A stretch of DNA of 64,000 nt from Anaerolineae bacterium (GCA_030432295.1 JAUIHI010000002.1:248001-312000); one strand, 5' to 3'. Positions 1 to 64,000 are shown, counted from the stretch's first letter. The notes: generated by a model from the letters alone, not told the origin. Translations and numbers: made by a program.

Positions 1-689
1 GCGAGCATCGCATTAAATGTTTTCGCCAACTGACCGATCTCATCATCAGGCCCGATGTGGTTAACTCGGCGGCTAAAGTCCTGTTCCTCGCCCACAGTTT
101 GGGCCGTCTGCATAATTTGCTGAATGGGCCGCAGCGTCCATCTGGCGTAGGTCCAGCCGAGACCAAAGGCCAGGAAGATCACGATGGCGTCGCCGATGAC
201 GAGCATATTGCGCAGTTCACGCAAATACGCAATCTCATCGCTCACCGATTCTGCAACCTGTACAATGGCCGTTGCGGTCTCTTCCGTCGCACCCAACTGA
301 CTACGGATGAGAAACCATTCGTCGTCCAGCGTGACCCGCTCGAACCAGACTTGGCCTTGGGCTACTGCCTGGGCACCGGCATCGCTCAGGGGCAGTACCA
401 CATCGCCCAGGTTATCAGATTGATAGATAATCGTCTCATCCTGGCTGCGAATCTGGACAAGCGGTGGACTGAAGTTGTTTGTGGTGATTTCTGCCAGAGC
501 AGGCGGAGGTTCCCCATCACGTCCAGACAGATCGACAGTAGTGATCCGGCCATAGTCATGCTCCAGGCGGCTTGTCACGATGTTCAATGTGGTTTGGCTT
601 TGGAAGGAATAGAGCAGCAGACTGAAGACGATCACCACCAGCGTCAGGATCATTGTATAGATGAGGGTTAGCTTGAGACGAATTGTCAT
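1..689 (-). CDS. Sensor histidine kinase, N-terminal part (cut by window edge)
   Basis: Reading leftwards from an ATG at 689-687 gives 229 uninterrupted codons to the window edge. The protein starts with an uncleaved-looking signal/TM helix (about residues 7-27), followed by an extracytoplasmic region of about 120 residues, a second TM helix (MLVIGDAIVIFLAFGLGW) and a HAMP linker ending in DEIGQLAKTFNAML. That is the normal N-terminal half of a membrane sensor kinase; the dimerization and ATPase domains lie outside the window. It starts 15 bp after the stop of the OmpR-type regulator, in the same direction, so the two form a two-component operon. The sensed signal cannot be read from the sequence. 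Confidence 0.9.
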   Translation of the reverse strand, partial: MTIRLKLTLIYTMILTLVVIVFSLLLYSFQSQTTLNIVTSRLEHDYGRITTVDLSGRDGEPPPALAEITTNNFSPPLVQIRSQDETIIYQSDNLGDVVLPLSDAGAQAVAQGQVWFERVTLDDEWFLIRSQLGATEETATAIVQVAESVSDEIAYLRELRNMLVIGDAIVIFLAFGLGWTYARWTLRPIQQIMQTAQTVGEEQDFSRRVNHIGPDDEIGQLAKTFNAML

Positions 690-704
690 TTTATTTGCAG
701 GCCC

Positions 705-1385
705 TTATTCTTCGCGCAACGCGTAGCCAACTCCACGGATGGTTTGGATCAGGCGCGGTTCGCCGCCGGCCTCTGTCTTCTTGCGCAGATAGCCGATATA
801 GACTTCGAGCACATTATCCTCCCCGCCAAAATCGTAGCCCCACACCTCCTCCAGAATACGATCGCGCACCAATACCTGCCGTGGATTGCGCAGAAACAGA
901 TGCAGCAGATCGAACTCGCGGGGCGTCAATTCAAATGGACGTTTGCCCCGGTGGGTCTCGCGGGTAGTCAAATCCAGATGTAGATCCGCGTAGGTCAACG
1001 ACTTCTCGACACTCGTGCTCTTTTCAAAGCGGCGCAACAGCGCGTGGAGCCGTGCCAGCAGTTCGGACGGGGCAAAGGGCTTGACCAGATAGTCGTCGGC
1101 CCCTCGGTTCAGTCCCTCCACCCGATCCTCCACAGCATCCCGCGCGGTTAGCATGAGAATAGGCATCTCATCATTGGCCGCGCGCATAAGCGTCATAACC
1201 TCCAGCCCATCCAGTTCCGGCATCATCCAGTCGAGGATGACCAAGTCTGGTGCGTGTGCCTGGGCCAGCGTAAGTGCTTCGCGCCCGTTCAACGCTGTGA
1301 CGACTTGAAATCCGTCGTAGATCAGCGTGCGCCGCAGCATCTTCAACAGCTTTTCGTCATCATCGGCCACAAGTATGGTGGTCAT
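705..1385 (-). CDS. OmpR/PhoB-family response regulator
   Basis: 226 residues, the usual family length. The N-terminal receiver domain has the acidic pocket D8-D10, the phospho-acceptor D52 (in VILDWMMPE), T80 and K102 (LVKPF). The C-terminal half (about 130-224) is a winged helix with the family signature LTPREFDLLHLFLRNP and ending VRGVGY-like (TIRGVGYALREE). The ATG at 1385 is preceded on its strand by GAGAGGAGATT, a good ribosome site. It is first in an operon with the partial sensor kinase and diverges from the exporter operon at 1609. Symmetric repeats in the shared intergenic region suggest that it controls itself and that operon. Confidence 0.95.
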   Translation of the reverse strand: MTTILVADDDEKLLKMLRRTLIYDGFQVVTALNGREALTLAQAHAPDLVILDWMMPELDGLEVMTLMRAANDEMPILMLTARDAVEDRVEGLNRGADDYLVKPFAPSELLARLHALLRRFEKSTSVEKSLTYADLHLDLTTRETHRGKRPFELTPREFDLLHLFLRNPRQVLVRDRILEEVWGYDFGGEDNVLEVYIGYLRKKTEAGGEPRLIQTIRGVGYALREE

Positions 1386-1446
1386 CGGTCAATCTCCTCT
1401 CAGCACATCCTTTTACGAATGATTTACAAAACCCATTCTACAGGCG

Positions 1447-1500
1447 TTTCCTGAGAAAATGCTGAGAATCCGGCCTTTCTCAGGAAACTCACAGCATTTT
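1447..1500. promoter_or_regulatory. Candidate response-regulator operator between divergent operons
   Basis: A perfect 12-bp inverted repeat (TTTCCTGAGAAA at 1447-1458, TTTCTCAGGAAA at 1476-1487) has 17 bp between its arms. Within the left half CTGAG recurs at an 11-bp step (CTGAGAAAATGCTGAG), the direct-repeat spacing typical of OmpR/PhoB-family regulators. AAATGCTGAG and CTCACAGCATTT extend the symmetry imperfectly. It lies about 60 bp upstream of the regulator start and 110-160 bp upstream of the SH3/propeller gene. Assigning it to this regulator is inference. Confidence 0.55.
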
Positions 1501-1608
1501 CTTGCCCATCTATCAGGCGGCCTCTTTAGAATGATAAACGAAGTCGCAGTTCAAGCAAGTGCAGCAGCGTACGGCTGTTGCATAGCATCGATGAATGAGG
1601 AGATTACT

Positions 1609-3540
1609 ATGACTACCTACTCACAAACCATACAACAGCATTCCCCAAACAGACCGCATTTCACCGTGCGCTGGGTTGTCATCGCACTGGTCGCCGTCAC
1701 TGTGCTGGGCACGGGGGCCTGGATGCTGTGGAATACGCCGGACCTGTCCAGTGTGCCCACAGTAAATGTGCCAGCCGACGCGGTAACGCTGAATGCAGAC
1801 ACCGCCGATGCACAAGTGCCCGGCTCTCGTCCCGCATCCGCACAAGCGGATACTGCTACTTTGGCAGCAGCCGAGGAACCCGTCACAGCCGCTGATGAGG
1901 TGATAGCTACAGAGAGCGAAGCCGTGAGCGAAAGCTCTCAGGCGTCCCTCCATATTATGGCCATTGCCGGAACATACGGCACAGTCGTGTGGCCCACTGC
2001 GGATGGTCAATTGCCCCAAACTGTGCCCGTGGGCGAGCAGCTAACTGCTACGGCACGTTCGGCGGACAGCCTTTGGCTCTATGTGCAGACGGACACGACA
2101 GCCGGCTGGGCCGAAGCCGCACAGGTCTATGCATTCGGTCTCGACAGCCTGCCTGTTCTGGAGACAGCCCCCAGCGTGGATGCGACTGTGAACAGTGCTC
2201 CAGAGACAGCGGTCTCCTCCGCAGAATCCGCGCTGGCCGTGGATGAGAGCGCAGAGACGATAGCCGTTGAGGGCGGATTGGCAACAGACGAGACGGCAGT
2301 CTCAGCCGTCGTCACGCTCGACAGTTCCCGGTTGAACGTACGCAGTGGTCCCAGCACAGACAGCGTCATCATCGCCAAAGCCTATCCGAATGAGGAATTC
2401 ACAGCGATTGGTCGGGATGGATCGGGGGAATGGCTCCAACTGGCGCTGCCCAATGTCGAAGGCGGTTTTGGATGGGTCTCGGCGACGTATATGGCCCTGA
2501 GCGAATCCATCGATAGCCTGCCCGTCTCAACCGAAGTGAGCAGCGCACCTGCATTCGTGTCAGCACCTGTCGCTGCGGATGGGAGTGGGTCAGCCGACCC
2601 TGGCGTAGCGTCCGTGCTAATGAGCACGGACGCTGCATCGGCCAGTGTCAGCGGTCTGAGCGGGACACTGGCCTTTCAATCCAGCCACGGCATGATCTAC
2701 GCCTATGACTTGGAAACCGGCACAGAGTGGCCGCTCACCACCGGCTTCGACCCGGCCATCAGCCCGGACGGCACAACCGTTGCCTTTACACGGGACGGGG
2801 GTGAAAACGGCATCTATCTCATCGGCATTGACGGCAGCAACGAGCGCCTGATCTTTTCGGGCCGGGAACAGTTATCCTCGCCCAAGTGGAACGCCGACGG
2901 CAGCGAAATTCTCTTTACCTATCGAACTGAGTCCCAAGAGCTTGTACAAGTTGGAAGGGGCGACAGCGCAGAAACCAAATTGGTGACGGACTACGGCTAT
3001 CACTTGGCTGTGGTCGATAGCGACGGCAACAACTTCTTCGAAGTGCCCGCCCTGGAATCGGCCAGAGCCGCCGACTGGATTGACGCTGGCATTGTCTACC
3101 AATCCTCTGATGGAATTCAGATCATTGACGATGTGGAGGATGCCGAAAGCCGGGTCGTTGCCTATAACAACCTCAATCCATTTGATTACGACCCGGATTG
3201 GCAGTCAACGGTTGATAGCAACGGAGGCCAAATCGCCTATATGAAGCAGGGCGCCAGCCACTGGGAGATATACGTGGTCAACCCGGATGGTTCTGGAATG
3301 ACGGCGCTGACCCAGCCCGTGACCACACTGGTGGACGAGCTGCCCAGCAACGTCGCCCCCGCCTATAGCCCCGACGGCCAATACATCGCCTATCTTAGCA
3401 ACCTGGGCGCGGACAATTCCGCAGACGCATGGCAGATATGGGTAATGGAGGCCGACGGCAGCAATGCCCGCCCGCTGTCTATTGATGTAGAGATTGAGTA
3501 TACCTTTGGCGACGAGCAAGCAGTCAGTTGGGGGATATAG
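1609..3540 (+). CDS. Membrane-anchored SH3-domain / TolB-like beta-propeller protein
   Basis: 643 residues from the ATG at 1609, which has GAGGAG 6 bases upstream; an in-frame ATG at 1459 has no such site. A short cytoplasmic N-terminus precedes one TM helix (about residues 20-40, RWVVIALVAVTVLGTGAWML). Then come an Ala/Thr/Glu-rich linker, two bacterial SH3-like segments (roughly 110-170 and 225-300; the second has SSRLNVRSGPSTDS), and a C-terminal propeller with PD40/TolB repeats (YDLETGTEWPLTTG, AISPDGTTVAFTRD, PAYSPDGQYIAYLS). It is probably an extracytoplasmic sensor or binding protein. It is the first gene of an operon with a MacB-type exporter, 2 bp before the ATPase gene. Confidence 0.85.
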   Translation: MTTYSQTIQQHSPNRPHFTVRWVVIALVAVTVLGTGAWMLWNTPDLSSVPTVNVPADAVTLNADTADAQVPGSRPASAQADTATLAAAEEPVTAADEVIATESEAVSESSQASLHIMAIAGTYGTVVWPTADGQLPQTVPVGEQLTATARSADSLWLYVQTDTTAGWAEAAQVYAFGLDSLPVLETAPSVDATVNSAPETAVSSAESALAVDESAETIAVEGGLATDETAVSAVVTLDSSRLNVRSGPSTDSVIIAKAYPNEEFTAIGRDGSGEWLQLALPNVEGGFGWVSATYMALSESIDSLPVSTEVSSAPAFVSAPVAADGSGSADPGVASVLMSTDAASASVSGLSGTLAFQSSHGMIYAYDLETGTEWPLTTGFDPAISPDGTTVAFTRDGGENGIYLIGIDGSNERLIFSGREQLSSPKWNADGSEILFTYRTESQELVQVGRGDSAETKLVTDYGYHLAVVDSDGNNFFEVPALESARAADWIDAGIVYQSSDGIQIIDDVEDAESRVVAYNNLNPFDYDPDWQSTVDSNGGQIAYMKQGASHWEIYVVNPDGSGMTALTQPVTTLVDELPSNVAPAYSPDGQYIAYLSNLGADNSADAWQIWVMEADGSNARPLSIDVEIEYTFGDEQAVSWGI

Positions 3541-3542
3541 CC

Positions 3543-4406
3543 ATGATGAATACGAATGGACGTAACGGACGTAACGGACAGACAATCGAACAGAGCATTC
3601 CCGTCATTGAGATTGCCAACATGACCAAGATTTACCAGATGGGCGAAACCGCAGTCCACGCATTGAACGACATTTCCCTGACCATCAACGAAGGCGAATA
3701 TGTCGCCATTATCGGCACGAGCGGTTCGGGCAAGAGTACGCTCATGAATATGATCGGTCTGCTGGACAATCCCACCAGCGGCAGCTATCGCATCCGTGGC
3801 ACCGAGACCAGCGAATTGAGCCAGAGCCAGATGGCTGACCTGCGCAACAAAGAGATTGGCTTTGTCTTCCAACGCTTCAATCTGCTGCCCCGCACGAACG
3901 CCCGCCGCCAGGTTGAGTTGCCCCTCTTCTATGCCGGAACCCCAGGGGGCAAGGCAGTACAGATGGCAAGGGAGGCCCTGGCGAAGGTGAAGCTGGACGA
4001 CCGGGCTGACCACAGACCCGATGAGCTTTCTGGTGGTCAACAGCAGCGGGTGGCTATCGCCCGGGCCCTGGTCAATAACCCCAGCATTCTGCTGGCCGAT
4101 GAACCGACGGGCGCGCTCGATTCCAAGACGGGCGATGAAGTGATGGGCCTCTTCTATGACCTACACCAGCAGGGCATGACACTGATTGTCGTCACCCACG
4201 ACAACGACATTGCCCGCCAGGCCAAACGCATTGTCACATTGCGCGACGGCAAAATCATCTCTGACGAACGCAACGGTCACACAGTGTTGCATCCGGCGGA
4301 GTGGGCACGGGGTGGGGATGAGCTTGTGACAAATGGTCCTGTGAAGGGTGAAGCCATTGCCATATCCCTACCCAAGGAAGGAGAACGAGTCTATGAGAGC
4401 GCTTAG
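3543..4406 (+). CDS. ABC transporter ATP-binding protein, MacB/LolD type
   Basis: 287 residues from ATG 3543 (a second ATG follows at 3546); GGGGGA at 3530-3535 lies inside the end of the preceding gene and suggests translational coupling. It carries a full ATPase set: Walker [11 protein letters not shown]-loop in [12 protein letters not shown], signature LSGGQQQR, Walker [13 protein letters not shown] and the switch histidine in VVTHD. Sequence and neighbours place it in the MacB/LolD/FtsE-like group that works with FtsX-fold permeases, driving mechanotransmission or export across the envelope rather than classical import. A C-terminal extension of about 40 residues follows the ATPase core. 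The end overlaps the permease start by 14 bp. Confidence 0.95.
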
Positions 4407-5619
4407 ATATTTTAGCGTGGCAGTTGACAGCATTGTCGCCCACAAGATGCGCGCTGTGCTGACTATGTTGGGAATCATTATCGGTGTGGCGGCTGTCTTG
4501 AGCACGATGGGCATCGGCAGCGGCGCCGCAGCCAGCATCACCGAAAGCATTGAAAGCAGCGGCACCAATCTGTTGACAGTGAGTGCGGGCGGCGGAGGCG
4601 GCAGTAGCGCATCGACGCTGACGATAGCGGATGCCACGGCTCTTGCCAACTCCAAAGCCTTTCCCGACCTGGCCCTGGTTGCCCCCCAATACTCAGAAAG
4701 TGCAACTTTGACCCAAAGCGGCGAAGAAGGGACCTATCAGGTTGTTGGCACGACCGCCACCTATGCCGATGTGACCAGTCTGGATATGGCAAGCGGTGCG
4801 TTCTTTACGACAGAGCAAGTGGAGAACAACGAACGCGTCGTCACACTGGGTTGGAATGTGGCATCGGACCTCTTTGGCAGCGCTGAGCCGGTGGGCCAGA
4901 CGGTGCGCATCAACACCAATCTTTTCGAGGTAATCGGTGTGCTCGAAGAGGTCGGAACGGTCAGTCGCAGTGGCAGCATCGACGATCTGGTCTATGTGCC
5001 CATCGAAGTGGCCCAGGGGTTGCTCTTTAACGCCGACCGCTACCGGGGCAGCTACACCGTCTCGACCATCAGCATACAGGTTGCCAGCAGTGAGCGCATT
5101 GACGCCGCCGAGTTGCAGATTGAACAAGTGTTGCGCTTGCGCCATGGCCTGGGGGCAGATGATGAAAATGACTTCACGATCAGCAATCAAGCCGACATCC
5201 TGGAGATGGCGAGTGAAGTCTCAGGCACGTTGACCGTATTGCTGGGCGGCATCGGTGCTATCAGTCTGCTGGTGGGCGGAATCGGCATTATGAACATCAT
5301 GCTCGTTTCCGTCACCGAGCGCACCCGGGAGATTGGGCTGCGCAAGGCGGTGGGCGCCCACAACAGCGATATTCTGCTCCAATTCCTGGTCGAGGCCCTG
5401 CTACTCACCACTATGGGCGGTCTGGTTGGTATCGGTCTGAGCTATGGGGTGGCCTTCATTGCCGGCGCAATTCCGGCCATGACTTTCAATATCGTGATTG
5501 AGCCGTGGACCCTTACTTTGGCAATGGGGGTCAGTGCAGCCAGCGGCCTACTCTTTGGACTCTACCCAGCCATGCGTGCCACCCAGCTCGACCCGATTGA
5601 GGCACTGCGTTATGAGTAA
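4393..5619 (+). CDS. FtsX-fold ABC permease, MacB type
   Basis: 408 residues from ATG 4393, preceded by AAGGAAGGAG. The N-terminus [18 protein letters not shown] leads into the first TM helix (LTMLGIIIGVAAVLSTM). A periplasmic core domain of about 230 residues follows, containing a Gly/Ser stretch (SAGGGGGSS). Three C-terminal TM helices include the family motif GIGIMNIMLVSVTERTREIG and the ending PAMRATQLDPIEALRYE, typical of MacB permeases. It pairs with the overlapping ATPase gene and the downstream adaptor. The substrate is unknown; MacB relatives export peptides, lipoproteins or antibiotics. Confidence 0.95.
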   Translation: MRALRYFSVAVDSIVAHKMRAVLTMLGIIIGVAAVLSTMGIGSGAAASITESIESSGTNLLTVSAGGGGGSSASTLTIADATALANSKAFPDLALVAPQYSESATLTQSGEEGTYQVVGTTATYADVTSLDMASGAFFTTEQVENNERVVTLGWNVASDLFGSAEPVGQTVRINTNLFEVIGVLEEVGTVSRSGSIDDLVYVPIEVAQGLLFNADRYRGSYTVSTISIQVASSERIDAAELQIEQVLRLRHGLGADDENDFTISNQADILEMASEVSGTLTVLLGGIGAISLLVGGIGIMNIMLVSVTERTREIGLRKAVGAHNSDILLQFLVEALLLTTMGGLVGIGLSYGVAFIAGAIPAMTFNIVIEPWTLTLAMGVSAASGLLFGLYPAMRATQLDPIEALRYE

Positions 5620-5722
5620 GTACTGATTGCATCGACACGAGAACCCGCAGCTACAAGCAGCGGCTACGTTTACCGACAAACAACAAACCACGCGTAAACT
5701 ACGCAAGCAAGGAGAATGGATC

Positions 5723-7366
5723 ATGAAATTCAAGAAGCTAACAAGCAAAAGCGGACGGATCATCGCCGCCCTGGCGATTGTCCTGATTGTGGGCGGGTAC
5801 TTAGTCGTGAATGAGACACAGATCGTCGCCCAAGTCATGAACGGAGATACAACCCAGTCCACAGAGAACGCGGCAGAACCGACGACGGTTGCCATTCAAT
5901 CAGCCAGTGCTGTCATGAGTGAGGTGAGCGCGGCTGGGCATATCGAACTGGTGAGCGAAGTCTACGTTATGCAAGATGTGGAAGCCGAAGTCGCGGAGAT
6001 TACCGTCAATGTCGGCGACCAGGTGCAGGCAGGCGATCTGCTCATCACCCTGGACACAACCGAGCTGGAGCGAGAGGTGCTGCTGGCTAAACTTGAGGTC
6101 GAAGCGCAACGCAACGCGCTGGCCCAGTTGACAGAAGAAGCCGGCACCGCGGAGATTGCCGTGGCTGAAGCCAATCTGGCCGAAGCCCAGGAAAACCTGG
6201 TTGATGTACTGGCTGGCCCCAGTGCGACAGAGATTGCCGCAGCCCAAAGCAGCCTGAACGCGGCCTGGGCCAACTACAACGAATTGCTGGCTGGCCCCAG
6301 CGATGCGGAATTGACGCAACTCAGCGCCTCTCTCAAGAAAGCGGAAGTGGCTGTGGCCGAGGCGCAACGAGCCTACGATCAGGTAGCCTGGCAGAGTAAT
6401 GTGGGCATGACCTCCCAAGCGGCCACCTTGCAGGACGCCACCATCGACTATGAATCAGCCCTGGCCGCCTATGCAGAATCCACCGCTGCCACCGACACAT
6501 CATCTCTCCAATCCGCGCTGAGTGCGGCCCAGGATGCGCAAGTGAAGCTGGACGAACTGCTCGATTCGCCCACCGCCGCCGAGATTGCCACGGCAGAAGC
6601 CAACGTGGCAGACGCAGAAGCCGCACTTGATGACCTGCTAACCGGCGCAACGACAACCGATCTGCGCGATGCGGAGATCAACCTGGAAAAGACGCTGATC
6701 GACTTGCAGATTGCCTCGGTCGATTTGGATGCAGCCACGATCTATGCGCCCAGCGACGGCACTGTACTGGCGATCAACGCCGAGGTTGGGGAACGCATTT
6801 CGGAGGACGGCACCGCCGTCGTCACCCTGGCCGACACAAGCCAGCTTGAGTTGACCATTGATGTGGCTGAGGTCGATATTGTTCAAATCTCGGTGGGCCA
6901 GGCAGCCGAAGTCGAGATCGATGCGCTGCCGAACCAAACCTTTGCCGGTGTGGTCGAGTATATCGCACCGACCAGCGAAGATACCAGCGGCGTTGTCAGC
7001 TATGGCGTTACCATTCGCCTGACCGACGAATCCCTGGACCGCGTGCTGCCCGGCATGACCGCGGTGGCCACCATTGTGGAGACCAACGCCACCACGAGCG
7101 ATAGCTGGCTGGTGCCGACCAGCGCCATCCGGCAACAGGGCGATGCCTCGGTGGTTATGGTCGTGGCCGCAGACGGAAACAGAACGGTCGAGGTTCTGCC
7201 TGGCACTGTCCAGGGCGACTGGACGGTAGTGCAGTCTGCGGAACTGGCTGTCGGGGATGAAGTTGTGGGCACCGTGACCTCCTACATCAGTGAGGACACA
7301 GGCGTTAGCGGCCCTGGTCAAGGTGGCGGTCCTCCGGCTGGCGGTGTAGGGGGAGCGCTCCGGTAG
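5723..7366 (+). CDS. HlyD/MacA-like membrane fusion (adaptor) protein
   Basis: 547 residues from ATG 5723, with AAGGAG 9 bases upstream; an in-frame ATG at 5627 lacks a ribosome site. An N-terminal TM helix (about 13-33) anchors it. The barrel-sandwich halves (AEITVNVGDQVQAGDLLITL and YAPSDGTVLAINAEVGERIS) flank a long alpha-hairpin. The hairpin contains repeated segments of about 30-40 residues (ATEIAAAQSSLNAAW, AAEIATAEANVADAE), consistent with an extended coiled coil. A beta-barrel domain and a Gly/Pro-rich tail (GPGQGGGPPAGGVGG) close the protein. It completes a tripartite-like exporter with the two preceding genes; an outer-membrane partner is not visible. A terminator follows. Confidence 0.93.
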   Translation: MKFKKLTSKSGRIIAALAIVLIVGGYLVVNETQIVAQVMNGDTTQSTENAAEPTTVAIQSASAVMSEVSAAGHIELVSEVYVMQDVEAEVAEITVNVGDQVQAGDLLITLDTTELEREVLLAKLEVEAQRNALAQLTEEAGTAEIAVAEANLAEAQENLVDVLAGPSATEIAAAQSSLNAAWANYNELLAGPSDAELTQLSASLKKAEVAVAEAQRAYDQVAWQSNVGMTSQAATLQDATIDYESALAAYAESTAATDTSSLQSALSAAQDAQVKLDELLDSPTAAEIATAEANVADAEAALDDLLTGATTTDLRDAEINLEKTLIDLQIASVDLDAATIYAPSDGTVLAINAEVGERISEDGTAVVTLADTSQLELTIDVAEVDIVQISVGQAAEVEIDALPNQTFAGVVEYIAPTSEDTSGVVSYGVTIRLTDESLDRVLPGMTAVATIVETNATTSDSWLVPTSAIRQQGDASVVMVVAADGNRTVEVLPGTVQGDWTVVQSAELAVGDEVVGTVTSYISEDTGVSGPGQGGGPPAGGVGGALR

Positions 7367-7481
7367 GCGTAGAATCGACACCCACGGGTTGGCAACGATG
7401 ACGAGCGGATTGACTGACGAGCGGATTGACTGACTATCGCTATATCGTCTGTCCAATCCCACAATCCTACCCCTTTTTGAT

Positions 7482-7517
7482 AAAAGCCATCGGCTCCGGT
7501 CGGTGGCTTTTATTTTT
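7482..7517 (+). terminator. Rho-independent terminator of the exporter operon
   Basis: A GC-rich hairpin (AAAAGCCATCGGC, loop TCCG, GTCGGTGGCTTTT with G-U pairs) is followed by ATTTTT. It lies about 115 bp after the adaptor stop. Confidence 0.8.
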
Positions 7518-7526
7518 CTGCGCCGA

Positions 7527-7633
7527 ACCGTCACCCGTGACAATTGTCACGGGTGACGGTGTATATAGTCACCGTTGAGCGCCCAAGCCAGTGGCTGCTG
7601 TCACTGTTGGCTGGGTGGGGAATCCACTAAACT
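7527..7633 (+). promoter_or_regulatory. Shared promoter module, copy A (before MscS gene)
   Basis: A 34-bp perfect palindrome at 7527-7560 (core TGACAATTGTCA, centre 7543.5) is followed by GTGT-N6-TCAC centred at 7565.5 (+22) and TGGC-TGCT-GTCA centred at 7597.5 (+54). Next come the -35-like TGTTGG (7605-7610), 17 bp, and the -10-like TAAACT (7628-7633). The same geometry occurs at four other places. Transcription would begin near 7640, about 60 bases before the channel gene. Confidence 0.8.
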
Positions 7634-7700
7634 GGTGGCCGCGGGATACAGGGCGGGGACTGCATTCAGAAATTCCGGTCTGACCAAACAGGAGACTTGC

Positions 7701-8537
7701 ATGGAGATCATCGATTTCGAGGAGATATATACGCAGATCACCGACTTGATCACCACCTGGGGGCCGAAGGTTGTCGGCGCCATCGCCGTCATAATCGTGG
7801 GTCGGATCGCTGCGGGTTGGAGTCGTCAGGGCCTACGCCGGGTTCTCGATCGGTCGAAAATGGATGCCACGCTGGCACCCTTCCTCTCCTCGCTGGCCTA
7901 CTACCTGGTTTTGGCCTTTTCAATCCTCGCCGCGCTCCAGTTGCTTGGACTTCAGACCACCTCCCTGGTTGCGCTCCTGGGTGCCGTGGCATTGGCGATT
8001 GGGCTTGCCCTTCAGGGCACAGTGAGCGACATCGCTTCGGGCGCTATGTTGCTTGCCTTCCGCCCGTTCAGCGTCGGGCAATACGTAGAAATCGGCGGGA
8101 CCGAAGGCACAGTCGATGGAATCGCTCTCTTTACGACGACTTTGAACACCCAGGACAACGTGCGGATCATCATGCCCAACTCTTCCGTCTGGGGACAGAT
8201 GATCAAGAACTATGCGGCCAACGACACCCGCCGGGTCGATCTACTGATTGGCGTCTCCTACGCCGATGACTTGAGCAAGGCAAAGGCGATCATCGAACAG
8301 GTCCTGGCAGCGGACGATCGGGTTCTGGCGGAGCCTGCGCCAGTGGTTGCGGTGTACGAGTTAGCGGAATCGAGCGTCAATCTTGTCGTGCGTCCCTGGT
8401 GCAAACGTGAGGAGTACTGGAAGGTGCGCTGGGACATCACCCAACGGGTCAAGGAAGAACTCGAAGCCCAGGGCTGCACGATTCCCTTTCCCCAGCAAGA
8501 TGTGCATCTCATCCAGGCGCGCGCCGAGGTGGCATAG
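7701..8537 (+). CDS. Small-conductance mechanosensitive channel, MscS family
   Basis: 278 residues from ATG 7701 (AGGAGA just upstream), close to the 286 of E. coli MscS. Three TM helices lie at about 18-40, 60-80 and 84-112. The third, pore-lining helix is Gly/Ala-rich (LLGAVALAIGLALQGTVSD). It is followed by the MscS beta-domain (FSVGQYVEIGGTEGTVDGI, IIMPNSSVWG) and an alpha/beta C-terminus with DLLIGVSYADDLSKA. It opens under membrane tension to release solutes during hypo-osmotic shock. It is monocistronic under shared promoter copy A and is followed by copy B of the same module, linking it to an envelope/osmotic-stress regulon. Confidence 0.95.
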   Translation: MEIIDFEEIYTQITDLITTWGPKVVGAIAVIIVGRIAAGWSRQGLRRVLDRSKMDATLAPFLSSLAYYLVLAFSILAALQLLGLQTTSLVALLGAVALAIGLALQGTVSDIASGAMLLAFRPFSVGQYVEIGGTEGTVDGIALFTTTLNTQDNVRIIMPNSSVWGQMIKNYAANDTRRVDLLIGVSYADDLSKAKAIIEQVLAADDRVLAEPAPVVAVYELAESSVNLVVRPWCKREEYWKVRWDITQRVKEELEAQGCTIPFPQQDVHLIQARAEVA

Positions 8538-8584
8538 CGCCGGGCATCATCGACTACCTCTGGTTGAAAGCCGATAAACCACCA

Positions 8585-8689
8585 GACCGCCCATGACAAT
8601 TGTCATGGGCGGTCGTGATCTATGGCACTGTTTCTTGCCCCGGCTAATGACTGCCGCCACTGTTGGTGAACCAATACTATTGGTAAGCT
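8585..8689 (+). promoter_or_regulatory. Shared promoter module, copy B (before SHOCT gene)
   Basis: A perfect 30-bp palindrome at 8585-8614 (centre 8599.5; contains CCCATGACAATTGTCATGGG) is followed by GTGA-N6-GCAC centred at 8621.5 (+22), TGAC-TGCC-GCCA centred at 8653.5 (+54), TGTTGG (8661-8666), a 17-bp spacer and TAAGCT (8684-8689). The 5' leader to the next start codon would be about 125 bases. Confidence 0.8.
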
Positions 8690-8820
8690 AGTGACCGAAG
8701 GGTGCTCCGTTTCGAGCAGGCATAGACAGCCGCAGGAGAGAGTGGCCTTCAACATCGGAATGTGGATACACAAGGCGCTGGCAAAGGTCAACGCGAAACG
8801 AACAACAAAGGAGACTCAAA

Positions 8821-9147
8821 ATGTTTGGTGGACGTGGTGGTGGACCCGGTGGTGGAATGGGACACGGAGGTCCCCCGTTGATGGGCGGTATGGGCATGAG
8901 AAGGCCTGGTCTATTTGGCGGCCTGTTCTCGACCTTATTCACCGGTCTGATGGGTGGTGGCCTGGGCTATCTGATTGGCACCAACAGTGCCAATCAGCAG
9001 AAGCAGCAAGCAGAACAGACACCCACCACAGCCAACACAGACGACGCGAAATTGGTTCAGCTCAAAAAGCTTGGTGAATTGCGCGATTCGGGCGTGTTGA
9101 CTGACGAAGAATTTGCAAGCGAGAAAAATCGTCTGCTGAGGCAGTAG
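8821..9147 (+). CDS. Small glycine-rich protein with C-terminal SHOCT domain
   Basis: 108 residues; AAAGGAG lies 7 bases before the ATG. The N-terminal third is Gly/Met/Pro-rich (FGGRGGGPGGGMGHGG). A short hydrophobic segment (about 33-53, FSTLFTGLMGGGLGYLIG) and a Gln/Thr linker follow. The C-terminal SHOCT domain (about 78-106) contains LKKLGELRDSGVLTDEEF. SHOCT domains are short helical tails of unknown function, often on oligomeric membrane-associated proteins. It is the first gene after promoter copy B and may be co-transcribed with the DUF308 and CMD genes; the gaps of 120 bp carry only weak hairpins. Confidence 0.85.
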   Translation: MFGGRGGGPGGGMGHGGPPLMGGMGMRRPGLFGGLFSTLFTGLMGGGLGYLIGTNSANQQKQQAEQTPTTANTDDAKLVQLKKLGELRDSGVLTDEEFASEKNRLLRQ

Positions 9148-9267
9148 TAGATATTGACGGGATTCGCGAGGCTCTTTATCCCGTTTGAATAAGTCTGAAT
9201 TCATTCCACAAGGGCCGCTGAATACGGATGTCGCTCTTCGGGAATGTCATTATGAAAGGAACAAACA

Positions 9268-9825
9268 ATGTTAACACAAATGGCACGACACTGGTGGGTT
9301 TGGGTATTGCGCGGCTTCCTGGCCGTGACCTTTGGCGTGACGGCTTACATTTGGCCGCAAATCACCATCGGGGTGCTGGTATTGTCCTTCGGCGCCTATG
9401 TGTTGGTGGACGGCATTTTTGAAGTCGCTGGCTCAATCGCCCATCGCGATCAATATGAGGGATGGTGGCTGCTGCTGCTGGATGGACTCTTTGGCATCGG
9501 CGTTGGGATTGCCACTTTTATCTGGCCCAACATCACTGGCATAGCCCTCGTCTACTTGATTGCGGCCTGGGCGATCATCGGCGGCATCTTCGCCATCATC
9601 GCGGCCCTTCAACTGCGTAAAGAGATCGACAACGAGTGGCTGGTGGTGGTGAGCGGAATCCTCTCCGTCGTCTTTGGTGTGGTCATCGCTCTTGCACCTG
9701 GAACGGGCGCGGTGGCGATGGTATGGGTGATTGCAGCCTTTGCCATCTTCTTTGGCATTCTGCTCATCGCCTTCGGCTACCGGGTCCGTAGTTGGGGAGA
9801 AGAAATGGGTCTGCTCGCCAGTTAG
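9268..9825 (+). CDS. DUF308 / HdeD-like six-helix membrane protein
   Basis: 185 residues, start ATG 9268 with AAAGGA about 8 bases upstream. Six hydrophobic helices form three helical pairs, with the repeat-like GVTAYIWPQITIGVLVLSFG and GVGIATFIWPNITGIALVY typical of DUF308 (HdeD family). In enterobacteria HdeD is linked to acid resistance; here only membrane localisation and family are supported. It lies 120 bp after the SHOCT gene and 124 bp before the CMD gene in the same direction, within the cluster headed by promoter copy B. Confidence 0.88.
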   Translation: MLTQMARHWWVWVLRGFLAVTFGVTAYIWPQITIGVLVLSFGAYVLVDGIFEVAGSIAHRDQYEGWWLLLLDGLFGIGVGIATFIWPNITGIALVYLIAAWAIIGGIFAIIAALQLRKEIDNEWLVVVSGILSVVFGVVIALAPGTGAVAMVWVIAAFAIFFGILLIAFGYRVRSWGEEMGLLAS

Positions 9826-9876
9826 GGCTTGCCCTCCAAGAATTTAGACAAGCAGGCAATCAACAATTGCTCGGTA

Positions 9877-9912
9877 GGCTGGGTCCGGCGAGAGTGACGG
9901 CCAGACCCAGCC
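9877..9912 (+). other. Hairpin between DUF308 and CMD genes
   Basis: GGCTGGGTC (9877-9885) pairs perfectly with GACCCAGCC (9904-9912), with further G-C pairs inside. No T-run follows, so it may be an mRNA processing or stabilising hairpin rather than a terminator. Confidence 0.4.
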
Positions 9913-9949
9913 CATAATCAACATATAACACATCCTAAGGAGCACGAAG

Positions 9950-10300
9950 ATGACGAAGAATTTTCCTGAACACTACAACCACTTGCGCAATCTGATGGGA
10001 AAGTTGGGCCAAGAGATTCCAGGCCCTATGGGTGGATTCAGCCAGCTACACAAAGTATCGGTCGCTGAAGGTACACTGAATACCAAAACCAAGGAACTCA
10101 TCGCATTGGGCATTGCGATCTCCGTCCGCTGCGATGGCTGCATCGCCTTTCACGTCCATGATGCCTTGGCCGCAGGTGCTTCGCGTGCAGAAATCGCCGA
10201 GACCATTGGCGTAGCGGTTCTCATGGGCGGCGGGCCTTCGGTTATGTATGGCTGCGAAGCGTATGAAGCAATGGAACAGTTTGAGGCCGCAGAAGCATAG
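9950..10300 (+). CDS. Carboxymuconolactone decarboxylase-family (AhpD-like) protein
   Basis: 116 residues with AAGGAG 9 bases upstream. The sequence contains the CMD/AhpD signature: ELIALGIAISVRCDGCIAFH, with a CxxC pair followed by a histidine (HVHDA), then a Gly/Met-rich helix (GVAVLMGGGPSVMYG). The CxxC plus His arrangement is that of AhpD-type peroxidase partners, suggesting thiol redox activity rather than true muconolactone decarboxylation. It is the last gene of the SHOCT-DUF308-CMD cluster; promoter copy C starts 37 bp after its stop. Confidence 0.92.
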   Translation: MTKNFPEHYNHLRNLMGKLGQEIPGPMGGFSQLHKVSVAEGTLNTKTKELIALGIAISVRCDGCIAFHVHDALAAGASRAEIAETIGVAVLMGGGPSVMYGCEAYEAMEQFEAAEA

Positions 10301-10337
10301 CCAGCGGGAGACTACACAAAAACATTTGGTGCTGAAT

Positions 10338-10443
10338 CCGCCACCCATGACTGTTGTCATGGGTGGCGGTGATTTAAGTCATTGTACATCGCCCACCCAG
10401 ATGACTGCTGACACTGTTGGCGTGTCTGAAACTTTGATAAGTT
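10338..10443 (+). promoter_or_regulatory. Shared promoter module, copy C (before duplicated DUF1566 lipoprotein)
   Basis: A palindrome at 10338-10369 has 14-bp perfect arms around TGTT (centre 10353.5). It is followed by GTGA-N6-TCAT centred at 10375.5 (+22), TGAC-TGCT-GACA centred at 10407.5 (+54), TGTTGG (10415-10420), 17 bp and TAAGTT (10438-10443). The leader to the start codon is about 95 bases. Confidence 0.8.
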
Positions 10444-10542
10444 GGTGCAAAAGGATACAGCGTGGGATTGGATGTGCTTAATCTCATCTGCGTTGATAGT
10501 CGGTTTCACCAATACATTCAGACATTCACGAGGAGCTAACTC

Positions 10543-13485
10543 ATGACCAAGAGAATACAGTTGCTATTCATTCTAGCACTGCTCGCCATCGGCCTTGTCG
10601 CCTGTAGCAGTAGCGAATCAGCAACCACACCAACAGCCGAGCCAGCTACGGCTGAAGCACAAACAGTTTCCGCAGTTGCCGATGAGGCGATAACCAGCAC
10701 TGCACTGACCTACCCCATCGTCGATACCAATCAGGGACTTTGCTTCAACAACAGCGAACAGATCGACTGTCCCGCCGAAGGGGAAGCCTTCTACGGGCAA
10801 GACGCCCAATACACGGGCAACGAGCCCAGCTACACAGACAACGGCGACGGCTCTATCAACGACAATGTCACCGGTCTGGTTTGGACCCAGGAAATCTCGA
10901 GCTATGCCATGCCCTGGTCTGACGCGGCCAGCTACTGTGAAGCCCTTGAGACCGGCGATGTCACCGACTGGCGCTTGCCCAGCCTGAAGGAATTGTGGTC
11001 GATCCGGGACTTTTCCCAAGGGTGGCCCTGGGTCGATACCGACTACTTCTACCTGGTCGGTGATGGTTCAGAACTTGGCCAGCACCATTCATGGACGAGC
11101 AACCTCTACCTGGTCGAAAGCGACTATCAGAACGAGCAAGTGCAGGGTGATCCGGCTTGGATTGTCAACGATTGGACCGGACACATCAAAGCCATGAGCG
11201 GCAACCGATTCGTGCGCTGTGTCAGCGGTGACGAGTACGGCATCAACGACTTCGTTGACAATGGCGACGGCACGGTCACCGACAATGCCACTGGCCTGAT
11301 GTGGGCCCAGGACGACAACGGCGAGGCCATCAACTGGGAAGCCGCGCTGGCCTATGCGGAAGATGCCACCACGGCTGGTTACGACGATTGGCGTCTGCCC
11401 AGCACCAAGGAATTGCAGAGCATTGCTGACTACTCCGGTGTCTTCCCGGCCATGGATTCATCCGTGTTCAATCTGACGGAACTCACGAATGTCGTGTATG
11501 ACATGGACACGGGCGAAGAGCTAGCCACCCAGGTCACGTATCCGGGTTACTGGACGGGTACGTCCAATCCGATAGTAGATGAGGATGCGACCGAGGGCGG
11601 CAACACGTATGCTTGGCTCATGGTTGTCGGCTATAACACAGACACGGCAGGCTACGATCTGCACGGTGCAGGCTCAGTTGTGTTTGACACCAAAGCGGAA
11701 GAGGTCTCCGATGGCACGGATTATGAGGTCATCTACCACCATGTGCGCCTGGTGCGCGGCGGTGATGTGACCGAAACACCGGATGGCGACCCAACCACCA
11801 TCAATCCTGATCGGGTTATCGTATTTGAAGACGGCGAAATGGGCGCTGGTGGTGGTCAGGGTGGTCAAGGTGACCAGGGCCCCGACTTTGCCGCCGCCGC
11901 TGCAACCCTTGGCGTCACCGAAGAAGCCCTGATGGAAGCGATGGGTGAACCCGGTCAGGAGCCAGATTTCGCCGCAGCCGCCGCCACACTCGGTGTCACA
12001 GCGGAAGAATTGGAAGCTGCGCTGATGAACAGCGGCGACACAATGGAAGGTGGCCCTTCCCCTGAAGAGTCGTCTGATGCTGGCGAGATGCCTGCAGATT
12101 CAGGCGAAACCGCCTACACCATCACCGCAACCGGACAGGGCTTCTGCTACAACAGCGACGGCGAAAAGATCGACTGCCCCGCCGCTGGTGAAGCCTTCTA
12201 CGGCCAGGATGCCCAGTTCACCGGCGCAGCCTTCGACTTCACCGACAACGGCGACAGCACCGTCACCGACAACGTCACCGGCCTCACCTGGGAACAGACG
12301 CCCAACAGCGGCCCCAGCAGTTGGCCCCAAGCACAGGAATACTGCGAAGCGTTGACGCTAGGCGATCTGGATGACTGGCGCATGCCGTCCCTGAAGGAGC
12401 TTTTCTCAATCAGCAACTTCTCGACGGGCTGGCCCTACCTGGATACCGACTACTTCGATCTGACTGTCAACGATTCCATTTCCAAGGACGAGCAATACTG
12501 GTCCAGCAACTACTACGTGGGCAAGACGAGTGAAGGCCAATTCGATGCCGCCTTTGGCGTCAACCACGCCACCGGCCACATCAAGGCATACCCGGCCCTG
12601 GTCACCGGCCCCATGGGCAAGTACGTGCGCTGTGTCTCCGGCGACGAGTACGGTATCAACGACTTCGCGGACAACGGCGATGGCACCATCACCGACAACG
12701 CCACCGCGCTGACATGGACCCAGGCCGACAGCGGCGAAGGCATGGACTGGGAAACAGCCTTGGCCTATGCTCAGGAAATGAACGAAGCCAACTACCTGGG
12801 CTACAGCGACTGGCGCCTGCCCAACGTCAAGGAACTGCAAAGCATCGTCGATTATGACTATGCCCCCGACGCACAGGACGAAGCGTATGACGGACCGGCC
12901 CTCAACCCGCTGTTCAGCGTGTCTGAGATTACCAATGAAGCCGGCAACCTGGACTATCCCTACTATTGGACAAGCACGTCGGCTCGCTTCCAGTCCACGG
13001 GCGATTTCTACTATGCCTGGTATATTGCCGCCGGCCGTGCGGTAGACGGCACAGGCGCGGATTCCCACGGAGCCGGGGCTGTGCGCTTCGACACGAAATC
13101 CGAGGACGGCCCGGCAGGTGAAGGTGGCGAACGTTACTACAACTACGTCATGCTGGTGCGCGGCGGTGATGTGGTCGAAACGCCGGACGGCGACCCGAAC
13201 GCCAATGACACGGCCCCTGTACTTGAGTTCAACGGTGGCGACCAGCCTGCTGGCGGCGCCCCGCAAGGAAGCGGCGGGCCGGGCCAGATGTTGGACTACG
13301 CGACTGCGGCGGCTACGCTGGGAATTTCCGAAGACGACCTGACGGCAGCAGTGGGTGACGCCGTTCAAGGCCCGCCAGACTTCGCTGCCGCTGCCGAAGC
13401 GCTGGGCGTGACAGAAGCAGACTTGATGGAGGCTTTGGGCATCGTCGGAGGCAGTATGCCGCCCGCGGGCCAGCCGGGCAATTAG
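10543..13485 (+). CDS. DUF1566 lipoprotein with internal tandem duplication
   Basis: 980 residues. The lipoprotein signal peptide ends LAIGLVAC (lipobox LVAC), followed by a Ser/Thr/Ala linker. The body is two tandem copies of the same unit. Each unit has a Cys-containing cap (GLCFNNSEQIDCP and GFCYNSDGEKIDCP) and two DUF1566 (Lcl-type) domains, at about 100-229 and 236-407, then 565-703 and 708-876. DUF1566 marks are repeated: TDNxTGLxWxQ, DWRLPSxKEL, RFVRCVSG, VRLVRGGDV. After each unit comes a pair of about 25-residue helical repeats (DFAAAAATLGVTEEALMEA). It is an exported surface protein; ligand and activity are unknown. The neighbouring gene at 13803 has the single-unit form. Confidence 0.9.
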   Translation: MTKRIQLLFILALLAIGLVACSSSESATTPTAEPATAEAQTVSAVADEAITSTALTYPIVDTNQGLCFNNSEQIDCPAEGEAFYGQDAQYTGNEPSYTDNGDGSINDNVTGLVWTQEISSYAMPWSDAASYCEALETGDVTDWRLPSLKELWSIRDFSQGWPWVDTDYFYLVGDGSELGQHHSWTSNLYLVESDYQNEQVQGDPAWIVNDWTGHIKAMSGNRFVRCVSGDEYGINDFVDNGDGTVTDNATGLMWAQDDNGEAINWEAALAYAEDATTAGYDDWRLPSTKELQSIADYSGVFPAMDSSVFNLTELTNVVYDMDTGEELATQVTYPGYWTGTSNPIVDEDATEGGNTYAWLMVVGYNTDTAGYDLHGAGSVVFDTKAEEVSDGTDYEVIYHHVRLVRGGDVTETPDGDPTTINPDRVIVFEDGEMGAGGGQGGQGDQGPDFAAAAATLGVTEEALMEAMGEPGQEPDFAAAAATLGVTAEELEAALMNSGDTMEGGPSPEESSDAGEMPADSGETAYTITATGQGFCYNSDGEKIDCPAAGEAFYGQDAQFTGAAFDFTDNGDSTVTDNVTGLTWEQTPNSGPSSWPQAQEYCEALTLGDLDDWRMPSLKELFSISNFSTGWPYLDTDYFDLTVNDSISKDEQYWSSNYYVGKTSEGQFDAAFGVNHATGHIKAYPALVTGPMGKYVRCVSGDEYGINDFADNGDGTITDNATALTWTQADSGEGMDWETALAYAQEMNEANYLGYSDWRLPNVKELQSIVDYDYAPDAQDEAYDGPALNPLFSVSEITNEAGNLDYPYYWTSTSARFQSTGDFYYAWYIAAGRAVDGTGADSHGAGAVRFDTKSEDGPAGEGGERYYNYVMLVRGGDVVETPDGDPNANDTAPVLEFNGGDQPAGGAPQGSGGPGQMLDYATAAATLGISEDDLTAAVGDAVQGPPDFAAAAEALGVTEADLMEALGIVGGSMPPAGQPGN

Positions 13486-13527
13486 AACAGCCGGGCAACT
13501 ACAGCAGCCAACTACCAATCACAGCAG

Positions 13528-13566
13528 AGAAAAGGGCGACCCCCGCAAGGGCCGCCCTTTTCTCTT
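13528..13566 (+). terminator. Terminator of the duplicated DUF1566 gene
   Basis: The stem AAAAGGGCG-CCC pairs with GGG-CGCCCTTTT around CCGCAA, followed by CTCTTTT. It starts about 43 bp after the stop codon. Confidence 0.8.
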
Positions 13567-13632
13567 TTGGCTGGCAAGAAAGTAGAAGATCGTCGCCGAT
13601 GGCCGAGCGGGCTGCAACCGGGGGAATGCTGC

Positions 13633-13734
13633 CGCCCATGACAATTGTCACGGGCGTCGGTGATCCCAGTCACGGATGGTTGTCCGAAGTGATGACGGAC
13701 GCCACTGCCAAATGTGTTGCGAACAGGCTAAACT
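13633..13734 (+). promoter_or_regulatory. Shared promoter module, copy D (before second DUF1566 lipoprotein)
   Basis: A palindrome centred at 13644.5 (GCCCATGACAATTGTCACGG, one arm mismatch) is followed by GTGA-N6-TCAC centred at 13666.5 (+22, perfect CRP-like symmetry), TGAC-GGAC-GCCA centred at 13698.5 (+54), the -35-like TGCCAA (13706-13711), 17 bp and TAAACT (13729-13734). It lies about 70 bp before the start codon. Confidence 0.8.
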
Positions 13735-13802
13735 GCGGGTTGAAGACGTCTCAGGGTCCATAAGAAGCGGGACCAGGAATCTTTGTTCATAAGGAGCCAA
13801 AA

Positions 13803-15374
13803 ATGAACAACCGCGTTGTACGAATATTACTCACTCTCAGCCTCCTTGCCGTGATTATTGCGGCCTGTGGCACATCGAGCACAACTACGGACAGTACGAC
13901 TTCCCCGGCTGAAACAGCAGTGGTGGCAGAGACACCATCAGAGACTGAAGTGGAAACAACAATCGAAGGTGCAGAAGAGGTTGCTTCTGATACTGGAGCA
14001 GAGGTGTTGACCACAGGCACCGACCCCATCGCCTACCCCATCGTCGATACGGGGCAGGGCACCTGCTATGACAACAGCGAACTCATCGACTGCCCCGCCG
14101 AAGGTGAAGCGTTCTACGGCCAGGATGCTCAGTTCACGGGCAATGAACCCAGCTACACCGACAACGGCGACGGCACAGTCACCGACAACGTTACCGGCCT
14201 GGTATGGACCCAGGAATTGTCCGATGCTTCCATGCCCTGGTCTGACGCCGCGGGCTACTGCGAATCCTTTGAGGTCGGCAGCATCACCGACTGGCGATTG
14301 CCCAACATCAAGGAACTGTGGTCGATCCGAGACTTCTCGACCGGCTGGCCCTGGGTCGATACCGACTACTTCTATCTGGTCGGCGATGGCTCTCAGGGTG
14401 CGCAACAGCATTCGTGGTCGAGCAACTACTACCTGGTCGATACAGAAGAAGCGACCAAGAACGTCGCCTTCATTGTCAACGACTGGACCGGCCATATCAA
14501 AGCGCTGGACGGTAATCGATTCGTGCGCTGTGTCAGCGGCGATGAGTATGGCATCAACGACTTTGTGGACAACGGCGACGGCACTGTCACCGACAATGCC
14601 ACTGGCCTGATGTGGGCGCAGGACGACAACGGTGAGGCCATCGATTGGGGAACCGCTCTGGCCTATGCTGAAGATGCCACCGATGCTGGCTACGACGATT
14701 GGCGTCTGCCCAATGTCAAAGAGCTACAGAGCATTGCCGACTACTCGGGTGTCTTCCCGGCCATTGATTCAACAGTGTTCAATCTGACAGGGATCACCAA
14801 CGAAGCCGGCAATGCCGACTATCCCTATTACTGGACAAGCACTTCCAATCCATACATCGATCCGAACGATGAGGACGGCTACTGGTACGCCTGGTATGTG
14901 GCTGCCGGCTACGCCGTAGACCACGATGGCAACGACACCCACGGGGCAGGCGCTGTCCGCTTTGACACCAAATCTGAAGACGGCGCAAGTGGCCCAGACG
15001 GCGAGCGTTACTACAACTATGTGCGCCTGGTGCGCGGCGGTGATGTGGTCGAAACGCCGGACGGTGATCCAAGCGCTTATCGCACGGACCGGGTGGTCGT
15101 GTTTGAGGATGGCGACACGGGTGACATCGGCAATAGCGCAGGTGGGCCAGAAGGCGGTGCGGGTGGGCCGCCTGACTTTGCTGCTGTCGCGGCCCAATTA
15201 GGCGTATCGGAAGAAGCGCTGATGGATGCGCTGGGCGATCCCAGCCAGGGGCAGCCTGACTTCGCCGCGGCTGCCGCCACGCTGGGCGTGACAGAAACAG
15301 ACCTGATGGATGCCTTGGGCATTGCTGAAGGTGGTATGCCAGCCGGAGGCCAACCGCCGACAAATACGCCGTAG
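13803..15374 (+). CDS. DUF1566 lipoprotein, single-unit form
   Basis: 523 residues; AAGGAG lies 7 bases before the ATG. The signal peptide has lipobox IIAAC, then a Thr/Glu-rich linker. One unit follows: a cap with two Cys (GTCYDNSELIDCP), DUF1566 domains at about 115-245 and 255-420, and two C-terminal helical repeats (DFAAVAAQLGVSEEALMDA and DFAAAAATLGVTETDLMDA). It is very close to each half of the 10543 gene at both DNA and protein level, so the three units come from local duplication. Its 3' region is also the parent-like sequence of the remnant at 23736. It is an exported, lipid-anchored protein, function unknown, controlled by promoter copy D. Confidence 0.9.
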   Translation: MNNRVVRILLTLSLLAVIIAACGTSSTTTDSTTSPAETAVVAETPSETEVETTIEGAEEVASDTGAEVLTTGTDPIAYPIVDTGQGTCYDNSELIDCPAEGEAFYGQDAQFTGNEPSYTDNGDGTVTDNVTGLVWTQELSDASMPWSDAAGYCESFEVGSITDWRLPNIKELWSIRDFSTGWPWVDTDYFYLVGDGSQGAQQHSWSSNYYLVDTEEATKNVAFIVNDWTGHIKALDGNRFVRCVSGDEYGINDFVDNGDGTVTDNATGLMWAQDDNGEAIDWGTALAYAEDATDAGYDDWRLPNVKELQSIADYSGVFPAIDSTVFNLTGITNEAGNADYPYYWTSTSNPYIDPNDEDGYWYAWYVAAGYAVDHDGNDTHGAGAVRFDTKSEDGASGPDGERYYNYVRLVRGGDVVETPDGDPSAYRTDRVVVFEDGDTGDIGNSAGGPEGGAGGPPDFAAVAAQLGVSEEALMDALGDPSQGQPDFAAAAATLGVTETDLMDALGIAEGGMPAGGQPPTNTP

Positions 15375-15387
15375 TCGCTGCCAATTC

Positions 15388-15442
15388 ACTTTAGGTGCGA
15401 TGCACTTGCCAGGTGACTTGGCAAGTGCATCGCACCTAAAGT
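15388..15442. repeat. Long perfect hairpin, TAGGTGCGA palindrome family, copy 1
   Basis: 24-bp perfect arms (15388-15411 and 15419-15442, containing TTTAGGTGCGATGCACTTG) surround a 7-base loop and are followed by TTTAA. A diverged copy lies at 17775. It could act as a terminator for the DUF1566 gene, but its recurrence marks it as a dispersed palindromic repeat. Confidence 0.75.
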
Positions 15443-15451
15443 TTTAATGTA

Positions 15452-15570
15452 GCTGTTCAGCCAGGCAGTCAAAGTCCCCGGCACTTCACGCACAACAACG
15501 GCGCAATCGTGACCTGCCGACTCGCTCCAAGAGAAAGTGCCGGGGACTTCCAGGCCCAGGCTGAATAGTT
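15452..15570. repeat. Imperfect long inverted repeat around AGTCCCCGGCACTT
   Basis: AAGTCCCCGGCACTT (about 15472-15486) pairs with AAGTGCCGGGGACTT (about 15536-15550). The symmetry extends outwards through GTTCAGCC-AGGC and GCC-CAGGCTGAATAGTT to give arms of about 35 bp around a roughly 45-base centre. It contains no credible gene. It is MITE-like, but terminal repeats and target duplication are not clear. Confidence 0.55.
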
Positions 15571-15667
15571 ATCCCAATTCTTCATAAGTTCCCAACCGTT
15601 TCTACATATCATTCCGCTATGATAGTGCCAATTGTTATATAAACAGCGAGGGCATGAGGTGTGAATT

Positions 15668-15946
15668 ATGAACAACGAAAACGACTCAATCATCGACGAA
15701 GTATGGCAAGACCTGAATAGACAGCTGTCCCGCGAGCAGATCGGCCGCACAGTGGCGGAAATCTCGCTTGCGTATCAGGATGCCACGGTCACAGCTTTTG
15801 TCCCGATTTTTATTCGCCGAGAAGCGGTTGAGCGGCTAAAGTCTCAACTCACTGAAGATAGCTCGTCCGCAAATGGCCGTGTGCCGTCTGCTGACAAACA
15901 GTGGCCAGCCCGTGTGCTTGCCTCCAACACACAGATCAGCCACTAA
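15668..15946 (+). CDS. Small protein resembling a three-helix-bundle dimerization domain
   Basis: 92 residues, ATG 15668 with GAGGTG upstream. The middle (about 22-57) reads QIGRTVAEISLAYQDATVTA followed by FVPIFIRREAVERLK. This matches from memory the end of a small actinobacterial/Chloroflexota three-helix bundle family (ARVTxFLPVLxxRxARxRL). No signal peptide or TM helix is present. It lies 18 bp before the Cthe_2159-like lipoprotein, suggesting co-transcription. Family assignment is tentative; coding status is supported by the ribosome site, spacing and composition. Confidence 0.6.
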   Translation: MNNENDSIIDEVWQDLNRQLSREQIGRTVAEISLAYQDATVTAFVPIFIRREAVERLKSQLTEDSSSANGRVPSADKQWPARVLASNTQISH

Positions 15947-15964
15947 ACGAACGGAATTCTCAAT

Positions 15965-17764
15965 ATGAAACGATATACACAACTGCTATTGCTCTGCCTG
16001 CTACTATTGCTAGCTGCTTGTTCCGGCGGGACCGATGAGTCCACCGATGTTGTATCGGATGTCCAGCCAGTCACCCCAGTCGCAGAAGCCGCCAGCAGCA
16101 CTGTGAATACCGAGCAGACAGTGGCAGCCACTGTCGTTCCCGTCACCGTGGAGTACGATGAGGACGACCTGACAGTCAACGCAGAGAGTGCCGACATGGC
16201 CACAATCACCCTGGCAGGCGATTCGGTGGGCGTGGAAGGGGAGGGTGTCACCGTCAACGACACCATCGTCACCATCACCGCTGCCGGGACGTACAGCATC
16301 AACGGCGTACTGAACAACGGCCAGATCGTTGTCGATACCCAGGACGAAGAAACGGTGAATCTGATTCTGAATGGCGTGGACATCACCAACGCCACCAGTG
16401 CGCCCATTTACGTGAGCAACGCCGAGAAAACGGTCATTGCCCTGGCAGACGGCACGCAAAATGTGGTCACCGACGGCGCTTCTTACACCTTCCCAGATGG
16501 GGAAACGGACGAACCCAATGCGGCTGTTTTCAGCAACGATGATCTGACCATCAACGGCAGTGGCTCGCTGATCGTCAACGCCAACTACCACAACGGCATT
16601 GATAGTGATGATGACCTGAAAATCACAGGTGGCACTATCACCGTCACCGCCGTCAATGACGGCATCAAAGGGCGCGATTCCCTGGCTGTACTCGACGGAA
16701 CCATCACCGTCAACGCGGGCGGCGATGGGCTACAAGCGAATAATGACGAAGATGTGGAAAACGGCTTTGTTTCGATTGAGGGTGGTGTGCTGAAAATTGT
16801 TGCTGCGCTCGACGGCATCCAGGCTGAAACGCAGCTGAGTGTCAGCGGCGGCGCGATCGACATCGTTGCCGGTGGGGGCAGCGACAATACTGCCGTCAAC
16901 AGTGCAAAAGGCTTGAAAGCCGCGGTGGATGTCACCATCAGCGGCGGCGACATCACTATCGATGCCGCAGACGACGCAATCCATTCCGACAGCAGCATCA
17001 CCATCAGCGGTGGCGACATCGTTGTGGCTTCGGCCGATGATGCCGTTCACTCCGAGGATACCCTGGTCATCAACGAGGGCAATCTGTCGATAACCCACTC
17101 GTATGAGGGGCTGGAAAGCGACATTATTATCGTCAATGATGGCAACATTCACATTGTTTCCAGTGATGATGGCATCAACGTCACCAGTGATGATGTGGGC
17201 AGAAGCGAGTCAGCGGCCGCTGATAAATATCTGGAAATCAACGGCGGGTACATTGTGCTTGACGCGGGCGGGGATGGTCTGGACTCCAATGGTTCGGGGA
17301 CGATGAACGGTGGTGTTGTCATTGTCAGCGGCCCGACGGACAGCCGCAATGGCTCAATCGATGTGAATGGCACATTGGTCATCAATAGTGGGTTCCTGGT
17401 CGCCACAGGCAGCGCGGGTATGGCACAAAATGCAAGTACTGCCTCAACCCAGTATACGGTATTGGAAACCTTGTCATCTGTACAAGCAGCCGGCACGCTG
17501 CTTCACATCGAATCTGAATCTGGCCAAGACATCCTTACCTTGACGCCGGTAAAAGCGTACCAGACCGTCGTGATCTCTTCGCCTGCGCTGGAAAATGGGA
17601 CCACCTATAAAGTGTATATTGACGGCAGCGCCACCGGCACAGCTACCGATGGGCTTTATACCGATGGCGTCTATACGCCGGGCAGCCAGGTTTCCAGCTT
17701 TACCATTTCCAGCATCCTCACCGGAGAAAGCACAAGTGGGGGGCGTGGCGGCGGACGACCGTAG
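15965..17764 (+). CDS. Cthe_2159/DUF4353-like carbohydrate-binding lipoprotein
   Basis: 599 residues. The signal peptide LLLLCLLLLLAAC has a lipobox (LAAC). The mature protein is rich in short beta repeats (DDLKITGGTITVTAVNDGIK, DVTISGGDITIDAADDAIHS, SITISGGDIVVASADDAVHS) with regular Asp/Gly/Asn spacing, as in the parallel beta-helix of Cthe_2159, a calcium-dependent polygalacturonate/cellulose-binding protein. The C-terminus ends in a Gly/Arg-rich tail (TSGGRGGGRP). It probably binds acidic polysaccharide at the cell surface. It precedes the CotH/lamin-tail gene; CotH and Cthe_2159-like proteins are often neighbours. Confidence 0.88.
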   Translation: MKRYTQLLLLCLLLLLAACSGGTDESTDVVSDVQPVTPVAEAASSTVNTEQTVAATVVPVTVEYDEDDLTVNAESADMATITLAGDSVGVEGEGVTVNDTIVTITAAGTYSINGVLNNGQIVVDTQDEETVNLILNGVDITNATSAPIYVSNAEKTVIALADGTQNVVTDGASYTFPDGETDEPNAAVFSNDDLTINGSGSLIVNANYHNGIDSDDDLKITGGTITVTAVNDGIKGRDSLAVLDGTITVNAGGDGLQANNDEDVENGFVSIEGGVLKIVAALDGIQAETQLSVSGGAIDIVAGGGSDNTAVNSAKGLKAAVDVTISGGDITIDAADDAIHSDSSITISGGDIVVASADDAVHSEDTLVINEGNLSITHSYEGLESDIIIVNDGNIHIVSSDDGINVTSDDVGRSESAAADKYLEINGGYIVLDAGGDGLDSNGSGTMNGGVVIVSGPTDSRNGSIDVNGTLVINSGFLVATGSAGMAQNASTASTQYTVLETLSSVQAAGTLLHIESESGQDILTLTPVKAYQTVVISSPALENGTTYKVYIDGSATGTATDGLYTDGVYTPGSQVSSFTISSILTGESTSGGRGGGRP

Positions 17765-17774
17765 CATTTCGCTT

Positions 17775-17809
17775 TAGGTGCGACGTACTTGCCAAGTGCG
17801 TCGCACCTA
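17775..17809. repeat. TAGGTGCGA palindrome family, copy 2
   Basis: TAGGTGCGACGTACTTG (17775-17791) pairs with CAAGTGCGTCGCACCTA (17793-17809), with one G-T pair. It is the same family as the hairpin at 15388, again directly after a lipoprotein gene and followed by a T/A-rich stretch. It may double as a terminator. Confidence 0.7.
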
Positions 17810-17824
17810 CGAGTTTAATTAATA

Positions 17825-17972
17825 CTGTATAGATCAGAATGATGGTGAAATTTTCAACGCAAAGATGCAAAGGAGCAGAGATGTAAAGATTTGTAGGTTC
17901 TCCTCTACGTCTTTGCATCTTCGCTCGTTTGCGTTAAAAATAGCCTTTTCATCATCCCGTTGATCAGTACAG
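17825..17972. mobile_element. Small inverted-repeat element (GATCA/CGCAAAG family), copy 1
   Basis: The ends CTGTATAGATCAG and GATCAGTACAG form an imperfect terminal inverted repeat. The interior is a large imperfect hairpin (CAACGCAAAGATGCAAAGG against CTTTGCATCTTCGC and TTTGCGTTAAAAA). It is flanked by an almost identical direct repeat (TTTAATTAATA at 17814-17824, TTTAATCAATA at 17975-17985). It has no coding capacity. Related copies lie at 20907, 30965, 31232 and 44168. Confidence 0.6.
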
Positions 17973-17999
17973 ATTTTAATCAATAGACTGGAGACAAAG

Positions 18000-20684
18000 A
18001 TGAAATTTCGATTTTTTTCGGCCTTGACACTCATAGCCATCCTGTTTGGGAGCATTCCCTCAGCCGTAGGTGCTGTGGAATCTGTTGCGGCCACAGCGCT
18101 TGCGACAGAAAAGGTCAGTGTGGAAACGAACCAGACCTCTACCCCGCAGGCCAATGAGAGCGACACCTTTTTTGACGACAGCTATGTGCATGAAATCCAC
18201 CTCACTTTTGATGCGGCCGATTATGGCACAGCTGGCTGGTACGGCACACTCTATAACAGCCACGCCAATGATGTGGCTGATCCGTACTTTCCGGCCAGCT
18301 TTGCGGCTGATGGCGTGACGATTGCCTCGGTGGGTGTACGCTTTAAGGGGAATTCTTCCTTTATGGGCAGCGGCATCAAAAAATCCTTCAAAATTGACTT
18401 TGACGAATATGATGAAGATAACGATGCGCTGGCCTTCTTTGGCTTGAAGAAACTGAATCTGAACAATGGGTACAAAGACCCTACTTTGCTGCGTGAAAAA
18501 CTCTTCCTCGATTTCGCCAGCGATTTTGTGGCAGCGCCCCGGGCTGTCCACACGAAGGTTTATGTCAATGGCGAATATTACGGTTTGTACACGGCTGTTG
18601 AACAAGTCGACAAGACCTTTGTCCAGAACCGCTTTGGCGACGATGAAGATGGCAATCTGTTCAAGGGCGCGGCCAGCGATGCGCTTGATGTGAACGATGA
18701 CTTTGGTTCTGATTTGACCTGGCTGGGTTCCGATCCTGAAGCCTACTACGACTATTACATATTGAAGACGAACGAGACTGCCAACGACTATTCTCAACTG
18801 ATCGAATTCGTCAATGTTCTCAACAACAGTCCGGCTGCTGATTTCCCAACGGCTCTTGAACCCCTTTTTGATGTCCAGGATGGGCTGCAAGGGTTGGCGC
18901 TGAACAACCTGTTTGTCAATCTCGATTCGTACAGCGGCTCGGCCCACAATTATTATGTGTACGACCGGGATGATACCGGGCAGATTATCCACATCCCCTG
19001 GGATGCGAACGAATCTTTTGGCCGCTTTACACTGTTCACGGCCCGAGGGGAAGACCCGTTGACACTCTCCCCGCTCTGGCTGCCCAGCGCCATCGGGCCG
19101 GGTGAGGCTGAGGAACGGCCCCTGCTGGAAAATCTCTGGGCCAACGACGGCTATAAAAACGATTACCTTTGTGATCTTCAAGAAATGCTGGGCGCCGGTT
19201 TCGATGTGACAACGATGGAAGCCCGCATCGACGAATTGGCCGATCTCATCCGTACGGATCTGTATGCAGATCCCAACAAGCAGTATACCAGCGCCCAATT
19301 CGAGACGAATCTCTATTCCAATCTCATCGACGGACGGGAGACGATCTATGGCTTGAGATACTTTGTGCAGCAGCGAGCCAACTATCTCCAGACCGAACTC
19401 ACCACCTACGCTCTCGACTGCACCTCAGCCATGACAGATTTGACGGGAACACTCTTTGTCAATGAGTTTATGGCCGACAACGAAACGTCCCTGCAGGACC
19501 CTGACGGCACGGGCTACCCCGACTGGTTTGAAATCTACAATGCCAGCTCTGCAGAGGTTGATCTTCAAGGTTTATATCTGACCGACGATTTGACCGACCC
19601 CACCCAGCACGCGATCACACAAACGCTGACGATTCCGGCCAACGGTTATTTGGTTCTCTACGCCGACAGCGACACGAATCAGGGCGTCAACCACATCGGT
19701 TTCAAGCTGGGGACCAGTGGCGAAGACATTGCCATTTTCAACAGTGACGGCACGACTTTAATCGACGGCTACACCTTTGGCGAGCAGACGGTCGACACAT
19801 CGGAAGGCCGCTGCCCAGACGGCGGTGACACCTGGACATTCTTCACCGCAGCAACGCCGGGCGCAAGCAATGAGCCGTGTGGCGCAGCACCCGTCATCTC
19901 CGACGTGAGCCATTCGCCCACACAGCCTGCCTCCACTGATGCCGTCGCGGTTACCGCGACCATCACCGATGATCTCTCGATAGACTCGGCCACCCTTTGG
20001 TACAGCGTCGGCGGCAGCTATATGGAAACCGCGATGACAAATAACGGCGGCAACAGTTATTCTGCCACCATTCCTGCCCAGGCCGATGGCACAACGGTCA
20101 AGTACTACATTGCAGCCGCTGACAACGAAGGTTTCACGGCCAGCGAACCGGCCAATGCGCCCACCAGCAGCTACAGTTATGTCGTCGGCTACGTGGCGCC
20201 CACCCTATATATCAACGAGTTGATGGCCGACAACGACGCGATTTTGGAAGACCCGGATGAGGCCAGCGGCTATCCCGACTGGATCGAACTCTACAATCCC
20301 GGCGCAGAGACAATTGACCTGGGCGGGCTGTATTTGACCGATGACCTAACTGATCCCACTCAATTCCAAATTCCCGATGGCGTGACGATTGCCGGTGGCG
20401 GCTTCTTGCTCTTCTATGCCGATGGCGATACGGCTCAGGGCGATCTGCACACCAATTTCAAGCTGAGCGCTGATGGCGAAAGTGTGGCGCTTTTTGGGGC
20501 GGATGGCGTTACGCAGATTGATGCGGTGACCTTCACGGCTCAGACGACTGATGTAGCCTATGGCCGCCAAACTGATGGATCGGACAGTTGGGCAATCCTC
20601 TGTGTCGCGACCCCTGGCAGTTCCAATATCAGCACTTGCGGCGCCGATTACACCATTTACTTGCCGATGGTGATGAATCCCTAA
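18000..20684 (+). CDS. CotH kinase-family protein with lamin-tail domains
   Basis: 894 residues with an N-terminal signal peptide (FFSALTLIAILFGSIPSAVG). Residues about 55-480 form a CotH-type domain (VHEIHLTFDAADYGTAGWYG, VGVRFKGNSSF, KKLNLNNGYKDPTLLREKL, YYGLYTAVEQVDKTF, IPWDANESFG). Two lamin-tail domains follow (about 482-620 and 737-880: LFVNEFMADNETSLQDPDG, LYINELMADNDAILEDPDE), separated by an Ig-like segment (SHSPTQPASTDAVAVTATIT). The end YTIYLPMVMNP is a hydrophobic LPxV-like tail. It is a secreted protein; CotH is a Ser/Thr protein kinase in spores, but activity here is unproven. Confidence 0.92.
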   Translation: MKFRFFSALTLIAILFGSIPSAVGAVESVAATALATEKVSVETNQTSTPQANESDTFFDDSYVHEIHLTFDAADYGTAGWYGTLYNSHANDVADPYFPASFAADGVTIASVGVRFKGNSSFMGSGIKKSFKIDFDEYDEDNDALAFFGLKKLNLNNGYKDPTLLREKLFLDFASDFVAAPRAVHTKVYVNGEYYGLYTAVEQVDKTFVQNRFGDDEDGNLFKGAASDALDVNDDFGSDLTWLGSDPEAYYDYYILKTNETANDYSQLIEFVNVLNNSPAADFPTALEPLFDVQDGLQGLALNNLFVNLDSYSGSAHNYYVYDRDDTGQIIHIPWDANESFGRFTLFTARGEDPLTLSPLWLPSAIGPGEAEERPLLENLWANDGYKNDYLCDLQEMLGAGFDVTTMEARIDELADLIRTDLYADPNKQYTSAQFETNLYSNLIDGRETIYGLRYFVQQRANYLQTELTTYALDCTSAMTDLTGTLFVNEFMADNETSLQDPDGTGYPDWFEIYNASSAEVDLQGLYLTDDLTDPTQHAITQTLTIPANGYLVLYADSDTNQGVNHIGFKLGTSGEDIAIFNSDGTTLIDGYTFGEQTVDTSEGRCPDGGDTWTFFTAATPGASNEPCGAAPVISDVSHSPTQPASTDAVAVTATITDDLSIDSATLWYSVGGSYMETAMTNNGGNSYSATIPAQADGTTVKYYIAAADNEGFTASEPANAPTSSYSYVVGYVAPTLYINELMADNDAILEDPDEASGYPDWIELYNPGAETIDLGGLYLTDDLTDPTQFQIPDGVTIAGGGFLLFYADGDTAQGDLHTNFKLSADGESVALFGADGVTQIDAVTFTAQTTDVAYGRQTDGSDSWAILCVATPGSSNISTCGADYTIYLPMVMNP

Positions 20685-20714
20685 ATACTCCGTAGACGAA
20701 GAGTCTGGGGATAT

Positions 20715-20748
20715 AGAAGTTCGACTTTTCGGAAAAAGTCGAACTTCT
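20715..20748 (+). terminator. Hairpin after CotH gene
   Basis: A 15-bp perfect stem (AGAAGTTCGACTTTT against AAAAGTCGAACTTCT) with a 4-base loop starts 31 bp after the stop. No T-run follows, so it may be the 5' hairpin of a double terminator. Confidence 0.55.
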
Positions 20749-20764
20749 GGAAAATATCGTTAAT

Positions 20765-20805
20765 GTGTGGTGGGGGAAACAGGCGTTTCCCCCACCACAC
20801 GTTTT
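20765..20805 (+). terminator. Strong terminator downstream of CotH gene
   Basis: A 16-bp perfect stem (GTGTGGTGGGGGAAAC against GTTTCCCCCACCACAC, loop AGGC) is followed by GTTTT. Confidence 0.75.
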
Positions 20806-20906
20806 CCACATTGCAAAAGGACGGCTGAATCTCCAGCCAGCACATTTGGCAACGAACAGGCAGCAAAGGAAAGAGCCGTTTATCTCCCCACCGTCTCCGC
20901 AAAAAA

Positions 20907-21041
20907 TGTATTGGTCAACAACAACTTGAACTGCCGATCCTCAACGCAATGGTGCAAAGTAGCAAAGACGCAAAGGTGTTCCCTGCGTCTCCCCGTCTCT
21001 GCGACTCTGCGTTAAAGTTCAACATCTTCCTGACCAGTACA
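20907..21041. mobile_element. Small inverted-repeat element, copy 2, flanked by 14-bp direct repeats
   Basis: The ends TGTATTGGTCA and TGACCAGTACA are inverted repeats. The interior carries CAACGCAATGGTGCAAAG and GCGTCTCCCCGTCTCTGCG with TGCGTTAAAG. It is directly flanked on both sides by GTCTCCGCAAAAAA (20893-20906 and 21042-21055), which looks like a target duplication. The remaining gap to 21201 (about 145 bases) shows no gene and an AT-rich promoter-like stretch. Confidence 0.65.
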
Positions 21042-21201
21042 GTCTCCGCAAAAAACTGCTCCAAACCCACACACAATCTTAATAACATTTGAACATCCCT
21101 TTTCTATACTCCGCATATGAAATCAACCGCTACTGTTCGGCTCTGCGGCACTGAACTGAACGCTATGCGCTGTGTCTCTGAACCAAGGAGTTGAATGACC
21201 T

Positions 21202-22269
21202 ATGCGTACAGCCATTCTGATACCGGTTTATGAACCGGATGAAAAATTGATTCCACTAATTGACAAGCTTGGCAAGATGGCCTTTCCGCTGATTTTGGTG
21301 ATCAATGACGGCAGCAGCCCAGAGCACGATCACATTTTTCGGGATATCGAAAAACGCCCAAATTGCAGGGTGATCCACCACGCAAGCAATAGCGGCAAAG
21401 GCGCAGCCCTAAAAACAGGAATCAAGGCACTTTTAGCGGAACACAGCAATTTGCTGGGATGCATTACAGTTGATGCAGATGGCCAACATTTGCCCGAGGA
21501 CATTTACCGCGTGGCTGAAGTATTTGAAAAAGATAGTCGCTTCCTCGTGCTTGGATGCCGGGATTTCAGCGGCGAAGATGTCCCGCCCAAAAGCAAAATG
21601 GGCAATATCATCACAAGAACAATCTACAAGCTTTTTACAAACAGAAGCGTAACGGATACACAAACAGGGCTGCGGGCAATTCCCTACTATATGATGAAAC
21701 TGTTTCAGGATTTACCGGGCGACCACTATGAATTCGAGATGAATATGCTCTTTCAGGCAGCAAAAAGCAATATGCCGATGAAGGAAGTGGTCATTCAAAC
21801 TGTCTATATTGACCAAAACCGGGCATCTCACTTCCGGCCTTTTCTGGACTCACTCAGAATCTACAAAGAGATTGTCAAGTTCAGTTTGTCTTCCATAATT
21901 AGCGCAGTCGTCGATGTTGGCCTGTTCACGTTGATCTTCAACTTGCTGTCTGCAAATGCAATTTCCTGGGCCTTGTTTTCGGCAACGAGCCTTGCCCGGC
22001 TTGTTTCTTCAACCATCAATTTTACGCTCAACAAAAAGGTTGTCTTTGAAAATAAAGAGTCAACCCTTACCCAAGCCACCGAATACTATTTGCTTTGCAT
22101 CGTTCAAATGCTCGCTAGCTGGCTCATTCTGCAAGGACTGGTCATGTTGAATGATGAGCATGTGGTGCTTTGGAAAATTATGACAGATATTTTCCTCTTT
22201 TTTGTCAGCTTCTTTGTGCAGCGAACAGTCATCTTTAGAAGGCATCAATATCATGAAAAAGTCGCATAA
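21202..22269 (+). CDS. GT2 glycosyltransferase fused to a GtrA-like membrane domain
   Basis: 355 residues, AAGGAG upstream of ATG 21202. The N-terminal GT-A domain has the nucleotide-sugar fold start AILIPVYEPDEKLIPLIDKL, NDGSSP, GKGAALKTGIKAL and the metal-binding TVDADGQH. It resembles polyprenyl-phosphate mannose/glucose synthases. Residues about 225-350 contain four TM helices of the GtrA type (FSLSSIISAVVDVGLFTLIF, STINFTLNKKVVF). GtrA-like proteins move lipid-linked sugars across the membrane, so synthesis and flipping may be combined here. The 3' end overlaps the next gene by 17 bp. The DNA is visibly more AT-rich than the flanking lipoprotein genes, suggesting separate origin. Confidence 0.92.
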   Translation: MRTAILIPVYEPDEKLIPLIDKLGKMAFPLILVINDGSSPEHDHIFRDIEKRPNCRVIHHASNSGKGAALKTGIKALLAEHSNLLGCITVDADGQHLPEDIYRVAEVFEKDSRFLVLGCRDFSGEDVPPKSKMGNIITRTIYKLFTNRSVTDTQTGLRAIPYYMMKLFQDLPGDHYEFEMNMLFQAAKSNMPMKEVVIQTVYIDQNRASHFRPFLDSLRIYKEIVKFSLSSIISAVVDVGLFTLIFNLLSANAISWALFSATSLARLVSSTINFTLNKKVVFENKESTLTQATEYYLLCIVQMLASWLILQGLVMLNDEHVVLWKIMTDIFLFFVSFFVQRTVIFRRHQYHEKVA

Positions 22270-23311
22270 CGCTATGGGCAAATGGATTAGCTGGGTAACT
22301 ATTCTGGTCATTGTCATGACGTTTTCATCAGCATTCACATTGCTGGATGCTTTTGTCATACCCAAAGCCTATGTGGTGGTTGCACAGGCTCAAACTGAAA
22401 ATCTACCAGTTGAATTGGATGAGGCTGAAACCCCGGAAAACTCAGATTTGGCCGAGTTAATCAAGGCTAAGCTGGATGAGATTGCCACACAGGAAAATGC
22501 CGGTCTGGTTGAGTGGAACCCTGTCGCTGAAGTTGCAACAACACCAACAGTACCATCGGTGGGTGAAGTCCAGACCGAAGTCATCATCACGGATCACTCG
22601 TATATTGACGAGAATATCAGCATCAATGTGGAAACGGTCGACGAAAACGGTGTTGTCTACTATGTGGCAGATATCCAGCTTTCTGATGTGAGTGTCCTCA
22701 GAACAGCTTTCGCAAATAACATTTTTGGGAGAAACGTGACCCAAACCACCTCTGAAATGGCCGAGGCAAACAACGCGATTTTTGCCATCAACGGCGATTA
22801 TTACGGATTCAGGGATACAGGGCTGATCATCCGCAATGGGGTGCTATACAGAGATGTGCCCGAAAGCTCCTTGAGCGATCAATCCTTGGCGATTGACAGT
22901 GAAGGGAATTTCGAGATTGTTGAGAATAATCAAGCATCTGGAAGGTTATTGGTTGAAGATGGCATCCTTCAGAGCTTCTCCTTTGGCCCAACCCTCGTAG
23001 CAGATGGCCAGGTCGTGGCAACCAATGACACAACGGTTTCTCAAGGTGACAACCCTCGCACAGCCATCGGTCAAATTTCGCCCCTGCACTATATCTTTAT
23101 CGTCGTAGACGGCCGTACGGATGCAAGCGATGGAATGAGCCTCCAAGAACTGGCCCAAGCGTTTGTCGAGCGTGGGGCAGAAGTGGCCTATAACCTGGAC
23201 GGGGGCGGGTCATCTGCCATGTGGTTGAACGGCACGCTGATCAATAATCCCACGAATGGGCGCAGAGCTGGCGAAAGAAGTATCAGCGACATCATCTATA
23301 TCGGGTATTAG
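22253..23311 (+). CDS. Exported phosphodiester glycosidase-family (NAGPA/DUF2233) protein
   Basis: 352 residues from ATG 22253, with AGAAGG about 9 bases upstream inside the preceding gene. An N-terminal TM/signal helix (about 10-30, WISWVTILVIVMTFSSAFTL) is followed by a Glu/Thr-rich spacer. The C-terminal two thirds have NAGPA-type marks: NAIFAINGDYYGF, GLIIRNGVLY, NPRTAIGQI, YIFIVVDGR and the Gly-rich VAYNLDGGGSSAMWLNG. The family hydrolyses GlcNAc-phosphodiester bonds in humans; bacterial members act on cell-envelope or exopolysaccharide glycans. It is translationally coupled to the GT2-GtrA gene and is probably part of a surface-glycan module. Confidence 0.92.
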   Translation: MKKSHNAMGKWISWVTILVIVMTFSSAFTLLDAFVIPKAYVVVAQAQTENLPVELDEAETPENSDLAELIKAKLDEIATQENAGLVEWNPVAEVATTPTVPSVGEVQTEVIITDHSYIDENISINVETVDENGVVYYVADIQLSDVSVLRTAFANNIFGRNVTQTTSEMAEANNAIFAINGDYYGFRDTGLIIRNGVLYRDVPESSLSDQSLAIDSEGNFEIVENNQASGRLLVEDGILQSFSFGPTLVADGQVVATNDTTVSQGDNPRTAIGQISPLHYIFIVVDGRTDASDGMSLQELAQAFVERGAEVAYNLDGGGSSAMWLNGTLINNPTNGRRAGERSISDIIYIGY

Positions 23312-23335
23312 TCCCAAACGATCGAAGGCTCAATT

Positions 23336-23743
23336 ATGAAATTGAAGAACACAATCATCACCTATTCCCTTTTCACCATTGGCATCTATCTTTTTGCCAA
23401 AATGTATGAGCTATTTGGTCATGGAGTTACGTCACTCTGGATGTCAAATGCGTATCTCTATCTTCTAGGGTTAGGCGTGTTCGCCTTTGTTCTCATAAAG
23501 ATGTCGATCCCGGAAATTGTGCAGCAAAGAGGCTTCCGTCCTTTTTATCAAATCTACAATTCGGGCATTGCTATTTTGATAAACGGTATGCTGCTGCGTG
23601 GAATCCTGGAAATCGCTGGCGGTTCATCGGCCTATGTTTCATGGTTTTTATTCGTCGGATGGGGACTGATTGGGATCGGCGTTGTTCTGTTTCTCAAGAT
23701 GCTGGTCAGCAATGTGATGCTGACAAAGCACAGTCCGCTTTGA
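23336..23743 (+). CDS. Four-helix membrane protein of unknown family
   Basis: 135 residues, start ATG 23336. Four hydrophobic helices are visible (about 7-25, 35-55, 75-95 and 100-122). Lys/Arg distribution suggests a small integral membrane protein. It lies 24 bp after the NAGPA-like gene and likely belongs to the same operon. The last residues (KHSPL) are encoded by sequence that already matches the DUF1566 genes, so the natural 3' end seems to have been replaced by recombination with a DUF1566 fragment. Function unknown. Confidence 0.7.
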   Translation: MKLKNTIITYSLFTIGIYLFAKMYELFGHGVTSLWMSNAYLYLLGLGVFAFVLIKMSIPEIVQQRGFRPFYQIYNSGIAILINGMLLRGILEIAGGSSAYVSWFLFVGWGLIGIGVVLFLKMLVSNVMLTKHSPL

Positions 23744-23839
23744 CACCAAATCCGAAGAAGTTGCCGATGTCCCAGACCGCGAGCGTTGCTACAACTATGT
23801 TCGCCGGATGGTAATCCAAGCGCCTATCCCACGGACCGG
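23736..23839 (+). pseudogene. Remnant of a DUF1566 lipoprotein gene 3' region
   Basis: The stretch beginning GTCCGCTTTGACACCAAATC and containing GAGCGTTGCTACAACTATGT and CCAAGCGCCTATC matches, with substitutions and an internal deletion, the part of the 13803 gene encoding VRFDTKSEDG..ERYYNYVRLVRGG..DGDPSAY (about 14955-15090). The deletion removes the VRGGDVVETPDGD segment and breaks the frame. A hairpin follows immediately. This indicates a former DUF1566 gene here, or a recombined fragment, fused to the membrane-protein gene. Confidence 0.75.
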
Positions 23840-23880
23840 ATTGGGTGTGTCCAACTTGGGTTGAACACACCCAATTCTTG
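23840..23880 (+). terminator. Terminator-like hairpin after the DUF1566 remnant
   Basis: ATTGGGTGTGTCCAAC pairs with GTTGAACACACCCAAT (one mismatch), followed by TCTTGTCT. It probably ends transcription of the glycan operon. Confidence 0.6.
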
Positions 23881-24223
23881 TCTACTCAATCAACAGTCAC
23901 TACAGCTACAGTTTTCCCATCCCGAACCGCAGTTTACAGCAAGGATTTGTCCTGCTGATTGATCAATCCCCAACATTTGTTGCAGGACCGAATTAGCAAA
24001 GGGAACAAATAGTGGAACGGAAACCCGATATGGCGCTGATGTCGAAGACGGCCGTTTCCCGTACCATATTTGTACAAATTGCAGCAAACAGTGCCACAGG
24101 CATCTTTGCCATCTTCTATCAGCCTGATTCTGGTGCTGAACTGCAATATCGGTGTGAAGTAGACTAACTTTGAAGTGGCAGATACTTCCAAAGCGCCTGT
24201 CACATGTGAAATGGAGAATGATC
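23881..24223. other. Gap of about 340 bases without a supported gene
   Basis: Short open frames exist on both strands, including a leftward one ending with a Cys-rich tail (GSGWENCSCSDC) and a rightward 45-codon one. None has a convincing ribosome site, family match or start context. The end of the gap contains the ribosome site for the next gene. Confidence 0.4.
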
Positions 24224-25075
24224 ATGAACAATCAACAAAAAGTGCTTGTTGTGGGCGCAACGGGCTATTTAGGTAAGTATGTCGTCGAGTCACTGAAAGA
24301 AGCCGGGTATTGGGTGCGGGTATTGAGTCGCACGGAGCAAAAGATTGAACCGGTACGACCGTTTATCGACGACCTGTTTATTGGCGAAGCAACTGATTCA
24401 TCTTCATTGACAGGTATTTGTAAGGGGATCGATATTGTTTTTTCATCGCTGGGCATTACCCGGCAAAAAGATGGACTGACCTATATGGATGTCGATTATC
24501 AAGCCAATAGAAACATCCTGGATGAAGCGTTGGCGGCTGGCGTGAGCCGGTTTATGTACATATCTGCGCTTCATGCCGACAAGCTGCGTCATGTAAAGAT
24601 TTTGGCAGCCAAAGAGCGATTTGCGGATGAATTGAAGGCGGCTGATATTGATCATCTCATTATCCGGCCGAATGGCTTTTTCTCGGATATGACAGCATTT
24701 TTGGATATGGCGAAAAATGGCCGTGTTTACCTCTTCGGCAATGGCGAAAACCAGGCAAACCCGATTCACGGTGCAGATTTGGCCGCGGCCTGTGTCGCTT
24801 ACTTGAACCAACCAGGTGGCGAATATGATATTGGTGGCCCCGAACTACTGACCCAGAATGAAATTGCGCGTCAGGCATTTGAGGCAGTAGACAAGCCAGC
24901 CAAAATTACGCACATTCCGCTGTGGGTGAAGGATATGGTTGTGTGGCTGTTGCGGACATTTACGTCTGTCAAAACCTATGGGCCGATAGAATTTTTCATG
25001 ACGGTTCTGGCCATGGATATGGTTGCGCCCACGTCAGGTCATCACACGTTGAAAGCGCATTTTGAAACTGCATAA
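24224..25075 (+). CDS. NAD(P)-binding atypical short-chain dehydrogenase/epimerase
   Basis: 283 residues from ATG 24224, with TGGAGA 6 bases upstream; alternative ATGs at 24211 and 24218 overlap the ribosome site. The Rossmann start is KVLVVGATGYLGKYVVESLK, then YISALHADKL and IIRPNGFFSDM, consistent with atypical SDRs of the NmrA/complex-I-assembly type. The canonical YxxxK pair is not evident, so it may bind NAD(P)H without classic dehydrogenase activity. It stands alone between two AT-rich gaps and is followed by promoter copy E 30 bp after the stop. Confidence 0.88.
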   Translation: MNNQQKVLVVGATGYLGKYVVESLKEAGYWVRVLSRTEQKIEPVRPFIDDLFIGEATDSSSLTGICKGIDIVFSSLGITRQKDGLTYMDVDYQANRNILDEALAAGVSRFMYISALHADKLRHVKILAAKERFADELKAADIDHLIIRPNGFFSDMTAFLDMAKNGRVYLFGNGENQANPIHGADLAAACVAYLNQPGGEYDIGGPELLTQNEIARQAFEAVDKPAKITHIPLWVKDMVVWLLRTFTSVKTYGPIEFFMTVLAMDMVAPTSGHHTLKAHFETA

Positions 25076-25105
25076 CTTTGCCAAAGAATTCCATTTGCAG
25101 TGAAT

Positions 25106-25211
25106 CAGCCACCCATGACAGTTGTCATGGGTGGCTGTGATCCGGGTCACCGATACCTGACCACAGGGGTGACTCGCTCCACTGGTGGCCGTGTCGTGAA
25201 CGGACTAAACT
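25106..25211 (+). promoter_or_regulatory. Shared promoter module, copy E (before redox operon)
   Basis: A palindrome at 25106-25137 (one central mismatch, centre 25121.5; CCCATGACAGTTGTCATGGG) is followed by TGTGA-N6-TCAC centred at 25143.5 (+22), TGAC-TCGC-TCCA centred at 25175.5 (+54), TGGTGG (25183-25188), 17 bp and TAAACT (25206-25211). It lies about 90 bp before the first gene of the operon. Confidence 0.8.
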
Positions 25212-25302
25212 GGCAGATGAAGAGACACGGCAGGTAAGACAGGCCGCTTGGAGATTGTCGAATGTGACAGTGAATGATTACAGGAAAGTGAGGACAACAC
25301 AC

Positions 25303-25623
25303 ATGAACAAGGCAAATCGTAATTTCTACGTGGACACGGCGATCGGGCTCGCCTTCCTCATCACCGGGATCAGCGCCCTGGTCTTTCTGATCCCGACCGG
25401 CTGGATCGATTTCACCATCAGCACCACGCCGACTGTGTTGGGGATCAACTTCGGCACCTGGCAGTCGCTGCACAAGTGGGCCGGTATTGTGATGATGCTA
25501 GGCGTGGCACTGCATCAACTGCTGCACTGGAAGTGGATCACCGCCATGACAAAGAAGATCCTCCCCAACCCCAAGCGGATTCGCAGCAGCAAAGTTGCAT
25601 CACCGCAGGCTAAAACGGCCTAG
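25303..25623 (+). CDS. DUF4405 membrane protein (flavinylation-associated cytochrome type)
   Basis: 106 residues from ATG 25303; the upstream GTGAGGA is a modest ribosome site. Two TM helices (about 10-30 and 56-78) are present. The second region has LHKWAGIVMMLGVALHQLLH, with three His placed as heme ligands in the DUF4405 family. Members are small b-type cytochrome-like proteins found beside extracytosolic flavoproteins, passing electrons across the membrane. It is the first gene of the copy E operon, 48 bp before the flavoprotein gene. Heme binding is inferred from the His pattern. Confidence 0.85.
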   Translation: MNKANRNFYVDTAIGLAFLITGISALVFLIPTGWIDFTISTTPTVLGINFGTWQSLHKWAGIVMMLGVALHQLLHWKWITAMTKKILPNPKRIRSSKVASPQAKTA

Positions 25624-25671
25624 CACACGGTGTGCTTAGCAAACGACGACACATATCTGGGGAGCAATCTC

Positions 25672-27504
25672 ATGCAGAAGATAACAGCACTAAGTGGACC
25701 AAAATTGAATCGTCGTGGTTTCTTGACCGCGACAGGATTGGCGGCTACGGCCTTCGCCATGCCCAGTTTTCTGGCGGGATGCAGCGGCTACGCTGAGAAT
25801 CTGGGCGTGACCTCCGTGGCCGCACTATCCGCATCGGGCGAGGAGACGCGGGTAAGCACCGATGTACTGGTCATCGGCGGCGGCATGGCAGGCGTCTTCG
25901 CAGCCGTCCGGGCCAAGGCTGCAGGACTCGACGTGACCCTCGTGGACAAGGGCACGGTGGGCCGTTCCGGGGCCACACCCTGGGCAAACACCTTTTCGGT
26001 CTTCGACGAAGCCGAGGGCGACGACCGGGCCGAATGGATATCCGGTGTACGGGCCAGCAGTGAATATGTCAACAACCTGGACTGGCTCGACCAAATGTTG
26101 GACGAGTCCAAGGCACGCTGGGAAGATATCAACGAGTGGGGAATGCTGGAGGAAAATGTCCAACACCCCAGCCTGGTATTGAGGGATAAGTTGCTGGAAA
26201 ACGAGATCAACCTGATTGAACGCACCATGATCACCACCCTGCTGACCCAGGATGATGACGGCGAGCGCCGGGTGGTCGGTGCCATGGGCTTCTCTATCGA
26301 TGGTGAGGCAGCGGTCACGATCCTGGCCAAGGCCACGATTATGGCCGCGGGCGCAGGCTCGTTCAAAGCCCCGGGATTTCCGATCCAGAGTCTCACATCG
26401 GATGGCGATGCCATGGCCTACAAAGTCGGGGCGGTCATCTCCGGCAAAGAGTGGATCGACTTCCATTTCACCTCGGCGGAGAATCCAGCGTCGTGCTGGA
26501 GCCAATGGTCAGGGATGTGGGATTCGGGTGTGGGCAAAATGAGCCAGGTCTTCACTGCAGGTATGACACTGGATGGGGCCTTTGCAAAACACACGGGCGA
26601 AGAGACGCAGAGCAGTAGTCCAGGCGGCGAACGGCCCTCGGGCCCGCCCCCCGACGCTGAGGGCGGTGAAGCCCCATCCGGTCCGCCCCCCGATGCTGAG
26701 AACGGCGAAGGCTCATCCGGTCTGCCGGCTGGGCAGAGCCAAGGCGAACAAGTGCTTGGCGCGGCCACAGGGTTAGGCATCCACAAGGCCGAAGGCATCT
26801 GGCCCATCAACATGCAGGGAGCCAGCAATATCCCCGGCCTCTACGCGGCGGGTGATGGATTGGCGTCCATGTTGTGCGGTTCAAGCTACGTCGGGCTGGG
26901 CTTCTCGCTGAGTGGTTCTGCTGTCCAAGGCGCTGTTGTGGGCGACGGCGCGGCTGCGTATGCAAGCACAGTCCTGGCGCCTACGCTGTCGGACGACGAG
27001 ATCGCCGCTTTCCAGGAAGCCATGTTTGCACCCCGCCAGCGCGAGAGCGGTTTCTCACCAGCTTGGGTGACACAGGTCATGCAAAACACCATGTTCCCGT
27101 ACTATGTGCTCTTCGTGAAAGAGCAAGCACGCCTGGAAGCGGCGTTGTCGACCATCACCTTCCTGCGGGAGCATATCGTCCCGCAGCTTACCGCCCAGGA
27201 TGCCCACGAGCTGAAGCTGGCCCACGAGACGGCCAACATGCTGGTCAACGCCGAGATGAAACTGCGGGCCTCCCTCTTCCGCACGGAGAGTCGAGGGACC
27301 CACTATCGGGAAGACTATCCCGCACGCAATGACGACGAGTGGCTGGCCTGGGTCCTGCTGCAGATGGACGCGGACGGCCAGATGGCGGTCACGAAAGAAG
27401 CAATCCCCGATGCCTGGAAGCCCGACCTGAGTATTCCGTACGTGGAACGGTACGTGAACCGCTTCCCTGGGGAACTCGAATATCTGGGTTTGGCTAGCGG
27501 ATAG
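25672..27504 (+). CDS. Exported FAD-dependent oxidoreductase, fumarate-reductase/AprA-like
   Basis: 610 residues from ATG 25672 (GGGGAG 8 bases upstream). The N-terminus carries a twin-arginine signal (LNRRGFLTATGLAATAFAM) ending in a lipobox-like LAGC, so it is probably exported folded and perhaps lipid-anchored. FAD binding: DVLVIGGGMAGVFAAVRAK, GRSGATPWANTF and the C-terminal GLYAAGDGLASMLCGSSYVG. A Pro/Gly/Ser-rich insert (about 320-362, PSGPPPDAEGGEAPSGPPPD) replaces part of the usual capping domain. The substrate is unknown; the usual fumarate-site residues were not identified. It lies between the DUF4405 protein and a ferredoxin that may act as its electron partners. Confidence 0.9.
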   Translation: MQKITALSGPKLNRRGFLTATGLAATAFAMPSFLAGCSGYAENLGVTSVAALSASGEETRVSTDVLVIGGGMAGVFAAVRAKAAGLDVTLVDKGTVGRSGATPWANTFSVFDEAEGDDRAEWISGVRASSEYVNNLDWLDQMLDESKARWEDINEWGMLEENVQHPSLVLRDKLLENEINLIERTMITTLLTQDDDGERRVVGAMGFSIDGEAAVTILAKATIMAAGAGSFKAPGFPIQSLTSDGDAMAYKVGAVISGKEWIDFHFTSAENPASCWSQWSGMWDSGVGKMSQVFTAGMTLDGAFAKHTGEETQSSSPGGERPSGPPPDAEGGEAPSGPPPDAENGEGSSGLPAGQSQGEQVLGAATGLGIHKAEGIWPINMQGASNIPGLYAAGDGLASMLCGSSYVGLGFSLSGSAVQGAVVGDGAAAYASTVLAPTLSDDEIAAFQEAMFAPRQRESGFSPAWVTQVMQNTMFPYYVLFVKEQARLEAALSTITFLREHIVPQLTAQDAHELKLAHETANMLVNAEMKLRASLFRTESRGTHYREDYPARNDDEWLAWVLLQMDADGQMAVTKEAIPDAWKPDLSIPYVERYVNRFPGELEYLGLASG

Positions 27505-27551
27505 CGCGCAGGATCACCGGAATCGAGTGCAAAGATAGAGGAGACATCCCA

Positions 27552-27773
27552 ATGGCTATAAAACTGATCGATCCACGTAAATGTATCGGCTGCGGAACCT
27601 GTGTTATTTCATGCCCAACGGACGTGATCCGTATGAACAAAGAAACGTCCCATGCGGTTATTATGTATCCTGAGGACTGCCAGATCTGCAACATGTGCGT
27701 GAATTTCTGTCCTGTAGATGCAATCACTGTCACGGCAGATAAATCCATCTCCATTCTCACCGCTTGGGGGTAG
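27552..27773 (+). CDS. Two-cluster 4Fe-4S ferredoxin-type subunit
   Basis: 73 residues with GAGGAGA upstream. Two complete CxxCxxCxxxC motifs are present (CIGCGTCVISCP and CQICNMCVNFCP), giving an 8-iron ferredoxin fold. It has no signal peptide of its own. Co-transcription with the Tat flavoprotein (47 bp gap) resembles adenylylsulfate-reductase-like AB pairs, where a flavin subunit and a ferredoxin subunit form one enzyme; it could therefore be co-exported with the flavoprotein or act in the cytoplasm. Confidence 0.93.
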   Translation: MAIKLIDPRKCIGCGTCVISCPTDVIRMNKETSHAVIMYPEDCQICNMCVNFCPVDAITVTADKSISILTAWG

Positions 27774-27848
27774 GACGCGCTGAAAGGGTGTTGATATGGG
27801 CATGACAAAGCAAGAGTCAACTACGCAACAACAAAAGGGAGGATCAGC

Positions 27849-28850
27849 TTGAAGAAATACCTGCTATGGATACTAATGATTTTGCTGTTGGCTGGGTGCA
27901 GTAGCACTGAGCCAACAGCTTCACCAACAGAGGAAGCTGCGGTTGCAGATGTTTCTGCAACCGCAACAGAAGTAGAGGCGGTTGAACCGACGGCAGTTGT
28001 GGATGAGGATTCGGCCGCAATCGTGCCGCCCACCACCGCGTGCAACGCTTTCCTCGACAACACAACGACCCTTTGCGAAACGGATATCGCGTTGGTCGAA
28101 TCGAACGGTCTTCCCACAACCCACAACATGATGGTGGGTATTGTCAGTTGGCAGCAACAATTCCCGCTGCCGCAAGCGTACACCGGCGACAATGCCTGGC
28201 AAATCCCGCTCGATCCCGAACTTTCTGACAACCCGATCTCCGGCGCAACCGATCTGTTTCGCGGTGCCATTGCCCTGGCGGTCAATGGGGTTCCGATCTT
28301 CAACGCGCTCAACAATCGCGGGGACGATGCGTATTTGGCAGGAGAGTTGGATCAATGGGGAGGCCATAGCGGTCGTGCTGACGACTACCACTACCATATT
28401 GCACCGACCCATTTGCAGGATATTGTCGGCACGGACCAGCCAATTGCCTTCGGACTGGATGGGTTCCCGCTCTACGGTTTGACCGAACCGGATGGCTCAC
28501 CTGTTGTCGGTTTGGATGCGTACAACGGGCATTTTGACGACGACGGCAACTACCACTATCACGCCACTGAGACGTACCCTTATATCAACGGTGGAATGCG
28601 GGGGGTCGTGGACTATCAAGGGGGCCAAGTCGAGCCGCAACCCCACACCCACGAGATTCGCCCGGCCGGGGAGCCACTACGGGGCGCGGAGATCACAGCG
28701 TTCTCCCAGACAGGAACCAATGCATTCTCGTTACAATACACACTCGATAGCGAAACGTATACCGTCAACTACACCATTGAAAACGAAGTCTACACCTTTG
28801 AATTTATCGATCCGGCAGGCAATCGGACTGTTGAGACATACAAGCCTTGA
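27849..28850 (+). CDS. YHYH-domain lipoprotein (TTG start)
   Basis: 333 residues starting at TTG 27849, supported by GGGAGG 6 bases upstream and by a signal peptide that begins right there (LLWILMILLLAGC, lipobox LAGC). A Thr/Glu/Ala linker precedes the YHYH region (about 95-265). That region contains ADDYHYHIAPT, AFGLDGFPLYG and DGNYHYHATETYPYINGGM, the paired HxH motifs that name the family and probably bind metal. It is the fourth gene of the copy E operon. Its role beside a flavoprotein and ferredoxin is unknown. Confidence 0.92.
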   Translation: MKKYLLWILMILLLAGCSSTEPTASPTEEAAVADVSATATEVEAVEPTAVVDEDSAAIVPPTTACNAFLDNTTTLCETDIALVESNGLPTTHNMMVGIVSWQQQFPLPQAYTGDNAWQIPLDPELSDNPISGATDLFRGAIALAVNGVPIFNALNNRGDDAYLAGELDQWGGHSGRADDYHYHIAPTHLQDIVGTDQPIAFGLDGFPLYGLTEPDGSPVVGLDAYNGHFDDDGNYHYHATETYPYINGGMRGVVDYQGGQVEPQPHTHEIRPAGEPLRGAEITAFSQTGTNAFSLQYTLDSETYTVNYTIENEVYTFEFIDPAGNRTVETYKP

Positions 28851-28899
28851 TTTTCTGCTGTTTCATGTCGATTGAAATACACCATTTGGAGAGCACTCT

Positions 28900-29742
28900 A
28901 TGAGAAAGTTAACTATCATTGCGCTGATGATGTTTGTACTCGTTGGTTGTAGTGGGGCAGCTGAGCCTACCCCAACCCCAACGGAAGCAGCCACTACCGA
29001 GCCGCCCACAGCGGTCGCTGTGACTGAACCAACACCGGCAACCGCTGAAAGTGGGTCAGACAACACGGCTGCCGAAGGGGAAACCGATGTGGCCGCCACA
29101 GAAGCCGCCACAGAAGCTGTCACGGAAGCCGCCACGGAAGCTGTCGCAACCAGCACCTTCCAGATTGAAGCGTGGGCCGACAACTGGTTCGCCGCCTATT
29201 TGGACGAAAATCTGATCGTTGAGGATTCGGTCTCCATCAACACCGAACGCTCCTTCAATGCGGAGACAGCCACCTTTGAGGCCAGCTATCCGCTCAATCT
29301 CAACTTCATCCTGAAGGACTTCAAGGAGAACGACACGGGGCTGGAATATATCGGCGCGCGCAACCAGCAGATGGGCGATGGCGGCTTCATTATGCAGTTG
29401 ACCGACCTGAGTACAGGCGAAGTGGTGGCGGTCTCCAACGCGGAGTGGGCCTGTACGGTCATTCACGAAGCGCCGCTGGATAAATCCTGCGAATCGGAGG
29501 CAAATCCCCAGGCTGGTATAGCCCCCTGCACATTCATCGATCTGGGCGAACCCGACGGGTGGAAAGCGGCCGATTTCGACGACAGCAGTTGGACAGCGAC
29601 GACCGTCCATTCCGCCAGCGCTGTCAGCCCCAAAGATGGGTATGACCAAATTCGTTGGGACGCAAGCGCAGAATTCGTTTGGGGACCAGATTTAGAGACC
29701 GATAACACAATTTTGTGCCGGGTGACAGTTGAAGCGCCGTAG
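28900..29742 (+). CDS. Lipoprotein of unknown function, end of redox operon
   Basis: 280 residues, GGAGAG 8 bases upstream. The signal peptide ends LVGC, followed by a long Thr/Glu/Pro/Ala linker with the repeat ATEAATEAVTEAATEA. The folded part (about 88-280) has four Cys (WACTVIHEAP, KSCES, APCTF, ILCRV) and the segment DLGEPDGWKAADFDDSSWTA, which looks like a jelly-roll/beta-sandwich motif found in glycosidase accessory domains. No family was recognised with certainty. It ends the five-gene operon; a strong terminator follows 18 bp later. Confidence 0.8.
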   Translation: MRKLTIIALMMFVLVGCSGAAEPTPTPTEAATTEPPTAVAVTEPTPATAESGSDNTAAEGETDVAATEAATEAVTEAATEAVATSTFQIEAWADNWFAAYLDENLIVEDSVSINTERSFNAETATFEASYPLNLNFILKDFKENDTGLEYIGARNQQMGDGGFIMQLTDLSTGEVVAVSNAEWACTVIHEAPLDKSCESEANPQAGIAPCTFIDLGEPDGWKAADFDDSSWTATTVHSASAVSPKDGYDQIRWDASAEFVWGPDLETDNTILCRVTVEAP

Positions 29743-29760
29743 CCCACAACCATAACGCCA

Positions 29761-29799
29761 AGAAAGCGCGTCCGACAGAATTCTTCGGACGCGCTTTCT
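29761..29799. terminator. Bidirectional terminator between convergent genes
   Basis: A 15-bp perfect stem (AGAAAGCGCGTCCGA against TCGGACGCGCTTTCT) lies between the rightward lipoprotein gene and the end of the leftward serine hydrolase gene at 29834. Confidence 0.8.
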
Positions 29800-29833
29800 G
29801 ATGGCAACACAGCCACTGCGTTCCAATCACTTT

Positions 29834-30919
29834 CTATTGCTGGCGGAGAATCCGGACAATACGATTATAGATGATGCTCGCTATCCCCGTGGCCTTTCCG
29901 CCGATTACATTCGCCATCCCCCAGGTCTCTCCGCCGGTTGTACTCACAAACTGAACGACAACCGTATCAATATCCTGGTGATAGCGTGCGATACTGTGGT
30001 ATCCAGGCACCCAGCCGTCATGCGCATACTCATAAATTGATGAGTAGATCGCTTGCTCATCGTCATTGAGCAACGAGCCATCATTCAAAGCTCTCAAAAA
30101 TAGTCCGACATCCTCCGCAGTTGCGATCATCGACCCGCCAGGAATAACGTGATCAAGCTGCCTGAGATCATCGTCATATTCATACCAGTACCCGCTGACC
30201 ACAGCGTCATAATCCACCTGACTCAGCAAGCTATACGTATTCATTAGCCCGAGATGAGCCAATATTTCGTCCTCAATATATTGATGGTGGCTGTATCCCA
30301 ACACGTTGTCCAGAATACGGCCAATCAGCAGATAGTTTGTATTGGAGTAACTGTAGCGCGCGTCAGGTTCAAAAGCTGCTGGTTCGTTCAAGACCAGTTC
30401 CAGGGCCTTGTCGATGTCTGTCTGCGAAGTGAACCAATCCCACGCCTCATCATCCGTGAAATTGGGAATGCCGCTGCGGTGCTGCACCATCATTCTCAGG
30501 GTAATCTGATCGGCATACTCAATCCTTCCCACAAGTTCAGGTAAATAATCGGCGAGGGTTTCATCCAGCGACAAACGCCCGCTATTGACTAATTTGGCGA
30601 CTGCGGTGGCGATGTACAATTTGCTGATACTGGCAATTCTGAACAATGCGTGGGGATCGGCTGGCTCTTGGGTGAGTTTGTTCTTCCAACCAGCCGCATA
30701 AAATTCTGGTGGCTTTCCTGCTTGATCTACATACACGATAATACCATCCAGCCCATAGCCAACAGCCCTATCGACCTGCTCCTGCACCGTATCTGGTAAG
30801 GGGGCTATCCACGCCGGTACCAGGTCCAAGGGGGGGATTACAATGATGGTGATTAGCCCAACGATGGGCATGATTATTCGAAGCATTCGAACGATACGAG
30901 TCTTGTTGAGATTTTTCAT
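29834..30919 (-). CDS. Serine beta-lactamase-like hydrolase (class C / PBP4-star type)
   Basis: 361 residues from ATG 30919, 11 bases after GAGGA; an upstream ATG at 30943 would add 8 residues but lacks a ribosome site. An N-terminal TM helix (about 10-30) is followed by a beta-lactamase domain. The active-site SxxK is in FRIASISKLYIATAV, the second motif is YSNTNYLLIGRIL (YxN), and a third HDG/GYHS motif (YAHDGWVPGYHS) is present. These proteins include esterases, D-amino peptidases and penicillin-binding enzymes; the substrate cannot be decided. It is monocistronic, convergent with the redox operon. Confidence 0.9.
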   Translation of the reverse strand: MKNLNKTRIVRMLRIIMPIVGLITIIVIPPLDLVPAWIAPLPDTVQEQVDRAVGYGLDGIIVYVDQAGKPPEFYAAGWKNKLTQEPADPHALFRIASISKLYIATAVAKLVNSGRLSLDETLADYLPELVGRIEYADQITLRMMVQHRSGIPNFTDDEAWDWFTSQTDIDKALELVLNEPAAFEPDARYSYSNTNYLLIGRILDNVLGYSHHQYIEDEILAHLGLMNTYSLLSQVDYDAVVSGYWYEYDDDLRQLDHVIPGGSMIATAEDVGLFLRALNDGSLLNDDEQAIYSSIYEYAHDGWVPGYHSIARYHQDIDTVVVQFVSTTGGETWGMANVIGGKATGIASIIYNRIVRILRQQ

Positions 30920-30964
30920 GACTTTTCTGATCCTCACTATCATTTATGGCTTTTGTGAAATTCG

Positions 30965-31101
30965 TGTACTGATCAGGAGGATGATGAAACAGAAAATGGG
31001 ACGCTGATTCACGCAGATAAATGCTGATCCAGAAGCAAAAATCCGCGTTTTTCAGCGTTCATCTGCGTCCAACTTTTTTCACCATCAGTCTGATCACTAC
31101 A
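30965..31101. mobile_element. Small inverted-repeat element, copy 3 (variant interior)
   Basis: The ends TGTACTGATCAGGAGGATGA and CAGTCTGATCACTACA match the family ends at 44168 and 31232. The interior is a different hairpin: GACGCTGATTCACGCAG against GCGTTCATCTGCGTC. The same termini with another core suggest that termini move independently of the interior. No clear flanking direct repeat. Confidence 0.55.
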
Positions 31102-31231
31102 AAATCCCCTTTATTTTCACCGTTTGGATTACTTTTCGTTACTGGCTCCACTGCAAAAAGGCTAAGAACCGAGTTTTGAGACCGAACCACTTCTGGAAAT
31201 CCGGGCGATCTGCACAAAAAACTCGGTTTTT

Positions 31232-31375
31232 TTGTACTGATCAACGGGATGGTGGAATGGCTATTTCTTAACGCAAAGGTGCAAAGAGGCAAAGGCACAG
31301 AGAGAAAAGCGATTTCTTTGCGTCTCTGCTCCTTTGCGTCATTGCGTTGAAAATTCCACCATCTTCTTGACTACT
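31232..31375. mobile_element. Small inverted-repeat element, copy 4, flanked by 18-bp direct repeats
   Basis: Terminal inverted repeats (TTGTACTGATCAACGGGATG and CACCATCTTCTTGACTACT) surround TTAACGCAAAGGTGCAAAG and TTTGCGTCATTGCGTTG. It is directly flanked by ACAAAAAACTCGGTTTTT on both sides (31214-31231 and 31376-31393). The left flank is itself half of a hairpin with AACCGAGTTTT at 31167. The whole stretch 30920-31467 has no gene. Confidence 0.65.
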
Positions 31376-31467
31376 ACAAAAAACTCGGTTTTTGCAGTAG
31401 ACTCGTTACTTCAACATTGATTCTGATAATAGTGAAGAGGAATGGCTTGTATCAGCCTAGGATTGTG

Positions 31468-32196
31468 CTAAACCTGAGCCAAGTTATAAATGACTGGCAT
31501 TTGCCCTTTCCATTTTCCCCAACAAACTTCATCCGTCATCAGCTCGGCCATAAAGTGGGCCACATTGATGCGGCTGGTTGTCCCCGAATCAAAGATAGGA
31601 CTTACGATGGGGGAAGGATGCAGTTCGTACTCCGTCACCGTATCCTCATCCAGCAAACCGTCTGGCCGGACAGCAACCCACTCAATCAGGCTGTCGTTCT
31701 GCCCCACCTCACATCTCAAGTAATCTGCCGCTTGTTCATTGTCCACGTGGGGTGGCAGCACCAAGCGCAACAGGCTGAAAACAGTTTTCTCAGCCAGAGT
31801 GCGCGATTCGTTCAGGTCTCGGTTACTGTTTCCCGTCGTATTCATCAAGACAAATTTAGTCGCCCTATTTGGTTTGTTTGCGCGAATGGCTTGGCAGAGT
31901 CGGCGCGTGGCATCGGTGACAAGTCTTCGCGGATGACCATATATTCCTTTGAGCGTTACGTTGTGGCCCAGACAGGATGCTACCGCATCACACCCTTCAA
32001 TATGCTGGGCCAATTCTGCATCACTCAAATCCAGAACCGCGGCACGTATGACACTCAGGTTTTCATGGTTCCTGATATTTTCCGGCAATTTTTCAGGCGA
32101 TCTGACAATCACTTTTACCAAATGGCCGCGTTCCAGCAATTGTTCTGTGAGCAATCGACCAGTTGCCCCACTCGCACCAACGATTAAATAATTCAT
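31468..32196 (-). CDS. NAD(P)H-binding NmrA-like protein
   Basis: 242 residues; AAGGAGA lies 7 bases before the ATG on its strand. The Rossmann motif MNYLIVGASGATGRLLTEQL has the GxxGxxG of NmrA-like/atypical SDR proteins. Other features are VIRAAVLDLSD, VASCLGHN and VLMNTTGNSN; a C-terminal substrate region shows WVAVRPDGLLDED. Such proteins are often oxidoreductases or redox sensors without a classical YxxxK. It is a single gene, upstream of the repeat cluster, unrelated in sequence detail to the SDR at 24224. Confidence 0.88.
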   Translation of the reverse strand: MNYLIVGASGATGRLLTEQLLERGHLVKVIVRSPEKLPENIRNHENLSVIRAAVLDLSDAELAQHIEGCDAVASCLGHNVTLKGIYGHPRRLVTDATRRLCQAIRANKPNRATKFVLMNTTGNSNRDLNESRTLAEKTVFSLLRLVLPPHVDNEQAADYLRCEVGQNDSLIEWVAVRPDGLLDEDTVTEYELHPSPIVSPIFDSGTTSRINVAHFMAELMTDEVCWGKWKGQMPVIYNLAQV

Positions 32197-32291
32197 GTGA
32201 TTCTCCTTGTCTTGACACAGGGAAGAGCGGGATATTCGCTCCTACCAAGCTATTATTTTGTGCAGTTCAAATACTATAGCAAAGCCGGATA

Positions 32292-32355
32292 GAGAAGCCG
32301 AGTTTCTGGCCTGCCGTTACCGGCGTAAATTCGTCTTCCAGAAACCCGGTTTCTC
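32292..32355. repeat. Palindromic repeat (GAAACCCGGTTTC type)
   Basis: GAGAAGCCGAGTTTCTGG pairs with CCAGAAACCCGGTTTCTC (two mismatches) around a 28-base centre that has its own small symmetry (GCCGTTACCGGC). It lies between two leftward genes and may also terminate transcription of the DUF4386 gene. Confidence 0.6.
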
Positions 32356-32367
32356 AAGTTAGCCTTG

Positions 32368-33087
32368 CTATGACATATGCTGTTTCCACTGTTCGAGATT
32401 GACGCCTTTCACCAGCAGCCAGATGGGGAAGGCAATTTCGGCAACGGCGATGACCGTAGCAATCAAGCCGGGGGTGGTGGTGTAGCTGGAGACCAGCAGC
32501 AAACCCGCGACGTCAAACAGATAGCCAAACCCGGCCGCGATGAAGAGGAAGCCCAGCACTTTGGGGAAATAGCCCGACTTCACAATCAGATAACCCAGAA
32601 TCAGAACGTGGGGGACCAGGAAGGCGATGCCAATCGCGAAGCCAATGCTGTGGGCGTCGAGGAACAGCGTCACCAGCGCGTTCACCTGGTCTGGGCCAAA
32701 GGCAGTTGTAATGCTGCCGCCGTTCAGCAGTTGAAAAACGAAGTAATAGTTGAGCAGGTTGAGGCCGTGAATCGTCGTCATTGCCAGCCGGGAAACGGCC
32801 GCTATCAGCGACAGCGTCTTGTTCACCGGTTTCAGCAGCACGTACAGCACTATGGAGAGCACAATTTCGCTCAGCAAAATAATCAACTCATTGCCCACCG
32901 TGCCGAGGCGGAACATCGATTCGTTAGCGGCGATGTTGGCAGCCATGGCCGCAGGGTCGCCAGCCACAATGAACTGATCCGGGATGACCATATGGGCAAA
33001 TATGGCGGCGACGGCGATAATCAGATACAGAACACCAGCAAAACGGGCATGGGCGGACGGGGACATTTCACGAACATCGGTTTTCAT
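32368..33087 (-). CDS. DUF4386 six-helix membrane protein
   Basis: 239 residues; AAAGGAG lies 9 bases before the ATG. Six hydrophobic helices are spread along the length, with the DUF4386 pattern RFAGVLYLIIAVAAIFAHM at the start, a conserved loop (NESMFRLGTVGNELIILLSE) and FLFIAAGFGYLFDVAGLLL near the end. The family's function is unknown. It is the last leftward gene before the accessory patch and reads towards the palindrome at 32292. Confidence 0.9.
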   Translation of the reverse strand: MKTDVREMSPSAHARFAGVLYLIIAVAAIFAHMVIPDQFIVAGDPAAMAANIAANESMFRLGTVGNELIILLSEIVLSIVLYVLLKPVNKTLSLIAAVSRLAMTTIHGLNLLNYYFVFQLLNGGSITTAFGPDQVNALVTLFLDAHSIGFAIGIAFLVPHVLILGYLIVKSGYFPKVLGFLFIAAGFGYLFDVAGLLLVSSYTTTPGLIATVIAVAEIAFPIWLLVKGVNLEQWKQHMS

Positions 33088-33216
33088 TCCAGTTTCTCCT
33101 TTGGTTTCAAAATGAACAAAACGTATGATGGAAGTTTTCGGGAAGCCATTTACACTGCTTTGTCTTGATTGCCCAAAGAATACAACCCAATCTGGTGAGA
33201 GGTCATCACCACATCT

Positions 33217-33264
33217 GGTGATTCATGTGGTGATTGATCGGGTGACTGATCGGGTGATTGATGT
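33217..33264. repeat. 12-bp tandem repeat, four units
   Basis: Four consecutive 12-mers fit GGTGAYTSATSK (GGTGATTCATGT, GGTGATTGATCG, GGTGACTGATCG, GGTGATTGATGT), with a fifth partial unit. A looser GGTGA/TCACC arrangement precedes them. It is noncoding as far as can be seen, 130 bp upstream of the DUF4386 start. Confidence 0.7.
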
Positions 33265-33298
33265 GGTGAGTTGCGGGGGGACAAAATGTGAGGGCAAC

Positions 33299-33336
33299 AA
33301 AAAAGCCCCGGCAGATGATTCGTCATCTACCGGGGT
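33299..33336 (-). terminator. Leftward rho-independent terminator
   Basis: On the minus strand a stem CCCCGG-AGATGA / TCATCT-CCGGGG with a 4-base loop is followed by CTTTTTT. It would end transcripts coming from the PIN remnant and HEPN-motif gene region. Confidence 0.75.
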
Positions 33337-33522
33337 TTATAGCAAATTGAGTTCTTCAGCGCGGCCCAAGGCCGTTCTGCGACATGAGCTGGAAGAGTAG
33401 AATATCGGTTTTCTCAAAGGTGGTGGACGGCGGCGTGGAGGCCAGGTCTTCTATGAAAACGGGCGTCGAATGCGGAAGGGGGGTGAAGAAGGAGGAATTG
33501 GAGGGGTTGTGGTTAATCGCCG

Positions 33523-33717
33523 TTATGCAAGTTCGAGATCGGTTTCAGGAAAATCATCCCCAACGCAGAGAAGTGGAAAATCGGCGGTTTTGGCAATGGC
33601 ATGGGTCAGGCAATCGGCAGAACAGTCTCTTCGGATAAGTATGTTTTCGTGCGCTAGTGACGATCTAATCGGCCACAATTCCTGCTTTACCAACTGTATC
33701 GACTCCTGGTGATCCAT
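33523..33717 (-). pseudogene. C-terminal remnant of a PIN-domain (VapC-type) toxin gene
   Basis: A 64-codon frame ends with DCLTHAIAKTADFPLLCVGD followed by DFPETDLELA. This is the recognisable tail of VapC-type PIN ribonucleases (GDCxxxALAK..PLLxxGDDFxxTDI). The first 30 residues do not resemble the PIN N-terminus, and no upstream ribosome site is present. The coding sequence is interrupted just upstream by the inverted-repeat element at 33727. No VapB-like antitoxin was recognised. It is most likely a decayed toxin-antitoxin module. Confidence 0.55.
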
Positions 33718-33726
33718 CGCTGCCGC

Positions 33727-33833
33727 TTAAGTAAATTCAAGAAAGTTTTTGGAAATAGATTTTGAGTCACTCAGGATGAAATTGACGAAAATAAAGCTGA
33801 TTTATGTATAAAAACTTTCTTGGAATTACTTAA
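33727..33833. mobile_element. 107-bp element with 24-bp terminal inverted repeats
   Basis: TTAAGTAAATTCAAGAAAGT(TTTT) at 33727-33750 is the near-perfect inverse of the sequence at 33810-33833 (AAAAACTTTCTTGG through ATTACTTAA). The interior is AT-rich and noncoding. Ends in TTAA on both sides. It abuts the candidate attC site and the PIN remnant, so it may have inserted at their junction. Confidence 0.65.
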
Positions 33834-33909
33834 CACCAGCCGTAACCGGCGCATTTGTAGTGAGCAGCGCGAACGGAAAATGCGTCCGCGTTTACGGCCT
33901 TGTTAGCGC
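33828..33909 (-). other. Candidate integron attC recombination site
   Basis: On the minus strand, directly after the HEPN-gene stop, the sequence starts GCGCTAACAAGGCCGTAAAC and ends GGTTACGGCTGGTGTTAAGT. It is an imperfect palindrome of about 80 bases: TAACA pairs with TGTTA, CCGTAA with TTACGG, GCATTT with AAATGC, with unpaired bases on one arm and a variable centre. The 3' core GTTAAGT fits GTTRRRY. Position right after a stop codon and this architecture are those of a gene cassette. No integrase lies in the window. Confidence 0.5.
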
Positions 33910-35178
33910 CTATACGGTCCATATCTTGCCTTCCAACAGAAACTCATGAATTTCAGGGGGGTTCGCTCTGACACTGGGGTGGTTGGCGAGAAGCAACCTG
34001 AGAGTGCGAACTGCGCCATACGAATCCATGACCAACGATCGTTGTTCGTGGAAATATTTTTGATCGAATTCATCCTCTCGGACTGAATGAGCCGGCTTCT
34101 GTCGGAGTTTGCGTACTTTTCTAAACCCCGCCAACATTCGCTCCAAAGGCTCTGGCTCTTGAGGCCGGAAATAGTGGTTCACCCATTCATCAAGTAGAGC
34201 TATTGTGCCTTTCCTTCTGACCTCTACCTTGCCATCTTTCCTCTGATGGTCTTCTTCAAGCTCCAACTCTGGAGTAAAGAACTTGTTGTTCAAATTATCT
34301 GACATCAACTGGTCTAATAAGAGAACAAAGGCATTGAACTCAGCTAAAGTAGGGCGAAGAAGAAAGCCAAAATTTCTCGGATAATCATGCTGATAAGTAT
34401 TCTTGAAAAGTGGAGGCTTTCCCATCAAGTCAGCCATTTTGTTGATTATTAGCATTTCTTGATTGAAAGCCTCGAAGATCGAGAACCTTGTGCCCCAGTG
34501 CCCCATACTGTTTCTTAGGTAATCGGGATGAAGTTGGTAGTCACCTGATAATTCTTTGGACTTCCATATTGTTTGGTGCTCCGGACTTAGATCAGACAGA
34601 TAACGCAAGAAGACAGCAACTACCCTGTTTAGATCTTTGTCATGGCCAAAGCCAAAAGTCTGAAGCAATACTTGATCATGATCTGCCATTAACTCCGATT
34701 CGTAGTATTTATCTGTGACAGAGATTTGGCCGTTAATGAAATCCGTTTGGTAGTAATACCTTGGGTCATTTCTGTAGTGCTCGAGAACGGACAAATCAAA
34801 AACACGAAAATCTAACTGCCCTCCGCCAAGGGCTAATTGCTCTGTGTATGGCTCGCCACTGTAATCATTGAGTTGCTTGGCTTTTGATAGCGTTTCCTTC
34901 GAAGGGTACAAGCAGAAGTGATCGCTAAATTCCAAATTTTCTAGAAACTCGACTTGCTGCTCTGCTGTTGTATCAGAAAACGCTTTTATGTGCGGGTTTG
35001 GATGAATATTCCCAAATACGACATCAATACACCGGGCTCGGATAAGATCACGAAGGAGGTCTTTCGCTTCCTTATCATCAACATTAAATGCTTTCTTTAA
35101 GGCATAAACCGGGTATCCATTGAAATCCCCCGATTCCAAATATTGCTTTGTGACTTCGTCTATAACGGCTTGATTCAC
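33910..35178 (-). CDS. Winged-helix/HEPN-motif protein, possible defence gene
   Basis: 422 residues, starting at GTG 35178 (AAAGG 8 bases upstream; the nearest upstream ATG is followed by a stop). No known full-length family was recognised. Residues about 15-60 look like a winged helix (NGYPVYALKKAFNVDDKEAK). The C-terminal 100 residues are helical, with FRKVRKLRQKPAHSV containing an R-x4-H motif characteristic of HEPN ribonucleases, and RSLVMDSYGAVRTLRLLLAN. The DNA is clearly more AT-rich than its neighbours. The stop codon abuts a candidate attC site, suggesting a captured cassette. HEPN proteins are common in antiphage and toxin systems; this role is inference. Confidence 0.75.
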   Translation of the reverse strand: MNQAVIDEVTKQYLESGDFNGYPVYALKKAFNVDDKEAKDLLRDLIRARCIDVVFGNIHPNPHIKAFSDTTAEQQVEFLENLEFSDHFCLYPSKETLSKAKQLNDYSGEPYTEQLALGGGQLDFRVFDLSVLEHYRNDPRYYYQTDFINGQISVTDKYYESELMADHDQVLLQTFGFGHDKDLNRVVAVFLRYLSDLSPEHQTIWKSKELSGDYQLHPDYLRNSMGHWGTRFSIFEAFNQEMLIINKMADLMGKPPLFKNTYQHDYPRNFGFLLRPTLAEFNAFVLLLDQLMSDNLNNKFFTPELELEEDHQRKDGKVEVRRKGTIALLDEWVNHYFRPQEPEPLERMLAGFRKVRKLRQKPAHSVREDEFDQKYFHEQRSLVMDSYGAVRTLRLLLANHPSVRANPPEIHEFLLEGKIWTV

Positions 35179-35374
35179 TAGCCTAGCCTTTCATGCGCTT
35201 ACTAATTATTATCCTACAAATGACAAAATAATTGTAGCATGAACTGTTTCGTCGCGCAATAGATTCGCGAATAGCGTATTCGGGGTATTATCCGATAGAT
35301 GAAAGGATAATTCGCGATTAGCGGCTGTTGGAGAGAATTATGCTGCACGATAACCCTCACGCAAAGACGCCAAA
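35179..35374. other. Noncoding stretch between HEPN-motif gene and sdh operon
   Basis: AT-rich upstream region of the leftward GTG-start gene, with TACAAT- and GATAAT-like sequences on the minus strand that could serve as promoter elements. A palindromic TATTCGCGAATC-like segment (about 35265-35280) is also present. Together with the terminator at 35375-35413 this accounts for the gap; no gene is seen. Confidence 0.4.
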
Positions 35375-35413
35375 ATCGCCAGAGAGAGCCCATTCCTGGC
35401 TCTCTCTGGCGAT
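35375..35413 (-). terminator. Terminator of the sdhCAB operon
   Basis: A 16-bp perfect stem (ATCGCCAGAGAGAGCC against GGCTCTCTCTGGCGAT, 7-base loop) is followed on the minus strand by TTTTGGCGTCTTT. It lies about 70 bp after the sdhB stop. Confidence 0.75.
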
Positions 35414-35483
35414 GTTCGCCTCGCTGAATCAGCCGCGAATCCGCGCTCTATCGTTCCAACGCTTCAACGCTCTACCGCTCCCC

Positions 35484-36248
35484 TTACCGCTCCTTCGACG
35501 GCGTAACCCCCTTCAACGCGGCCTTCCACAGGTCGCCGTTCATCATCGCGATGAAGTCCAGGCTGATCTCCTTGGGACAGACGGCCCGGCATTCGCCCAT
35601 ATTGGTGCAGCCGCCAAAGCCCTCGTGATCCATCTGGTCCACCATATCAACCACACGCTGGTAGCGCTCGGTCTGGCCCTGGGGCAGGTTGCCCAGATGG
35701 CCCACCTTCGCCGCGGTGAAGAGCATCGCCGATGTGTTGGGACAGGCCGCCACACACGCGCCGCAGCCAATGCAGGCCGCCGCGTCCATGGACATATCAG
35801 CCTTGGCCTTCGGGACGGGAATGGCGTTGCCGTCGGGCGCGCTGCCCGTGGAGACACTCACATAACCGCCCGCTTCGATAATGCGATCAAAGGATGTACG
35901 ATCTACAATCAGGTCTTTCATCACCGGGAAGGCTTTGGCCCGCCAGGGTTCGATGGTGATGGTGTCCCCATCTTTGAAGTGGCGCATGTGGAGCTGGCAG
36001 GTGGTGGTGGCGGCCTCTGGCCCGTGGGCAATGCCGTTGATCACCAGCCCGCACATCCCACAGATACCCTCCCGACAGTCGTGGTCGAAGGCCACTGGCT
36101 CCTCGCCCTTGTGCAGCAGGTCCTCATTGAGCAGGTCCAGCATCTCCAAAAAGGACGAGTCCGGGCTGACGTCGGGCAGAACATATTCGCTCAACTTGCC
36201 CGTGGACTGGGGGCCTTTCTGTCGCCAGATGCGTAGATTCAATTTCAT
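35484..36248 (-). CDS. sdhB: Succinate dehydrogenase/fumarate reductase iron-sulfur subunit
   Basis: 254 residues, the usual length. The N-terminal [2Fe-2S] domain has [10 protein letters not shown] plus a later Cys ([11 protein letters not shown]). The C-terminal domain has [17 protein letters not shown] and [16 protein letters not shown], ligands for the 4Fe-4S and 3Fe-4S clusters. It transfers electrons from the flavin subunit to quinone at the membrane. It is the third gene of a leftward operon sdhC-sdhA-sdhB, 32 bp after sdhA, with GAGATGAGAG as ribosome site. The gene order and single cytochrome subunit match the B. subtilis-like class (SdhC b558 type). Confidence 0.97.
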
Positions 36249-36280
36249 TGTTCTCTCATCTCCCTATCCAGACAAGTTGG

Positions 36281-38218
36281 TTACTTATAACTGCGTTGGG
36301 TCAATTTGACATTCTCAAAGACCAGCGGCTCTTTGTTCAGAATCGGTGCGCCGGGGTTGCCTGTGCTCTCCCAGGCCGAAACGTAGGCGAACTCGTCGTC
36401 CTTGCGCAGGGCCTCGCCTTCGGGGGTCTGGCTTTCGCTGCGGAAGTGCGCGCCGCAGGACTCGGACCGGTCCAGCGCGTCCAACGCCAACAGTTCGCCC
36501 AGCTCCAGGAAGTCGGCCACCCGACCCGCCATCTCCAGACTCTGGTTCAGGTCCGCAGCCGAGCCGGGGACCTTCACATTCTGCCAGAATTCGTCACGCA
36601 GGGCGGGGATCAGTTCCAGCGCCTTGCGCATTCCTTCTTCATTGCGCTCCATCCCGCAGTAGTCCCACATAATGTGGCCCAGCTCCCGGTGGAAGGAATC
36701 GACCGAGCGGTTGCCGTTGATGGAAAGCAGCTTCTCCGTGCGCTCGTTGACCTCTGCCGCGGCAGCCCGGAAAGGTTCGTCGTCGACGCTCACTTTGTCC
36801 AGTTTGGCTCCGGCCAGATAGTTGGGCAGGGTGTAGGGCAAGACGAAGTAGCCATCGGCCAGCCCCTGCATCAGTGCGCTGGCCCCCAACCGGTTGGCTC
36901 CGTGATCCGAGAAGTTGGCCTCGCCGATCACAAAGAGGCCGGGAATGTTGCTCTCCAAATTGTAGTCCACCCACAGGCCGCCCATTGTATAGTGCAGGGC
37001 CGGATAGATGCGCATAGGCACGCTGTAGGGGTCCTCGCCGGTGATGCGCTCGTACATATCAAAGAGGTTACCGTAGCGCTCTTTAATGACCTGCTGCCCC
37101 AAGCGACCCGTGGCGTCGGCAAAGTCCAGAAAGACGCCATTCTTGAGCGGGCCGACGCCGTGGCCTTCGTCCACCACTGTTTTGGCGTTACGGGAGGCCA
37201 CATCTCTCGGCACCAGATTGCCAAAACTGGGGTACTTCTCTTCCAGATAGTAGTAACGCTCGGCTTCGGGAATGTCTTTGGCTGCCCGGGTGTCGCCCGC
37301 CTTGCGGGGAACCCAAATGCGCCCGTCGTTGCGCAGGCTCTCGCTCATCAGTGTCAGCTTGGACTGGTGCTCACCCGCCGGTGGAATACAGGTCGGGTGA
37401 ATCTGTGTGAAGCAGGGGTTGGCAAAGTAGGCGCCCCGCTTGTGGGCACGCCAGGCCGCGGTCACATTGCAGCCTTTGGCGTTGGTGGAGAGATAGTAGA
37501 GATTGCTGTAGCCACCTGTGCCCAGCACCACCACATCCGCGGCGTGGCGCTGAATCTCGCCCGTCACCATATCCCGGGTGATAATGCCCCGCGCCCGGCC
37601 ATCAACGATGACCAGATCGAGCATTTCGTTGCGGCTGTGGAGTTTGACTGTGCCCGCGTTGACCTGCCGTTCCAACGCCTGATACGCGCCAAGCAGAAGC
37701 TGCTGGCCTGTCTGCCCCCGCGCGTAGAAAGTGCGGGAGACCTGCGCACCCCCGAACGAGCGGTTATCCAACATTCCACCGTACTCACGGGCAAAGGGGA
37801 CGCCCTGGGCCACGCACTGGTCGATGATACTGTTGGCGACCTGGGCCAGCCGGTAGACGTTGGCTTCCCGGCTGCGATAGTCGCCGCCTTTGATGGTGTC
37901 ATAGAAGAGGCGGAAGACGCTGTCGCCGTCGTTGCGATAGTTCTTGGCCGCATTGATGCCGCCCTGGGCCGCGACGCTGTGGGCGCGTCGGGCGCTGTCC
38001 TGATAGAAGAAGGCGTCTACACTGTAGCCCATCTCACCCAGGCTGGCCGCTGCGGATGCACCGGCCAGCCCCGTACCCACCATAATAATCTTGAAGCGCC
38101 GCCGATTGGCCGGTGCCAGCAATTTCATATCAAAGCGGTGCTGATCCCAAATGTCTGCCAGCGCGCCACTGGGAACGCCCCCGTCCAGAATCTTGCCCAT
38201 CTGAATACTATCTGCCAT
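36281..38218 (-). CDS. sdhA: Succinate dehydrogenase/fumarate reductase flavoprotein subunit
   Basis: 645 residues from the ATG at 38218, which has GGAGG 6 bases upstream; the open frame extends further but without support. FAD binding is shown by [20 protein letters not shown] and [18 protein letters not shown], whose His is the usual covalent-FAD attachment residue. The catalytic region has [11 protein letters not shown] and the capping/C-terminal helical domain is complete ([20 protein letters not shown]). It oxidises succinate to fumarate (or the reverse) as part of complex II. It lies 13 bp after sdhC. Confidence 0.97.
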
Positions 38219-38231
38219 GCCATACCTCCGG

Positions 38232-38918
38232 TTACAGTGTGACGAAACCAAACAGCACCGACAGCGGAACAATTGCAAAGCCCACCGAGATCAGGAGACT
38301 CAGGGCCAGGGCAAAACCGCGCAGAGAACTGTCGTATTTCTGATTGTTGAAGCCGAGGGTCTGGAACATACTCCAGCTTCCGTGATAGAGATGAAAACCC
38401 AGGGCAGTCACAGCGACCAGATAAAAGATCACATTGAAGACGCTCTGGAAACCGCCCACCAGATTGCCGTAGGCGTCGCCCGGGACAAAGCCGCTGGGCG
38501 GAATAGGGATCAGCCCCCAGGTGAAGTGGGCCAGGTGGTAGAGCAGAAAGAGCCCAATCGCCACTCCACCGTAGCGCATAGTGATGGAAGCGTAGTTGGC
38601 CTGCACCACACGCTTCATCTCATAGCTCTGGGGGCGAGCAGTCCGCGCGGCTTTGGTCAGAGAAATCGCGGCCCAGATGTGGGCCAGGACCGAAACAGCC
38701 ACAACGATCCGCAGAACCGTCAGCAGATGGAGATGTGAAAAAAGCGGTGCGCCCAACTCCCGTAGCGACTCGGCATAGTGGTTGAAATACGCTGCGCCCT
38801 GATAGACTTTCAGATTGCCGTACATGTGGAAGGCGAGGAAGCCAACCCAAACCAGGCCGGTCACCGCCATAATCACTTTCTTCCCGATGGTGGATCGGGT
38901 AAGGGTCATCACTGCCAT
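38232..38918 (-). CDS. sdhC: Succinate dehydrogenase cytochrome b558 membrane subunit
   Basis: 228 residues; AAAGGAG is upstream of the ATG. Five TM helices are visible, with His residues in or near them ([46 protein letters not shown]) that can ligate one or two hemes, as in the B. subtilis-type subunit. It anchors SdhAB and reduces the quinone. First gene of the sdhCAB operon; no separate sdhD is present, which fits this class. Confidence 0.95.
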
Positions 38919-39236
38919 ACACTGTGCTCCTTTATTCGCATACGGGCTCAGGTGAACTGCAGAACGAACAAATACTAAAGATAAACAGAATTATACCAAA
39001 TCTACCACTCTATGAATACCTCTTTTTGCCCAAATGGTCAAGATTGTGCATGGCTTCACGAAAGAGTATCCCTGGAGAACGGCCCAATGTCTGTGGTCGG
39101 GAATGCTGTCCCGACAGTGCCCCAGCAAGAAATCTGGGACATTTCTTGCAGATTCCAGAGAGTGCTATACTTGGCGGAACAACAATGTCCCTTTACTATT
39201 CCCGCTGAATCGATCCGATGAAGCCCCCCTTGTCCA
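38919..39236. other. Intergenic region between divergent sdh and histidine-kinase genes
   Basis: 318 bases. Contains two small hairpins: GTCGGGA/TCCCGAC (39096-39115) and GCAAGAAAT/ATTTCTTGC (39125-39149). A short rightward frame has a CxxxxxC pair (FCPNGQDCAW) but no ribosome site or family match. Promoters for both directions must lie here; none is clear enough to mark. Confidence 0.4.
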
Positions 39237-41993
39237 ATGGCTACTTTCCCCTGGGGAAGGCCACTTCTGCTGGCCTTCATTCTTTTTTCCATCTGTGGGT
39301 GTGCATCTGTTCTGCCCGCGCCATCCACACTTCCACAAGCCGTAGACGGCGTGCTGGACCTTCGCACCTGGGATTTCGAGAAAGACGGCCCGGTCCGGCT
39401 TACGGGTGAGTGGGAATTCTACTGGCAACAACTGCCCACCAGCCAGGATTTCGCTGGTCCGTCACCGCCCCGCCCGGACGGGCTGATCCCCGTGCCCGGC
39501 CCCTGGAACGGTCAGTCCATCGACGGCCAGCCCGCGGGGGCCACCGGCTACGCCACCTATCGGCTGCGGCTACGGATCGACCCCGCGGCCTTCGGCGAAG
39601 AGCCTGTTGGCATCCGTATGCCCCCGCCAGTCAACACCGCCCACAGCCTCTACGTCAACGGCCAGCAGGTGGGCGGGGCTGGCCAGGTGGGTGTCAACGC
39701 GGACAGCAGCCATCCAGCGTACACCCCCTACATCGCCGCCTTTCCACTTGTGGACGGGTCGATTGACGTACTCATCCACGTCTCCAATTATCTGCACGCT
39801 GCCGGTGGTCTCATCGATGCCCCTCTCTTTGGGTCCTACGCCCAAGTGCTGGATCGCTTTCAGATAGAAGCTGGGCGCAATCTCTTTCTCCTCGGCGCGA
39901 TCTTTGTGATGGGTGTCTATCATCTCACGCTCTTCAGCCTGCGCCGCCGGGAACGGGCCTATCTCTACTTCGGGCTGTTCTGCGTCACAGTCACGGCCGC
40001 GGTCGTCAGCCTTCTGCATCCGGCCCTCTTTGCGCGCATCATCAGCCCAGAGTGGTCGGCACTGCCGCGCACCGGGCTGCTGTTGGGAGCACTCGTCGCC
40101 CTGCTGCTCCTGGCCTTTACCCACGCCCTCTTTCCCCAGGAATTCCCCCGTCGCTGGTTTGGTCTGGTCGCCAGCCCGGCCTTCGTCCCGCCACTCCTGG
40201 CATTTCTGGCCCCGGCCCCAACAGTCACCGCCTTCTTTGCATTTCTTGCCTTCTATCTGATCGTCGCCACCCTCTGCACACTGGGCGTCGTGCTGTGGGC
40301 CGTGTACCGCGGCCGCGCCGGAGCCAGGATTGTGCTGCTGGGCTACCTGCCCCTGCTGGGGACAATTGTCAATGACGGACTCTATTTCAGCGGCCAGCGG
40401 CAGAGCGAATCCCTGGTGGCGGTCGGTCTCGCCCTCTATGTTTTTGCCCAGGCCTTTCTGCTCTCCATGCGCTTTGCCCAAGCCTTTACCCAGGCCGAAC
40501 GCCTTTCGGTGGAATTGGGATGGAACAACGCGGATCTGCGACAGACTCAGCAAAAGCTGGCCCAGAGTGAGTCTGAATACCGGGCCATCTTTGAAGAATC
40601 CCGGGATTTGATTGTCACCCTGACTGCGGACGGGGAAATCCAGGCCGCCAATGCAGCCAGCCAGGACCTGCTGGGCTACAGCCCTGCCGAGATGGCGCTG
40701 TCCCCGCCCAGTGCCTTCTTTGCCCACGCCGAGGAGTGCCAGCGCCTGCTGGACGATTTGGCCCGATCCGGGTCCGTGAGTAACTTCGCCGCAGAACTAC
40801 GCCACCGGGATGGACGGCTGCTTCCCTGCATCATCTCGGCCAGCCAGCGCCAGGGCCGGGCGGATCAGGCCCCAGGCTATCAGGCAGTGGTGCATGACAT
40901 GACCACCTTTCGCCAGGCCGAGGCGGAGCGGGTACGGGCGCGGCAATTGCAACAGGAAAAGACCGCGGCAGAAGCGGCCAGCCAGGCCAAAAGCCACTTT
41001 CTGGCGACAATGACCCACGAACTGCGCACCCCCCTGAACAGCATTCTCGGCTATGCCCAGTTGCTACAGGAGCAGTCCCCCCTGAGCCACATCCAGTCCA
41101 GAGGCGTGGATACGATTCTGTCCAGCGGACGCCACCTGCTCCATCTGATCGAAGATGTGCTGGACCTGGCCCGCATCGAAGCCAATCGGCTGCAAATCGT
41201 CCCCAGCGAAGTCGATCTGACCGGGCTGCTGGGGGATGTGGTGGATGGGGTGCGGGTGGAGGCAGAGCAGAAAGGGCTGCACCTGACCGGGCACTTCTCC
41301 CCACACCTGCCCCCCCGTATCGTCACCGACGAAAAGCGCCTGCGCCAGATTTTGCTCAACCTGCTCAGCAACGCCATTCGCTATACCCGGCAGGGGGAAG
41401 TCACCCTGGATGTCTCTCTGCTGCCCGGTCCAACAGCAGAGAGCGACGCCCAACTGCGCTTCTCCGTGACCGACACGGGGGTCGGCCTGACCCCGGAGGA
41501 GATAGCCCGTATCTTTGCGCCCTTCGAGCAGGCCGTCCCCGCGGGGAAAGCCAGCCAGGGCCTGGGCCTGGGCCTCTCCATCAGCCAGCGCCTGGCCAAG
41601 CGGCTGGGCAGCCCTATTCAGGTGGAGAGCACACCGGGCACAGGCAGCCGCTTCTGGTTTGATATCCCCTGCGTTTGCCCGGAAGAGCCGGGGCAGCCCA
41701 GGCGAGAAGAGCCAGCGCCAGCCCCATCCGCCGAACCGCTCCCCGCCCTGGACGGGGCAGCCCTGGGCCTGACCACAGAGGCCGTCCAGCCCCTCTACCA
41801 ACTGGCCCGGCTGGGGGACATCAAAGGCGTGGAGCGGGAGGCCCAGCGGCTGGTCGCAGCCAATCCCGCCTGCCAACCCTTTGTGGAGCAGGTTCTCGCC
41901 CTGGCCCAGGGCTTCAACGACCAGGCCATCCGCCATCTCATCGAACGCACGACGCACCAGAAAAAGGAAAGTCAAAATGATTCAAAAAACTAG
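39237..41993 (+). CDS. 7TMR-DISM sensor histidine kinase with PAS domain
   Basis: 918 residues. The N-terminal signal contains a lipobox-like SICGC. Residues about 33-185 form a beta-jelly-roll extracellular domain (WDFEKDGPVRLTGEWEFYWQ). Seven TM helices (about 210-415) follow, then a PAS domain (about 445-560, SEYRAIFEESRDLIVTL), HisKA with the phospho-acceptor in FLATMTHELRTPLNSILGYA, and HATPase (N box LLNLLSNAIRYT, DTGVGLTPEEI, GLGLGLSISQRL). A C-terminal helical tail of about 80 residues is present. 7TMR-DISM receptors usually bind carbohydrate-like ligands. It lies 17 bp before the LuxR-type regulator and surely signals to it. The start lacks a strong ribosome site. Confidence 0.93.
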   Translation: MATFPWGRPLLLAFILFSICGCASVLPAPSTLPQAVDGVLDLRTWDFEKDGPVRLTGEWEFYWQQLPTSQDFAGPSPPRPDGLIPVPGPWNGQSIDGQPAGATGYATYRLRLRIDPAAFGEEPVGIRMPPPVNTAHSLYVNGQQVGGAGQVGVNADSSHPAYTPYIAAFPLVDGSIDVLIHVSNYLHAAGGLIDAPLFGSYAQVLDRFQIEAGRNLFLLGAIFVMGVYHLTLFSLRRRERAYLYFGLFCVTVTAAVVSLLHPALFARIISPEWSALPRTGLLLGALVALLLLAFTHALFPQEFPRRWFGLVASPAFVPPLLAFLAPAPTVTAFFAFLAFYLIVATLCTLGVVLWAVYRGRAGARIVLLGYLPLLGTIVNDGLYFSGQRQSESLVAVGLALYVFAQAFLLSMRFAQAFTQAERLSVELGWNNADLRQTQQKLAQSESEYRAIFEESRDLIVTLTADGEIQAANAASQDLLGYSPAEMALSPPSAFFAHAEECQRLLDDLARSGSVSNFAAELRHRDGRLLPCIISASQRQGRADQAPGYQAVVHDMTTFRQAEAERVRARQLQQEKTAAEAASQAKSHFLATMTHELRTPLNSILGYAQLLQEQSPLSHIQSRGVDTILSSGRHLLHLIEDVLDLARIEANRLQIVPSEVDLTGLLGDVVDGVRVEAEQKGLHLTGHFSPHLPPRIVTDEKRLRQILLNLLSNAIRYTRQGEVTLDVSLLPGPTAESDAQLRFSVTDTGVGLTPEEIARIFAPFEQAVPAGKASQGLGLGLSISQRLAKRLGSPIQVESTPGTGSRFWFDIPCVCPEEPGQPRREEPAPAPSAEPLPALDGAALGLTTEAVQPLYQLARLGDIKGVEREAQRLVAANPACQPFVEQVLALAQGFNDQAIRHLIERTTHQKKESQNDSKN

Positions 41994-42010
41994 CAAACCC
42001 AATTCCTGCC

Positions 42011-43003
42011 ATGACTGAGACAACCCACCAGCGCACCCTTTTAATCATCGACGACACCATCAGCAACCTGCGGGTGGCGGTGGACCTGCTCCACGCCTAC
42101 GGTTTCCGCATCCTCACCGCCTCGGACGGGGAGAGCGGGATCGAGCGGGCGCACCTGGCCCAGCCCGATCTGATTCTGCTGGATGTGCGTATGCCCGGTA
42201 TGGACGGCTTTGAGTGCTGCCGTCGGCTCAAAGCCCATCCTGGCACAGCACAAATTCCTGTAATCTTTATGACCGCGCTGACCGACACGGACAACAAAGT
42301 GCGGGGCTTTGAGTTGGGCGGGGTGGATTACGTCTCCAAACCCTTTGATGCTGGCGAACTGCTGGCCCGGGTGCGCACCCATCTGGAACTGAATGATCTG
42401 CGCCGGGGGCTGGAAGAACGGGTGGAGGAACGCACCGCAGCCCTGGCCGCAGAAGTGGCCCAACGAAAACGCATCCAGACGGATCAATCCCTGTTGCTGG
42501 ACCTGCTGCGGGATCAGAGCGAGCAGTTGCGCGCCCTGGCCCGCCAGAATCTGGACGCCGAAGAACAGACGGCAGCCCCTTCGCCCGCGCTGGCTTCTCA
42601 GATCGAGGCTGTACGCATCGTCCTGGCCCAGATGGACGGCCAGTTGGAGACAGCCGAAACAGAGCCAACCGCGCTTTCGGCGGATGGACTGCGTCGGCAG
42701 GCTCTGCACGCGCTCAGCCTGCTGAAGAGCATCGCCGACGCGCTGGATACGCCGACGCCCTCGGCTGGGGCCAATGGCCTGGCCCGGATCGAGGGCGATC
42801 CCCTCTTCCAACTCTCCACCCGGGAGTACGAAGTCCTCCAACTGATCGGCCAGGGCAAGAGCAACGCCCAGATCGCCGAAATCCTCGTCGTCTCCCGCTC
42901 CACGGTCAGCAGCTATCGCGGCCGGATACTGACCAAACTGGGCGTGAGCGACACGCCCGCGCTCCTGCGCTTTCTGGTGGAGCGACAGCTCGGTGGGGTG
43001 TAG
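42011..43003 (+). CDS. Response regulator with LuxR-type DNA-binding domain
   Basis: 330 residues. The receiver domain (about 8-130) has IIDDTISNLRVAVDLL, phospho-acceptor Asp in LILLDVRMPGMDGF, FMTAL and the Lys of YVSKPFD. A coiled-coil linker (about 130-250, LEERVEERTAALAAEVAQRK) leads to a GerE/LuxR HTH at about 262-328 (LSTREYEVLQLIGQGKSNAQ, SRSTVSSYRGRILTKLGVSD). It is partner of the preceding kinase. No ribosome site is obvious, suggesting translational coupling. A DNA copy of its HTH part with a frame break lies at 58570. Its likely targets carry the direct-repeat motif at 43224 and 58909. Confidence 0.93.
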   Translation: MTETTHQRTLLIIDDTISNLRVAVDLLHAYGFRILTASDGESGIERAHLAQPDLILLDVRMPGMDGFECCRRLKAHPGTAQIPVIFMTALTDTDNKVRGFELGGVDYVSKPFDAGELLARVRTHLELNDLRRGLEERVEERTAALAAEVAQRKRIQTDQSLLLDLLRDQSEQLRALARQNLDAEEQTAAPSPALASQIEAVRIVLAQMDGQLETAETEPTALSADGLRRQALHALSLLKSIADALDTPTPSAGANGLARIEGDPLFQLSTREYEVLQLIGQGKSNAQIAEILVVSRSTVSSYRGRILTKLGVSDTPALLRFLVERQLGGV

Positions 43004-43223
43004 TGGGTGATGCGTGTACCCGTAAGACCAGCGCCGGCTGAGTAGAAGCCACATCAGAATGCGGGGGGCTGTTTGCCGCCGTATCGAAACTAAGCGGGTA
43101 GTTACGAAAACCCGTCGCAGACCCGTTCGCTTGATTTTGATACGCCCTCCGCGGACTCCGGGCTACCCTTCGACAGGCTCAGGACACCGCTCGATCAGCG
43201 CTCACTGCCCCAGACTGTCCCCT

Positions 43224-43260
43224 CTGACCGACAAATCCGTCCAGATTGACCGGCATACAG
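43224..43260 (+). promoter_or_regulatory. TGACCGG direct-repeat motif, copy 1 (before CHRD lipoprotein)
   Basis: CTGACCGACAAATCCGTCC followed by AGATTGACCGGCATACAG: two TGACCGR repeats exactly 22 bp apart. CCATAATTGG follows about 16 bp after and may hold the -10. The same 37 bp, one base different, recur at 58909. Probably an activator site, with the nearby LuxR-type regulator as the natural candidate. Confidence 0.6.
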
Positions 43261-43344
43261 GCAAATTTTGAACTGCCATAATTGGTGAACTCAGCTTGAA
43301 TTTTATCTGCGTCGCCATTTACTCCCATTCTCAGGAGGGACTCT

Positions 43345-44154
43345 ATGCGTTCAATGCCTATTTCATCCCGGACGGCACTTTTTGTCGTGCTCGTCATCAG
43401 CCTGCTTGCTATCGCCGGATGTCAAGACACCCTATCCGCCCGGCAAGCCGAAGCAAAGATAGCAGAGCCAGCCAGCGCTGCCCCCGCTGAAGCCGAGGCG
43501 GCAAACCCAGAACATCACGAAGCCCTCTCTGTCGAAGACTCCCGGCCAGAGTTGGAGATGCCCAGTCCCATTCCCCTGGACCCGAGCCAGGGAGCGGAGG
43601 TCGGGACGATCTTTGAGGCATTCCTCAGCCCCCATCAGGAGGGGGGCGAAGAGGAAGATACCCCATCCGCGATTCCCGACGTCTTCAAATCGACCGCGCC
43701 CAGCCTTGACCGTAACGAGCGCGCCTCTCGCGGACACGGGGTGCTCTCCTTCAGCAAAGACCTGAGCCGGGCTTTTGTGCATGTGGCCATCGAGAATGTG
43801 GACCCGGCAGATATCGCAATGTTCCACATTCATTGTGGACGGCCTGGGCAGTTGGGGCCGATTCTGATCGATTTCTCTCTGGCGGGAAACCTCCAGCACT
43901 ACTGGGAAGACAGTGTGCTGACACTGGAGATCACCAACGCGGATATCGAGGCCGTGACCGCGCACGGTTCGGGGTTGATCGGCGCGCTGACCGCGGGCTG
44001 TCCTATCACCGCGGCGTTACCGATGGACAAAGTGAAGACCATCGCCGGGATGGAGACGATTGCTCGTGAGGGTGAACTTTACTTCAACCTGCACACCCAC
44101 GGACAGATGTATTTCGGAGACATTCGGGGACAGATCCATCAGGTGGAAAAGTAG
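43345..44154 (+). CDS. CHRD-domain lipoprotein
   Basis: 269 residues; AGGAGG 8 bases before the ATG. The signal peptide has lipobox IAGC. After an Ala/Glu-rich linker, residues about 115-267 form a CHRD (chordin-like) domain: ASRGHGVLSFSKDLSRAFVH, IAMFHIHCGRPGQLGPILID, and ELYFNLHTHGQMYFGDIRGQ with the His pattern (NLHTHxxxxGxIRGQ). CHRD domains occur in secreted proteins of unknown role across bacteria. It follows the kinase/regulator pair and precedes the giant surface protein; the upstream TGACCGG motif suggests control by that pair. Confidence 0.92.
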   Translation: MRSMPISSRTALFVVLVISLLAIAGCQDTLSARQAEAKIAEPASAAPAEAEAANPEHHEALSVEDSRPELEMPSPIPLDPSQGAEVGTIFEAFLSPHQEGGEEEDTPSAIPDVFKSTAPSLDRNERASRGHGVLSFSKDLSRAFVHVAIENVDPADIAMFHIHCGRPGQLGPILIDFSLAGNLQHYWEDSVLTLEITNADIEAVTAHGSGLIGALTAGCPITAALPMDKVKTIAGMETIAREGELYFNLHTHGQMYFGDIRGQIHQVEK

Positions 44155-44167
44155 ACCAATTCAGGAC

Positions 44168-44310
44168 GAAACTGTGCTGATCAACAGGATGATGAAACGT
44201 TATTTATTAACGCAAAGGTGCAGAGATGCAAAGACGCAGAGGAGAACCCATAAATCTTTGCACCTTTGCATCTTTGCGTTGAAAAGTTCACCATCATTTT
44301 GATCACTACA
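44168..44310. mobile_element. Small inverted-repeat element, copy 5, flanked by 10-bp direct repeats
   Basis: The ends TGTGCTGATCAACAGGATGA and CACCATCATTTTGATCACTACA-like form inverted repeats; the interior pairs AACGCAAAGGTGCAGAGATG with CTTTGCATCTTTGCGTTG. AATTCAGGAC lies on both sides (44158-44167 and 44311-44320). The right copy supplies the AGGAC ribosome-site-like sequence of the giant gene, so insertion has shaped that gene's 5' end. Confidence 0.65.
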
Positions 44311-44327
44311 AATTCAGGACTATACCG

Positions 44328-47300
44328 ATGATTTTGAGCAGCACCACAACTTCAAAATTGACTCGAACCACTGCCAGCCTGACCGTAGCCGGGCTGCTAA
44401 CGCTTCTACTGGCTATTGGGCTGGGCAGCCTGAAGCCCCGACAGGCCCAGGCCGCGGAGGATACCTGCTTTGCCACCATCGACGGGGCAACAGTCTACAG
44501 CAGCGCGGATGCCAGCGCGGTGCAGGATGCGGTGAATGAAGCCAGCAGCGACGAGACCATCAAAGTAGCCGGGACTTGCACAGGGGTGCAGACCATCAGC
44601 AGCAAAACCCAAACGGTCTACATCAGTAAGACCATCACTCTCATAGGCGGCTATGCCAACGGCAGTTGGAATGACATCCCCGATCCCGTGGCCAACCCCA
44701 CGGTTCTGGATGCCAACAGCAGCGGGCGCGTCGTCTATGTGACCAGCAGCGGAAACGTTACCCTGCAAAACCTGATCCTGCGCAACGGCAGCAGCGATTT
44801 TGGCGGGGCCATCTGGCAGAGCGGCCCGGTGACGCTGGAAACCAGCCAGATCAGTGACAGCACTGCCCAGGCGGGCGGGGCCATCTATTCCGACAACAGC
44901 GCCCTGACCATCACCCACAGCAGCCTGATCAGCAACACAGCCTCGACCAACAACGGCGGCGCCATCTACAACGGCGACAGCGCCATCGTCATCGAACTCA
45001 GCACCTTCAGCAACAACAGCGCGGCCAACGAGGGCGGGGCCATTTACGCTGGTACATATCCAGTTACCATCCGCTATAGCACATTCAGCCACAACAGCGC
45101 GGGCAGCGGCGGCGGCGCGATCAATGGCGGGCCTAAATTATCCCTGACCTACAGCATCGTCGCCAACACCACCAGCGGCGGAGACTGCGCCGAATTTGGC
45201 ACAGGCATTGTCGACGGTGGGTACAACCTAATCGAAGACAGCAGTTGTATCGACGCGTCCACCAGCCAAAGCGGCGACCCAGCACTGAGTGCGCTTGCGG
45301 ATAATGGCGGATGGACCCTCACCCACGCCCTCAACCCAACCAGCCCAGCCCGCGACACCGTGCCCTTTGGATTCGACGGCTGCGGCGTCAGCGACGTCAT
45401 CGATCAGCGGGGCGTCGCCAGGGCCAATGGGTCCGGCTGCGATAGTGGAGCGTATGAGTACGAAGGCTCTGGCCCCACTGCCGTTAACGACACCTACACC
45501 ACGGATGAAGATGTCCCTCTGACGCTGGCAGATCCCGGCGTCCTCAGCAATGCCACCAACGCCGACAGTGACACCCTCTACGCCAGCCTGAGCGGCAGCA
45601 CCAGCAACGGCACGCTGGTTTTTAGTAACCTGGGTGGCTTCACCTATACGCCTACACTGAATTTCAACGGCACAGATGCCTTCAGTTACGCTGTTGCTGA
45701 TGGGGCCTTATCAGCCGATGCTCACTGGGCCTTTAACGAAGGCAGCGGCAGCAACACGTACAATGCCAAGAATCCCCTCCTCAACAACGCCTTGATCGGC
45801 GATGCCACCTTCATCGATTCTCCCCTGCCTGGCGGGCAGCATTTCGCCAACGCCTATGCCCTGGACCTAGACGGCGACGGCGACCGAGTGAACATCCCCG
45901 ATTCCAGCTTCATCAATACCCCCGCCAACGGTGTCAGCAAACGGACCCATTCCGCTTGGTTTCGAGCCGACGATGTGAGCCTCAACAGCCGCAAGCAGGT
46001 TATCTGGGAACAAGGCGGATCGACAAATGGGCTGAACATCTATCTGTTTGACGGCGCGCTCTATGCAGGAGCCTGGGCAACAAGTAGTGGTTGGAACGGC
46101 ACCTGGCTGAGTACAAGCGCAATCACCTCCGGTCAGTGGCACCACGTGGCCCTTGTGCTAAACAGCGACTCCACCACTGGCCCCGTGGCAAACCGTCTCT
46201 TTCTCTATCTGGATGGCGTGCGGGTAGCCACCGGCTCTGCGGCCAAGGTGCCTTTCCACACGTCCGACAATGGCATTGGCGATGTGAATGATGCTACCCG
46301 CTTCCACACGGGTGGATACGGTGACAGCGGTGGCCACGGTTTCGCCGGGCAGATCGACGACATGCGGGTGATGAACCACGTGGCGACGGCCAACGAAATC
46401 AAGACGATCATGGTCGCCTGGCCGGGATCTGACGGCGGGACGGCCGTTGCTACCCTCAATGTCTCCCCGGTCAACGATGCCCCGGTGGCCACCGACAACA
46501 GCTACAGCCTGGACGAGGACGCCACCCAATCCGGCAATGTGATCAGCGACGATACCGGCAATGGCATGGACAGCGATGTGGACAACGATACCCTGATCGC
46601 TTCGTTGGATACGAACGTCAGCCACGGCAGCCTCTCCTTGGCAGCAGATGGCGCGTTTATCTACACCCCCACCTTGAATTTCAACGGCACGGACAGTTTC
46701 ACTTACGCCGTCACTGATGGGGCCTTACCGGTGGTGGGACACTGGCCCTTTAACGAGGGCAGCGGCAACAGCGCATATGACGCCAGCGGCAATTATTTCA
46801 CCGGTACGCTGGTCGGCGACGCTACGTTCAGCAACGCTTCCCTGCCCAGCGGGCTGGAATTCTCCAACGCCTATGCCCTGGACCTGGACGGTGACGGCGA
46901 CCGGGTGAATATCCCCGATTCCAGCCTGATCAACGCGACCCCTATTAGCCAGCGCACGCTTTCGGCCTGGTTCCGGGCCGATGATAAAAGCGTAAAGAGC
47001 CGCAAGCAGATTATTTGGGAAGAAGGCGGCCATGTAACTGGGTTTAACCTCTACCTTTTCGACGGCGCACTAGTTGGCGGAGCCTGGGCGGATAATAACG
47101 GTTGGAGCGGCACCTGGCTCAGTACCACCCAAATTACCTCCGGTCAGTGGCATCACGTGGCCCTGGTGCTGGACAGCGACACCGCAGAGAGGCTCGTTCT
47201 CTACCTGGACGGAGAAGCGGTGCAAAGCAGCATCGCCATTAATTCGGTGTCCAGCCACAACGGGGACATCGGCATTGGGGATGTCAATGGCAATACGAAG

Positions 47301-50300
47301 TTTCCCGATACCGGCGCTTATACAGCCAGCGGCGGCAGCGGTTTCGCCGGACAGATCGACGACGTGCGGGTGATGAATCTGGCGGCCACCGCAGCGGAAG
47401 TCGCCGCATTGCGTACGGAGTGGCCAGGTTTGCGCGACACGGCGACGGCCACACTGAACGTCACGCCGGTCAATGACCCGCCGGTGGCCACGGACGACAG
47501 CTATACACTGGATGAAGACGCCACCCAATCGGGCAATGTCATCAGCGACGATACCGGAAACGGGGCCGACGACGACGGCGACAACGATACCCTGACCGTT
47601 TTGTTGGATACGGACGTCAGTCACGGCACGCTCTCTTTGGCGGCAGATGGCGCGTTCATCTACACCCCCACCCAAAATTTCAACGGCAGCGACGGCTTCG
47701 TTTATATCCTCTCGGACGGAGTCCTGACCGATACGGGCACTGTGACGCTGACCGTCACTTCAGTTAATGACCCGCCGGTCGCTACGGACGACAGCTATAC
47801 GCTGGACGAGGATGCCACCCAGTCGGGCAATGTGTTCAGCGACGACACCGGCAATGGCGTGGACAGCGATGTGGAGAACGATACCCTGACCGTTTCGTTG
47901 GATACGAACGTCAGCCACGGCAGCCTCTCGTTGGCAGCAGATGGTGCGTTCATCTACACCCCCACCCAGGATTTTAACGGCAGCGACGGCTTCATATACA
48001 ACCTTTCAGATGGGACGTCGACCGACACAGGGACGGTTACCCTGACCGTCACCCCAGTCAATGACCAGCCGATCGCCACGGATAACAGTTACACCCTGGA
48101 CGAAGGTTTCACCCAATCGGGCAATGTCATCAGCGACGATACGGGCAATGGCGTGGACAGTGATGTGGAGAACGACACCCTGACCGTCTCGCTCAGCACA
48201 GATGTCAGCCACGGCAGCCTCTCGTTGGCGGCAGACGGTGCATTCTCCTACACGCCGAACTGGGATTTTACTGGCAACGACAGCTTCACCTATATTCTCT
48301 CGGATGGAACATTGACCGACACGGCCCAGGTCACGTTGAGCGTGACGGACCTCCCTGACACCTGTTTCGTCAGCGTCAATGAGAGCGGCACAACGGACTA
48401 CACCGGCGTCAGTGCTGGGACGGTGCAGGCCGCGGTCAACGCTGCCAGCCCCGGCGACACCGTGAAAATAGCTGGGACCTGCACAGGCGTGCAAGAGACC
48501 AATGGCATGATCCAGGCGGTCTATATTGACAAGGACCTGACCCTGCGCGGCGGCTACACCACCACCAACTGGACCACAGCGGACACGGACGCCAACCCGA
48601 CTGTTCTGGACGCTCGCGGTTTGGGGCGGGTAGTCGCCATTACCGGCACGACTGAAGTCACCCTTGAATTTCTGACCATTGCTGGTGGCGACACATCCGA
48701 TGCGGATAGCCACACTTTGGATGCTGCGACTCGTGCAGCGTATGTCTATGGCTCCGGTCTTTATATTAACCGGGGCGCATCCCTCAGCCTGCTCAGCAGC
48801 CAGGTGATCAGCAATGTGTTTACGGCTGGGTTGGCGAATCTGGGGAGAACCGTGATTAGCGATACCCTCTTCACTCGGAATGACCGGGGGGCTGTCTACA
48901 ACGTGGCGATGGGCACGTTGACAATTGACAACAGCACCCTGCGCGAGAACAGCGGCGGCAGAGGCGCGGCCATCGCCAACGAGGGGATCATCACCTTGAC
49001 GGCCAGCAGCCTGATCAGCAACACCAGCACCAATGCTGGGGGCCAGATTGCCAATTATCGAGAGTCAGATTTTCTGATGTCCGATCCGGATGATCCGGTG
49101 CCGGGGCTGTTCTTCATTCGGGATACGTCCGTTGTGTCCGGAACCGCAGCAAAGAGCGGCGGGGCGATCTATAACCAGGGCGAAGTCCACATCAGCGGCA
49201 GCCACTTTGAGGCCAACAGCGCGGGCCAAACCGGTGGTGCGCTTTATAACACCGATGGCATTGACACAAACTCCACCTATTTCATCACCAACACTACCTT
49301 CTACAGCAATACTGCCGCCGAAACCGGGGGCGTGCTGCGCCAGCGGGTGGGGCAGAGCACCTTCACCGACAGCACCTTCCTCTACAACAGCGCAGGCACA
49401 TCCGGCGGCGCTATCCGGGTGCAGGGGGGGAGTGTAACGGTCAATGGCGGCACCTTCAGCCACAACAGCGCCGTCCAGCACGGCGGCGCGCTGGAGAACA
49501 GCAGCATCCTCAGCCTGGATGGGGTGACTATCAGCCACAACAGCGCGGACAGCACCAGCAGCCGGGGCGGTGGCGTGGAGAGCGGCGACGGCGGCGCGCT
49601 GACCATCGCCAATAGCACCATCGCCTTCAATGAAGGCTATTACGGCGGCGGCGTGGCCGTGGATGGCGCGACCAGCACAGCTATCCTGACCAACACCACA
49701 ATCAGCGGCAATTCGGGCGACGAGGGCGCTATCCACTCCACCGGGCAGCTCACCCTGACCCACCTGACAATTCTCGATACGATTACTGATGCGGGCGCTA
49801 GCGTCAATGCCCTTGGCGGCAGCCTGAGTATGGAAGGCACAATCATTGCCAACACCGTTGGCGGCGCCCCAGACTGCTCGGCCCTGAGCTTCACCGACCT
49901 GGGCTACAATCTGGTGGAGGATGGCTCCTGCATCAGCGCGGGCACCAGCCAGAGCGGCGATCCACTTCTGGGTGCGTTGGCTGACAACGGTGGCGAGACC
50001 CAAACCCACGCCCTGCTCTCCGGCTCTCCGGCCATGGACGCCATTCCCGGCGGGAGCTGCGCCGTGGCCGAAGACCAGCGGGGCATCAGCCGTCCCCAGG
50101 GGGATACCTGCGACATCGGCGCGGTGGAAACTGAATACCATACAGTGACCGTTTTCAGATCCGGGAACGGTTCTGCTACGGTCACCAGCAGTCCAGCAGG
50201 CATCGACTGCGGCGCTGCCTGTGACGAAAACTTCACGTCTGGGACTGTTGTCACCCTCACCGCATCTGTGGACACCGGCTCCACCTTTACCGGCTGGTCC

Positions 50301-53300
50301 GGAGCCTGCACAGGTACGGGCGACTGTACCGTTACGATGACGGAAACTAAAGCCGTTACAGCCACCTTTACTCTCAACCAGTACACCTTGACCGTCACCC
50401 GCAACGGAGACGGCGATGGCACAGTGAGCAGCGACCCGGCGGGCATTGACTGCGGCAGCACCTGCGCCGTTGCTCTGGATTATGGAACAGTCATTACCCT
50501 GACCGCCAGCCCAGAGACTGGCTCTTATTTTGATAGCTGGCTGGGCATCTGCGACGGAGAGGTGACCCCTTGCAGTATCACTATCACCGAAACAAAGGCG
50601 ATTACTGCTGCCTTTGACTTGACCCAGCACAACCTGACTGTCAGCCAATCCGGGAGCGGTTCCGGCAGCGTCAGCAGCGACCCGGCGGGCATCGACTGCG
50701 GCGTAGATTGCGATGAAACATTGGGCTACGGTACAGTCATCACCCTGACTGCCACCCCGACGACCGACTCCTTTTTCAGTGGCTGGAGCGGGGCCTGCAC
50801 GGGTTTTGGCGCGTGTGTGGTCACAGTGACCGGGGCGAAAGCGGCCACAGCCACATTTGAACTGTTGGGGGGTTCCAGTTGTTTCGTCAGCGTAAACGAC
50901 AGCGGCATGACCAATTACGCCAGCGTCGATGGGTCTGCTCTACAGGCCGCGGTGGACGGGGCCAGCCCAGGGGATATTTTCAAAATTGCCGGGACTTGTG
51001 CGGGCGTAGAGAGCCGCAACAGCCAGAACCAGACCGCCTACATCGACCAGAACCTGAGCCTGCAAGGCGGCTACACCACCACCAACTGGCTCGTCGCTGA
51101 TCCGGGCACAAACCCAACGATTTTGGACGCAGAGAGCGCGGGCCGGGTTGTGGTCATCGACGCCAGCCGAACCGTTTCGCTGACGGGCCTGACCCTCACC
51201 CAGGGTAATGGCATCAACGGCGGTGCCATCCACATCGGAGCCAATGCCCTTGTCACTGTGACCGAAAGCATTCTCCAGAGCAACACAGCCCAACGGGGCG
51301 GCGGCATTTACAACAATGGCGGTACCGTTCTATTGAGCAGAAGTGTGGTCCACAACAATACCGCCACCGCAAATGTGCCCAATGGGGGCGGCATCTATCA
51401 CAACGCGGGCACGCTTACCCTTCTCAACAGCCAGATTAGCGGAAACAGCGGGAATTGGGGCGGTGGCTTGCAGAACAACAGCACGGCCATCATCCAGGGC
51501 AGCACCTTTGTGAGCAATACCGCCAGCTATCGCGGGGGCGGGATCAGCAGCGGGGCTGTGCTGACGATCACCAATAGCACCTTCTCTGGTAACAGTGCGA
51601 ACAGCTTCGGCGGTAGCATCGATCTTTACTCCGCATCCGGCTCCCTTGCGCTCACCCACAGCACGCTGTTTGGCAACAGTGCCGGGTCTGGCGGCGGGTT
51701 GTATAACTCCGGGGGAACAGTCACTTTGACCGGCAGCATCCTGGCCGGGTCCACATCGGATCGGGATTGTGCCACCAGTGGGGGGAGTCTCACTGCCACC
51801 TATACGCTGATTGAAAGCGCCACCAACGCCTGCGGTCTGAGCAACGGCGTGGACAATAACATCGTCGGCCAGGACCCGGCGCTGGATGTGCTGGCCGACA
51901 ACGGCGGCCCTTCGATAGGCGCAGGACAAGCAGCCCAAACCCATGCGTTGCTTGCCCACAGCCCAGCCCTGGATGCGATTCCCAGCGCAAGCTGTGGGGT
52001 AGCCACAGACCAGCGGGGGATCAGTCGTCCCCAGGGCGCGGGCTGCGATCTGGGCGCATACGAATCCGATCCCTATCTGTATGTAGCCTACACGGGCAAT
52101 GGCAGCGGCGCAGTGACCAGCGACCCGGCGGGCATCGACTGCGGCGTAGCGTGCGATGAGAACTTCACATCCGGTACAGTCATCACCCTGACCGCCAGCC
52201 CGGTGACCGGCTCGACCTTTGCAGGCTGGAGCGGGGAGTGTTCCAGCGCAGAGGATTGCATCGTCAGCCTGACTGAGACAAAGGCGGTCACCGCCACCTT
52301 CACCCTCAACCAGTACGACTTGGCCGTGGTCAAGAGCGGGGACGGCTCTGGCACAGTCAGTAGCGATCCGCCAGGCATCGACTGTGGCAGCGACTGCGCC
52401 GAGACCCTTGACTATGGCACGGTCATTACCCTGACAGCCAGCCCGGAGACAACGTTTATTTTTGACGGCTGGAGCGGGGCCTGCACGGGCACGGGCGATT
52501 GTACGGTCATCTTAACTGAGACAAAGGCTGTCACCGCCACCTTCTCTCCGGAGTACTCTCTGACTGTGGTCAAAAGTGGTCATGGCGTCGGTACGGTCAG
52601 CAGCGACCCGGCGGCCATCGACTGCGGCAGCACCTGCGACGACACCTTCGATTACGGCACGGTCATCACCCTGACCGCCAGCCCGGAGACAGAGTCTACT
52701 TTCGACGGCTGGAGCGGGGCCTGCACAGGCACGGACGCTTGTACGGTCACTGTAACCGGGATAAAAGAGGTCACCGCCAACTTCACTGCCTTGGGCTTTT
52801 CCCTGACAGCCACAGACCCGGCCCATCAGTCGCTCAACGTGGCGGCGAGCCAGGCTATCAGCCTCAGCTTTGACCGCACTCTGCTTGCCAGCTCGGTTTC
52901 GACCCAGAGCATCGGTCTGCATAGCTCACTGGGCAGCCACCCCTGGAATTACGATCTGAGCGGCAGCACGCTGCTGATCACGCCCACCGCTCCCTTCTAT
53001 CCGGGGGAAGTGGTGCGGCTCAGTCTCAGCGAGGATATCCGCAGCACTGGGTGGGGGGCAGCGATGCCGGAGCAGGTCCAGTTCACCGCGGAGACCACTG
53101 CGCCCCCAGCCTGCACCAGTGAATTTACCGATATTAGCGCTGGGTTGCCGGGGGTATTTGATGGCACTACGGCATGGGGGGATTACGACAATGACGGCGA
53201 CCTGGATATTTTACTTACGGGAAACACACAGAAAATAAGCATTATCGCCCGGATATACCGCAACGATGGCGGCACCTTTACCAATATTAATGCTGGTTTG

Positions 53301-56300
53301 CGGGGTGTCTATCGTAGCGCTGCAGCCTGGGGAGATTACGACAATGACGGCGACCTGGATATTTTGCTCACAGGAAGGGAAGGGCAAACCACAACCGCCC
53401 GGATATATCGCAATGAGGCTGGCGCTTTCACCGATATTGACGCCGGGCTGCCAGCGGTCGAGTCCAGTGCTGTGGCCTGGGGCGATTACGACAATGACGG
53501 CGATCTGGATATTCTGCTCACGGGAAGCACAGGAGCAAACAGCCGTATTTCCCGGATCTATCGCAACGATGGCGGCGACTTCATCAATATTGGCGCTGGC
53601 TTGCCGGGGGTCTCTTATAGCGCTGTAGCCTGGGGCGATTACGACAACGACGGCGATCTGGATATCTTGCTCACTGGAAGTACGGATTCAATAAACCGTA
53701 TCGCCCAAATATATCGCAACGATAACGGCGCATTCACGGATATTGACGCTGGGTTGACGGGCGTCACTTCGAGCGCTGTGGCCTGGGGGGATTATGACAA
53801 TGATGGCGACCTGGATATTCTGCTTACGGGAAGCTCAGAGTCAGGCAGAATCGCCCGAGTCTACCGCAACGATGGCGGAACCTTCACCGAAATTGGTGCC
53901 GGGTTGACGGGGGTCTCAAGCAGCGCGGCAGAGTGGATGGATTACGACAACGATGGCGACCTGGATATTCTGCTCACCGGAGCGATTGGGTCATCAACAG
54001 GTAGCGCCCAAGTCTACCGCAACGAGGCTGGCGTCTTCACCGATATCGGTGACGGTTTGACGGGAGTTGATAGAAGTTCTGCCGCTGCTGGAGATTACGA
54101 CAATGACGGCGATCTGGATATTTTGCTCAGCGGCTCGATAGGATCAGTCAACTATATCACCCGGGTCTATCGCAACGATCCCTACTGTGTGCTGGCGGAT
54201 GATGGGTATACGGCCCTCAGCAACCATCCCTTGACTGTGTTCTCCGACGACGGCGTGTTGGGCAACGATGTCAGCGAGCCTTATTCCATCACCGTACAAA
54301 CCCCTTCTGCCAACGGTACGCTCGGTTTGGCCCTGGACGGTGGGTTTGTCTACACGCCAACCAATGGCTTTGCAGGAGAGGACACATTTGTCTACCAACT
54401 AGCCGGCTGGGTCGAACCGGTGACGGCCACGGTGACGGTAACTGTCGTCTCTCAGGCAGACCTGGCAATCGACCACCAATTCACTACGCCCGAAGATACG
54501 CCGTTGCAGATTGCCGCGCCTGTCCTTCTGGAGAACGATGTAGACAATCAGGTGACACTGAGTGTGGCAAGCGAACCGACCTATGGCGCGCTGACCCTAA
54601 ATGGAGGTGGCAGTTTTGTCTATACCCCGACCCTCAACTTCAACGGTACAGACAGCTTTGTCTACCGGGCAACCCTGGAGAGCGACCACACAGTCAGCGA
54701 CACCGCGGTGGTCACCCTTACGGTAACGCCGGTCAACGACGACGCGCCGATCGCCGCCAGCGACAGCTACACCACTACGCAAAATAGCCCGTTGACGGTC
54801 ACTGCGCCCGGCGTACTGACCAATGACGCTGATCCAGATGGCGACAATCTGTTCGGCTACCTGCAAAGCGGGCCGACCAGCGGCACACTCTCTCTCAACC
54901 CGGATGGTTCCTTTGCCTATACCCCAACCCTGGACTTCAACGGCAGTGACACCTTCACCTACATCGCGCGGGATGGCGCGGTTCCGGCTGTGGCCTACTG
55001 GCCCTTCGATGAGAGTTGGCCCTACGATGGCAACAACTTCCTAACAACTCCCGATATCATGGGCAACGCCCACGTATTGAGTGTCATTCTCGGGGCGGAA
55101 CTTACAACTACTGTTCCCGTTGCGCCAACCTATGCCAATCCCTACGCCCTCGCCCTAATCGATGGTAGTGGATTCTTTGTATATGATGAGGCAGATCCGG
55201 ATACCACCGATACCTACGACAAGCGGGTGGTGGCACTCTGGTTCCGGGCGGATGATGTCAACCTGAACAGCCGCAAGCAGATTCTGTGGGAAGAGGGCAG
55301 TTCGGTCGATGGGTTGAATATCTATCTCTTTGACGGCGCTCTCTATGCCGGGGCCTGGTCCGACACCCACAATTGGGCCGGCACCTGGCTGAGCAGTACA
55401 CAGATCAGCAGCGGCCAGTGGCATCATGTGGTGTTAGCGCTGGACAGCAGTTCCACCAGCGGTCCCACCGAAGACAGCCTGCACTTATATCTCGATGGAG
55501 AGTTGGCAGGGAGTGGCAGTGCCGCCCAACTGACCGCCTATTCAGGCTACATAGGCTCGGGCTTCGTATTGGAGGACACCCGCCTCCACGATGGGGAAGT
55601 ACCCGATACCGGCGAACACCAATTCATCGGTCTGCTGGATGACCTGCGCATTATGCACAGGGCCGTGAACGCATCCGACGCGGCGCAGATGATGCTCTAC
55701 CCGCCGGGCCGGGAGGATACGGCCCAAGTCAGCCTGACAGTAGCGCTGCCGACCTACACAGTCACCATTACCAAGAGCGGGAATGGCTCCGGCACAATCA
55801 CCAGCGACCCTGCGGGCATCGACTGCGGCAACGACTGCTCCGAGACGTTGACCTACGGCACAGTCATCACCCTGACCGCTCTCGCAGACAACCATTCCTA
55901 TGTCAGTGAGGGGTGGGGTGCCACTGCTTGCGAAGCCAACACCTGTCCCATTACCATCACCCAGGACATTACAATTACCGGCGACTTTGCCCTGGAGAGA
56001 TTCACCCTAACTGTAAACAGCGCGGGTAGCGGCAATGGCTCTGTGAGCAGCGTTCCTGCGGGCATCGACTGCGGTACGACCTGTGAGGAAGACTTCTACT
56101 ATGGCACAGTTGTCACCCTGACCGCTCTCGCAGACACCGGCTCCACCTTCACCGGCTGGAGTGGGGTGTGCGCGGGTACGGGCGACTGTCCCGTCACACT
56201 GACAGAGACGAAGGAGGTCACCGCCACCTTCAGCCTGAACCCGACGGCCACGCCTACACCGACCAGCACAGCAACTGCAACGGGTGCGCCTCCTACCGCT

Positions 56301-58340
56301 ACGGCGACACCCACCGCGACAGCGACTCAGCCCGCATCCACACCCACGGCGACGGCCAGCGGCACAGCAACTGCTACGGGCACGCCTTCCACCGCGACGG
56401 CGACAACGACGGGTACGCCTTCCACCGCTACACCCACAGCGACAGCGACTCAGCCCGCATCTACGCCTACGGCCACGGCCAGCGGCACAGCCACCGCAAC
56501 CGGCACGCCGCCCACTGCGACGGCGACCGCGACGGGTACGCCTCCTACCGCTACACCCACAGCGACGAAGACTCAGCCCGCATCCACACCCACGGCGACG
56601 GCCAGCGGCACAGCCACCACAACGGGCACGCCGCCCACCGCAACGGCGACAGCGACGGGTACGCATCCTACCGCTACGGCGACCGCGACCGCGACTCAGC
56701 CCACAGCCACACCCACTCAGCCCGCATCCACACCCACGGCGACGGCCAGCGGCACGGCCACCGCAACGGGCACGCCGCCCACTGCAACCGCGACAGCGAC
56801 GGGTACGCCTCCTACGGCGACGGTGACAGCGACGGCGACTCAGCCCGCATCCACACCCACGGCGACGGCCAGTGGCACAGCCACCGCTACGGGCACACCT
56901 TCCACTGCAACGGCGACAGTGACGGGTACGCCTTCCACCGCTACGCCCACAGCGACAGCCACTCAGCCCGCATCCACGCCCACGGCGACGGCCAGCGGCA
57001 CAGCCACCGCAACGGGTACGCCGCCCACTGCGACGACGACAGCGACGGGTACGCCGCCTACCGCTACGGCAACTGCGACAGTGACGGCGACTCGGCCCAT
57101 GTCTACATCCACGGCGACGGCCAGCCGCACAGCCACTGCAACCGGCACGCCGCCCACTGCGACGGCGACAGCAACGAGTGCGCCTCCTACGGCTACGGCA
57201 ACTGCGACAGCGACTCAGCCCGTATCTACGCTCACGGCGACGGCCAGCGGCACAGCAACTGCGACGGAGACGCCTGCCACCGCGACGACGACAGCGACGG
57301 CGACTCAGCCCGTATCCACTCCCACGGCGACGGCCAGCGGCACAGCAACTGCGACGGGTACACCTCCTAACGCTACGGCAACTGCGACGAATACTCAGCC
57401 CGCATCTACACCCACCGCGATAGCCAGCGGCACAGCAACTGCAACGGGCATGCCTTCCACCGCTACGGCAACAGCGACAGCGACGGCGACTCAGCCCGCA
57501 TCAACACCCACATCGACAAACACTGCAACGCCGACGCACACGATAATTGCAACTATCACGCCCTCGGCCACGCCAACCAGCACACCGACTGCCACAGATG
57601 CGCCGCCGACTGTGACATCCACACCGACCAGCAGCCCGGCTTCGACACTCACGCCAACAGCGACGCACACACCTACCGGTACAGCAACCGCTACACCGAC
57701 AATTACACCGACAGCTACATCCACCGATGCAGCTACTTCGACGCCCACACCCACCCCTACACAGCAGGCGAACCCGGACGACTTTGACGGGGATGGGATA
57801 CCCGACGCGGAAGAGAATGGGGTCCCCAACCTGGACGGTTCGGGAACAGGCGACGGCAACGGCGACGGCATCCCAGACAGCGGCCAACCCCACGTCAGTT
57901 CCTTCCGCAACGGCCAGGACGGGGGCTATGTAACCCTGACTGCACAGAACGGGATGGACCTGGTGGATGTGACGGTCAGCCCTTCACCGGCGAACCTGCC
58001 CGCGGGGGTACGCCTGCCCCAGGGCATGATCGGCTTTACGCTACAGGGCGTACCTCTCGGCGGCAGTGTGAGTGTGCAACTGACTGTCCATTCCGGGGAT
58101 GGACCCATCGGCTACTGGAAGTTCGGCCCAACAGCCGACGACCTCACGCCCCACTGGTATTCTTTCGCCTTTGACGGCACTACTGGCGGAATTCTCCTCG
58201 ACGACCGCACAGTGCAATTGCAGTTGATGGATGGGGGATGGGGAGACAGCGATCTCACAGCCAATGGGGTGATTGTAGACCCCGGCGGCCCAGGCGGGCG
58301 GGTCGCATTCAACCTTTGGCTGCCGTCCGTCCACAGGTAA
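44328..58340 (+). CDS. Giant secreted multidomain surface protein (4670 residues)
   Basis: Signal peptide (about 1-42) ending RQAQA. Domain order, rough residues: PMP-like beta-helix (43-385, repeated GGAIY); cadherin-like repeats (PVATDDSYTLDEDATQSGN) with two LamG domains (385-1341); second beta-helix (1345-1935); three InlB-B-like repeats with conserved Cys (AGIDCGAACDENFTSGTVVT; 1938-2181); third beta-helix (2185-2582); three more InlB-B-like repeats; Ig-like Big_5 (2825-2928); seven FG-GAP/VCBS-like repeats (WGDYDNDGDLDILLTG; 2935-3288); more cadherin-like and LamG; two InlB-B-like; a Thr/Ala/Pro stretch (3973-4480); choice-of-anchor-U-like C-terminus with FDGDGIPDAEENG. It ends FNLWLPSVHR. 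Likely an adhesin; ribosome site weak (AGGAC). Confidence 0.93.
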   Translation: MILSSTTTSKLTRTTASLTVAGLLTLLLAIGLGSLKPRQAQAAEDTCFATIDGATVYSSADASAVQDAVNEASSDETIKVAGTCTGVQTISSKTQTVYISKTITLIGGYANGSWNDIPDPVANPTVLDANSSGRVVYVTSSGNVTLQNLILRNGSSDFGGAIWQSGPVTLETSQISDSTAQAGGAIYSDNSALTITHSSLISNTASTNNGGAIYNGDSAIVIELSTFSNNSAANEGGAIYAGTYPVTIRYSTFSHNSAGSGGGAINGGPKLSLTYSIVANTTSGGDCAEFGTGIVDGGYNLIEDSSCIDASTSQSGDPALSALADNGGWTLTHALNPTSPARDTVPFGFDGCGVSDVIDQRGVARANGSGCDSGAYEYEGSGPTAVNDTYTTDEDVPLTLADPGVLSNATNADSDTLYASLSGSTSNGTLVFSNLGGFTYTPTLNFNGTDAFSYAVADGALSADAHWAFNEGSGSNTYNAKNPLLNNALIGDATFIDSPLPGGQHFANAYALDLDGDGDRVNIPDSSFINTPANGVSKRTHSAWFRADDVSLNSRKQVIWEQGGSTNGLNIYLFDGALYAGAWATSSGWNGTWLSTSAITSGQWHHVALVLNSDSTTGPVANRLFLYLDGVRVATGSAAKVPFHTSDNGIGDVNDATRFHTGGYGDSGGHGFAGQIDDMRVMNHVATANEIKTIMVAWPGSDGGTAVATLNVSPVNDAPVATDNSYSLDEDATQSGNVISDDTGNGMDSDVDNDTLIASLDTNVSHGSLSLAADGAFIYTPTLNFNGTDSFTYAVTDGALPVVGHWPFNEGSGNSAYDASGNYFTGTLVGDATFSNASLPSGLEFSNAYALDLDGDGDRVNIPDSSLINATPISQRTLSAWFRADDKSVKSRKQIIWEEGGHVTGFNLYLFDGALVGGAWADNNGWSGTWLSTTQITSGQWHHVALVLDSDTAERLVLYLDGEAVQSSIAINSVSSHNGDIGIGDVNGNTKFPDTGAYTASGGSGFAGQIDDVRVMNLAATAAEVAALRTEWPGLRDTATATLNVTPVNDPPVATDDSYTLDEDATQSGNVISDDTGNGADDDGDNDTLTVLLDTDVSHGTLSLAADGAFIYTPTQNFNGSDGFVYILSDGVLTDTGTVTLTVTSVNDPPVATDDSYTLDEDATQSGNVFSDDTGNGVDSDVENDTLTVSLDTNVSHGSLSLAADGAFIYTPTQDFNGSDGFIYNLSDGTSTDTGTVTLTVTPVNDQPIATDNSYTLDEGFTQSGNVISDDTGNGVDSDVENDTLTVSLSTDVSHGSLSLAADGAFSYTPNWDFTGNDSFTYILSDGTLTDTAQVTLSVTDLPDTCFVSVNESGTTDYTGVSAGTVQAAVNAASPGDTVKIAGTCTGVQETNGMIQAVYIDKDLTLRGGYTTTNWTTADTDANPTVLDARGLGRVVAITGTTEVTLEFLTIAGGDTSDADSHTLDAATRAAYVYGSGLYINRGASLSLLSSQVISNVFTAGLANLGRTVISDTLFTRNDRGAVYNVAMGTLTIDNSTLRENSGGRGAAIANEGIITLTASSLISNTSTNAGGQIANYRESDFLMSDPDDPVPGLFFIRDTSVVSGTAAKSGGAIYNQGEVHISGSHFEANSAGQTGGALYNTDGIDTNSTYFITNTTFYSNTAAETGGVLRQRVGQSTFTDSTFLYNSAGTSGGAIRVQGGSVTVNGGTFSHNSAVQHGGALENSSILSLDGVTISHNSADSTSSRGGGVESGDGGALTIANSTIAFNEGYYGGGVAVDGATSTAILTNTTISGNSGDEGAIHSTGQLTLTHLTILDTITDAGASVNALGGSLSMEGTIIANTVGGAPDCSALSFTDLGYNLVEDGSCISAGTSQSGDPLLGALADNGGETQTHALLSGSPAMDAIPGGSCAVAEDQRGISRPQGDTCDIGAVETEYHTVTVFRSGNGSATVTSSPAGIDCGAACDENFTSGTVVTLTASVDTGSTFTGWSGACTGTGDCTVTMTETKAVTATFTLNQYTLTVTRNGDGDGTVSSDPAGIDCGSTCAVALDYGTVITLTASPETGSYFDSWLGICDGEVTPCSITITETKAITAAFDLTQHNLTVSQSGSGSGSVSSDPAGIDCGVDCDETLGYGTVITLTATPTTDSFFSGWSGACTGFGACVVTVTGAKAATATFELLGGSSCFVSVNDSGMTNYASVDGSALQAAVDGASPGDIFKIAGTCAGVESRNSQNQTAYIDQNLSLQGGYTTTNWLVADPGTNPTILDAESAGRVVVIDASRTVSLTGLTLTQGNGINGGAIHIGANALVTVTESILQSNTAQRGGGIYNNGGTVLLSRSVVHNNTATANVPNGGGIYHNAGTLTLLNSQISGNSGNWGGGLQNNSTAIIQGSTFVSNTASYRGGGISSGAVLTITNSTFSGNSANSFGGSIDLYSASGSLALTHSTLFGNSAGSGGGLYNSGGTVTLTGSILAGSTSDRDCATSGGSLTATYTLIESATNACGLSNGVDNNIVGQDPALDVLADNGGPSIGAGQAAQTHALLAHSPALDAIPSASCGVATDQRGISRPQGAGCDLGAYESDPYLYVAYTGNGSGAVTSDPAGIDCGVACDENFTSGTVITLTASPVTGSTFAGWSGECSSAEDCIVSLTETKAVTATFTLNQYDLAVVKSGDGSGTVSSDPPGIDCGSDCAETLDYGTVITLTASPETTFIFDGWSGACTGTGDCTVILTETKAVTATFSPEYSLTVVKSGHGVGTVSSDPAAIDCGSTCDDTFDYGTVITLTASPETESTFDGWSGACTGTDACTVTVTGIKEVTANFTALGFSLTATDPAHQSLNVAASQAISLSFDRTLLASSVSTQSIGLHSSLGSHPWNYDLSGSTLLITPTAPFYPGEVVRLSLSEDIRSTGWGAAMPEQVQFTAETTAPPACTSEFTDISAGLPGVFDGTTAWGDYDNDGDLDILLTGNTQKISIIARIYRNDGGTFTNINAGLRGVYRSAAAWGDYDNDGDLDILLTGREGQTTTARIYRNEAGAFTDIDAGLPAVESSAVAWGDYDNDGDLDILLTGSTGANSRISRIYRNDGGDFINIGAGLPGVSYSAVAWGDYDNDGDLDILLTGSTDSINRIAQIYRNDNGAFTDIDAGLTGVTSSAVAWGDYDNDGDLDILLTGSSESGRIARVYRNDGGTFTEIGAGLTGVSSSAAEWMDYDNDGDLDILLTGAIGSSTGSAQVYRNEAGVFTDIGDGLTGVDRSSAAAGDYDNDGDLDILLSGSIGSVNYITRVYRNDPYCVLADDGYTALSNHPLTVFSDDGVLGNDVSEPYSITVQTPSANGTLGLALDGGFVYTPTNGFAGEDTFVYQLAGWVEPVTATVTVTVVSQADLAIDHQFTTPEDTPLQIAAPVLLENDVDNQVTLSVASEPTYGALTLNGGGSFVYTPTLNFNGTDSFVYRATLESDHTVSDTAVVTLTVTPVNDDAPIAASDSYTTTQNSPLTVTAPGVLTNDADPDGDNLFGYLQSGPTSGTLSLNPDGSFAYTPTLDFNGSDTFTYIARDGAVPAVAYWPFDESWPYDGNNFLTTPDIMGNAHVLSVILGAELTTTVPVAPTYANPYALALIDGSGFFVYDEADPDTTDTYDKRVVALWFRADDVNLNSRKQILWEEGSSVDGLNIYLFDGALYAGAWSDTHNWAGTWLSSTQISSGQWHHVVLALDSSSTSGPTEDSLHLYLDGELAGSGSAAQLTAYSGYIGSGFVLEDTRLHDGEVPDTGEHQFIGLLDDLRIMHRAVNASDAAQMMLYPPGREDTAQVSLTVALPTYTVTITKSGNGSGTITSDPAGIDCGNDCSETLTYGTVITLTALADNHSYVSEGWGATACEANTCPITITQDITITGDFALERFTLTVNSAGSGNGSVSSVPAGIDCGTTCEEDFYYGTVVTLTALADTGSTFTGWSGVCAGTGDCPVTLTETKEVTATFSLNPTATPTPTSTATATGAPPTATATPTATATQPASTPTATASGTATATGTPSTATATTTGTPSTATPTATATQPASTPTATASGTATATGTPPTATATATGTPPTATPTATKTQPASTPTATASGTATTTGTPPTATATATGTHPTATATATATQPTATPTQPASTPTATASGTATATGTPPTATATATGTPPTATVTATATQPASTPTATASGTATATGTPSTATATVTGTPSTATPTATATQPASTPTATASGTATATGTPPTATTTATGTPPTATATATVTATRPMSTSTATASRTATATGTPPTATATATSAPPTATATATATQPVSTLTATASGTATATETPATATTTATATQPVSTPTATASGTATATGTPPNATATATNTQPASTPTAIASGTATATGMPSTATATATATATQPASTPTSTNTATPTHTIIATITPSATPTSTPTATDAPPTVTSTPTSSPASTLTPTATHTPTGTATATPTITPTATSTDAATSTPTPTPTQQANPDDFDGDGIPDAEENGVPNLDGSGTGDGNGDGIPDSGQPHVSSFRNGQDGGYVTLTAQNGMDLVDVTVSPSPANLPAGVRLPQGMIGFTLQGVPLGGSVSVQLTVHSGDGPIGYWKFGPTADDLTPHWYSFAFDGTTGGILLDDRTVQLQLMDGGWGDSDLTANGVIVDPGGPGGRVAFNLWLPSVHR
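56245..57765 (+). repeat. Degenerate tandem repeat encoding Thr/Ala/Pro stalk
   Basis: About a dozen units of roughly 90-130 bases, each containing CAGCCCGCATCCACACCC or a variant followed by ACGGCGACGGCCAGCGGCAC. They encode units such as QPASTPTATASGTATATG and GTPPTATATATGTPPTATPT. The low-complexity composition keeps all three rightward frames open. It is probably a length-variable, heavily glycosylated or extended stalk between the binding domains and the C-terminal anchor region. Confidence 0.85.
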
Positions 58341-58362
58341 TGGCGTATCAGAGAGGACGATA

Positions 58363-58428
58363 ATCGGGGGAAGGGCAGTGCCTTAGGCGGGTAACGGATG
58401 ACGCCCGAAGCACTGCCCTTTCCCCGAT
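58363..58428 (+). terminator. Long hairpin after the giant gene
   Basis: ATCGGGGGAAGGGCAGTG pairs with CACTGCCCTTTCCCCGAT (one mismatch) with a 30-base centre that also pairs (GGCGGG / CGCCCG). No T-run; possible terminator or mRNA-end structure. Confidence 0.5.
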
Positions 58429-58569
58429 CGATCTATGGGGAGCAGCCTACCGCTAAACAACTGGCAGGTAGACTTTGCCTCGAACTAGAGATAGAGATTG
58501 GGGGAGAGCGTCAATTCTGCGGACCGCGCCCAGAAACTCAAGCGCTCTGGCCGCGGCTGCCGATGCTCG

Positions 58570-58844
58570 CTTGAGTATTGCCGACGCACTGGATACGCCG
58601 CCGCCCGCGGCTGGGGCCAATGGCCCGGCTTGAGGGTGATCCCATCTTCCAACTCTCCACCCGGGAGTACAAAGTTCTCCAACTCATCGGCCAGGGCAAG
58701 AGCAATGCCCAGATCGCCGAAATCCTCGTCGTTTCCCGCTCCACTGTCAGCAGCTATCGCGGCCGGATACTGACCAAACTGGGCGTGAGCGACACGCCCG
58801 CGCTCCTGCGCTTTCTGGTGGAGCGACAGATGGACGCTGCGTAG
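58570..58844 (+). pseudogene. Degraded duplicate of the LuxR-type regulator 3' end
   Basis: The DNA is nearly identical to about 42730-42995 of the regulator gene: it encodes FQLSTREYKVLQLIGQGKSN, SRSTVSSYRGRILTKLGVSD and ALLRFLVERQ. Compared with the parent, a small deletion near 58627 (CCCGGATCGAG became CCCGGCTTGAG) puts a stop in the original frame. An ATG at 58578 or 58623 could still give an HTH-only protein of 75-90 residues, but no ribosome site is evident. The segment 5' of 58570 shows only faint similarity to the linker region. Confidence 0.8.
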
Positions 58845-58908
58845 CTGGCACCCCCACCCAGCCGCGCCCAGCTCGGGGGAGGCGTCAATCCCCCTACGAT
58901 TGCCCCCA

Positions 58909-58945
58909 CTGACCGGCAAATCCGTCCAGATTGACCGGCATACAG
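58909..58945 (+). promoter_or_regulatory. TGACCGG direct-repeat motif, copy 2 (before last giant gene)
   Basis: CTGACCGGCAAATCCGTCC followed by AGATTGACCGGCATACAG: TGACCGGC repeated at a 22-bp step, differing by one base from the copy at 43224. CCATAATG follows 17 bp later as a possible -10. It lies about 95 bp before the ATG at 59040. Confidence 0.6.
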
Positions 58946-59039
58946 TCGCGCTCTGTTTCTTCCATAATGATGGGCAATCGTTCCAATTATCCCGCCTTGC
59001 CCTGTTTTCATCTTCGCCCTATGTTAAGGAGAATTCGCC

Positions 59040-62000
59040 ATGAAATCTTCTCCGAACAACCGCGTCCTTGTGCCTGCGTGGCTCGTGTCCCTCGGGCTTT
59101 TGGTGATGGCCGCAACCATATCCCTGAGTCCATCTGTCACAGCGGCCAGCACCAACCCGTCTATGACCGCCGTCCAAACCGCGTGGGAAAATGCACAGCA
59201 AAGCAACACCTACACCTTCGACACTCGGATCGAGCAGACCACGTTCCCTCTGCCAGCCCTGACCAATGTGGGCCGCCAGCCCCAAACGGACAGGGTTTTT
59301 CTGGCTGGGCGGCGGGATCGTGCCCAAGACTTATTGGAGATGACCCTGTGGCAACATGCCCGGGGCAGCGACGAAAGCGGCATTTCGGTGCGCTCGCAAG
59401 ATGGCCGTACTTTCAGGCGGAATGCTGTGGGTGAATGGGAAGAGCAAGACGGCATCAACGCACTCTTTGCGCCAGGTGGTGATCCGCTAACATTTTTGCA
59501 GACGGCAAAAAATATCGCCTCCTTGGGAACCGATACCCGCAACTTGGGCTGGCTGACCATTTCCTATGAGAAGTATGAGTTTGAGCTAGATGGGATCGCC
59601 TACGCCCGGGTCCTGCGCCAGCAGTTGGACGCACAGATGGCCCAGTTTGGCGCTCTGCCCGCCGGGATGACCCTGGACACACCAGATATCTACCGCAAGA
59701 TCACCGGAACCGGACAGTTGTGGCTGGATGGGGATGGCCTGCCCCGTCGCTTGGAGATGACGTTGACGATTCCACCCCAGGGCAACAACGGACAGGCGAT
59801 TGCCCGCATCGTCACGGATCTGTCGGGCTTTGACCGGGCGCAGATTGAGGCGGCGGCCCTTCCCCTCTGGCAATCGCCGTCCATTTGGTGGAAAGCCCAT
59901 CAAACTGAAGTCATCAGCGGAACACAACAAACAACCCAAACAGCGGTTTGGCTAGTGGTCAGCTTCGGGCTGTTTTTAGTCGTCCTCACTTACCGGCGCA
60001 GTCGTCGCTTTTACTTCGCGATTGTGGGCTCAATCATTCTATCAATGCTCTTTTCACCCCTGCTGCAAGCGGCCCAGGCCAGCGCTTTTCAGGACAATCT
60101 GCAAGCAGCCCAGGCCGAGGCAGACCAGCAGCAGGCCGAAGCCCAAGCTCAGGTCGATCTGCAAACGCAACTAGAGGCAGCCGATCGGCGTGACCATAAG
60201 AATCCGCTGCCGGCCGTTGCCGGATCATCGGAAGCAACTTTGGCCACGTCGGCCCAGACTGCCGCCCGTGACCTGGCGGTGAGCAGTGCCGCCCCCGACG
60301 CCACCGACACGGACGGCGACGGGTTGATCGATCTGGACGAGGACTATTGGGGCACCTGTGCCTATCTGGGCGCGCCGAAAAACTGTACGGGGGTCACCGA
60401 TGCCACGGACACTGATGGGGACGGCCTGAGCGACAGCGTCGAAGTCAATGACCTGGGCACGAATCCTGATAACGCGGACACGGATATCGATTCCATCCCC
60501 GACAACCTGGAAGTGTCTGGCTTTGAGTCGGGCGGGCAGACCTGGTACCTCAACCCCCTGGGGGAAGACAGCAACAAGGATGGACTGATCGACGGTCTGG
60601 AATGCCGCATTCGCACCAACCTCGTCGCGGCAGAATATGATCCGGCGGGCATTTGCCCCGATACGGATTTAGACGGCGTGCCGGATGTGTTTGACGATGA
60701 CAATGACGGCGATGGGGTGCGGGATGCACAGGACCTTTCGCCGTTCACATTCAACTCGGCCTCTTACGACGAAGAGAACCCAATGAATCTGAGCATTGAT
60801 AATCTGACATTGGACAAACCAGTCTTTGTCGATTTTCAGATCCGGCCGCAAACGGCAACCAACCTCAACTTGGCCAACCACGTGTTGGATTGGCCGAGTC
60901 AGGACACCCAAGGGCAGATTCAACGTATGCTGGATACGACTTGGGCCGACACGGACAATCTGGGGTTGCGCAGCACCAGCACCAATGCCGCCAACGGGGA
61001 CATCCGCCTGGTACCCATGTTGGAAATCACCATGCCGTACACAGATGCCCATTACGCCAACTTGCCCATCACCACCACCGCCCCCACATCACGCGCTTTG
61101 GGGGATGCGGTCGAAAGCTGGCTGGATACCGGCCAACTGGACCCATTTGGCATTTCGGTGAATGATGTGGTTGGGAATGAAGGTGCGCTCAACGCTTACA
61201 TCCCGCTATCCCAGGTGACGGATCGCTACGGTACACCGGAGGCATTTTCGGCGCGCATGCTCTATCGCCCCAGCCAGGGGACGGCGGGGCGGGCCGAGTG
61301 GGGCGAATCCCACGAAGTCCGCCTGATCTGGCTGGTGCAGATGATCACCGACCAATGCCCGGATGGGTATGACGACATCCGCGAGGAGGTGGATGGCGAG
61401 ATTGCCTACACCTGCGAGGATCCCGAGAGCGGGGCAACCAGCGACCGCCAAGATGTGATGACCATCGGCCACATCTACCCCGACACATGGCAGTTGACCG
61501 GCCTCACCATCAGCGAAGAGCTTGGTTTCGATGTGGCAGTCATGTACGAAGATCCGACACAAGACACGGATTTGACCTCGGATGACCAGCTCATGGTGGC
61601 CAGTTGGAACCTGAACAATGGCTTTTTGATTGGCCGGGATTGTGACACATTGGATGGCAATAGCGTCTGCCAAGGGGATGGCAACCGGGATGTGACCGTC
61701 GCGAATATGGCCACGTCCGTGAGCGACTGGTTCCCCAACGCCTACTATATCAGTGTCCACAGCTACCTCAACTACGAACACAGCGCGTATCTCGGCTATG
61801 TCATAGGGAATGAAGTCGAGCCATTGCTCGATACGGCTTTTGCCGGCTACACGACCGCCATGCCGACCCTGCTCTATGCCCACGACACCACCAATCGCAG
61901 CTTGAACCTGGATAATCTCACCCTCAACACCAGCGCGGGATTGGTCAGCACCAGCAACGGCGGGTATCACTTTGACCTGAAACCAGCCGATGTCGTCCCG

Positions 62001-64000
62001 CAAACCGTGTCCACTGTTAGTTGGACCCCCTACCAATATGTGGATAGCGCCTGGCAAGCAACCAACATTGAAAGCTATCTGACTCGGCTGGATAGCCGGT
62101 TGCAGGAAGAATCTTTTTTCCAGCCTAGTGACGATACTGCAGCCGCCGTAGAAGAAGCGGAACTTCGGCGCACCTGGGTGCAGCTCTACTATGCGACCTT
62201 GTGGTTTGGTGCTTCCGCACCCACGGCAATCAACGGGACACCGCTCCACGCCCAGTCGAACAATCCAGATGTCCCAGATATTGCTTACGAACCTGTGTTT
62301 TTACCCGGCACGGATTTTGGTGCGATCTTGCTTGCCAGCGCTGCCGCCCAAATGCTGTTTGGTGACGTCGCAGGCGCGGAATCCCAATTATCTTTTGCTG
62401 GGGGATCAAGTAACGCGTTTACTGTTTTCTTCACGGTGGCCACCCTCGTCACATGGGTGGGGATGGGTTTGGTCCTGTTTGGCAATGAAAAGCAGCAGCG
62501 TCAAGGCCAAATTATCCTTGCGGTGGTCAATCTTGTAATCGTTTCGATCTATGCCGTTAACGCGGCCATGTCCATTGGCAGGGCTTTTGCCGGGATGAAT
62601 ATGGTTTTGAGCGGGCCAACCGGTTTCCCAGCCATGGGGATGGTCGGTTTGGTGCTTGGCACCGGGATTGCCTGGGGCTTTTTCCTGGCGAATAAAGGAA
62701 ACCTGAACGCGATTGAAACAGATGTGGGCGCCTCTGTGGCCCTAGCTAGCACGCTTTTCGCTGTGTTCCTGCTCATTATCAGCATTATGGGGCTGGGGAT
62801 TCTCGGTATTTTGTTGTCCTTGATCGATGCCATTTTTATCTTGCTCAACAAAAAAGGCCCAACCCAATATATTATAGAATGGATAGCAGGGCTGTTCTAT
62901 GACATTGACATGAGTGTGACCAATCTGGATTCAACCAACCGGTTGGATATACAGATCGGCGACTGGGCGTTTGTGGATGCGCGGAGCGCCTTCCGGGTGG
63001 GAAACAGTCTCAACATCACCATGAGCATCACCAATACCATCAAATACCCCAAGGATTTCCAGGGTGGCGAGTCGAGAGTTGCTAAACGCAACATCTTCAC
63101 CTACACCCTAGAGACTACCCCCACAACGTTTACCGGCGATCTGCCCTATTGGGACGATAAAGCATCGGATCAATGGGAACCGCTCCCTGGCCGTGCTCTG
63201 CGCACCGCGTATCAAAACCAAATCACTGTACCCTTGCCGTCCAGCCCTGGCCTTAATCAGCCGTTGGAGATTTACTATCGAGAAGCACTCCGTTCGGGGT
63301 ATCAGGGATGTTGGACGGGCGGCAACTGTCGCTGGAAAGATTTCGAGGCGACCATTCATTACCCTCTGGCCGAGATGTGGACGTTCGATATCTTCCCCGC
63401 CACGGTGGCTGAATTTGCCCGCATGAGTTGGTCAGACTCGACCCCGACGCTGCCGGTCCAGGCTGATCTGGATGCGGATGGGATCAGCGATTTGTTTGGC
63501 ACGGACCCCAACTCTGCCTATTCAGATGGCTTTGATATGGATAGGGATGGCCTTGGCGATCTCTTCGAGATCAGCAACGGCTACAATGCAGAGGTAGCCG
63601 ACGGGGATTCTGACGGGCTCACGGATCGCGAAGAGCTGCGCTATGGCACCAATCCATTTCTGGCAGATACCGATGGGGACGGTCTCAATGATCGCATCGA
63701 GGTTGTCGAGGGGTGGTTGGTTGTCTACAACGGCAATCAGTTGGCGCGTGTCTGGTCCGATCCTCTTTCTGTGGATGCCGATGAAGATGGGCTGGAGGAC
63801 CTGGATGAGCAGATTTTTGGCTTCAATCCCTGGACCGCCACCGATCCATCCCGCATCCTGAGTTTGGTGCAGTTTGATAATGTGGGCGTTACCGAAGCGG
63901 GCGCGCCGGAACTGCTCCTGCACTTTGAAGATACCGTGAACAGCACGGCCTTTTTCGATAGTTCCGGGTCCGCCAATCACGCCCTCTGTGAGGGGACAGC
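59040..64000 (+). CDS. Giant exported protein with Ca-binding repeats and internal TM helices (runs off window)
   Basis: Open for 1653 codons from ATG 59040 (AAGGAGA 8 bases upstream) to the window end. Signal peptide (about 8-38, ending SVTAAS); an N-terminal domain resembling lipoprotein LppX/LolA-like folds (WENAQQSNTYTFDTRIEQTT); a TM pair (about 305-350); a Gln/Ala coiled coil; thrombospondin-3/EF-hand-like repeats (TDTDGDGLIDLDED, DVFDDDNDGDGVRDAQDLSP; about 420-570); a large middle domain without recognised family; a block of four to five TM helices (about 1085-1280); more Asp-rich repeats (DSDGLTDREELRYGTNPFLA; about 1475-1600); and the start of a LamG-like domain. It follows the second TGACCGG motif, so it is likely co-regulated with the CHRD/adhesin locus. 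Confidence 0.88.
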   Translation, partial: MKSSPNNRVLVPAWLVSLGLLVMAATISLSPSVTAASTNPSMTAVQTAWENAQQSNTYTFDTRIEQTTFPLPALTNVGRQPQTDRVFLAGRRDRAQDLLEMTLWQHARGSDESGISVRSQDGRTFRRNAVGEWEEQDGINALFAPGGDPLTFLQTAKNIASLGTDTRNLGWLTISYEKYEFELDGIAYARVLRQQLDAQMAQFGALPAGMTLDTPDIYRKITGTGQLWLDGDGLPRRLEMTLTIPPQGNNGQAIARIVTDLSGFDRAQIEAAALPLWQSPSIWWKAHQTEVISGTQQTTQTAVWLVVSFGLFLVVLTYRRSRRFYFAIVGSIILSMLFSPLLQAAQASAFQDNLQAAQAEADQQQAEAQAQVDLQTQLEAADRRDHKNPLPAVAGSSEATLATSAQTAARDLAVSSAAPDATDTDGDGLIDLDEDYWGTCAYLGAPKNCTGVTDATDTDGDGLSDSVEVNDLGTNPDNADTDIDSIPDNLEVSGFESGGQTWYLNPLGEDSNKDGLIDGLECRIRTNLVAAEYDPAGICPDTDLDGVPDVFDDDNDGDGVRDAQDLSPFTFNSASYDEENPMNLSIDNLTLDKPVFVDFQIRPQTATNLNLANHVLDWPSQDTQGQIQRMLDTTWADTDNLGLRSTSTNAANGDIRLVPMLEITMPYTDAHYANLPITTTAPTSRALGDAVESWLDTGQLDPFGISVNDVVGNEGALNAYIPLSQVTDRYGTPEAFSARMLYRPSQGTAGRAEWGESHEVRLIWLVQMITDQCPDGYDDIREEVDGEIAYTCEDPESGATSDRQDVMTIGHIYPDTWQLTGLTISEELGFDVAVMYEDPTQDTDLTSDDQLMVASWNLNNGFLIGRDCDTLDGNSVCQGDGNRDVTVANMATSVSDWFPNAYYISVHSYLNYEHSAYLGYVIGNEVEPLLDTAFAGYTTAMPTLLYAHDTTNRSLNLDNLTLNTSAGLVSTSNGGYHFDLKPADVVPQTVSTVSWTPYQYVDSAWQATNIESYLTRLDSRLQEESFFQPSDDTAAAVEEAELRRTWVQLYYATLWFGASAPTAINGTPLHAQSNNPDVPDIAYEPVFLPGTDFGAILLASAAAQMLFGDVAGAESQLSFAGGSSNAFTVFFTVATLVTWVGMGLVLFGNEKQQRQGQIILAVVNLVIVSIYAVNAAMSIGRAFAGMNMVLSGPTGFPAMGMVGLVLGTGIAWGFFLANKGNLNAIETDVGASVALASTLFAVFLLIISIMGLGILGILLSLIDAIFILLNKKGPTQYIIEWIAGLFYDIDMSVTNLDSTNRLDIQIGDWAFVDARSAFRVGNSLNITMSITNTIKYPKDFQGGESRVAKRNIFTYTLETTPTTFTGDLPYWDDKASDQWEPLPGRALRTAYQNQITVPLPSSPGLNQPLEIYYREALRSGYQGCWTGGNCRWKDFEATIHYPLAEMWTFDIFPATVAEFARMSWSDSTPTLPVQADLDADGISDLFGTDPNSAYSDGFDMDRDGLGDLFEISNGYNAEVADGDSDGLTDREELRYGTNPFLADTDGDGLNDRIEVVEGWLVVYNGNQLARVWSDPLSVDADEDGLEDLDEQIFGFNPWTATDPSRILSLVQFDNVGVTEAGAPELLLHFEDTVNSTAFFDSSGSANHALCEGT

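Follow-up and report, generated by a model that had tools for sequence, protein, structure and literature searches.

Gene content of the operon

The stretch of DNA analysed here, which we call the window, comprises 64,000 nucleotides (GCA_030432295.1, JAUIHI010000002.1:248001-312000) of an Anaerolineae bacterium genome of 6.7 Mb in 61 contigs. Five genes occupy positions 25303-29742, all on the plus strand. They are separated by gaps of 48, 47, 75 and 49 nt, and each is preceded by a purine-rich ribosome-binding site (Table 1). A first-pass annotation, made from the sequence alone, had described a tightly spaced operon, and its five genes are real. The local gene calls are mechanical; Pfam assigns families to the first four products, confirming them as a DUF4405 protein, a flavoprotein, a two-cluster ferredoxin and a YHYH protein, and assigns none to the fifth. 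The operon had also been credited with its own promoter and terminator. A conserved promoter class does lie upstream and a terminator-like hairpin downstream, but the hairpin has no T tract, and scans with consensus sequences found sites no more numerous than in shuffled DNA. The upstream hairpin was considered as the terminator of the preceding gene; this reading was replaced by that of an operator, and both roles are possible.

Table 1. Positions of the operon genes, candidate regulatory sites and related sequence elements (window coordinates unless a locus handle is given).
Feature	Position	Strand	Basis or remark
Candidate operator, same class	7535..7552		ahead of MscS-type channel gene 7701-8537
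Candidate operator, same class	8591..8608		ahead of Pro/Gly-rich SHOCT protein gene 8821-9147
Candidate operator, same class	10345..10362		ahead of Lcl_C (DUF1566) lipoprotein gene 10543-13485
Candidate operator, same class	13636..13653		ahead of Lcl_C (DUF1566) lipoprotein gene 13803-15374
Candidate operator sequence, same class			CCCATGACAATTGTCATGGG
Perfect 15-bp inverted repeat	25106..25137		centre 25113-25130 is the candidate operator (CCATGACAGTTGTCATGG)
Conserved promoter	25111..25214	+	operator, second half-sites, CACTGTTG-like block, -10-like TAAACT at 25206-25211
DUF4405 protein, 106 aa	25303..25623	+	Pfam, two hydrophobic helices, HX13H
FAD flavoprotein of 610 aa with a Tat signal; succinate dehydrogenase/AprA superfamily, cap replaced	25672..27504	+	Pfam, tree, alignment
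Pro/Gly-rich segment of the flavoprotein, capping-domain span	26605..26757	+	alignment
2[4Fe-4S] ferredoxin, 73 aa, without export signal; presumed Tat hitchhiker	27552..27773	+	Pfam
YHYH lipoprotein, TTG start, predicted metal site	27849..28850	+	Pfam, conserved residues
Last lipoprotein, family annotated 'PEBP family protein' in Rhodobacterales	28900..29742	+	four invariant cysteines
Hairpin with a perfect 15-bp stem and no T tract, presumed terminator	29761..29799	+	-34.3 kcal/mol, z -8.5
'LGVTEEALREALG' tails	window 10543-13485, 13803-15374; L126:8881-10977; L042:9727-11538; L128:6704-8116; L130; L156:6554-7726
Small exported family (PPREA.EAC....C.F..P.G....GTC......AC.P)	L074:5275-5556; L156:4515-4919; L162:8444-8797

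A flavoprotein predicted to be exported, with a ferredoxin and a membrane partner

The flavoprotein begins with MQKITALSGPKLNRRGFLTATGLAATAFAMPSFLAGC, a Tat-type signal with an NRRGFL motif, and the genome encodes tatC (201.3 bits). With both the twin-arginine signal and the translocase gene present, export by the Tat system is predicted, in agreement with the annotation. Pfam places the protein in PF00890 (FAD_binding_2; 62.4 bits against a cut-off of 20.4) and finds Succ_DH_flav_C (65.8 against 20.8). In an alignment with E. coli SdhA, a Pro/Gly-rich stretch at about residues 312-362 falls within the span of the capping domain, as the annotation had proposed, and a segment of this kind stands at the cap position in all six exported flavoproteins found. 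As judged from these alignments, the cap is replaced by the Pro/Gly-rich segment. An AlphaFold model of the flavoprotein, built from a two-row alignment, had a pLDDT of 30, and a search of viral contigs for relatives that might deepen this alignment gave none useful for the flavoprotein.

The residues of the dicarboxylate site of SdhA (R286, R399, T254 and E255) are absent from six of the six exported flavoproteins. The covalent-FAD histidine (SdhA H45) is missing too; histidine is kept at the positions of SdhA H242 and H354. The exported proteins share invariant residues of their own: D263, H265, C275 and H371-K372. The flavoprotein scores below the cut-off of every NCBIfam equivalog or subfamily model tested, reaching at best 161.6 of the 587 bits needed among the succinate dehydrogenase and fumarate reductase models, and the AprAB models TIGR02061 and TIGR02060 gave 68.5 of 641.75 and 37.4 of 135.65 bits. 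These scores and residues rule out a succinate, fumarate, aspartate or adenylylsulfate enzyme. An ApbE-flavinylated carrier is also ruled out, since the flavoprotein has no FMN_bind domain (PF04205); among loci of this type only the Ilyobacter membrane partner described below carries one.

In a maximum-likelihood tree, which is based on one search and has some long-branched outer rows, the six exported flavoproteins form one clade (support 100/99) drawn from three phyla. This clade joins a cytoplasmic clade in a 100/100 group, which excludes E. coli SdhA, FrdA and NadB as well as the remaining cytoplasmic pairs; the genes of the cytoplasmic sister clade adjoin ferredoxins and dipeptide-type ABC transporters. 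Because columns filled only in the exported proteins fall short of the 30% filling threshold, the grouping is not driven by the insert. The annotation had held that its proposal would fail if the flavoprotein clustered inside a family with a defined substrate; the cut-offs and the residues both place it outside such families.

When 84,980 species genomes were searched with six short flavoprotein peptides, a single relative emerged, in the MAG of Chloroflexi bacterium J111, where the DUF4405, flavoprotein and ferredoxin genes stand in the same order and their products are 64, 71 and 86% identical, respectively, to those of the window. Profile searches of 396 genomes of the class and 46 of the family recovered the full-length exported form only in the window's genome and J111, whose contig proved identical when checked; it is absent from the six genomes of the same genus. 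Plasmid records yielded two further loci, bringing the exported clade to four. In Ilyobacter polytropus, a NapH-like, FMN-binding membrane protein and a ferredoxin are followed by three flavoproteins and then by TatA-TatC-TatA, and Paracoccus seriniphilus encodes a ferredoxin, a six-helix MsrQ-like protein (annotated as ferric reductase-like, with no Pfam match) and a Tat flavoprotein. The conserved unit is three genes: the DUF4405 protein, the Tat flavoprotein and the signal-less two-cluster ferredoxin. That all five genes form one conserved unit was rejected, because the YHYH protein and the last lipoprotein occur apart from redox genes. Conservation of the set elsewhere thus holds for the trio in J111, and for flavoprotein, ferredoxin and a membrane partner in Ilyobacter and Paracoccus, but not for the five genes. 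Together with the correction of the YHYH start to a TTG codon, this leaves the first-pass description as a whole partly confirmed. Its suggestion of an electron-transfer chain to an exported substrate is supported for the trio by this recurrence, but not for the two lipoproteins.

The first gene product matches DUF4405 (PF14358) at 33.9 bits against a cut-off of 26.7. It has two hydrophobic helices, the second slightly below the hydropathy threshold here and barely at it in J111, and one HX13H pair (H57, H71); the 106-residue chain by itself has neither six helices nor four central histidines. Proteins of the DUF4405 family bind haem b and are tied to extracytosolic flavin systems, and they are related to the ferrosome protein FezC, which has been modelled as a homodimer (PMC11334425). 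The MsrQ-like partner of Paracoccus carries two HX13H helices per chain, so a dimer of the short DUF4405 protein would provide the same four ligands, and we predict that the protein is half of a dimerizing di-haem b cytochrome. The membrane partner thus varies between loci, being a DUF4405 protein, a six-helix MsrQ-like protein with two HX13H helices, or an FMN/NapH-like protein; all three types are known as electron modules to the outside (PMC8238504; PMC11334425).

The ferredoxin has two 4Fe-4S motifs by Pfam, and no export signal was found in any ferredoxin of the exported-clade loci. In Ilyobacter, two of the three flavoproteins also lack a signal; the third has one and is followed by the Tat genes. 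Export of the signal-less proteins alongside a Tat-bearing subunit is the simplest reading of these arrangements, and such hitchhiking has been demonstrated for PaoABC (PMC4273604).

The fourth product matches YHYH (PF14240; 49.3 bits against a cut-off of 25), and D168, H173, H181, H183, D204, D223 and H238 are kept in 12 of 12 proteins. This set of Asp and His residues matches a proposed zinc site, and a metal site is predicted; the literature found on the family consists of a prediction of a zinc-dependent hydrolase associated with phage tails (PMC7824862). The viral-contig search returned three distant YHYH proteins; these domains lie in large, structural-looking proteins of virus contigs (L168, L169 and L170), in agreement with the phage-tail association. 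Some YHYH genes adjoin a HupE/UreJ protein gene or have a heavy-metal ATPase nearby. The last lipoprotein was described as a Cys-containing protein of unassigned family, and this stands: beyond the absence of a Pfam family, it has four further cysteines, invariant in 8 homologues, and only weak beta-sandwich similarity (E 0.006). No homology to a true YbhB/YbcL (PEBP) protein was seen. One homologue (G032:C53, L083:6019-6761) is split into overlapping frames and is probably a broken gene or an assembly error. In Rhodobacterales, the YHYH protein and the last lipoprotein are paired without redox genes; relatives of the window's genome encode last-lipoprotein homologues with neither YHYH nor redox genes adjoining, and neither protein was found in the J111 genome (87% complete). 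The two form a separable pair and are neither electron carriers nor conserved parts of the chain; they are linked to the trio through regulation and shared gene frames.

A shared promoter class and adjacent two-component genes

The inverted repeat upstream of the operon contains CCRTGACNNNNGTCAYGG, which together with about 90 aligned bases down to the -10 element defines a promoter class. Six exact copies of CCRTGACNNNNGTCAYGG occur at the window locus, ahead of the genes for the MscS-type channel, the SHOCT protein, the two Lcl_C lipoproteins, the redox operon and, in the upstream flank, a YHYH protein. A further exact copy precedes an Lcl_C gene of J111, and copies with one mismatch precede the J111 trio and a YHYH gene of genome G019. 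In 794 kb of other DNA from the window's genome, a control covering 12% of that genome, there was no exact copy and a single one with one mismatch. Eight promoters can be aligned over about 105 bases without a gap, and a ninth with a gap of 1 base; the shared parts include additional TGAY/GTCAC half-sites, CACTGTTG and, at constant spacing, a -10 that resembles TAAACT. When each promoter was left out in turn from the eight-promoter matrix, members scored 58-84 bits (83.6 for the redox operon, about 80 for the J111 sites) and the flanking YHYH site 18.8, and no position on either strand of the control reached 5 bits. Neither the Ilyobacter nor the Paracoccus locus showed a promoter of this class.

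Orthologous two-component genes of the NarL type adjoin two of these sites. The J111 pair, a HisKA_3 kinase with its regulator, is divergent from the trio; the best match of this kinase in the window's genome scores 326.8 bits, the next 134.8. The matching kinase is divergent from a YHYH gene located some 6 kb upstream of the window, and the regulators of the two genomes are 69% identical. In each of the two genomes one site lies some 45 bases ahead of the kinase gene, a position consistent with autoregulation. Most simply, a NarL-family response regulator would act through the operator class, and the promoter set points to a previously undescribed surface-redox and cell-envelope regulon.

Related genes recur in Rhodobacterales. 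Antarctobacter has the order kinase, regulator, small protein, di-haem oxidoreductase, YHYH and patatin, and in Paracoccus the orthologous kinase (46% identity), regulator (65%), small protein (39%) and patatin (53%) flank the ferredoxin, MsrQ-like and flavoprotein genes. The kinases of both have a Pro/Gly-rich periplasmic stretch. The small proteins belong to an exported family (Table 1) found near two-component genes and patatin; the Paracoccus member, the only one scanned, had no Pfam match.

The wider surroundings contain several further features. Window positions 1459-23311 and the flank L126 form a dense exoprotein locus with two-component genes, a MacB ATPase and permease, an HlyD adaptor with a Pro/Gly tail, Lcl_C lipoproteins, Cthe_2159, CotH with LTD, GT2-GtrA and a phosphodiester glycosidase. 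In several genomes of two phyla, unrelated exported proteins (Lcl_C, YHYH, SH3) terminate in a short, helical-looking repeat, 'LGVTEEALREALG', which often follows a Pro/Gly-rich segment; 3 of the 26 island genes and none of 290 control genes encode such a tail. An island-wide excess of Pro/Gly-rich segments is weak by count (3/26 against 13/290). A crude signal call was positive for all three Pro/Gly-rich island genes and for one of the 13 controls, many of which look like wrong frames. Elsewhere in the window lie a giant surface protein, encoded by an open frame of 4670 residues (44328-58340) whose domains are cadherin-like, Big_9, laminin-G and FG-GAP, and minus-strand frames (36281-38918) that resemble succinate dehydrogenase flavoprotein and cytochrome subunits.

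Proposed function and comparison with known systems

We propose, as a reading that is somewhat more likely than not, that the trio is a membrane-tethered oxidoreductase on the outside of the cytoplasmic membrane, fed outward from quinol, with a role in the cell envelope and co-regulated with envelope genes. Two HX13H helices of a DUF4405 dimer would hold two b haems and take electrons from quinol. The flavoprotein would fold with its FAD in the cytoplasm and be exported by Tat with the ferredoxin as a passenger, and electrons would pass from the haems through the 2[4Fe-4S] ferredoxin and FAD to an oxidized target outside. The Pro/Gly-rich segment, probably disordered, may leave the flavin site open or serve to dock a partner. 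Through one operator-promoter class the operon would be switched on together with the YHYH, Lcl_C, MscS and SHOCT genes, and its role may be the repair or maturation of surface components. The apparent co-regulation with envelope genes argues for service to the cell envelope rather than to central metabolism. We infer the direction of electron flow, the substrate and the binding of the regulator; we favour outward flow since the three types of partner are known chiefly for outward transfer (PMC8238504; PMC11334425) and since the genes lie in an apparent envelope regulon, as for MsrPQ (PMC9302797).

Instead, the trio could reduce a small organic acceptor in respiration and so support growth, like the exported fumarate, urocanate and methacrylate reductases, with which it shares its superfamily and type of membrane electron supply (PMC8238504). 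The three paralogues in one cluster of Ilyobacter polytropus, a marine-mud isolate, would suit such a function, and the dipeptide-type transporters beside the cytoplasmic sister clade make small substrates plausible. We consider this unlikely: the dicarboxylate residues are missing, a Pro/Gly-rich segment replaces the cap that would close the site, and the co-regulated genes encode surface lipoproteins and a channel, not catabolic enzymes. The parts are also reversible, and NapH-type modules serve oxidases as well (PMC8238504), which would allow the flavoprotein to oxidize an exported substrate and send electrons inward through the ferredoxin and b haems to the quinone pool; as MsrQ-like and DUF4405-like modules are tied chiefly to outward transfer (PMC8238504; PMC11334425), a dehydrogenase of this kind seems quite improbable. 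Still further from our expectation, and very improbable, is a metal or iron reductase with a purpose like that of the FezC/PepSY systems, in which the flavin would serve only to pass electrons on to metal ions outside the cell, with YHYH as the metal-binding protein. The kinship of DUF4405 with FezC (PMC11334425), the preserved His/Asp site of YHYH and the HupE/UreJ and heavy-metal ATPase neighbours speak for it, but the trio's own operons have no metal transporter, and the invariant D263, H265, C275 and H371-K372 exceed what a relay needs.

A bolder form of the envelope oxidoreductase that we favour is speculative and in our judgement rather unlikely. Here the undescribed regulon would be driven by a NarL-type two-component system through one operator, the cap-less exported Fe-S flavoprotein would act directly on surface macromolecules, for example in reductive repair or maturation of lipoproteins, and the Pro/Gly segments of the enzyme, the sensor kinases, YHYH and other surface proteins would be a common docking element.

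With the trio, the known exported flavin enzymes gain a class that is cap-less and coupled to a ferredoxin, and a single enzyme core is seen to be connected to three different membrane electron modules across three phyla. The promoter class connects YHYH, Lcl_C/DUF1566 and SHOCT proteins to a defined redox enzyme and a particular regulator pair, and the role of YHYH, so far a prediction only, becomes testable through one regulon.

Like the extracytosolic fumarate reductase-like oxidoreductases of PF00890 (PMC8238504), the exported flavoprotein is fed by a membrane module that is interchangeable between lineages. In those enzymes the partners are FMN-binding domains or cytochromes, whereas here there is a separate 2[4Fe-4S] ferredoxin, no FMN_bind on the flavoprotein and a replaced cap, and the protein is closer to ferredoxin-paired, AprA-like cytoplasmic enzymes. 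With AprBA and the cytoplasmic FAD-ferredoxin pairs of Chloroflexota it shares the flavoprotein C-terminal domain and a 2[4Fe-4S] partner next door, but these are cytoplasmic and have no Pro/Gly cap segment, identity is 25-32%, and the exported clade lies outside them. The 8-methylmenaquinol:fumarate reductase MfrABE (PMC2680327) is likewise Tat-linked and of the succinate dehydrogenase superfamily; against its model, however, the flavoprotein scores 61 bits of a cut-off of 1100, and the dicarboxylate residues are missing. The DUF4405/FezC cytochromes (PMC11334425) resemble our membrane partner in the PF14358 match and the conserved helix histidines, but have six helices and four histidines where ours has 106 residues, two helices and one HX13H pair, in an operon without apbE. 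MsrPQ with HprSR (PMC9302797) also combines a Tat-exported reductase, a haem b membrane partner, adjacent two-component genes and a palindromic box. MsrP is a molybdopterin enzyme, whereas the operon has no MsrP-type molybdopterin domain by Pfam and the enzyme here would use Fe-S clusters and FAD; a repair role is a proposal. The trio would work like the MsrPQ-type periplasmic reductases without being one of them.
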